A stretch of 41,577 nt of DNA from positions 1 through 41,577 of the forward strand of contig JAKSYS010000568.1 of the NCBI GenBank assembly GCA_022925895.1, read 5' to 3'. Positions 1 to 41,577 of this stretch are shown in pieces. Below the pieces are notes generated by a model. It did no database searches. It was not told where the DNA came from and saw only the letters and a list, made by a program, of their open reading frames with translations. Position numbers and translations under genes: made by a program. How positions within the stretch are numbered: position 1 is the first letter of the stretch; each line of letters starts with the position of its first letter. This stretch comes from Fragilaria crotonensis. Lineage: Eukaryota > Bacillariophyta > Fragilariophyceae > Fragilariales > Fragilariaceae.

Positions 1-1434
1 TACATGGTCAAAACTGTCTACAGGGTATCCGATCAATCTTACCAGGGCACAGCACTGGAGCCCCTATTTGGAACTGGACAAGGTAGTGGTGCTTCGCCAG
101 CCGTGTGGTTATCCCTTGTCGTCATTCTACTGAACACTCTGGAAAGAGTAGTACCCGAACGCATATGTTTCACTTCAGCCGATGGTACGATTCATCATAA
201 GCGCCTCGTCGATGCGTTCGTTGACGACACGGCGATTGGTCTGACGGACGCAGGCGAGAGGTCACTATTGGAAATTGTCAATGCCCTTGAATCCGTTGCT
301 CAAACATGGGAGCAACTGCTTCACTTTTCTGGCGGAGCTTTGAACTTATCAAAGTGTTCTTGGTATGTAATGTTTTGGGACTGGCGACAAGGACGTCCAG
401 TTCTCCGTGAAATCAAGGCAGACGATCCTACAATTAAGTTGTATCAGGGGTCTAGTGGCAGGGGTCCAGTGCCGATACGCCAACAACGTCTAAATGAATC
501 GTCTCGAATATTGGGCGTTCATCAGACTCCTCTCGGCGACTTTTCGGACCACATAAAAATTCTTAAGTCGAAGGCCGATCGGTATGCAAGCTGTCTTCGA
601 TCTCCGCGACTAAATTCCTCGGACGTAAGAGTGTTTCATCGGTCAATATACAAGCCAGCAATGCTTTACTCGCTACCAGCGATAGCGATCGACGAAGAAG
701 AGCTCAACAGCATCCAATCAAAGATTCTTCCAACACTTGTACAGCGATTGGGTCTATCGTCTAAACTGCCTACTGCAATTCGACATGGTCCCGTGGAAAT
801 GGGGGGTCTAAACCTTATGGATCTTCGAACGGAATGCGGCATCGAAATGATTAAATATTTTCGACACGAGGTGTATGGGAACACGAAGGTGGGCCAGTTA
901 CTTCTTCTTCAGCTACAGGCATCCCAATTGGAATCTGGTCTGTCTTATCCACTTTTGGAGGAACCGAGCTTTCACATTGCATATCTCACACCGACATGGA
1001 TTTTGTCCATGAGGCAATTTATGTCTAATCACAACATTCGGATCACGTTAACTAACACTTTTACCATCACATTGCAAGGTCGACACGATAGCTGCATAAT
1101 GGACTTACAGCGTTTGCGCGGCTACAGCACTCGTCAACAGATCGACTTAAACCTCGTGCGACTCCACCTTCAGGTCTCAACTCTCGCGGAACTCGTAGAC
1201 CCGACGGAAAGCAATAAAATTGCGACATGGGCACTGGAGGCGCGGCGTCCAAACCATTTCTGCAACAACAAGGCATGGCCAAGGCAGGATGTCTTAACTC
1301 CGTCACAACGTCCGTTATGGAAGCGCTACATTCAGTCACAGTATCTTCGGTACGATCGTTTCTGGGCCATATCACCACGCTCTACACTACGCGATCTGAA
1401 GCAATCCATCACTTCCACTGGGACTCTGACGAAC
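1..1434 (+). pseudogene. Reverse transcriptase part of element 1 ORF2 (5' side of the insertion)
   Basis: This is the C-terminal half of a non-LTR reverse transcriptase plus thumb and connection regions. Motif B reads GTGQGSGASPAVW, and the catalytic motif C is FVDDT where most reverse transcriptases have YADD. The remainder aligns with ORF2 of element 2 through the segments SSRILGV, SSDVRVFHRSIY, RHGPVEMGGLNL and PSQRPLWKRY. The ATG at base 4 is not a start, because homology to element 2 continues upstream of it. The frame stays open past 1434 to 1581, but that part is the 5' UTR and ORF1 start of element 2 read out of register. Translation across the target duplication (codons for GTLTN) rejoins the frame at 10244. 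Confidence 0.85.
1420..1434 (+). repeat. 15-bp target-site duplication, left copy
   Basis: GGGACTCTGACGAAC here is identical to 10244-10258. The flanking base on each side differs (T versus A on the left, A versus G on the right), so the match is exactly 15 bp. It marks the left boundary of element 2, which starts at about 1435. Confidence 0.9.
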
Positions 1435-1525
1435 ACATTTCAATTTACTAAGTTTTTACATCACCTTTCCGTCCGTCAACCGTTTTCTCGCAGAAAAAGT
1501 ACTGCGCCTTCTCGTGCCGATCACC

Positions 1526-4346
1526 ATGACCGAAGGCTCCGTCCTTACCTCTTTGCTCGCAGAGCACACCCTTCCTCCTGATGATGACCCGCTCTTTGGT
1601 TTTGTTACCAAAGAGTGGTACGATCCAACTTCCTTTGAAATGAAACCCCCGGAAACAGACGAAGAACGCTACAGGCGCCTCGCTGATGAAACTGCTTACA
1701 GGAACACAACGTCCACAACCCATTGGCACAAGTATGCAGTCTTAGCACGCCATACAGTTGAAGGCCCATGGTTCGACGATATCCTCCAAGTCTTTTCTAC
1801 CGATCCATCTCAGCTCCATCACCTTGTCTGGTATAATTTCATGTATCATGTCGACAGAAAAATTGATATTCCTGAACTTCTCCATTCTTGGGCAATGTCG
1901 ATTTCCCATCCCTTCCTCTCTGATCATTACCCAGAGTCACTCAAGTTAGACACAATCACCACTCCCTGGAAAACTTTTCATGGGAAGATTAATCCATGGA
2001 TGAAGATTGGGTCGAACAACAAGCCAACAAACCCGTACAAACGAAAGAAGACTACCTTCATTTCGCCTCCAAAAGCAACCAACCCTACGCAGCCAATCCG
2101 CAAATCTCCGTCCCCAGATAAGCCGTCAACTATCCTCGAAGAGTCCGACAGTCCAGATGTTTTGGACGTACCCACACCACCACTTCAAAACCCAAAGAAC
2201 CCAGACACCTCGTCCGTTTTCGTCTAAAACCACTGCATCCTCCTTTGACGCCAAACAATCTGCTTTGGTGCCAAATTCAACTATTCCACTCAACGACGGC
2301 ACACACAGGGTCACCTTTCGCATCAAAATGGACCTCGATGCTAGACATCTTGACAAAAAATCAGCTGAATTGTCGCAGTCTATATACGATTTCCTGGTCA
2401 AGATTTTCCAAGATGATGACGGCATGTTATACAATTGGCACTCTGAGGGACTCGAGAACCCCAAAGTAATCTCCCAATTGTCCCCTTCCGAAGTCAGAGC
2501 ATACCTCCCGTCAATTACAATGTCACCGACCCAGGCACTCATCATTATTCCAGTTAGGTTTGGCTTCAATTATACTAACTCCACCATTTGGCGAAATCGA
2601 GCAAACACCAAAAACAACTTGGCACTTCACAACGCCACGGTATCTATCTCGAATTCGAAAAGCACTGGAGGAAAAAATGTGATTGCAGGGTATATCCTTC
2701 TCAAGGCTCCAAACCTAACTCACCGCTTCCGTTACCATCAATTCCTTCGAAGTAAGCTCCCAGATGCCACTCCCCACTTTGACCTTCTCCTTCACCGTGA
2801 GACACCACTCGATCAACGTATCGATCATCTCGTTATACAATGCGGCGAAAGGTTTGTGCACAGCGTGAGCCAGGCACTCCTCAACCACCTTACCGGGCAA
2901 AACGTCGGAGTTTACATACCTCGGTTTGCTTTTGAAAGCATGACACAAGAAGCAATCTCGGCTCTATTCCAAAAGCACGACGCCTACGTGAAGTCCCTGA
3001 AGATGATTCCACTAGCACCATTCATTACCAACATTGACACTCTTAGAACAGAGCAATTCGAAACAGGTGAAAAAATTGACAGGAGCACAAGAGAATGGGC
3101 GTCAGCGCTTGCTTTACCAAATAGCGACACCTCCAAGGTGAAATGTGATGTTGTCAATGGAGGCTACGACCAAAAAGCATACCTCCTTATCTCACAGATC
3201 CACTACGACTTCGTTATCTCAGAACTCGCAGCGTATAAAAAGAGAGTTTTTCCCTTCAGCAAGAGAGAAGAACAATTTCGAGCTTCCATTGGGCCTCCCG
3301 AAGTCATTCACATCACTGACAACAAAATCAGAGCAAATCTCGCAATTTTCGACTCACTGTCAGAAGCTGCAAGCCCCATCGCGACAAAAACTAATCCAAA
3401 TGGAGATGTACGTCCACAACATGATCAAAACAGTATGCACTCGAGCGCGTCACTGTCATCAACAAGTTCAGTTTCCGCATCCATCGATCTACACTCTCAT
3501 CGACAACAAAACAGCACCGACACCCCGCGCAGCAGACAAAACCAAACAAACACGTCAAGAAGTCTCTCTCAAGACGATCGCACATCCACTACAGGGGCGT
3601 CTTCCCATTCTTGGAACGCTACATCCATTTCATCTACAAATCAGGCCCGATTTCACGAACTTGACGCCATAATGAAGCGGCAGAGGAAAGATCACGAAAA
3701 ACTTAGTAAGATCACAGATGACAGACTCAGCCAAATGGAACGCCAGTTTCATCGATTGGAAACTATCGAGAACGCGGTCACGGAATCCAAGGCGTCCCAG
3801 GTTGTGCACACCGAGCGACTTCACAGCTTGGAAACGCAAGTTGTACAATTTATGGAACAACAAGTTGATATGGGCCAAAATATTCTTTCCGTTGAAGACA
3901 AAATCAATTCTTTAATCTCCATCGTGAACAACATTGCAATTAATTCTCAACACAAAGAAGACACCACGAGTCCAGAAACGCACAAGCAAAAATCAGGAAC
4001 ACATATCGATGCCTTTCGCCAACCATCATCCATTCTTGAACTTGTTGATACTGACATGGCTTCCAACCCTTCCACGTCCTCCGACGAGTCTTCATCTTTT
4101 CAAACTACATGTTCTGTTCCCTCCCCAGAGAAGAAAAAGGTCCGAGCTTCGCCACCATCCCAACCATCACTCCACGACAGCGCACACTCAACACCCGACT
4201 CACATCAACAAGAACCTACAACACAGCCATTTACAAATGACTCTGCACTCCAAGCGACGTCATCACAATCTTCCCTCAACGACATTTCTGCCAACCTAGA
4301 AGCCCGATACAACTACAACGCTCTAGGTGGCAGGCATACTGAATGA
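1526..4346 (+). CDS. Element 2 ORF1 protein, coiled-coil, one frameshift
   Basis: The start is the ATG at 1526 (context ACCATGA). Frame 2 runs to a TAA at 2225-2227; the protein then continues in frame 3 to the TGA at 4344-4346. Passing from one frame to the other needs a +1 shift, most simply at the T4 run 2217-2220. The N-terminal 230 residues resemble nothing I recognise (acidic, Trp-rich, then a Pro/Ser/Lys linker). The middle contains a globular region, and residues encoded around 3650-3940 form a clear coiled coil with regular Leu/Met/Ile spacing. The tail is Ser/Thr-rich. Coiled coils that trimerise and bind RNA are usual in LINE ORF1 proteins. No zinc knuckle is visible. The shift may be a mutation or a programmed event. 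Confidence 0.7.
4343..4346 (+). promoter_or_regulatory. ATGA stop-start overlap joining ORF1 and ORF2
   Basis: The ATG of ORF2 (4343-4345) overlaps the TGA of ORF1 (4344-4346). In eukaryotic two-ORF non-LTR elements such overlaps serve termination-reinitiation (for example SART1 of silkworm). Here that role is inferred from position only. Confidence 0.7.
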
Positions 4347-7300
4347 ATCACCATGCAAATGCAACCTCAAGGATTGTCGATGCACAAGAAAGGCATCAGA
4401 CAGGTTCCATTCATCTTACTCATTCTCTTCCGTCTTCCAGTCTACTATCTCTTCCACGAACAAGGCCTCTCAGAAAAGCTTGGGATTCTCCTGTGGATAA
4501 ACAACCTACAGTATCTTTCGGCGACTCCATCACTCAAAAGGCCCACGGTTCGATTCGTTTCTTCTTTCAAAACGTTCACGGCCTGACTTACTCGTCAGGA
4601 CTGGAGGACTACAACTATTACATTCAATCTCTCAAGTTCATACATGCAGATATCTCCGGACTCGCCGAGACTAACACCAGTTGGCAGCAATCTCATCTAC
4701 AAGCAGACTTTCGAAAAATTCTGCGACGACACAGCATTCAAAGTAAAGTGGCGTTTGGATATCCATCGATAGATGTCAATCCAGTTCCGCCGGGCACCAC
4801 CTTCCATTCAGGCGGCAGTCTGGCTTTATCCACGGGAGCTATCACTTCAAGCATTCTGGGTGACAGCATCATGGACACAACAGGCTTGGGACGCTGGTGT
4901 GGATTTACGATTCGAGGATCTGACAATTTTCTTCTCTCAGTCATTACAGCATACAGAGTATGTGGCGGCAACATAAGGACATCTCCACTGGGAAGCTCTT
5001 TTTCTCGAGAATACCAGTTCTTCCGCGATCAAGGCATTGCATCCCCGAACCCAAGAAAGTTTTTCTTCCAACACCTCGGAACACTCATTACTCAGCTACA
5101 ACAAAATGGACACTCCATTATTTTGATGATGGATGCAAACTCTGTTATTCACAGTGAACGGCAGTTCGAAGAGTTTACCACTTCTTGCGCTCTCGTTGAT
5201 CTTCACCGTCATCATCCCCCTCCGTCAACGTACATTGGTTCATCATCACGTCGTATCGATTATATTCTTTGCAGCGACGATCTTGAGAAATTATGCGTTC
5301 GCTCTGGATCCTTGTCGTACCAAGAAGGGCCTCAATCTGATCATCGAGGGCTCTATGTGGATTTATGCATCGATGAAATCAGGAAGAACATGAGGCCACA
5401 ACAACTTTCGCCTCCTTCCCATCGTGCCCTCCACACTAACAATCCAGAATTAGTATCAACTTACATCCGTTACATGAAAGAATACTATGCCTCTCACAAT
5501 ATGCTCGACAGAATGAATGAGTTATGCAAGAACCATACTTCAATGTCCAAAAGCGAGATTCTACATCAACTTATCAAATGGGATGCAGACCAGGGTCGGG
5601 CGATGAAGAATTCGGAGAAACGGCTTACCATTCCTCCTAAAAAGTTTGCCTGGTCACCTCAACTAAGAAACGCAGCAGTTATTAGGAGGTACTGGATTCT
5701 TCGTCTCCGCGAAAATCAAGACTCCAAGGACTACACCACTTTGTTTACCAAGTGGCAAGACTGTATCCAACGTCATGATCGGTCATTTTCTCTACCTTTT
5801 CTGCATCAAACTTTGCCCACCGATGAAATTCGTAGGCACCTGAACCAGGCAACACGCCACTTCCGTCGCTGTCAACTCCGCTCCCAAGATCTTCGTTTGC
5901 AATCGTACGAGGATCTTCTAGACACATATGCACAGGATGAGTCCCCATCGACTAAAGAAGCATCGAAAAGGAAGGCAACTATCGTCCGACGGACCATCCA
6001 GACGGAATCGTGCCGCGCTATTTTCAAGCTTTTACATACGGAACTAAAAGCGGTATCGTTTTCACAATTGTCAAAGATCTTGGTACCTTGCAATACAGAC
6101 AGACAGCCTCTCGACCCTACAGATCATGTCCACGCTTTTCTCACCAACACTGATCCGTCGGAAGTGATATGGGATACAGTGATTGAGAAGGCCGATATTG
6201 AAAAACATCTTCTAACCTTTAACAGAGACGCATTCCGTGCTGCGGCCAGTTCACCCTGCGGGAAAGGAACAATTCACGATGCTCTTACTTACTCCAGTCT
6301 TTCAACCGAAGCGAAAGACATGTTGGCAGGCATCGTTCCTCCACACTGGTACGGTGATGATGAACTTTTGAAGGAATTTCTTTTGTCTTTCACTATACCA
6401 CCGGTGGTTCTTGCATCAGACCCTATCTCTATCGATATTACTGAAGACGACGTCCTGAAAGGTTTCTCGCGTTGGAAAGAATCAACAACCACTTCGCCCT
6501 CTGGCCGACATTTGGGTCACTATCGTGCAATTATTCAGGACCCTGATCTTTTACGATGCTTACAGCAGTTTTTATCCATTGTTCTTGCACACGGCTTGTC
6601 TCTTCCAAGATGGAGCAACGCTACGAATGTCATGATCGAAAAGGATCCTGGTAAACCACACATACATAGGCTTCGCATAATCCATCTCTTCGAAGCTGAC
6701 TTTAATTTTATTCTGAAGCTCATGTGGGGACACCGCCTTGTTAAAAGAGCCGATGAACTCGACCTTCTTCACGCAGGTCAACACGGATCAACTCCCCGTA
6801 GAACTACCATGGATCCCATTATGATGACCCAACTAACTACCGACATGAGTCGAATCATGAAGATCAATCTACTTCGGTTTGACAACGAAGCGTCGGCATG
6901 CTACGACCGCATTATCGTTGCGCTAGGAATGATGGCGGCAAGACGATGTGGAATGCCAGACTCTGCTATCTCCAGTCACGCAACAGCACTGGAACTCATG
7001 AGATACACAGTCAAAACATTCTATGGGGTATCAAACGAAAATTATCATGGGACCAGTTTTGAACCATTATTTGGCACTGGCCAGGGGAGCGGTGCTTCTC
7101 CTGCGGTCTGGCTTACTTTGGTCGTACTGCTCCTTCATACACTTGATAAAGTCATTCCCGAACGAATGACTTTCCAATCCCCCGAACTTAGTCATTCTCG
7201 ACTAGTGGACGCATTCGTCGACGACACGTATCTCGGTTTTACAGACAGTTCTGGACGGCAAACTCTCAATGAACTCATTCGTCGTTTACAAGAAGTCTCT

Positions 7301-10063
7301 CAGACATGGTCACATCTTCTCCATTTATCTGGCGGAAAGCTTAATCTTTCCAAATGCAACTGGTATGCAATGTATTGGGAATGGCACTCTGGTCGACCAC
7401 GCCTTCGTAACGTTCAAGAAGATGACTGTACCATCGAGTTAACGGCTCCGGATACTGGACAAATAACACCCATCAAGCGAGTTCCTTTAGATAAGTCTTC
7501 GCGCATTCTCGGAGTGCTTCTAAATCCTCTGGGTAATTTTTCGGATCATATACATCACCTCAAACAGAAGTCAGATGCGCTTGCCATCCGAATGCTATCC
7601 CCTCGACTAAAGTCATCCGATGTACGAATCTTTCACAAGTCCATCTACGTGCCCATGATGAGGTACAGTCTTCCTGCTTTGTCAGTTCAACACGAGGACA
7701 GCCTCCACCAAATTCAGTCTCGAATCATCCCTGCAATTCTCCAGAAATTAAATATCAACTCTCACCTCCCAACTGAAATTCGTCATGGCCCAGCGGCGCT
7801 TGGTGGGATGGAACTCTACGACGTACGCACCGAAGTCGGTATCGAGCAAATAAAGTATCTTCGGAATGCAATCTTCTCAGACTCAGACATGGGTCAAATG
7901 ATTCGCATTAATCTCCATCATCTCCAGACGGAAGCGGGTATCCCCCAATGCCTCCTTGAGGAGCCTTCATACTCGGTACCATATCTCACTCCATGTTGGC
8001 TGTTATCTGTGCGTACCTTCTTGGCTCATCATAACGTCACTATCTCTATCACGGATCAGCCAACTTTGACATTGCAAACACCAGAAGACTGCTTTATAAT
8101 GCAACAATCTCATCTGGCCCGATATACGTTGCAACAACAGAGAGACATCAATCTCGTCCGCATACACCTTCAAGTTACAACCTTGGCAGACATGACAGAC
8201 CCAGAACGTCTCTCGGCAATCCGCCTGCAATTCCTTGACGGGAGAAAGCCTCAAGATTGGAAACCCAAACACCCACATTGGCCGAGACAAGAACCTCCCA
8301 CATCAAGTCAGCGCCGTCTATGGAAACGGTACCTCGCATCATCGTTTCTCAGATACATCCCATTTTGGAAGGCGCCACCGCTCCGAGAAAAACATATACA
8401 ACAATCAGGAATCCCACCCCAAACTCCCATCCAACCAACTGACTATCACACGCTTCGGGAATATCTTAAAACTCTTCCCCGTTCCCAAAAGAGACTTGTC
8501 GATGACGTACAACAAGTAGCAACTGATGTCCAAGTATGGCGAGCTTTTCGATCAAGAGAACAACTCTATGTTGCATCGGACGGTGGCCTGTCAGGACAAG
8601 AGGGTACCTTCGGATGGATTATAGCCACTAAGAAGCTGACGCTTTTTGAGTGTGCTGGACCAGTCGACGGTCCTTATGATACCAATTCATCCACTCGATG
8701 TGAAATTGCAGGTTTTGCATCTTCTCTTCTTCTTATAGTAAGCATTGCACGAAACTGGGGACTTCGACATCGCTGCAGGTTCAAATGGATCACAGACAGT
8801 AAAGCAGCTCTATCAAGGGTCCAAAAGTTCACTCGACGAGGAGGTAGAAAGCCGTCACGACAACCAAATGACGCAGACCTTCTATCTCTTATCATTCATC
8901 TTCTTCAGGAACTCCATCGACCACTTGCACTTGTATGGACAAAAGGTCACCAAGACAGTTTGAAGGCCTATGCTACCCTCTCACGGCAAGCTCGCCTGAA
9001 TGTCTCTGCGGACTTCTTGGCCACTCGATATAGGTCTCGTGGAAAGCTCAAATCCTCCAATTCATCCGATCATCAACCAACCCAGAAAGTCTCTATATCC
9101 ATTAATGGGAATCGCTTGACAGGACAATACGACGAATGTCTCCGGCACCATGTGAATGGGTACCATCTTCGAATGAACATTCAACGCAAGCGTAAATGGT
9201 CGGATACGGTATGGGACGACATAGACTTTGACCTCTTCAGTAAACACTATCGCGGCCTCAGGCCCTCGCACCAGATTCAACACATGAAATTTGTTCATGA
9301 TCAGCTTCCTCTTGGATGGCGGCGCCAAAAGTATTCTGAGTCCGCTGCAGTGCAACTCGCACTATGTCCATGTTGCCTCAAAACTGCAGAATCAAATGAA
9401 CATTTCCTGCGCTGTCCAAAGAACGACGCTCGAATATCAGGCCTTAAACATCTTCTTTCCGACAAAACAGAAACGTCACCACATCTATGTCGTCGATTGG
9501 CGGTTGAAGGCATCAAGTTCTGGCACACTACGGGAACTAACGACTTCCACCCAAATCTTGCATCTTTCCCACATCACATGCGAGAGGCCATTACCAAGGT
9601 CGCCGGACAACAATCCACAATAGGATGGGACAATCTACTGAAGGGTTACCTGTCCAAAGCATGGACAGATCTGGCAGCATTCGATAACATCAACGAGAGC
9701 AAGTACGAAGTACCACAAGCCCACATGCGCTTACGACGACTTGTTAAGGCCATCCATGTGTACACACGTAGTCTGTGGACATGTCGGAATGAGAAACTTC
9801 ATTCGCGCCAGTCCTCTGAAGCAGATTCGGTCTGGTCTACCTCACAGGCCGAGATCAGACATTTCTACTTCAAACGTGATCTAGTCAGTTTCGAGGACCA
9901 ACACCTTTTTCGATTTTCTTTGGATCACCTTCTCAAGTCCTCACGCTCAACACAAATTCATTGGTTAAGACGAGCGAAAGCATCGTCCAAGCGTAAGCGG
10001 GTTGAACGCAATTCGCAAACTCTCATGACGCGGTACTTTATGGCAGTGCCACAGGCGCCATAG
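4343..10063 (+). CDS. Element 2 ORF2: AP endonuclease, reverse transcriptase, RNase H polyprotein
   Basis: The protein has 1906 residues and starts at the ATG that overlaps the ORF1 stop (ATGA, 4343-4346). Residues about 70-345 are an exonuclease/endonuclease/phosphatase domain with QNVHG, LAETN, MMDAN, RRIDYIL and SDHR, so all catalytic positions appear present. The reverse transcriptase has motif A RFDNEASACYDRI (Asp847), motif B GTGQGSGASPAVW and motif C FVDDT (Asp960/961). RNase H follows with Asp1413, Glu1454, Asp1485 and Asp1538 (SDGG, RCEIAG, TDSKAA, KGHQD). A CPCC-x9-H-x4-C zinc-binding motif starts at residue 1675. Endonuclease nicking followed by target-primed reverse transcription is the family mechanism. 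No internal stop or frameshift was found, so this ORF looks functional. Confidence 0.93.
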   Translation: MNHHANATSRIVDAQERHQTGSIHLTHSLPSSSLLSLPRTRPLRKAWDSPVDKQPTVSFGDSITQKAHGSIRFFFQNVHGLTYSSGLEDYNYYIQSLKFIHADISGLAETNTSWQQSHLQADFRKILRRHSIQSKVAFGYPSIDVNPVPPGTTFHSGGSLALSTGAITSSILGDSIMDTTGLGRWCGFTIRGSDNFLLSVITAYRVCGGNIRTSPLGSSFSREYQFFRDQGIASPNPRKFFFQHLGTLITQLQQNGHSIILMMDANSVIHSERQFEEFTTSCALVDLHRHHPPPSTYIGSSSRRIDYILCSDDLEKLCVRSGSLSYQEGPQSDHRGLYVDLCIDEIRKNMRPQQLSPPSHRALHTNNPELVSTYIRYMKEYYASHNMLDRMNELCKNHTSMSKSEILHQLIKWDADQGRAMKNSEKRLTIPPKKFAWSPQLRNAAVIRRYWILRLRENQDSKDYTTLFTKWQDCIQRHDRSFSLPFLHQTLPTDEIRRHLNQATRHFRRCQLRSQDLRLQSYEDLLDTYAQDESPSTKEASKRKATIVRRTIQTESCRAIFKLLHTELKAVSFSQLSKILVPCNTDRQPLDPTDHVHAFLTNTDPSEVIWDTVIEKADIEKHLLTFNRDAFRAAASSPCGKGTIHDALTYSSLSTEAKDMLAGIVPPHWYGDDELLKEFLLSFTIPPVVLASDPISIDITEDDVLKGFSRWKESTTTSPSGRHLGHYRAIIQDPDLLRCLQQFLSIVLAHGLSLPRWSNATNVMIEKDPGKPHIHRLRIIHLFEADFNFILKLMWGHRLVKRADELDLLHAGQHGSTPRRTTMDPIMMTQLTTDMSRIMKINLLRFDNEASACYDRIIVALGMMAARRCGMPDSAISSHATALELMRYTVKTFYGVSNENYHGTSFEPLFGTGQGSGASPAVWLTLVVLLLHTLDKVIPERMTFQSPELSHSRLVDAFVDDTYLGFTDSSGRQTLNELIRRLQEVSQTWSHLLHLSGGKLNLSKCNWYAMYWEWHSGRPRLRNVQEDDCTIELTAPDTGQITPIKRVPLDKSSRILGVLLNPLGNFSDHIHHLKQKSDALAIRMLSPRLKSSDVRIFHKSIYVPMMRYSLPALSVQHEDSLHQIQSRIIPAILQKLNINSHLPTEIRHGPAALGGMELYDVRTEVGIEQIKYLRNAIFSDSDMGQMIRINLHHLQTEAGIPQCLLEEPSYSVPYLTPCWLLSVRTFLAHHNVTISITDQPTLTLQTPEDCFIMQQSHLARYTLQQQRDINLVRIHLQVTTLADMTDPERLSAIRLQFLDGRKPQDWKPKHPHWPRQEPPTSSQRRLWKRYLASSFLRYIPFWKAPPLREKHIQQSGIPPQTPIQPTDYHTLREYLKTLPRSQKRLVDDVQQVATDVQVWRAFRSREQLYVASDGGLSGQEGTFGWIIATKKLTLFECAGPVDGPYDTNSSTRCEIAGFASSLLLIVSIARNWGLRHRCRFKWITDSKAALSRVQKFTRRGGRKPSRQPNDADLLSLIIHLLQELHRPLALVWTKGHQDSLKAYATLSRQARLNVSADFLATRYRSRGKLKSSNSSDHQPTQKVSISINGNRLTGQYDECLRHHVNGYHLRMNIQRKRKWSDTVWDDIDFDLFSKHYRGLRPSHQIQHMKFVHDQLPLGWRRQKYSESAAVQLALCPCCLKTAESNEHFLRCPKNDARISGLKHLLSDKTETSPHLCRRLAVEGIKFWHTTGTNDFHPNLASFPHHMREAITKVAGQQSTIGWDNLLKGYLSKAWTDLAAFDNINESKYEVPQAHMRLRRLVKAIHVYTRSLWTCRNEKLHSRQSSEADSVWSTSQAEIRHFYFKRDLVSFEDQHLFRFSLDHLLKSSRSTQIHWLRRAKASSKRKRVERNSQTLMTRYFMAVPQAP

Positions 10064-10243
10064 ATGAACGGACTCTACATTTTTCAACACGTGACATCAT
10101 CTCACTGACTCACTGATACGCATGGCGATTTCTCAACACAACACGAGCTCCCGCGGATGTTACATCCGCTAGAGCGGGGTACATAGCGAGTCCCGGCAGG
10201 TTCTTGCGCGATGTTAACCCTCTAATTAGTTCATATTTAAAAA
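10064..10243 (+). other. Element 2 3' UTR with conserved boxes and hairpin
   Basis: It contains a perfect 7-bp stem with a 3-nt loop (GCGGATG TTA CATCCGC, near 10153-10169). The box GGGGTACA follows at 10176-10183, then AACCC at 10216 and TAATTAGTTC at 10223-10232, then a short A tail. The same three boxes occur in the same order and nearly the same spacing in element 1 (11958, 12001, 12008). This suggests a 3' recognition structure for the reverse transcriptase. Confidence 0.65.
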
Positions 10244-10258
10244 GGGACTCTGACGAAC
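10244..10258 (+). repeat. 15-bp target-site duplication, right copy
   Basis: Identical to 1420-1434. Read in frame 2 it encodes GTLTN, the same peptide as the left copy, and continues into the RNase H part of element 1. Confidence 0.9.
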
Positions 10259-11898
10259 GCTACAGACGACATTGATACAGTTATCTCCTCATTACCACGA
10301 CCACGGCGACGTCTCCTTTCACACATCCGTCTGACGTCGTCTAGCGACAAATTGTGGGAGGAGTGCCAAAAGAAACAGAAGTTAACGATTGCAACCGACG
10401 GGGGTTTGAAGGGTCATCTAGGGACCTTCGGCTGGATTATCAGTACCAAAGCCAATGAAGTATTGGTGGAAGGAGCTGGCCCGATAGATGGCCCGTACGA
10501 TACGGCGAATTCAACGCGCTGCGAACTTGGAGGATATGCAGCGTCTCTGCTGTTTCTGTCATTGCTTCATTCCTTGTGGGGAAAACAACATAAATGTACT
10601 TTTCGATGGGTGACGGATAGTAAAGCGGCGATCACGAACGTAACAAAAGTAACAGAGCGAACACGTCAGAAACAGCGACAACCAAGCAACGCCGATTATT
10701 TGGGTATTATCCAGACTGAAACGGTAGCTATGCGACGAAGCATCTATCCAGTCTGGGTGAAGGGACACCAGACGGACAGTGGCGGACAGAGCAACGACTC
10801 CAAGATGAACAACCGAGCCGACCATCTCGCAACGTGGTACCGCATGCAACGCTCTCTCCGTCAGTCAGTGGAACGCACGGATCATACTCCAGAATCAAGG
10901 GTATCCATCGTGGTCAACGGCATCAGAGTGGTTGGCCAAGAGCGGAGGCCACACTTCGCTTTCATATTAATGGTTATCACCTCAGGAATTATATCCAGAC
11001 TCGCCAGGGTTGGTCAAATCAAACCTGGGACCGTGTTGATTTCGAACTATTCGGTCGTTTCTATCGCAAACTGACTCCAACTGCTAAAGTTGCACATACA
11101 AAATTCATCTTCGATCAGTGGCACACTGGAAAGCGACGGCAACGAATATCTGCGATTAAGAGTGACAATTTGGACAAATGTCCATGCTGCATGGCTCATA
11201 AAGAGACGACGGATCATGTTCTCCGATGTCAACATAATCCCGATCGGGTGCAGGCACTCCGCGAATTCCGGAAAAATATGTCTCCACGTGAATGTCATCC
11301 AGTCTACACGCTATTGAAGGGCGGTGTGCTGTCTTGGTACGAAGATACGGTATATACTCCCGACATCATGGAATTCCCAGCGAAAATGCGCGATAGGATC
11401 AGATGCGCACTCAAGGATCAAGAAACAATTGGTTGGGACAATGCAGTCAAGGGCTACATGAGTGTGGAGTGGCGGCAACTGGCTGAAGAAGACATGTATG
11501 ATCATGCAAACCAAGAACAGAAAGGCGATGGTTTTCCAAAGCTCACATCTATACTAAGACATTTACATCATGTCAACCAACGTCTATGGAAAAGCCGTAA
11601 CACGGTTCTACATCAATCCGACGAACAGGCATTAAAGGATCTCAGAGACGCGGAAGCTCGCGAGATTCGAGAATTGTATGCACACCCAGACCTACTACAG
11701 ACAGGCGATAGACATTACTGCGATGCTCCGTTGGACAACATCCTCAAGAAAAGTACAGCGTCTCGGCGACGTTGGCTGCGTTATACCCGTATGTCCCGCG
11801 AGCGAATGATCAAAGACGGGAAGAGACAACTTCTGATGACACAGTTTCTTCGACCAACAGCCCCTGTATTACTACAAGCACCAGACATCACACGTTAG
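10244..11898 (+). pseudogene. RNase H and C-terminal part of element 1 ORF2 (3' side of the insertion)
   Basis: Frame 2 from 10244 runs without an ATG through an RNase H domain (ATDGG, TRCELGG, TDSKAA, VKGHQTD), matching the element 2 domain position for position. Near 10939-10950 homology jumps to frame 1, which fits one missing base. It then continues through HINGYHL, a CPCC-x9-H-x4-C motif and a basic tail, to the stop at 11896-11898. Apparent starts inside this stretch are not real, because homology crosses them. Together with 1-1434 this is one broken ORF2. Confidence 0.88.
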
Positions 11899-12028
11899 GA
11901 AAGTTAGGCTTAGGATAAAACCAACTGTCGCCACCCTGTAATACGGTTTGGCCCAGTGGGGTACACACTCTGGTCTTGCCCAAAGATCAGAGACGGTGAA
12001 AACCCGATAATTAGTTCTATATATATAT
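11899..12028 (+). other. Element 1 3' UTR
   Basis: The region holds GGGGTACA (11958-11965), AACCC (12001-12005) and TAATTAGTTC (12008-12017), followed by TATATATATAT as the tail. The boxes match those of element 2. The element therefore ends in an AT microsatellite near 12028 instead of an A tail. Confidence 0.6.
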
Positions 12029-12299
12029 TGCTCGCATTGCCTACAATTACAGTGTTGGCCTTTCGATGTAAGGCGATCATGCCCCGAAGGACAGAACATG
12101 TAGATAGACTGAACGTTTCATTAATCAACAGAACATATAATTGTTCGAAAGAACATCACAATTCCAAAACAACAATTTCACTGGGCACACAGGACAATAT
12201 CAGCGACAGAATCATGATCGTCGTTGAAATGTGTGATTGAAAAGTCAATCACAGAACAAAAGTCTCTCGATCGAGTTCTGAACAGTTCGTCATCTGGCG
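12029..12299. other. Intergenic, nothing recognised
   Basis: Flank of element 1. No convincing coding or RNA signal seen. The element 1 target duplication cannot be identified because its 5' end is outside the window. Confidence 0.4.
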
Positions 12300-13072
12300 G
12301 GAAACATCGATGCAGAACAAAAGTCGCCAAATGGGGACAAGCCAAGTATGACAGTAGCACATTCACACGTCCCGGTTCGTCGGTGGCCTTCATGCCCGGA
12401 ATCGTGATGCAGGTGTTTTCTTGTTATGGATGTTGGTACGGCAATGATTAAGCTGTTGGGATTGGACAATGTGCGTTCCAATACATGATCAACCGCAATA
12501 TTACTGGGTGCCGCGACGAAAGCCTTGTACTTGTGATGATGGAGAGCCTGTTGAATGAGATCTGCTACTGTGCTTGTTCTTCCTGCACCCGGAAGACCAT
12601 GAATGCACGACACGTGACGATCGGGATATAAGGAAACAGCAATAGCGTCTAGTGGACTCTCGTCAAGATTGGGATTGTAGGGTTTTGTTGTTGCTGTGGG
12701 AGGTGGTGCTGGTGGTGTTGATGTTGTTGTTTCTGGCGCACATGTTTGTTGACCTGAAATAATGGCCTTCCATATAACAGTAGCGCCAGATTTCGTAGTA
12801 GTACGACACGTGCAAGACGATGTCGTTGTGAAGCAGCAAAATGCTGCTGTTAATTCACTCCAGTCTCAATTTCCAATTCTGCCACCAACAGAAATCGTTG
12901 AAGAAAGAGTCATGAATTCTCTAATCTGCTCATCAATGAATCGCAAGCAGCTCGATCCGCCTCTGCCTTCATTTCCTTCATCATTACCACAGTTGGGACT
13001 CTGTCGAATCGGATCATCAGAATTGCTCGAAGAATGCTCCATGTAACCGTTATGTACTGAGTATGACATCAT
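12300..13072 (-). pseudogene. Decayed UPF1/IGHMBP2-like superfamily 1 helicase fragment
   Basis: On the minus strand an N-terminal piece (about 13072-12866) contains RFIDEQIREFMTL, like the start of SMUBP2-type helicases. A second piece, about 12660-12440, reads NPNLDESPLDAIAVSL, then HGLPGAGRTSTV, then AAPSNIAVDHVLERTL. These correspond to the Q-motif/Walker A region and to motif Ia of the family (family form GPPGTGKT and APSNIAVD). The Walker A lysine is replaced by arginine. Several frame changes and stops separate the pieces, and everything after motif Ia is missing. The pieces are colinear and in gene order, so this is a truncated relic. Assignment to the SF1B group is fairly sure; orthology is not. 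Confidence 0.6.
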
Positions 13073-13280
13073 ACATGTACGACGGTACTACTCGGCGAGT
13101 AGACGCCTTGTGTAGTAAGTAGAAATAGGGTTAGATATCATATATATTTTTTGTTCTCCGACGATGTACTGGCGTACTGTTGTACCAGGTACCGTGACCC
13201 TATCGTCAGGCCATACGATACTCTCACATAACGTAAGGGCTTCTGTACGTGCCGGTATCAACTGAGGATCGCACAACAAG

Positions 13281-13394
13281 ATGAAAGGCAAACAAGCCGG
13301 CAGTCGTGTTGCGGCGAGGGGATATTGGTATGACGACGATGATGATTGGGGTCATGTAACATGGACTGGCGATGATGATTGGTGGGACTTGTAG
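13281..13394 (+). CDS. Tiny Asp/Trp-rich ORF (37 codons), doubtful
   Basis: It starts at the ATG at 13281 and ends with TAG at 13392-13394. The C-terminus is striking (YDDDDDWGHVTW then GDDDWWDL) because it repeats an Asp-run followed by Trp. It could be a small peptide, the last exon of an otherwise lost plus-strand gene, or chance in a GAT/TGG-rich stretch. No splice acceptor was confirmed upstream. The opposite strand here is also open for about 80 codons (13300 down to 13088). Confidence 0.15.
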   Translation: MKGKQAGSRVAARGYWYDDDDDWGHVTWTGDDDWWDL

Positions 13395-14039
13395 TTGGAC
13401 CTGTCCTTGGAACGAGCCTTTGCGCCCTATTTATTTCGTGTAGTTGCGCATATAATATGTTAACAAGTCATATATGTTTATCCAAGTGCATGCAAAGCTA
13501 GATCACCACTTTCGAGAGGATCAGACCAGGTTGCGAATCAAATGCAATGGTCATCAAACAAGATGTTAGCCACACCATCATGAAAGGATGCCAAGCTGGA
13601 CTGGACAATTTCGGGGTAAACTAGTAGATGCTGAGTGTACCTCACAACACTAGCTAGCCACTCACCACAAAAACAGGCGACTCGGCACAAATCGTACCAG
13701 CAACCTACCGGAGGTGCAACGACGGTTGCATCCATGAAAGACGGATAAAATAGAAACCACAAATTTGAGTTACTATTATCATTGAATGCCGCGCATTTTG
13801 TACCGTCTCTGATGGTCATGTACAGAGTCTGAGAAAAAGTGAACTTCTGGCGAGCAACCACAAGAACGAATCGCTTTCGTGGCTGGAAGTGCTGCACACG
13901 TTTTGAAACTGATAACTCAGGAAGTCCTCGCAGGTAAAGTTTGAATGACTCATGTCGAAGGAGGAGAGTTGAAGAACAGATCAAATGAGCCCGGGACATT
14001 GATTTGCAGTGCAACGCACGGTGCACACAACCATATACG
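13395..14039. other. Intergenic; one unrecognised minus-strand ORF
   Basis: A minus-strand ORF with ATG at 13999 runs to 13538 (about 153 codons). It resembles no family I know and has no repeats or obvious domain, so it may be chance. Confidence 0.3.
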
Positions 14040-14455
14040 AATCACACATGGTGTTAGCGTCAAGGCTTGGGTTGACGTTTGCGTTTTGACCTTGATGCTC
14101 TTCCCGTTACGTGATGGTGCCCCGTTCTCAAGTCTTTGCTAGACGGGGCGGGCAATTGTCGCTTTGCGATTGGCATCAACATCCAGCAATACTGCTTCGT
14201 TGGACAGGCTGCTGGGATCGAACGCCCTTTTCCCATCTCTTTTTGCGCAAACACACCATATCAGGATCCATTTAATCAGTTGCCGTCACGACATTGATCA
14301 CCAGCTGTCGGAAGCGTTTGTGACCTGATTCACCGGCGAATATTCATGTTCGCAAGTCAACACATCGAAGTTCCATGAGTAATTCCCACGCGACAGTAAG
14401 TGAATTTTGTTCGGCAATGGCCTTGTAGCTAAAGATGTGACGAGCAACGCTGACG
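14040..14455 (-). pseudogene. Degenerate, internally deleted copy of the phosphodiesterase gene 3' part
   Basis: The nucleotide sequence matches the 3' part of the intact gene at 15761-19957 at roughly 85% by eye. Positions 14054-14115 correspond to 15770-15830 (extreme C-terminus) and 14155-14445 to 16305-16575 (end of the PDEase_I domain). The roughly 475 bp between these segments are missing, and several small indels break the frame. Similarity weakens but persists into the 3' flank (about 14000-14050 versus 15715-15770). It is a third, non-functional copy in the same orientation as the two larger genes. The deletion makes it useless as an enzyme. Confidence 0.8.
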
Positions 14456-15760
14456 TCGAAGCAAAGGATTGCAAAGTCCTCGAAATTTCATCAACAGACA
14501 GCATCATCAACGAAGGTCACACTCTCAGGTTTGTGCTCGCAAGTTATAGGAGCACCGAGTTACTACGGGCTGTGCCGTAGCTCCAATGAAAGGACCCTTC
14601 ACCGTCGCCATTGCCAATTGTGTCGCTAATACCGCCTCAACGCTGCAGCAATGTCAACAGAAACATGAACAACAACGACTCAGGATTGCATGTCCGTTGT
14701 CCATCATATCGTGAGAAGGCAATCATCATTGCTGGTCTTCGTTGTACAAAGAACGGCGTCCGTGATCGTGAAGAAAGATCTTAAGCAACTTCAGAGTAGC
14801 CTCGTGTCATCTTTCCGTCTGTTTTGGAACGACGCCTTTGTCTTGCTTTTCTATTGTCCGCTGGAACGAACGAACAGAAAGAGGAAGGCGACATCTGTTA
14901 AACATACATTTGAGCCTGGCTTTTCGAGGAAAGGATCCGTGGTTGTTACCCTCTGTCATGCTGCCTGCGAAGATGCAGGCAATGATTGTCAATGAGGAAA
15001 GAGACGATCGGTAGACTTTTTGCTGCGACAAAAATGTCAAACCATCCTCAATCTACTATTCACCTTCGCATTAGATTGTTTGGCCAGTGAAGTGCACCTG
15101 CGATTGCGCAAATATTGTGGTTTCGGTCGATGTCGTCCAATGTAGGACAAATGAAGAAGTAGTTCATCCTACATATGTTAAATATGAACTGCTTATAACC
15201 ATATCACGTTGGCTTTGACCATACGAGCTTACCAAGTCTCCGAGAGGCAGGTCACTGGTACGGATAGAAAAAGTCCGGCAGGCTCCTTGTTGGTGTGTGG
15301 GCCCAGTATGTTGTCTTTCAAGTGGGTGCACTCGTCAACGCCATTGGCCATGTCCTTGATCTCATCGTATTGGCATCCGCGACAAGAAAGAACAAGGGCG
15401 ATAATCGATTCAATTCGTTTCAAGTGATACGAGATCATGGGGGTGTTTTCAAGAAAAGTAAGAGGCACGGAACTCTTGCTCGGAGCGTGAACGAGGCAAC
15501 GACGAGTTACTTGTCACCAGATTTCGCTGATCGCCTTCCCGCAAACTTTGACGACCATGCGATTGAGCAAGGTTTGATGCTTCGCAATCCCTTGGTCACA
15601 GCACATTAAAGACATGCGACAGGGGATTTTAATCATGGTTCTCCCAACAAAGCCTACTCTTCCAGCAGCAAATGAAAGCATCATGATTGCGAGGGGCATT
15701 CATGAATGGTCAGTGCTATACATTGAGTACTTCAACGCAATGTGCACATCCATGTCAGAT
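14456..15760. other. Intergenic, unrecognised; coding-like minus-strand patches
   Basis: Minus-strand stretches at 15699-15514 and 15468-15229 are open and abut each other in different frames (segments such as CCDQGIAKHQTLLNRM and LSCRGCQYDEIKDMANG). They may be relics of one decayed gene. I do not recognise the family. The rest shows nothing supportable. Confidence 0.3.
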
Positions 15761-18700
15761 TCATGGCGTTGGCGTCAAGGCTGGAGTTGACGTTGGCGTT
15801 TTCACTTTGATGCTCTTCCCGTTACGACTGCTGCGACGTTTCGATGAACGACGGCTTTTCTTGGAGAATTCCTGGTATCCCGCACTCAAGTCGTTACTGG
15901 GCGGGGGCGTAACTGACAATGATCCAACCACCCCCGGAATCAGCGCGACCGATCTCAAGGATTTCTCAGACGACCGCATCGTACCCTGCACCTTCCTGAT
16001 CATTTTACGAGTTTCTTCGATTCCCTTCTGTTCCCATTCAGCGCGATTCAGTTTGGCATACGTCAAGTATTCGTCGCCGGATACTCCAAAGACGCCGCAT
16101 TCTCCCAATTTGTTGGCCAAAGGAATGACGTACTTGTCAAAGAAAACAAGCTGATCTTGGTACCATCCTTCGGAGGGGTCCTTATCTGAATGGCCGTCAA
16201 TATAGGCTCGATACAACTCTCGGTAAAGCTTTGTGTTCCATTTGATAAAGATATGCCAATGCTGCATGGTATGAGCCACATCCGAGGCCTGAATTATGTG
16301 CTCAATGACAATCGTTGCTTTGCGATTTACATCAACATCCAGCAAGAATGCGTCGTTGGACAGGCTGGGATCGAATGCCTTTTCCCATCTCTTTTTGCGC
16401 AAAGATACCATATCAGGATCCATAATGTCAGTTGCCATCACGACATTAACCACCAGCTGTCGGAAGCGTTTGCGATCCGATTCACTGGCGAATATGCAGG
16501 TTTGCAAGTCGGCGAAGCGAGGATCCATGAGTAATTCCCATGCGACAACAACTGAATTTTGTTCGGCAATGGACTTGTAGTTGAATATGCGAGCAATCCC
16601 GGCCCGTTCCTTCGTCAATTGGGAATTCGACAGGCCGGTATGATCCACGTCGTGAATCAAGGCGGAAAACACTACCGCAAACTGGGTCAGGGGATCAGAC
16701 GAAATTCCAAATGTCGAAAAGTGCAAGTCCGATGCGGTCATGCCAGACTCATTCGCATTGTCTTCCGGTAATATAATTCGCTTCATTAGTTTGTTGGCAC
16801 TCATGGTAACGTGACTGGCATGTTCAAAGTTGTGAAACGGAACTTGTCGATACAAGCTGGCGATGGATGCGACGAACTCCTTCATCTGCATCTGAACTTC
16901 TTTTGGCAGAACAGCAGCGCGACCTCGAGTGGAGGAAAGGCTTGAATTAAACTTTGGAAGGGAAATCACTTCCACCACTTCGTCGATTATGAGTCCACTA
17001 CCCACACCCTCGAACGATTGGCGCGTCTTAAAATTGTCAGACGCATGTTTTCCAAATCGAACACTCCTGTTGTTTTCAGGGGCCATCAATCTATGCTGGA
17101 CAACCTTTTCAAGAAAGCTCATCAATACAGCCACGTTCCAATCAATTAAGCGTTCTTCCTTTACATTAAGTGACAACCGAGACATGACACTTTCAGCGTC
17201 GGACGGCGTATTGCCCGATGTACGCTGGGGGAAGGGAGAATGCGGCTGCTGACGAAGGTAATCCACTTTCCATAGATTTTCATCGGAAATATTCTCCGAC
17301 TCCTGGATCAACGGTGTGGCAGATTCGGTCTTTGGTCGACGCAACATGGCCCAATATGTCTGCATTAGTGAGGATGTAAAGCGAGGTTAGGCTATTTTGC
17401 ACCGTAAAGAGTTATAAACGGGCACACAGAATGCACATACCTGCAATTCCCCTTTTCCCTTGGCAGTGATTTTGCCATCTCGTTTCGTCAACCAGTGTTG
17501 TTTGCCTGCCTCGCGAATCAACTCGGCGGTAGTTTCCGAAACTTGAATCTTCCCCGCTTCACCAGCGCTTTCAATGCGACTCGCAGTATTCATGGTATCC
17601 CCAAAAAGCTGAAATCGTGATTTCGCTCCTCGCAAGACTCCTGCCGTGACGGGTCCACTGTGCAGTCCCACTCGTAGTCCCAAATCGGACGTTCCCGGTC
17701 CCAAGACAGCTTCGAGCTGTTCTGTCAATTGATTGGCAATGGTAAGGATTTTATGGGCGAACCGTACCATGGTCTTGGCGTGATCCTTGTTGGGCGTTGG
17801 CAATCCCGAAACGGCAACGTAACAATCACCAATCGTTTCGACTTTGAACACTCCGAGACGTGTGGCAACAGCATCGAATTCATGATACAAGGTTTCGAGT
17901 AACTTGAAGACTTGACTTGGTTCTCTTTCCGAGCTCCATGCTGTAAAGCCAGCGATATCGGCAAACATCTGTAATGAATGAACAACATATTAGATAAACG
18001 GTGTTTGCAGAAAATCTCATGGTTATTGCATTGAGAACTGAGATCCGACATGTCATAACCGGTGCACTTACCACTGTTGTATTTGAAAACATTTCGGCAA
18101 TGGGTTCATCGTCGTCTTGATGCTCCATAGCATAAACATCATTCGGAGATGTGCTCGTCAAAAAGTTGGTCAATCGTGTCTTGGGGTTGTTGGCATGTCG
18201 TTGTTGCGTCAAACTGAGCCGTCGTCCTCGTCGTCGTCGTAGGGGAATACTGATCAAGGCATTATTTGGAGAAGGAAGCAGATCATTGTTGTTGCTATCA
18301 TTGGCTCTCTTGTACGCCATGGCCTGCCCGAACAGTCGACGGCGAACCACGGCGGGGAAGAGAGATTTGATAATGGCATTGGACTTGGCGGCACTGTCCA
18401 ATACACGCTTCTGTCGTCGATCTACCAGAATGCTGTACAGCACAAAGAGGAATATCGATGTCACGGACAAGACAATCGTTGTCAGCGTATACGTGAAGGC
18501 AAGACCCGTGTGGAATGATTGTTCGTATTCAGTAGTCGGGTAGACAGTGATTGAGTAAATGCAGAATCCTTGTTCACCATTTGTCGTTTCCTCAAAATTT
18601 GTAGATAATGATGAGGAATCGTCAGGATTGGTAGCAGCAGCAGTGTGCGTCATGATTTGTTGACGAAGTTGTTCCAAGGCTTTAAGGACAGACACAGTTT

Positions 18701-19957
18701 TTGCCATTTGTTGGAAGGACACGTCGTGCTGGTCGCCACTGCCGAGATGCGATGCGATTCCCCTCCTTGACAAGGTACGTATGGACTTGTCCACACGTGT
18801 TCTCCAAGACAATGCAGACGGTGGGTGCATCTGGTACAACATTATCAAATAGCGTGATCCATTCAATTTCAGCACCAGTAATGCCAAGAACAATGTCATT
18901 GTCGTCGCCATCTGCGGCAGCATTGAGAATGGGCAACACAGTGAAGGAACGAGGGGTACTGGAATCCTCCAGTGACGAGTTGTTGCCGCCATCGCGGACG
19001 TAATTGGCCGTATAATCGTCCAGAATATTACCAAACAGAGGAGTTTCTGTTTTTGCATTTGAGAAATTAAATGCATTTGGTATGATCGAATCAAGATTCA
19101 ACATATTGAGATGACGTTTTTCCTCGGAAGGATTGATTTGCCAAATTGGTAATTTTCGGTTCGTGGTTGAGTTGGGTATTGACGTGTCGTCCATCCTATC
19201 GTAGTTCGTTTGCCCCAGTCGATAAATCCCCGCTTCGATTGGTCGGATAAAGATATTTTCTGAAATTCCCGCATATGCCGCATGTTCTGCAGCATATTGT
19301 TCCCATTCGGCTTGTTGCTCCGCAGTCACAATAGATGGTGCAAAGAATAGTGATGCGGCCCCCCGATGTTTGCAAATCTCCCAGTGTTTGCGTTTCGAAA
19401 TTTGGTAGTGTAACATTGGGTGTCGTACTGTTGTTGCTGTTGCCATTCGTCGTGTCTGCTTCTGATAATGCAATCAGTGATTTGTAGGCAACCGACAGAG
19501 AGAACAGTGCCCAAAGTTGATTTGTATTTCGTTGTACAAATACATCCAGGAATCGTGTCGAATCACTTTCAAATTCATCTGAAAATCGTTTGTATTCTTG
19601 CGCCGTAGTGTAGGTGTAGGACATGGTTGCAATCGCGGTCCCTGATAATACCAACATGAGGACCACGGACCATTTGACGGCCATAATGTTGGTACTTTTT
19701 GCGATTTCAATCATGTCATCATCACTATCTTCATTATTATTAGTGTTGTTGTTGCTGTTGTTGTTGAGAAAAGGTTGATGATGACGTTGATTGAAAGTGT
19801 TACGACCCTGTGTCTTGTCATTCGACGCTCCCGTGCGCATACATGTGTTGACTGTGTGTGAAAATGAATCATCACAAGCAAAACTCTCGACATCAGCATT
19901 TTCGTACACGTCGGGATGCGAGGCTTGACGTATTTGACGTGATTGTTCTGACAGCAT
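15761..19957 (-). CDS. Receptor-type guanylate cyclase/phosphodiesterase fusion, gene 1 (two frameshifts)
   Basis: Exons: 19957-18072, 17968-17441 and 17359-15761; both introns are phase 0. The protein starts at the ATG at 19957 with an Asn-rich cytosolic tail. A membrane segment follows at about residues 92-113, then an extracellular region and a second membrane segment (TYTLTTIVLSVTSIFLFVLY). The class III cyclase domain has FADIAGFT and TIGDCY for metal binding, guanine-type Glu in KVETIGD, and NTASR. The PDEase_I domain has HNFEHASH, HDVDHTG, SDVAHT and DQLVFFD with the invariant Gln. It would both make and hydrolyse a cyclic nucleotide, probably cGMP, at a membrane. Diatom relatives include pheromone-responsive cyclases of Seminavis. 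The extracellular part changes frame twice (C6 at 19359-19364 and about 18760-18763). Each needs one base removed, so it is a young pseudogene or contains sequence errors. Confidence 0.85.
17360..17440 (-). other. Intron 2 of cyclase/phosphodiesterase gene 1 (81 nt)
   Basis: Minus strand CAG|GTATGT...AATGCAG|ACA. It lies exactly at the junction of the cyclase domain (KGELQ) and the phosphodiesterase region (TYWAM), phase 0. Gene 2 has no intron here. Confidence 0.85.
17969..18071 (-). other. Intron 1 of cyclase/phosphodiesterase gene 1 (103 nt)
   Basis: Minus strand GTG|GTAAGTG...CATTACAG|ATGTTT. It separates NTTV from MFADIAGF at the start of the cyclase domain, phase 0. In gene 2 the equivalent [12 protein letters not shown] is uninterrupted. 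Confidence 0.88.
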
Positions 19958-21629
19958 GAGTGTATTGTGTTGTGATTAAGTTGCGCTATGCAAGTGAGTG
20001 TGATACTGAAGGAAGGAGGAGTACAAGGTACGCTAGCAATGCAGTCTGTCGCTGCAGCGAAACAGCAAAGTCGATGACGATTCGTTGTTGCGTGTCTTGG
20101 GTTATTGTTCTTGAGACGTTGATGCTTTGTATGCCTGCAGTAGGGTACAAGTGGCGAAGGAGTAGTAATAACGGTAGGTATTCGAAGTACGAGAGCAATA
20201 CCAGCTGATTGAGTAAAGAGTTGGACAACATCCGGCGCAAACAGACACAATGGGCTGTTACCACTTTTCCGCGAGTCACAGGAGCATTCATAATAAATTT
20301 TTAACCAATCAACCATACATACAAGCGGAGTCTACTGTATGTGTGCTGAGACAAAACTTCCTTCCTCGTCAACAGTCAGGAAATAGTCGTATCTGGCAAA
20401 ATCACTGCTGCAACTCGCTCGATAAAGGACTATATAAGCCCAAGAGGCTTAATTCTCGATGTGTGGTAGTAACAGCAGAATTGCAGTACTCCAGTGCCAC
20501 TTCTTACATCGAATTCCACACAAACGTCCATAACAACATGACCAGTGACCGGTCATCAAGCTCCCAGAAATGAGGCTTAGTCGGACGTCGGCAGGCATCC
20601 AGACTCGAGACATTCAACACTTAAGCGCAAAATAACGGATTTAAATCCGATTAACCGTTTCCATAAATACGTACTACCTTCCGTTACTGTCAGATCCGTT
20701 GTTTTCGCTTGATCCTGATTCCTGACCTTTTGGTTTTTATGCCTGTCTCATCGGAAGTAGGTTGTGACTTGTAACCGTGGACGTGCATCAAATGTCTGAT
20801 GAGAAAGGGCATATGACCCCCAACATTGGTCCAAATAGCACACTGAAGGATGCTTCCTGCTATAGAATGGTAGATTGTTCGAATAAAACGACAGTGTGTG
20901 TGCTGAAGGAATGTCCGTGGGATTAGGACAAGTTGAAATTCAACATCAGGACATGCGAAACAAACCAATCATTCAACACATAACAGGACGTCAGCATCAA
21001 TTCAACACCACCACAAACCCAGCTCATTATATTTTCACATGCTGTAATCAGATGATACGAAGAGGGGGGCAGGCTGACAAACAAAATGAAGTTACCCACT
21101 TTGGCGGTGCATGTTGCATTACACTCTAGTGTACGATTGTAGCAGCACTTGTAGATACTCCACGGCCTTTATTTGTGTAAATCTTGAAATCCTGTTACCT
21201 TACACACGTTGTCCCGTAGGCAACCTTTGATTGCCCTTCATATCAAGTAGGTGTTCATCAACTCCGTTGCATACAAAGACAGAATTCGTTCATTCGACAA
21301 GCTTTGTACGTAGTGGCGATGGCACCGTCAAAAACTACGGAAAGACTCGGTTCGTCCAATGGCTTCTCGACACACGCACACGGCACGACACATGGCGCCC
21401 AAGTTCAGGACCATTATCGACCCCGACCCTGGAGGAAAAGGTGCCAAGAGGCGAATAGTGCGACAGCCGGTAGCGTTTTCGCAAGACTATATAGTAACTG
21501 CACATTAGATTCTAGTATCGATATATTGTTCATCAGATACTACTTCGTTTCCGACTTCAGCAGGGTTGCCTTAACTCAGCCTTACGATTGGTTCGGAACT
21601 TAGAATAGCGGACTGGACTTAAAACGTCG
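19958..21629. other. Intergenic between the tandem cyclase/phosphodiesterase genes
   Basis: This is the upstream region of gene 1 and downstream region of gene 2. GACGTC occurs near 20593 and 20988 and resembles the core of diatom cAMP/CO2-responsive elements, but it is too short to call. No gene seen. Confidence 0.35.
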
Positions 21630-24600
21630 TCACACCAATGGAGGAATATTATCGGGAACTTCGTCCTTCGGAAGTAGTGGAATATCCATTTTTTTGGGTT
21701 CGATCTTTTCAGCAATCAGCAATTCGTTCGCTGGTGATATTGATGTGATAACACTTGGTGGTGGTGTGTTATTTTCCCCATGTCGCTCTTTGTAATTCTT
21801 CAGCATGTTGGCGACCACAGTTTTGCCTTTGATTACCCATTCTTCACGATTTTCCAGAGCAAAACCAAGATATTCGTCGCTGGCGACACCAAACACACCA
21901 CATTCTTTCAGCTTCTTTGCCAAAGGAATGATGTAGTTGTCGAAGAACCATATCTCACCGCCGTACCATCCTTCCGAAGGGTCCGTGGCGGCACGTCCAG
22001 CAAGATACGCAGTGTACATTTCACAAAACAACTTTTCGTTCCATTTGCTGTAGATATGCCAGTGCTGCATTGTGTGAGCGACATCTGATGCTTGAATAAT
22101 GTGCTCAATCACAATGGTAGCCTTGCGGTTCATATCAACGTCAGACATGGAGGAGCACTTGGATTCGTCAAAGGCTGTCGCCCACCGTTTGTCGCGCAAC
22201 TGTTTCAATTCCTTGTCAACAATGTCAGTTGCCATAACAGAGTTGACAACTAGCTGCCGAAAACGGCGTCGCTCCGTTTCCGTTTCGAAGATACAGCATC
22301 GCAAGTCTTGATATTGATCATCCATAAGAATACCCCATGCAATATCCACCGAATTTTGCTCTGCAACGCTCCTGTTGTGATATTTTGCAGCGATTGGTGC
22401 ATTTTCTTTGACAAGTTGAGCGTTTGTGACGCCATAATGATCCACATCGTGGATGAGAGCAGAGAATACAATAGCGAGTTGGCAGAGAGGATCGGAGCTT
22501 ATCCCAAAAGTTGAAATATGTGAAATTCGTTCCATCGACTCAAGACTGTTTTGCACTTCTCCGACGGATTTTCGTCGTCGCAACCGACGCTTCTCTTCAT
22601 CTGGTTGAACAAAGTCGGTCTCGCCTGGAGCAATAATTCGCTTCATCAACTTATTTGCCGAAAGTGTCACATGACTGGCATGTTCCAGATTATGGAATGG
22701 CACATTGCGGTAACAATCTGCGATCCTCGAAATAAAATGATGAAGCTGGCCCTTGACTCTGTCAGAGATTCTGGAGGCATCTGGGACAAGGGTTCCAAAT
22801 CGAATCGAAGCCTCTGAGTAGGTTGGAAAGCTTATAACCTCAGAGACTTCATCAAACGCACAAGTTACCGTATCATCTTCGGTGAACTCGGCTGAGTGAG
22901 TGCTGTTATCCATACGACGTCTGACTTGTTGCTGCGTTCGAATCGAGCGCCACACCACAACCTTCGATAAAAGTTCACCAAATATTTCAACGTTCCAATT
23001 AACCAGTCGGGCTTTTTTATCGGCATCAACTCCATAGCTGTCAATCGTTGTGTTGCCCCATGTGTCAGCAGCCGTCAAAGCCTTGCGCGGCGAATCAAGT
23101 GAACCAGGTGGCTTGGTTTCGGGTGCATCATGATTGTTATCATTGAGACCGCCATGACCATTTCGCCCAGTCTTGGAGGTGGGTGCTCTCTGAGGCCGCA
23201 GCCACCAGGTCTTCATCTCCCCTTACCCTTTGCGTTCACGAGACCCTCACGTTCGGTGAGCCAATGCCCTTCCCGCCCCGTCTAAGAAGCATAGCAGTTT
23301 CTTCTGATACATGAATTCTATTCCGCGTTCCTGTGCTTTCCATGCGACTCGCAGTGTTCATCGTATCTCCAAAGAGTTGGAACCGAGCCTTTTCACCCCG
23401 TAGCACGCCCGCCGTGACTGGACCAGAGTGCAGCCCGACACGAATCGCCAAGTCACTCGTTCCTGGACCCAGGGAAACTTCCAGTGACTTTACTAATTCG
23501 TTCATTTTGAGCAGGCACTCGTACGCGAATCGAGCCATCACCAAGGCGTGGTCCTTTTTGGACACAAAAATGTGAGATAATATGTTCGTACAGTCAATTC
23601 CAGCATCTTTTCAAATCATGCGCACGACACATACCTGATTCGGATCCGGAAGTCCAGTAACTGCAACGTAGCAATCTCCAATTGTTTCGACCTTGAAGAC
23701 ACCAAGCCGGGACGCTAATTCGTCAAACGCGTGATACAGAGTTTCAAGAAGATAAAACACTTGAGAAGGCTCCCTCTCCGAACTCCATGCCGTAAACCCT
23801 GAAATATCCGCAAACATAATCGTGGTTTCTGGAAACAAGTCCGCAATGGGATCATCGAGTCGGTATTGTTCCATATCGACTCTATTTTGACTTGCGCTCC
23901 GATGTAAAAAGGTTCGTAGTCTCGTGGTGGCTGGCTCCGCCACTCGTAGGTCGTCGTTGCTGGCGCGACGGGCAATGGAATCCCATCGTCTCATGGCAAT
24001 TCGTCGTGTTTGTTGCGTCGTCGTCGTCGTCGTCGTCCGATCCTTGGGCATTGTTGTGCCAGTGGATGTGGTCGTGGCAGAGGAGGTTCCTTCTTGTTGT
24101 GCAAAGAGACGATTTCGCACCACTGCGGGGAAGAGAGAATTGACAACATTACGGAAACGAACAGCTTCACCCATGACATGTTGTTGCCGTCTGTGGACCA
24201 GCACATCGTAAAGAGCAAACATTAAAATAATGAATGCAAAAATTACGGCGGACACGGCGGTGTAGATGGCAGGCAAATTCGTCTTGAAGGCAGCCTCGAA
24301 CGATGATGTTGGGTATACAGAAAGACTGTATCCAAAGGTATCCCACGTGTTGCTTCCATTGTTGCTCTGCCAAATTCCAGATGTCATGTTTTGTATCGCC
24401 ACGGCGGATACCTTTGTGGTGACGACATAATTGTCGTATTGAGGGTCATGCAAATCTCCATCTCCGAGGAAGACCACGTACCCATCAAAAATCTCAAACG
24501 ACATGACGTCTCCACCACCAGTCACCAAAACAGCAACGATGGATCCTTCTGATGGTGAGACTGTCTGGAATTGAGTTAGCCAGTCCACATCCAGCTGAAC

Positions 24601-25554
24601 AGCACCGACTACCGACTGAGGTGGTGTGATTTGATTGAATACGGGTGTGGACAGAAGGGACCTGGGAGCGGTTCCCTTCATATCCGACATGATGGGTGTC
24701 ATTTCCTCCATTAAACTGTTGTACATGTCCTGCAATCCTGGAACAGCGTAGTAGTTGGTAAGAATAAATTGCGCATTTTCCGGAGCATTGCTGGTCGACA
24801 ATAAAAAGCCGGGAAAGTAAGGTCCAGGCCCTGGATCTGGAATAAGCGTCCCGTTCGGCCCTGGCATGTAAATGCCATCGGCCAATGTTCGGCAGGCAGA
24901 TGATGATGACGACGAATCAACCGCAGTTGTACAAGACGATGCATCGTTTGGTTGCACAGTCAATTGATTGGCATTCTCCAAAACAAATGCCTCCCACGAG
25001 GCCCGAGTCTCGTCCGTGACGAGTGGAGAAAACAAAATTGTATGCGATCCTGTGATAATGCGATCTCCCTTGAGTCGTAGGTCAAAGTCTGGTAGGAGAG
25101 AGTTTGGCCATGTCTTATTGTAATACTGAGCATCCGATGTCAGGGACACGGAGACGGAAATGGATGTCAGGATTTTCACTTCAAAGATGGTCAAGAAATT
25201 GTCGGTCAATTGGTCTGCAAGAGATTCAAAGTAGGTTTCGAAGAGTGATTGTTCCCTTTGGGCAGTAGATTCGTGAATGAATACCGTTCCCAAGACCCCG
25301 ACAGTCACCAAAACAGCCAAAAAGATTGACCTTTGAATGCAAACTTTCTGAGAATCTTTCTTGACTTGTTCGGTAAACAGGCTGCCTTGCATTTGTACCA
25401 CATTATCCATCCTTCGGCCTTGAGCTGTGTCTGCTCCATGAGCTGGAGTTGGCATCGCTGACAATGCGGACAAGGGCATTGAATAATCATCTTCTTGATT
25501 TAGTTGCAAATCGAACGAGTCTTCTGAGGGATGGAATGATGACCGGCGCTCCAT
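21630..25554 (-). CDS. Receptor-type guanylate cyclase/phosphodiesterase fusion, gene 2 (two frameshifts)
   Basis: The start is the ATG at 25554 (an upstream in-frame TTG is not a start). Exon 1 is 25554-23635 and exon 2 runs from 23553 to 21630. Membrane segments lie at about residues 76-94 and 429-450, enclosing a roughly 330-residue extracellular domain that is uninterrupted here. A Thr/Arg-rich linker leads to the cyclase domain from residue 579 ([30 protein letters not shown]). The phosphodiesterase has [21 protein letters not shown] and GGEIWFFD, where the purine-binding Gln of the family is Glu. Near the domain junction the frame changes twice within 60 bp (23267-23279 and C4 at 23219-23222). 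Each needs one base added, and [17 protein letters not shown] lies between them, so this was coding sequence. It is a tandem paralogue of gene 1. Confidence 0.85.
23554..23634 (-). other. Intron of cyclase/phosphodiesterase gene 2 (81 nt)
   Basis: Minus strand CAG|GTATGT...CAAAAAG|GAC, phase 0, between LPDPNQ and DHALVM inside the cyclase domain. Gene 1 reads LPTPNKDHAKTM without interruption. Confidence 0.85.
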
Positions 25555-26772
25555 AGTTGCACAAATACTTCTCAATGCTTCTCAATGCTAACGGTAGCTG
25601 ATTACTTCAGGACCAAGGATCAAGACTTGTCGCAGGTAGTATAGTCGGTACTGCAGAAGGGGTCCAGTACTGTGACAGTGTCTTCCAAGCTTGCAGGGAC
25701 AAGTACTTGTGTGATACAATTCTTTGTAATCAATTCCAACAGAGATCCGAGAACAGAGCGCTGTCCAAATTGATCAATGAAGTACAACGAAGGACCTTTC
25801 ACGTATCACCTATTGCAGTAAGGATATAATGCCCGAGTACTGTCACTTGTATAGCAATAGTACGCTTTCGCTCCAAACTTTCACGCTGTGCACCAACTGA
25901 GTGTCCTTGGGTGTTGCGTTGACGTGTTGTACTGATTACTGGTACCTCGTAGCCGTGTGTATTGCTAACAACAATCTTGTATCAATGTAAACACCTGTCC
26001 ACAAACGTTGCACAACACACCGTACACCGATCTTTGATTCAAGATATCAAATTCGTTACCGTGCGCTTTCCAAATTGGTGCTCCTTGGTATGATAATGCC
26101 CGAACAAGTACGAACTCTCTATCACTCTCACTCTCTAACTAGAAGTTGTCCAAAAGATGTAGGAGATGATTCCACAACGGCACACACCTTTTTTCGGATG
26201 GGTACCAACGTGAGGGAGTTTCTGTTGTGGTTGTTGTTACGTAAGCAGCGGAGGCAGCGGCGGAGGCGGCGGCGCAATAAAGGCACTATGATTGCGTGCG
26301 GAGTTTCCAACAACCCGTATGGCACTCCGCGTGTGTTTGTCCATATCCTACTACTACAATACCTACTTGCCAAAAAGTCCAGAGAGCACGTGTTTTGGGT
26401 CATGGGTCATGGGAAGGGTCATTTCATAGTTCTGATTCACGAGATTTCACACTTCGAAGAACCTACAATTAGAGTCATCATGTCCCATTTTCGAACACTT
26501 CTAACCCCAGATAACTATACGAGTACCGGTAGTTTTCAGATTTTGTAACTACACATGTAGTCTGAGTGATGTCGTGTACCATTGAATGTCGTATCCTCAT
26601 CCGAACGACAGTCCACAGACATGGACACCTATGCGTCGGATTTATTGTAGCAAAGGCATATTCACCAAGTGCGACTGATAGAGCCAGTCGCAATGTCCTC
26701 GAATCGAGCTGGCCATCACATGCACCATCGTACGATACGGGAGTAATGACCTCAAATGAATACTGGTACGAA
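25555..26772. other. Upstream region of gene 2; no supported gene
   Basis: Just upstream of the gene 2 start the 10-mer CTTCTCAATG is repeated back to back (about 25570-25589). A plus-strand ORF from ATG 26090 to 26548 (about 152 codons) contains an Arg run from a GGCGGAGGCGG-type microsatellite and looks spurious. AGTACTGT occurs near 25666 and 25836, not enough for a regulatory call. Confidence 0.3.
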
Positions 26773-26799
26773 GTACTAGCATAAACCATATAGTGGGAC
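26773..26799 (+). repeat. Left terminal inverted repeat of the DDE transposon
   Basis: A perfect 27-bp inverted match to 30015-30041; the match stops sharply on both sides. A further inner pair (AATATTTTGG near 26985, inverted near 29870) may be a subterminal repeat. Confidence 0.85.
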
Positions 26800-27039
26800 G
26801 GGTTTTTTTCAAAGAGTACTGGGACTGCATCGTACTCGGTCTGATTTTGAGATAACCATTCACGAAGATCGCCTTTCTATCCGCAAGAGAATGTGTAGGT
26901 AACTCGAAACGAGTAGGGGTTACCGTAGCTAGTTTTTGCAATGGTGGAGTAGTTCTGAAGGTATGATGTCTCCTAGAAGCGAGACAATATTTTGGCGCAC
27001 AACATCATTTCTTTGAAATTAATTACGAGAACTTTAACC

Positions 27040-29685
27040 ATGCCAAGGAAGAGGAAGGCATGTCCTTTGTCCATTGACAATGCATCAGTTAAAGTAGGAA
27101 GACCTTCAAAAGATGGGTGCACCATTGAAGATGCTGTAAAATTGGTGAGTTACTCTTTTAAACGGGCTTTCAAATCACCATTGTGAATTGAGTTTTGATG
27201 CACAACGTATCGATAAGTGAAGGACTCATAATTTTTTTCTACGTGATTTTTGTACCATAAAATTATATGCAGGTCGTATGCAACAAGGTGTCACTCATTC
27301 AAGCGCTTCGTGCTTGTCTGCTCCATGAAAGCGTTACGGTACAAAGCCTTCATTATCATGTGAAAAGGGCTCTTCGGAATGGAGGGATGTGTCTCAGTGG
27401 AAGCCTCAGCAAGAGCAGCAAAGAAGGAATGGTGATTGATACTCACGGCCCTAGTATGACGACAGAGCTAGCAGACGAACAAACCTCTCCTTTGACCGAA
27501 GCATCGTCCTTATCCTTTTCGGATTCTACGAAGCGGATCAGAAAGACATCAAAGCAAGCTAGCACAGCTCGTATTCAGGCGCAACAAGAAAGAGGATTAC
27601 TCTCGTCGCTTTAAAGAGGCTTTCAAAGAAGCCACGAGGATAATCAAAGAAAAGAAGGAAGGCGGGTCGTCGAATGAAACAGCCCAACAAGTTGTAACCA
27701 GGCTCAATGCAGAATACAATCTGAACGGAACAAGGAAGCTTAGTCGAACAACTGTTTATAGAGAAATCAACAAAGGTAATATTGGGATGAGCCCTCCGAA
27801 GAAAGGTCCCGTACCAAAATCCCCGATTTGTTGTTGGATGTTACGGCCGCTCATACTGAGGTATGCCAAGTGGGAACTGATGGGGAATTACGAGGACAGG
27901 AAATAAAGAGAGTACTTGGAGCTGCTGTCTCAGGGACTAAGTATGACAACAAGTTCACTATTGAGTCAGCATGGAGAAAGCTTCGATCCAAGCACCCACA
28001 GCGAATCACAGCAGGAGGCCAGATGTCCGTGGAGGATGCTCGGTCAAAGTGGACAACCCATGATAACTTGCAACAGTGGTTTGATGATGCCAAGAAAGAC
28101 TTGATTTCTACGGGACTTGTGATTGATAGAGAAGTAAGGAATGGCAACGGTGATTTGTTGTCAGAGTTAGATTTTCGTTCTGATCAGGTGACCCGTCGAA
28201 TCATAAACATGGATGAGACACACCACCATGATCTCTCAATCACTGGTGACAAGGGTGGGTCTCGGTCAGTTGTTTATCATAATCCTGATTATCAGAGAGG
28301 TTGCAAGCGAAGTGTTAAGGCGGGTAGGCACGTCACGGGTGTCTACGCAACGAACGCAGCTGGCGAGGCATTGCCTCCGATGTACATTTTCGATTCAGGT
28401 GCAAAGCTGGAGCAGAACTTTCGGGTGAAGACTAAGTGGTTGGAGGGACTTCCCGCCATCAAGGGAAGGTTTGGATGCCCCGAGCTGATTGAGGAGTCAA
28501 GTTTCTATTCTGTGAGAGCTCGAGGTTCCATGGATGACTCGCTTTTCATTGAGTACATCGAGAAAGTAGTGTTGCCACTATACCCCAACATCTCCAAGAC
28601 AACCAAGTTCGATCCTGTGAATGGAAGACTGCTTTGTGGTCCTGTTATTCTCAAAGTTGATTCAGGTCCCGGGCGAATCGTTGCTTCAGAGGAGAGCATC
28701 TCGAAGCGAGCCGACTTCCTTGAAATGGGACTCTACATTCTCATGGGCCTCCCGAATGCGACTAGTGTCCAACAAGAGATGGATGCACTTTATGGGGCTT
28801 TCAAATCAGCAACTTATGCTCGCGGTGAAGTCATCTTGATTGAAAAATGAGAGATCAAGCCAATCATCGAAGCAGAATGCTGGAGGAAGAGGCTGACGAG
28901 GACGATGAAGCCACCGAAGAAGAACAAGCTGATGGTGCCAATACAGGACGCGCCGAGGGTGTCTTGTCTCTTGGGTTTAATGATTTGGCAACAGTGGTAA
29001 ATGGAAGGGAAAATGATGACGTTTCATTGAAGCCATTCGACAAGTGCTTTACCAAAGAAAAAATCCTCGGTTCGTGGAGGAAGGTGGGTTTTGTTCCGTT
29101 TACGAGAAGTTGTCTAAGTAACAAAAGAGTGCGTCATGAATTGGGACAGCAACAGAAAAATCATGCTCTTGAGGAACTCAAGGTGAAGTATGATGACCTT
29201 GTGGCGTTGTCAAAGGACGATGGACTCAATGCTGGAGTATTCTCTGCCACCATTCCCGTTTCTAGTCGTGCGATGAGAGTTGCAAATGATGCAGAGCAGG
29301 TGAAGAAGCTGCTTGAAACGAAAGGCGCCTTATCGGCATCTTCAATCTGGAATGTTTGTGGCAGTCGTATTGGCAATTCAAGGATTACTCTTCAAGCTCA
29401 AAGGCGCAGCTTGCCATCAATGCGGCAAAGCTGCTGCACAGTTGCAGAACAGAAATGATCGGCAACGGAAGATCCTTGCAAACGCACAAAGAGCTCTTGC
29501 AAAGTATCGTTCATGCAGTGAATCACTGACTGATAAAGACTGGGTTGATATCATACGTTGGGTTCTCCTGAGTCAAAGGCAGAGGGGCTTATGAAGGATC
29601 TAAAGAAAAAGCTGCAATTGTTGCGAAGCTCGCAACTCTTGAACGGGAGTGGACGACCTACATACCACTTCCAGAGGCCACCTAG
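27040..29685 (+). pseudogene. DDE transposase, spliced and multiply frameshifted
   Basis: The start is the ATG at 27040 (MPRKRKACP). Exon 1 ends at 27144 (TIEDAVKL) and exon 2 starts at 27273. The N-terminus has a basic stretch and a helix-turn-helix-like VSLIQALRACL region. The catalytic core shows NMDETHHH, LKVDSGPGR, then LPNATSVQQEMDALYGAFK, giving Asp, Asp and Glu or Asp about 39-41 residues apart. Downstream, SWRKVGFVPFTRSCL and a Lys-rich coiled tail end at the TAG 29683-29685. Frame changes occur near 27590, at A4 27816-27819, at A5 28843-28847, near 29400, near 29573 and near 29610, so the gene is dead. It is a DDE-superfamily enzyme; pogo/Tc1-like affinity is a guess based on the possible TA target. 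Confidence 0.8.
27145..27272 (+). other. Intron of the DDE transposase (128 nt)
   Basis: TTG|GTGAGT...TATATGCAG|GTC, phase 0, joining TIEDAVKL to VVCNKVSL. Both flanking frames are open and the intron contains stops in frame. Confidence 0.75.
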
Positions 29686-30014
29686 ATGATCAGACCACTT
29701 CTTCTATGTGTTGTGAACAAGTTTAAAGCATTAGGATTAAATTAGATCATTGTCTACCTTGTCGTTACCGTCATCATGGATGTCGTGAATTGTTTTCAAA
29801 GAGTTTTTGTCGTCATTAACACGACAGAAACACGCGCGTCCCACTATTGACCTAAAAAAATTCTGCCCCCAAAATATTCGACTAAACGCATCTCCTCGAG
29901 TATCGCTCCGTTTTCCAAAATTCCTTCACCAGAGGATGCGCAAGAAAATTCTGCGTCGATTCATGTACTGTAGAGTTTTATCCGATGATTTTAAGGCACC
30001 CATTAATTTTTTTA

Positions 30015-30041
30015 GTCCCACTATATGGTTTATGCTAGTAC
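30015..30041 (-). repeat. Right terminal inverted repeat of the DDE transposon
   Basis: Reverse complement of 26773-26799 without mismatch. Confidence 0.85.
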
Positions 30042-31938
30042 GGTATTTCTATAGACACAGCAACACAAGCCCGAGATTCGAATGCCTACATAAAGTTGCT
30101 GTGTGATTTTATTCACACTATATTTCAAAGAGTCCATTTATTTAGCAAGCTCGACCTGCTCGATTAGGGAAAAACGCCCGTCCATCAGTACGCAACCGCT
30201 GGTACTCACTTCCGAGGGCTTGTTCCAGTCAATGTCCCCACCAAACCCACGGGCAGGATTGCTTGCCCTCGTTTCGATGCCGATAAACCGCACCGCATCA
30301 TTGCTGGAATCCACCGAAGCAACGTCACGGCCCGGCGCGAGGCCACCTCGTATTCCAACCGAAAGGCACAGGTACTACTTCGCGCACACAGTACACGCAC
30401 ACGTTGCATACGTCATGGCAGACCATGAACTCCCACCATGGCTGCGCCAATCACTTTCGGTGCCGAGTCTTTCAAGGACTACATGTGACAATTCATGATG
30501 TAATCCAAAGTCATAAGCAAGGATTTCCATAAGACCTGTGCTTTTCACCGATGTCATCCTGTGACATGCCTGCCCGCGTTTTCCCTCCCGTCGTTCGAAT
30601 TGGTTTGTGGTGATGCTATATTATTTCCCATTCCCTCCCATATCTTGATGGTCGACTCTGAGAGTTTTATGTTCCACTGCCTATCTGAGACACCATATGA
30701 CCCTGACTCTCGTTCCGTGTTCGCCCATGGCAATAATGGTTCTATGCCTTGCAACACTCTGTTCTACTCGAATTGGGCCATCTTGGGGAACAGCACTACA
30801 GATTCAGAACCATACTATGTAGCAGTTTCCATAGTATTTTGGGACTTATACTTCAAACTCTTATTACTTCAATTGCACTCTTGCCTGTCATCAGCCAATT
30901 GTAAGGGGAAAAGGTACAAGGTCTATTGTTGAGAAAGCATCTATTCCTCAACACTGTCTGCAACACCCAACTGTCCATGTTGTGAACACTACCAATGCCA
31001 AACACCATTGCCAAAGTGAATTACATACGGTTCTTCGGTATTGGTGGACCACCCAATCTCCCACCAACACCCCCAAGCGCGGTAGGGCTCACTACTTGGG
31101 GGGAGGACGAGATCACACAAAATCCAAGAATTATCCTTGCTGTCACTTCCCCTCTCCATCATTCTTGATGCTTTCCTTTCCCGTTACTGGGTCTGATAAA
31201 CTGTTCCAATTCATAGGTAGTAGCGGATTCTTACCTTCTTGGCAGGGTGAAGTAGTATATAATCAAAGAAAAGGTATGAAAGGGATACTAGAGTAAGAGT
31301 GATTGAAGGTACTGGTTGACACCCATTACCCATTCCTGTGTCATACTATTGAATCAAATCCGCTACGACATCGCCACCAAGTCGACTTACGAAAAAGGAA
31401 GAGTTGAACAAGAAGTTCGTAAGATATATATAACGGCTAGTTGTACGCCGTCCATGAATCGCCAACACACAACACACACGCCTTTCATGTGTAACGGTCA
31501 AAAGTAACCGTACGACCAGCAGTTGGACGGCACATACTTTGCATACCAGTACCAGAGTAGGAAATGCCAATATTTTGCCTACTACTGGAGTATCAGTTTT
31601 CGTACCGTATCGTCCGTACTTAAACTCATCTCGCAGGTACAGTATGTACGACACATACAGCGCATGCAGTGCCTAGCATTGCTGGTCAAACATACAAGAG
31701 AATATCTTCCGAAGGAAGGACAAGACTACGCTTTCCTTTGCTGCTACTGCTGTTGCAAGTCAAGTCATCGCCTGGCGCTGTTGAGTCGCTTTGCATGCTG
31801 ACAAGGAATAAACCAGCACTGTCTTTTGTGTGAATGACTCGTTGATTCGGAATCTATCGACGATACTTGATTGCATATTGCATCTCACACACTCAAAACT
31901 TGGACTTTGCCGACTGCGATATTTTCCAGATCAGAACC
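30042..31938. other. Intergenic upstream of the chromatin gene
   Basis: Several overlapping short ORFs on both strands (for example 30103-30498 plus and 30757-30554 minus) resemble nothing I recognise. A TGTTGAG...CTCAACA pair at 30926-30952 is a small palindrome; I could not extend it into a long terminal repeat. A TATATATAA stretch lies near 31425. The frame of the chromatin protein is already open from 31867 but lacks an ATG until 31939. Confidence 0.35.
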
Positions 31939-34900
31939 ATGGAAACGGTACGAACCGTGGCCGAATTTCCAACGAATGGTCGTGTGGATAACTGCAATGA
32001 TGATCATGGCGATGATGGAATTATCGAATTCCGATGTGATGTTTGCCGGATTGCTACATTCCCTACGTTCGAGGAAGCATTTGATCATGAACAGACATGT
32101 ACGAATAGTCCTCCTCCTATTCTTGTGGCACCGGTCCGCGCAAGCAGCGTCCGCGCAGGCGTCGCTTCGGTTCCCAAATCAGATCCGTTATTAGTACCAG
32201 TACCATTATCACATTCATCCACAAACGGTACAAAAAGTATGGATCAACCGATACTTCCAGAATCAACTGCAACTGCAAATGCGATACCTTCACCACCAAG
32301 TGCGTCGACTGTTTTATCAACAACAACAACAACAACGACGACGATTGACAGAAACAACAACAATGACGCAAGGCACAATACGATACGATTTGCTCCGAAA
32401 TGCGCCACCAAATCTTGTATAACATTCCTTACGACTAAAAAAGTCGATGTGACGAATGGTGGAGCGAGTATGAAACCTTCATCGACAGCAACAATGCATC
32501 AAACCAAGACACACACCAGTGATCCCGGGAAAGCCAATCGTTATCATCATGATGACGACGATATCACTGCAACGCCACCACCACCACCAACAACAAATTC
32601 TGATGCAGCACGTATGCCAACAGATGATTCCAATTCGAATACCGGTAGTTCGCTTCATGGAAACTCGAATGTTTGGAATGATAACTCGACGATCAATGCC
32701 CGACGCAAAAAAACACCGAAAAAGTCTACAACGGCTTCTCCTCCGACGATGAGCACCACCGATCCAGCGACGGCGGCGACGACGCTATCACCTACGAGTC
32801 CTTCCGGTAGCAATATCATGGTTTCGTTCAATGAAGCAGCAGCAGCAACACATTCCTCGTGTACTACGACCAAGGCTCGTGGAGGCTCCAATGCCAAAAA
32901 TCGCAAACCAAAAGCTGCGTCCCGTCCGTTGAAAGCGACCGCAACTCAAGCCCCTGTTGGCGCTCCAAAACACATCTTGTTGGCCACCCCGACGAATTCT
33001 CAGGGAAAGCTCGATACTGGAAACACGACCGTTGATGCAAGGAGTAGTCCCACGACAGTGAGCAATCGCAATGCCTTTGTCGGTCAACGAGTCTACGCCC
33101 AATTTCCTGGCAACAGCATGTATTATTGGGGAATAATTACCAAGGTATCAAGCACTTCACTTCCATCCGTCGAAACGCAGAACTCGATATCAAACGGTGT
33201 TGTCCCACTCATCACCTATCAGGTGTGGTTTGACGACGAAGACGTCGCGGAGGGAATATCGGGCAAGGACATGATAACCGAAGAAGAGTACCTGACGAAG
33301 TGGCTACTGACATACGATAACCAGCCGCCTCCTGCGCGCCCGCGTCATTTGATCGAATACAATTTGGATGACAATGGCAATATCATTGTCCCAACTACAT
33401 CCAGCAGTGAGGATGGCGGCAAAGGTACTCATGTCAGTCCAGTTGCGAAACCGAAAACGCCCGTCGATTTGTTTTTGGAGAAGTGTGGAAATTGTTTGTT
33501 GTGTGTAAGACCAGAATGCGGAAAGTGCATGACCTGTGTCCGTGCTGAGAAGAATCCATCCGAACCGCGAGGTGTTTGCTTCCGCAAGGTACGTTTGTTT
33601 GTCGTTTCAACTCGCGCGCGCGATGTGACTTTCTCCGACCGTTCGTGTCTCAATTTTGTTACCAACCACCCACAGATGTGCCTCGAAGTTGACGTGGAGG
33701 AAAAGGCACAACCAGCTGTTGGATTTCCCTACGGGTGGAGGTTCTACTTCCAATCGACCGATGCGTCATCGACCGTCGTCACACTTCCTATCGGACTCGT
33801 CCTGATCAGTCCGTCGGGAAAATCGTTTGACTCGCTGGATGCTGCATTCCGTCGACATCGCAAATCATTCGAGCGCAAAGTCAATTTAAAGACGGATTTT
33901 TTCAATCATATTGGAGAAGGTTGTGCAGATGAGAGCATCGAACAACGCAATGTTAAACGAAAGGTAGTACCACCCCAGACGAAGAAGCGTCGTAGAGTGT
34001 CGGACGGAAAGTTAAAGAGCGCATCATCACTCAAGAAGCGGACACTCTCCGCCACAAAAGAGGTCGGATCCCGAGTATTCTGCAAGTTCACGAATGGCGA
34101 ATATTATTGGGGTGAAATCTCCGACAGGAAAGAGGACGAGTCGGGAAACGTTACTTATGCAGTTCAATTTGACGACGGTGACTTTCTCGACAGTATTGCT
34201 GACACGTCGGACGACCACCCTGACGGCAATATCTACACAGAAGCTGGATTCTTCAAGAGCTCGAAAAAGTATCCTCCCAAAAGGCAATCCACGTCCGTTC
34301 CGCCGGCGTCCAAGCGCATGAAAGTGGTCCAGCCGCAGACGCTTCTTTTGCAAAACGACAAGAACGGTCAAGTCGGGTACACCCTCGCAGAACTGTATCG
34401 GAAGCGATGTAAGAAATGTAGTGCGTGCAAAAAGGAAGACTGTATGCGCTGCAATAGTTGTACCAACAATAGAAACGGTTTTGTCGAAGAGACCGAATGC
34501 TGCGTTTGGAAGGTAAGTTGCTTGGCGTCTTGGTCACATTTCATGGACAACGACCATCCTAATTCCTTCTCTTGCGCACTCCTTGGTCTTGAGTTACAGA
34601 TGTGCGGTTTTATTAACAAAGATTTGAAGAAACAGCCTGCACCAGGTTTCCCCCCAGGCTGGATGTTCGCATCGGGGACAGGACACATTTTAACGATCAC
34701 TGCACCATGCGGAGATGAATTCCATTCGTTCGAGCAGGCGTTGAATCGTTGTAGGGGCGAAATTCAGGATGCCAAAGCTGCCCAGGTTGAGTTTGAGACA
34801 CATGTTGGGGGCTCATTGCTGTGGAACGACGACGGGCATTTTCTCGTAGGAAAGGAATACTATCATGAATGGACAGATGCCGATGGCAGAAAAAAGGTGA

Positions 34901-36186
34901 TCTACGGAAGTATCACTGGATGTGAGCGCGACAAGCTGGATAAGGATTACCTATGGTTTACAGTGACTTATAATGACGAGTCCTTTGATGACATAGTCAA
35001 ATCAAAACCCTCTTATGAATTGGACTTCAAACCCATCAAAAGGATGTCCCTGGAGTGGGCTCTTGGTGGGTACTTGGCATACGCTTCCAAACATGGGTCA
35101 TCTCTCCTCAAGGATTCCGCTGTCTCTTCATCAGTTCGTAGATGGCTGACACCAGACATGCGCATAGAGGATGTGGTTCCAGGTCCTGGTGGCAAGGAAA
35201 TGCCACGACTGACATTGGTTTGGAATGGATTTCGTCTTGTTTTCTCAGTTCGACAGTCCACTATTCTCAATGCCGGGTTGGGGGTGTTTGTCCAATGCAC
35301 CTCTCTGGTTCCACTTCGCACCAGCTTGAAACTCAGGAAGGGCGAAATGTTGGATCTGGGGGTTTATGCCCCATTACGAAAGGAGGATTTGAAGGAAGAG
35401 TGCGTCTTTTTGGTGAAGAACTTCATCATGGGTTTGAAATGTGAGGAGTGGACGTTTGATGCAGGCCAAACTCCCGCATCACATCAATTGGACATAACGG
35501 ATGATTGGACTGGTGAGCTGCACGAAATTGCAGCACGGCGTATCCTGCCATACATGAACGAGTGTAAAGTGAAGGATAATCCCTCAGTGTACGCGGCGCA
35601 TGATCCAGAGGGTGTACTGCACTACATGCTGGATGCGAGGGTCAGTGATTTGACACTACCTGCGGATGGGTCCATGGTGGAGCTTTTCATCAACTATGGC
35701 CCCAAATACGAGCGTATAAGGATCCGGAGGAACTACTCTTTCCTCCCAGCTGCAGAACAACTGTCCCATGCAAAATCTGTACATCAGGAGAATGCGGAGT
35801 ACCTTGAGGAGATCTCTGGATATCAGGGACCTGAGGTCACCTGTTGTGTTGAGTTTGTTAGTAAGATTGTCAAAACTGGAGCACTGCCTGATGAATTCCT
35901 TCTGAATGCACTGTGTGTAGCAGTGGCCTTGCGCCATCGTGGGAAGATGTTATCGGATGAGATGGCTGATTCTTCTCCCTTTGCTATTGAATTTTCCGGA
36001 ATCATGGGTCAATTTGAGGTCGTGGTGCACGATTTACTACATCGAATGCTGAATGAAACATTTTTGGATCTTGAGGCTGCTGACGAGCATGGTATTCTAC
36101 TGTCTATGCTGGTGAATGCTGTACTTACGGATTTGCCCTCAGGCCATGCCGAAAGGGTAGTTTCCTGCTTCTGTTCTAGCAAATGA
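31939..36186 (+). CDS. Multidomain chromatin protein: zinc finger, Tudor-like/CXXC/MBD-like repeats, SET-like C-terminus
   Basis: The start is the ATG at 31939 in context ACCATGG. Exons are 31939-33588, 33676-34512 and 34600-36186, giving about 1357 residues. Order in spliced numbering: a C2HC finger (Cys33, Cys36, His50, Cys54); a long Ser/Thr-rich disordered region; Tudor-like 1 (about 381-450, YYWGIITK and VWFDDED); CXXC finger 1 (from 516, CGNCLLCVRPECGKCMTC); MBD-like 1 (about 566-620, GFPYGWRF, LISPSGKSFDS). Then come Tudor-like 2 (about 680), CXXC 2 (from 795, CKKCSACKKEDCMRCNSC), MBD-like 2 (about 845), Tudor-like 3 (about 912), and a SET-like region (about 1033-1210, NAGLGVF and ELFINYGPKYE). 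CXXC domains bind unmethylated CpG and MBD folds bind DNA; a nuclear DNA-reading role is inferred. No frameshift or stop interrupts it. Methyltransferase activity is doubtful because the NHxC motif is not visible. Confidence 0.82.
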   Translation: METVRTVAEFPTNGRVDNCNDDHGDDGIIEFRCDVCRIATFPTFEEAFDHEQTCTNSPPPILVAPVRASSVRAGVASVPKSDPLLVPVPLSHSSTNGTKSMDQPILPESTATANAIPSPPSASTVLSTTTTTTTTIDRNNNNDARHNTIRFAPKCATKSCITFLTTKKVDVTNGGASMKPSSTATMHQTKTHTSDPGKANRYHHDDDDITATPPPPPTTNSDAARMPTDDSNSNTGSSLHGNSNVWNDNSTINARRKKTPKKSTTASPPTMSTTDPATAATTLSPTSPSGSNIMVSFNEAAAATHSSCTTTKARGGSNAKNRKPKAASRPLKATATQAPVGAPKHILLATPTNSQGKLDTGNTTVDARSSPTTVSNRNAFVGQRVYAQFPGNSMYYWGIITKVSSTSLPSVETQNSISNGVVPLITYQVWFDDEDVAEGISGKDMITEEEYLTKWLLTYDNQPPPARPRHLIEYNLDDNGNIIVPTTSSSEDGGKGTHVSPVAKPKTPVDLFLEKCGNCLLCVRPECGKCMTCVRAEKNPSEPRGVCFRKVRLFVVSTRARDVTFSDRSCLNFVTNHPQMCLEVDVEEKAQPAVGFPYGWRFYFQSTDASSTVVTLPIGLVLISPSGKSFDSLDAAFRRHRKSFERKVNLKTDFFNHIGEGCADESIEQRNVKRKVVPPQTKKRRRVSDGKLKSASSLKKRTLSATKEVGSRVFCKFTNGEYYWGEISDRKEDESGNVTYAVQFDDGDFLDSIADTSDDHPDGNIYTEAGFFKSSKKYPPKRQSTSVPPASKRMKVVQPQTLLLQNDKNGQVGYTLAELYRKRCKKCSACKKEDCMRCNSCTNNRNGFVEETECCVWKVSCLASWSHFMDNDHPNSFSCALLGLELQMCGFINKDLKKQPAPGFPPGWMFASGTGHILTITAPCGDEFHSFEQALNRCRGEIQDAKAAQVEFETHVGGSLLWNDDGHFLVGKEYYHEWTDADGRKKVIYGSITGCERDKLDKDYLWFTVTYNDESFDDIVKSKPSYELDFKPIKRMSLEWALGGYLAYASKHGSSLLKDSAVSSSVRRWLTPDMRIEDVVPGPGGKEMPRLTLVWNGFRLVFSVRQSTILNAGLGVFVQCTSLVPLRTSLKLRKGEMLDLGVYAPLRKEDLKEECVFLVKNFIMGLKCEEWTFDAGQTPASHQLDITDDWTGELHEIAARRILPYMNECKVKDNPSVYAAHDPEGVLHYMLDARVSDLTLPADGSMVELFINYGPKYERIRIRRNYSFLPAAEQLSHAKSVHQENAEYLEEISGYQGPEVTCCVEFVSKIVKTGALPDEFLLNALCVAVALRHRGKMLSDEMADSSPFAIEFSGIMGQFEVVVHDLLHRMLNETFLDLEAADEHGILLSMLVNAVLTDLPSGHAERVVSCFCSSK
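33589..33675 (+). other. Intron 1 of the chromatin gene (87 nt, in frame, no stop)
   Basis: AAG|GTACGT...CACCCACAG|ATG, phase 0. It splits CXXC finger 1 between its last two cysteines (GVCFRK and MCLEV). Retained, it adds 29 residues with no homology to the finger. Confidence 0.85.
34513..34599 (+). other. Intron 2 of the chromatin gene (87 nt, in frame, no stop)
   Basis: AAG|GTAAGT...GAGTTACAG|ATG, phase 0. It splits CXXC finger 2 at the homologous place (CCVWK and MCGF). It has the same length as intron 1, though the sequences are not obviously alike. Confidence 0.87.
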
Positions 36187-37381
36187 AAAGGTGTCACAGT
36201 GATTTAACCAACAGTACGCCAGTACTATTGTATCAGGTTCCAGTCAAAAATGGCTTTGAGCCATTAAAACCACCATGCAGAACTAAAAAGTTCCCAATGA
36301 CAATCTGATGAAATGCAATTAACTTCAAGTGCCTCACGTGTTGATCATGCTTAATGTCACCACATGGTTGAATCATTTCTATACTGGACAAAGAATTCAT
36401 GAAGATGATGCTGCTTTTACAAGCGTCTTTCCGGTTTTAATGACTCTAAGCATTTTGATCATTTATATGTGTACCTGAATATTTGTCCATTGAGTTTTTT
36501 ACTCCATTCAGCAAAATTTGCCAATAGGTAATGTAATTCATCATGTGAAGTACTACATGGCACGGAACTATAGTTAAGCTGCCATCTATATTTCTTGCAA
36601 TCATTAGCAGAACCCTGGCTTCCAAAATGCCTGTTTTCCACAGCAAAGGAAAGTGGCTCCTCATTGCTGTATGTGTGGCAGCAATTAAAATGATATTGAG
36701 TACCTTCTTGTATAGAGGTCATGAAAATTACACCATTTTGAGGCTCCATTTTTTAAAGGGTTCAAAGCCATTTTTAACTGGTACTATGATACTAATGTGA
36801 GCAAGACTTCAGACAATCACTGTAGATGATGCTCTAATCCTACTATGATGTGGTACGTGCTACGGTAAAAAATAACTGTAGGAAGGTTTCACAAATAGTG
36901 TGTTCTGAGAAATTATAAGCTGCTGTTACTTCCGTGCCTTGATCATACAAAAGACAAACTTGTCAAACGTGTCATGTGACAAGTTAGAACCACACATTCC
37001 AGCTCTTCAGTCATGTACTTTAAAAAAAAGAGACCAGACAGCACAGTGCAGCGTGTTTCTCATTTTGATGGATGACCTCACAGTAGCACAGTACAATGAC
37101 CGCATTGTAGTCCTGTGCGGCATAGGTTTCAATTCACTACCACCTAAAAAGGGCTTTGAACCAATGATGTGGGAAATTTCTTTGCCTCTACAGAAAAAGA
37201 TTTGTTGTATGGCAAATCTCTTCATTTATATGTACCACAGCAAATCTTTAGTGGTCTTGAAGTGCAGTTGTACTTGACAGTCTGCTTATAACTCGCAGAA
37301 TTTTTACTCAGGTCAAAGTACGAAGCGCCTACAAGAATTTCTAGTACCTTTTCTACGGCCAAGAAGAGCACAACAAACAAC
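36187..37381. other. Downstream of the chromatin gene; inverted repeat and unrecognised ORF
   Basis: Contains an imperfect inverted repeat (36240-36262 and 36759-36781) and a related direct copy near 37143-37161. A minus-strand ORF from ATG 36749 to 36459 (96 codons, segments such as NGVIFMTSIQEGTQY and HDELHYLLANFAEW) lies between the arms and could be part of a small element. No family recognised. Confidence 0.3.
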
Positions 37382-37932
37382 ATGAAGGAGGGGGCCTCCG
37401 AGCCCTCTCACCTCCGTTCTCCTCCTGACTCACTCCTCATCAACAGCAAACAACAGTCAAGCAATAAGGCATTGAAGAAGAAGCAGAAGATCGAAAGAAA
37501 AATTCGAAGGTTTGATGACACCTTTTTGCAGCCATGGTCCGTGTCCTACATGCAAACCCAGTATTCTTTCTACGACGTGAAAAATTCCTCGATCTTGTTT
37601 CCTCCGTATGCTCGGATGATCCATGAACCTCAGTGCTTTTCCCGACGACAGATTTTACTCAACAGTGCAACTCCTACCGTGGACGTACAACCCCTACTGT
37701 TCCATTTACTACCGTGCAATCTATTCCTACCGTGAAAACTACTACAGTGAAAACTACTACCGTGAAAACTACTACCGTGCAACCCATTACCACGGTGAAA
37801 ACTGCAACAGTGCAATCTACAACTACTACCGGGATGCAATCCACAACTGTCATCGGACAGTCCGAGAGATACCTTGTGATTCCAAGTTTAGTTTTTCCCA
37901 TTACAGCCATCCGCCATACACTGGATGCCTGA
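37382..37932 (+). CDS. Small Lys-rich protein with Thr/Val repeat tail, probable one-base frameshift
   Basis: The start is the ATG at 37382 after an AC-rich leader (ACAAACAAC). Frame 2 gives a basic N-terminus (ALKKKQKIERKIRRF) and a Tyr/Ser-rich middle, ending at a stop near 37735. Within the tandem repeat the same pattern (TPTV, TTPTV, TTVQ, PTVKT) continues in frame 1 to 37932. A single missing base near 37686-37700 would join them into about 183 residues. The repeat is translated as TVKTT units. No signal peptide or known domain is visible. It may be a real small gene or only a minisatellite beside a chance ORF. Confidence 0.35.
37726..37785 (+). repeat. 15-bp minisatellite, four units plus degenerate flanks
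   Basis: Units CCTACCGTGAAAACT, ACTACAGTGAAAACT, ACTACCGTGAAAACT and ACTACCGTGCAACCC follow without gaps. More diverged units continue to about 37830 and also occur upstream from about 37670. The unit is a multiple of three, so it keeps two plus-strand frames and minus-strand frames open. Confidence 0.8.
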
Positions 37933-40169
37933 GAGAATAGATGTGGATGTGTCTTTCTTATGTCTCTTTGCTGAGGTCATAAGATAGCTTACAAATTACT
38001 CCTTGACAGTACCTGCACAGAGTACTGTTAAGTCGTGAGTCGATTCTTCTTGTCAGTGAGGATAGCGGCAGCACGTTAAACAATTTTAGATTGTTTTTGC
38101 TTATAACTCGCACTGTATTTCTGCGATGAGAGCCCTGACTTTTCCCCTCATTGAGTCAGGCATGCCATTGTAGACCATGTGCCAAATCAGAGTGAGTGCA
38201 TTGCAGAGAAAAGATGTACGTAGCTTTGGTACAAAAGCTGGCATAGCAGTAAAAAATTATTCAATGAAAAAATGTTGCAGCCATTATGACGTTTGTGACA
38301 AGTAAACTTTTTGATAGTTCGATCCCACTCTTCTTTAACCCCTTGTAAGTTACAATGGCCACTTTTGTTTGGTCAATCAGACCCAAAGGCCAATGAGACA
38401 AAAGATGTTTGTAATGAGCATTTATTGGCATGCCTACTATTAGGCATTGCAACTCCTGACATTGGCCATGGCTATATTGGATTAAATCAATTGCAAGTGT
38501 AGTGCACCTGGCTGCCCTTGCAGCAGAGGATTGACACTAGGTATTACTACAACTAATCACTACTAGCTAGTAGTAATAGCTTGCGACTTGATCAATTGTA
38601 AAAAGAGTGAGATGAATGGCTAGGAACACATCTGACTCTGCTAGGAGGGTCATTCTAAAGGTCATTGTAAGCCTGGGCTAAATCCTTTGTTGACGGTCAG
38701 GCCTATCTGGGTGTCCAAAGTCATGATATAACTCACTCAGTCAGTAATCTCCTTCCATACAGCAAGCGCGCACGCTCAGGGGGAGGACCACAATCATCCA
38801 TGATGAAGCACGTATGCGAATACCGAAGAACGGAATGCAATTCTCTTGGTAATGGCAATATTGCATTTGCACTACTCGACACATAGCGTGACAAGTGAGT
38901 TGGACAGAGTGGTGGGATGCGGTTAGTACAATACTAAGCCTTAGCACTTCTATACCCTTATGACCAGGGATTTGCGGCATTCCTTCTTAACCGTTGTCTG
39001 TGGTCTGTTCAGGAGTTACTGGAAACTTGAAAGAATTGATTCAACGTTATTTCATCGCATCTTGTAGGTCGTCTTCCGTACAGAATCCCATCAAGCTTGC
39101 CAGCCAGTCACACTCCAACGATTGTTCTGAGAGGCAAAATCCTTATAATACTTCCAGCAAACAACATTATGCAAATTTCTTTGGACGCAGAAGAAATGAG
39201 AATAAGGTTTAGGAGTGACACATGTAAAAATTCTGCCTTGGGTCGGAGTTCAACATGTACCAGACCGGACTTTTATGTGAACGACTTCTTCGATGACTTA
39301 AGTAGAAAACGACATCTAGTAAACAAGGTTGCTTCGCACGAATAAGATTTGGATGCAGGCTTCTTCTGGAGAAGAAGGTCCTTTCAACATTCTTTGTTCA
39401 TATGAAGGTTCCGTAAACCCCGCAAGCCAAGCTCACGAGCGCAAGTGTGACTTATTCGGCATGCTCAAGAATAGTATTTTGCCATTATTGATCATTAGTT
39501 TAAAATACATTTAACGGCAAAAGACGGTTATTCTCACTGCTTGAGAAGAATTTCCGCATGTCCCAGTAAGAGTGCAGATGAAGCTAAGGGATTAAAGTAG
39601 TAGAAGTTGTGAGTGGAATACATGTGATTTATTACCTCTGTTCCATTCCACTTGTGCAGGCAATTTTCTCTAAACGCTTGTTCTCATCAGGTGTCTTTTT
39701 AGTCATTTCTCTGTTAAATCCAGTATACTTTGTACTGTTGGTGAGGCCGGAGAATAGTATTTAGAAGGTTCTTGCGGTTTTTACATGTTCCACCACCCAT
39801 TTTTTCTTCTTAATATCAAGCCCGCATGCTCGCAGTACTTAAAGCATCGGATATACATAAAACATGATAATAACAGCCGTTTCTGTATCGCATCAAAGCA
39901 ATTGTTCCCCTTGCCAACTTTGAGCTCACCATGGTCCGTTGACGCACTGTGAATGCACCCGGCCGTGAGTACTCAACCCGCTCTGTTCTCAGGGAACAAC
40001 TACCCCAGTGGGGATATGGTCATCAGAATCAATGGGCGTGCGCTTCGTACCGAAAACTGTAGGATGTCATGATTTTTTCTTTCAAACAGTAAAATTGAAC
40101 ATAAGCTAAGACCGACACGCCTGGACTCCCCCATTATATGCATCATGAACAAAGAAGCAAAACAAGGAC
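37933..40169. other. Gene-poor stretch, little recognised
   Basis: Short ORFs in all frames without recognisable domains. A 15-bp box TGCTTATAACTCGCA at 38098-38112 also occurs at 37283-37297, so the two copies flank the small Thr-rich ORF. A minus-strand patch near 38240-38090 (segments LCNALTLIWHMVYNG, MRGKVRALIAEI) is coding-like but unidentified. Around 39990-40020 a C/G-rich CCCCAGTGGGG stretch could be the polypurine tract of the copia relic next to it. Confidence 0.3.
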
Positions 40170-41039
40170 TGCACAGGAATGCATTCGGATAGTAGAATGA
40201 TAAAAATTGACGTTTAATTGCATGCCATCCAAAGTGCACCATAATGACCCATCAAGGGGCGAAGAACATGTCAGATATGAAGCATGGTGCCGAACACTTA
40301 TGTGAGTGCGTCCGCCGGATTCATGATACCGGAAATGTGGTAAAGAATGATATTGCCATTGGCTTTCACTCTTGAATTGCAAAGTGTTGGATGTAAATAT
40401 GACAAGAGTGCAATGTTGGTCGACTCGGGTTGATCATCAAAATTGCAGCTTGATTGTCCTCGAATAGAACGTCAGCCCGAGTTGTTCGTTATCCAACATC
40501 ATGAGAAGGATGGACCGCAGATGCTTAGCTATCTTAGCTTAAACAGCAGCGGCAAACTCGGCTTCGGTTGAACTCATTGAGACAGTGGACTGCACTTTCA
40601 ACTTGTATGCAATCGGTCCACCGCAGAGCATGAACGCAAGACCGGTGATTAGTCGTTGAGTGCTGAGGTCCGTAGCATGGGCATCGTCAACATAACCGGT
40701 GAGGGAAGGAGGCAACTGGCTGCGGCTGAGAAATATCGGGCAGCAATGGGTCAGGGAGCTAGACGACGAAGTCTCCAATGGGTAATGCGTCGATAGGTGA
40801 AGGGCGCCAATAGATTTGTCCCCAATCCTTTGTCGATTGCCAGTACAGGCAATCTTGACAAGACGGTCGGAGAAATGTGCTATGAGCGGGATGGCAAAAT
40901 GGATATTAATGCAAGCGACAATGTAAACAAAGATCACACAACTGAGAACGCTGTGACACCCACAATTTACCGATGAAGGCGAGAAGAGCAATCTGATCTT
41001 GAGCTGGAGTAGGAAACTTTGCACACATCGATCCACCAA
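40170..41039 (-). pseudogene. Ty1/copia Pol remnant (RNase H and C-terminus)
   Basis: On the minus strand, from about 40710 to 40540, GYVDDAHATDLSTQR, then ITGLAFMLCGGPIAYKLK and VSMSSTEAEFAA match the RNase H domain of Ty1/copia polyproteins (family form SLSSTEAEY). An immediate stop follows. Homology then continues in other frames (DNQAAILMINPSRPT, then HIYIQHFAIQE, then HISGIMNPADALT) to about 40300, ending with a typical HxxGHY-like tail near 40240. The region above 40710 is in the position of the reverse transcriptase end but is too decayed to confirm. Stops and frame changes show a dead copy. No long terminal repeats were delimited. Confidence 0.75.
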
Positions 41040-41577
41040 CGTGAACTGACTGTGTTATTCCAACCAACCCAGCATCTAAGTCATGAGCTTAGCTACTAAT
41101 TGTTTAATTTTCCCCAAGCCCACCCCTGGACCTCCCAACGTCAGGGGAGTTGGAGCTGAATTTGATGTCAAGGAATTCCTCTGGACCAGGCCAAACATCT
41201 GCCTTCTACTACTAACTTACGACACCAGCACTAGGGCGACGCAACTACGTTTCCGAGCCCGACAGAAAACAAATTGGATAAACCAAACGGTAACAAGAGA
41301 GAAAACAGACTACCATAGTTTCGAAGTGGAGCAAAAAGTATTCATTTTTGAGCATATACCCTGAAAATACTGTATGTTCTATGCAATATATCATCAACGT
41401 GCGGTCACTCTCGCGTGAATTAATATAACGCAGATCTAATTTCGATCGCTGCCGCAGCGTTCAGATTAAAAACGCTCGACCCACACGGATAGACACTACC
41501 AGTACCGTATACCCAGTAGAGGCTAACCCCCGAATCCCGCTGTGTTGATCATTCTTCTTCGGCGCAAAATAGTGTTG
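41040..41577. other. Right edge, nothing recognised
   Basis: No domain, tRNA or repeat seen. A 93-codon plus-strand ORF (41083-41364) has no recognisable content and may be upstream copia sequence read on the wrong strand. Confidence 0.3.

Follow-up and report, generated by a model that had tools for sequence, protein, structure and literature searches.

The open reading frame at positions 31939–36186 of the window (the whole stretch of DNA analysed, 41,577 nucleotides) corresponds to an intact, probably three-exon gene, likely of microbial eukaryotic origin, and we read its product, with moderate confidence, as a multivalent histone-mark reader or chromatin scaffold with a divergent SET-like tail. 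Its central feature is a Tudor–CXXC–MBD-like block that is present twice in tandem. The original prediction had described a chromatin reader with duplicated modules, a third Tudor repeat and a SET-like end; the duplication, the Tudor domains and the CXXC fingers were borne out, whereas the MBD-like parts are weak, the third Tudor is marginal and the SET assignment follows from motif order only. A reader of histone marks is likelier than the reader of DNA methylation also proposed there, because the regions expected to recognise CpG methylation seem to have eroded.

Gene structure and the duplicated block

The ORF has 1415 codons with its first ATG at 31939, and is embedded in a single open frame on the forward (+) strand, 31846–36186, of 1446 codons without a stop; all features described here lie on this strand. 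The two block copies share 30% identity (spliced, 259 columns) and match each other with a BLASTP E-value of 6e-18 (unspliced) and Smith–Waterman z-scores of 29.5 (spliced) and 29.3 (unspliced), with none of 500 shuffles as high in either case. The likeness extends to individual parts, with z 9.7 between Tudor 1 and Tudor 2 and z 16.7 between the two MBD-like parts. These matches show that an ancestral block has been doubled in tandem within the gene.

We infer two introns of 87 nt, both in frame, stop-free and at equivalent places in the two repeats, which the original prediction had missed. Based on the ORF and the splice reading, exon 1 (31939–33588) would run from the start codon into the first CXXC finger, short of its last cysteine, and intron 1 (33589–33675; phase 0, AAG/GTACGT...CACAG/ATG) would be followed by exon 2 (33676–34512), with the last cysteine of that finger, the first MBD-like part, a basic linker, Tudor 2 and most of the second finger. 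Intron 2 (34513–34599; phase 0, AAG/GTAAGT...TACAG/ATG), the module 2 counterpart of intron 1 in position, would precede exon 3 (34600–36186), carrying the last cysteine of the second finger, the second MBD-like part, the third Tudor-like part, the SET-like region, the C-tail and the stop. The spliced protein has 1357 aa.

Removing the introns restores the last cysteine pair (CX4C) in both fingers; for intron 1 this pair is C547-x4-C552, and the Pfam zf-CXXC match then reaches profile position 48. Codon usage prefers the ORF frame to both alternative forward frames in eight of nine ORF parts, the exception being intron 2, which scores as non-coding (−0.217 per codon). Intron 1 has a T content of 33%, compared with 21–26% in the exon parts other than the C-tail, but its slightly coding-like codon score (0.048 per codon) counts against it. 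Likeness between the two introns was not significant at the protein level (66/500 shuffles) or the DNA level (184/2000 shuffles). Because the introns match in position between copies, the ancestral block probably already carried one before the duplication. Retention of an intron would add 29 residues to one zinc finger while keeping the frame, permitting finger-by-finger switching; such a switch is not supported (the chance of both introns being stop-free is ∼20%), and we do not favour it.

Two further motifs were seen by eye. An N-terminal C2HC-type finger motif (32035–32100; C33-x2-C36-x13-H50-x3-C54), absent from the original prediction, has a Pfam match only to DUF7128 (E 0.075), and a basic, nuclear-localisation-like stretch, KRKVVPPQTKKRRRV, lies at 33955–33999. 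Both AlphaFold2 models were poor, with mean pLDDT of 35.2 and 33.4.

Tudor domains and the SET-like region

Tudor domains 1 (33073–33270) and 2 (34060–34182) are firmly supported by sequence comparison. The best Pfam Tudor model, Tudor_5 (“Histone methyltransferase Tudor domain 1”), matches the whole protein with E 6.6e-7 and 29.5 bits, just below the curated cut-off of 31, with its best stretch at residues 708–748 in Tudor 2, and matches the Tudor 1 segment alone with E 1e-4. KDM4A is the best PDB sequence match of Tudor 2 (E 0.034; z 10.4, 0/1000 shuffles), whereas Tudor 1 reaches only z 2.6 against it (28/1000 shuffles), and 53BP1 is found among the profile matches at E 0.52 and weaker. A Foldseek search with the poor model of module 2 gave Tudor domains as its top two matches (probability >0.9; E 0.64, the lowest obtained, and 0.89), and many more Tudor domains were among the matches listed, with unrelated proteins mixed in. 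A third Tudor-like part (34846–35040) is marginal: its comparison with KDM4A gave z 3.2 (10/1000 shuffles), those with Tudor 1 and Tudor 2 were not significant (128/500 and 41/500 shuffles), and Pfam and PDB searches returned no match to it.

In contrast to the tandem or interdigitated Tudors of KDM4A and 53BP1, those found here are single and set apart by other domains. Because of their aromatic positions, they most likely hold methylated histone tails, an aromatic-cage argument for which we take 53BP1-type Tudors as the presumed model.

In the C-terminal SET-like region (35209–35748), the motifs GLGVF, KGE, NEC and ELFINYG follow one another in SET order, with NE in place of the usual NH. 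A loose signature (GxG, NH-like, ELxxxY in order), chosen after looking at the region, occurred in 11 of 100,000 shuffles and, among the 72 window ORFs of at least 100 aa, in this ORF only; it fits 8 of 16 true SETs. A stricter pattern (2/100,000 shuffles) was dropped as uninformative because it excluded all 16 true SETs. Pfam, NCBIfam and PDB profile searches returned no SET match. Against a custom profile of 15 SET loci plus MLL1 (4 of the 19 fetched loci, L001, L015, L018 and L019, were left out as partial), which is biased towards NHSCEPNCY-type SETs since the loci were fetched by that pattern, the region did no better than shuffles: 568 of 1000 shuffles gave rows, and 164 of these 568 scored at least as high. 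With a poor model of the SET half, Foldseek listed mostly kinases and other low-scoring matches, with no SET among the matches listed. No cysteines occur at residues 961–1060 or 1191–1243 (spliced numbering), and therefore no pre-SET or post-SET zinc sites are present there. A SET identity is thus suggested by motif order only, and profile and fold methods did not pick it up; if the motif-based fold is correct, the region would methylate a lysine or serve as a docking pseudo-enzyme.

CXXC fingers, MBD-like parts and CpG reading

The two CXXC fingers are well supported as predicted domains. With the introns removed, both carry the eight zinc cysteines in two clusters: residues 516, 519, 522, 527, 530, 533, 547 and 552 in the first (33484–33681, with intron 1 inside) and 795, 798, 801, 806, 809, 812, 826 and 831, plus an extra cysteine at 825, in the second (34408–34605, with intron 2 inside; both in spliced numbering). 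The unspliced protein matches Pfam zf-CXXC with E 0.0018, the best stretch covering profile positions 8–36; after splicing, the first copy matches positions 8–48 of 48 (E 3.7e-4, 20.9 bits) and the second 6–48 of 48 (E 3.4e-3, 17.8 bits), both below the curated cut-off of 26.5. Each copy scores z 6.8–7.6 against the KDM2A and MBD1 fingers, with 0/1000 shuffles in all four comparisons.

The fingers share the eight cysteines in CXXC spacing with those of KDM2A, DNMT1 and CFP1 but differ in the residues that read DNA. Aligned to KDM2A, both lack the KFGG linker, and the KQ dipeptide is replaced by RG in the first copy and TE in the second, so that neither has the KFGG linker plus KQ/RQ that defines a type 1 CXXC, the CpG reader, in the available text of PMC3685328. 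Their description as “unmethylated-CpG-type” fingers is thus not supported. According to the same text, MBD1 fingers 1 and 2 are type-2 and also lack KFGG and KQ/RQ, and a missing KFGG does not by itself settle the matter, as the TET3 finger lacks it and binds DNA through HQ (PMC3685328). The fingers found here most likely fold on two zincs and, instead of reading CpG, belong functionally to type 2, with a structural or protein-binding role.

Assignment of the MBD-like parts is weak. MBD-like 1 (33724–33870; FPYGW...SPSGKSFDS) and MBD-like 2 (34648–34761; FPPGW...APCGDEFHS) each reach z 2.8 against MBD2 (15/1000 and 18/1000 shuffles), with best local alignments of only nine and four residues, located at opposite ends of the domain; an unrelated pair, the KDM2A finger against MBD-like 2, gave z 2.2 (46/1000 shuffles). 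MBD-like 1 matches only DUF7028 (E 0.15) in Pfam; no Pfam MBD match was obtained, nor was any MBD among the six PDB profile matches. When aligned to MBD2 by eye, neither copy has its arginines or its DxY stretch, which belong to the residues that read methyl-CpG. In 5mC-binding MBDs, the conserved residues named in the available text of PMC4914596 are an N-terminal lysine/arginine and a tyrosine exposed to solvent; these are altered in Mbd3. The MBD-like parts therefore appear to be without methyl-CpG-reading residues and would probably make non-specific DNA or protein contacts.

That the CXXC fingers bind unmethylated CpG and the MBD-like parts methylated CpG, making the protein a reader of DNA methylation, is quite improbable. 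CXXC does adjoin an MBD-like part, twice, as the two domains adjoin in MBD1, and in the available text of PMC3685328 a finger without KFGG (TET3) can still bind DNA; HQ is, however, missing from both fingers along with KFGG and KQ/RQ. With the MBD2 arginines and DxY stretch also gone from both MBD-like copies, the CpG-reader view is left unsupported.

Closest known proteins and alternative readings

SETDB1, as described in the available text of PMC8397983, has three Tudors, an MBD and a SET domain, without CXXC fingers or duplication, and is, by analogy, the closest functional counterpart. The original prediction knew of no animal protein with this layout; it overlooked SETDB1, although the CXXC fingers and the duplication are not part of SETDB1 as described there. 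With SETDB1 and SUV39-related H3K9 methyltransferases the present protein has in common Tudor_5-type Tudors, an MBD-like part and, at the C-terminus, a SET-like part, whereas CXXC fingers, a doubled module and a third Tudor-like part after MBD-like 2 set the present protein apart; its SET is unproven, and since the pre-SET and post-SET cysteines are absent, it is not a SETDB1 member. MBD1, with one MBD, three CXXC fingers and no Tudor (available text of PMC3685328), likewise combines MBD and CXXC, and its first two fingers resemble those found here in lacking CpG-reading residues. It differs in having no Tudor or SET-like part and no duplication, in block order and finger number, and in that the present protein has no type 1 finger and has lost the MBD reading residues.

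Searches for relatives of the protein found none in the viral contigs or prokaryotic genome contigs covered; pattern searches gave 52 + 3 matches in viral contigs and four in genome contigs, none confirmed by tblastn, and two viral-contig candidates (L020 and L021) were chance matches with in-frame stops. This says little, because a eukaryotic relative is hardly expected in viral and prokaryotic collections. No protein with such a layout was described in the titles and abstract openings listed by searches of the accessible literature, and a term search of the available text of a marine stramenopile review and a diatom paper returned no mention of CXXC or MBD.

Among the alternatives, a C-terminal part formed by some other, undescribed domain, which would leave a pure reader or scaffold, is a possibility to which we give limited credence: it fits the negative Pfam, PDB, NCBIfam and custom-profile searches, whereas the ordered GLGVF, KGE, NEC and ELFINYG motifs speak against it, with the reservation that the signature rarely matched by shuffles was post hoc. 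A SETDB1-like reader-writer, in which Tudors and MBD-like parts bring an active SET lysine methyltransferase to chromatin, appears rather doubtful. The Tudor_5 match, the ordered GxG, N and ELxxxY motifs and the fact that a single chain carries Tudor, MBD-like and SET-like parts, like the SETDB1 described in the available text, would favour it, but the SET lacks profile and fold support as well as flanking cysteines, and has NE for NH. We consider it unlikely that such a reader-writer was built independently in a microbial eukaryote, with two blocks reading nucleosomes multivalently and an active, divergent SET writing a histone mark. A chance ORF or decaying gene would be in line with the lack of relatives (in unsuitable collections) and with transposon-like ORFs elsewhere in the window, but is extremely improbable given a frame open over 1446 codons and two copies that have diverged yet stayed intact, each keeping the full set of eight zinc cysteines and an intron at the matching place.

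An in-frame, stop-free intron can hide within an apparent single exon and blur the detection of a zinc finger. If orthologues confirm it, the gene would represent a layout of known chromatin modules for which the literature searched gave no earlier description, and an example of a non-model eukaryote assembling histone-reading, and possibly histone-writing, functions, in which CXXC and MBD-like folds may be retained without CpG reading.

Open frame, module duplication and probable in-frame introns

The open frame runs from 31846 to 36186 (+) and its first start codon (ATG) lies at 31939, which reproduces exactly the limits (31939-36186) proposed in the original prediction for a chromatin reader. 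Codon usage, trained on three cyclase and phosphodiesterase ORFs elsewhere in the window, favoured the ORF frame among the three forward frames in eight of nine ORF parts tested, the exception being 34513-34599. Searches of viral and prokaryotic contigs, in which few orthologues of this protein are to be expected, gave none. A Thr/Ser/Pro/Asn-rich low-complexity linker (32290-32850, +) separates the N-terminal finger motif from Tudor 1 and, by eye, contains short simple repeats with ACA/ACG runs.

The proposed duplication of a Tudor–CXXC–MBD-like module was borne out: the spliced modules are 30% identical (z 29.5, 0/500 shuffles as high), with piecewise z values of 9.7 (Tudor), 6.5 (CXXC) and 16.7 (MBD-like). 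Two stop-free 87-nt segments, 33589-33675 (+; AAG/GTACGT...CACAG/ATG) and 34513-34599 (+; AAG/GTAAGT...TACAG/ATG), have classic splice ends and a length divisible by three, and occupy the equivalent point in both repeats. Splicing them out converts GVCFRK...QMC to CFRKMC and CCVWK...QMC to CVWKMC, the CX4C that closes the CXXC finger, and yields a predicted protein of 1357 aa. In each copy the Pfam zf-CXXC match then extends to the end of the profile, compared with a best stretch of positions 8-36 before removal.

The lack of stops in both introns is not remarkable, as shuffling gives a ∼20% chance of this. The segments are T-rich (33–34% vs 21–26% in exon parts except the C-tail, which also reaches 33%). 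Segment 2 is not coding-like (codon score −0.217 per codon), whereas segment 1 is slightly coding-like (0.048), which counts against the intron reading. The two segments are not significantly alike, either translated (66/500 shuffles as high) or as DNA (29/87 identical; 184/2000 shuffles as high); the coded sequence flanking them is clearly similar at the protein level (CXXC z 6.5, MBD-like z 16.7), with 17/42 and 31/60 identical positions in DNA. The matching position of the introns suggests that the block already contained its intron when it was copied.

Tudor, CXXC and MBD-like parts

The predicted Tudor domains gained a Pfam Tudor_5 match (E 6.6e-7), and all 12 PDB sequence matches of Tudor 2 were to chains of KDM4A, KDM4B or PHF19, at E 0.034 or weaker; the two-copy profile reached 53BP1 in the PDB at E 0.52 and weaker. 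The proposed third Tudor fared less well, its sole supporting score being z 3.2 to KDM4A, with no significant similarity to Tudor 1 or Tudor 2 by shuffle test. Structure predictions were too poor to judge folds (module 2 mean pLDDT 33.4), and Foldseek on this poor model listed ERCC6L2, Spindlin, SETDB1 and 53BP1 Tudor domains among mixed matches (lowest E 0.64). The Tudors retain F/Y positions (YYWG and FDD) of the kind that contribute to the methyl-lysine cage in 53BP1-type Tudors.

For CXXC, KDM2A (E 0.022) and MBD1 (E 0.27) headed the PDB profile matches, followed by alcohol dehydrogenases (E 0.28 and weaker), and each finger aligned to each of the two leading proteins with z 6.8–7.6 (0/1000 shuffles). 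The label of an unmethylated-CpG-type finger is not supported: relative to the KDM2A linker (KFGG...KQ), the two fingers have KFGG deleted and KQ replaced by RG or TE. The KQ/RQ motif is described as the element that binds CpG, and MBD1 fingers 1 and 2 as having no functional loop and an apparent role in protein contacts (PMC3685328). TET3 lacks KFGG and still binds DNA through HQ (PMC3685328), so the missing dipeptide weighs more than the missing linker. The protein section of PMC4394467 states that altered key residues of the DNA-binding loop prevent DNA binding by MBD1 fingers 1 and 2, to which its introduction loosely ascribes methylated-DNA binding.

The MBD-like parts carry FP-GW and (S/A)P-G--F-S, comparable to LPPGW...SPSGKKFRS of MBD2; no MBD profile match was obtained in Pfam or PDB profile searches. 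Each copy scored z 2.8 against MBD2, but the best alignment spans 9 residues in MBD-like 1 and 4, at the opposite end of the domain, in MBD-like 2, and in the same comparison an unrelated pair scored z 2.2. The residues by which MBDs read methyl-CpG include arginines and a DxY stretch (DVYY in MBD2). By eye, the MBD2 arginine positions are T/G and D/H here, and DVYY is not retained. In non-binding mammalian Mbd3, the residues named as altered are a tyrosine exposed to solvent and an N-terminal lysine or arginine (PMC4914596).

Other features of the window

Large retroelement-like ORFs occupy 2004-11898 (+), including 4343-10063 (+; weak endonuclease match, E 0.036), 10241-11074 (+; RNase H, E 3.7e-7) and 10720-11898 (+; weak zinc-binding RVT match, E 0.045); by eye, the latter two look like an incomplete duplicate of the 3′ portion of the first. 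Two neighbouring genes at 15761-19975 and 21630-25581 (−) each encode a nucleotide cyclase domain and, after it, a 3′5′-cyclic nucleotide phosphodiesterase domain (Pfam), apparently a tandem pair interrupted by introns. Two overlapping open frames at 27780-29458 (+) resemble, by eye, a broken transposase-type gene, and the sole Pfam match of the first frame is ODR4-like (E 0.016, below its cut-off).

SET-like region and possible function

In the SET-like region, motifs occur in the order GLGVF (1055), KGE (1076), NEC (1149) and ELFINYG (1190; spliced numbering). This order is unusual, a loose pattern for it occurring in 11/100 000 shuffles, but the pattern was written after viewing the sequence and fits only 8/16 true SETs; profile and fold searches gave no SET support.

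No protein of such layout was found among the matches listed in searches of open-licence papers. The closest functional counterpart is SETDB1, which PMC8397983 describes as combining three Tudors with one MBD and with pre-SET, SET and post-SET, but membership fails, as the pre-SET and post-SET cysteines are absent here. MBD1 shares only MBD plus CXXC with this protein.

The proposed role as a reader of DNA methylation is not supported, given the replacement of the CpG-reading dipeptides and MBD2 arginines in both copies. With these and the KFGG and DVYY stretches gone, the CpG-reading parts look lost. A writer role would hang on the unproven SET-like part. Given this apparent loss and the kept Tudor F/Y positions, the best reading of the sequence is that the protein may act as a histone-mark reader or scaffold.
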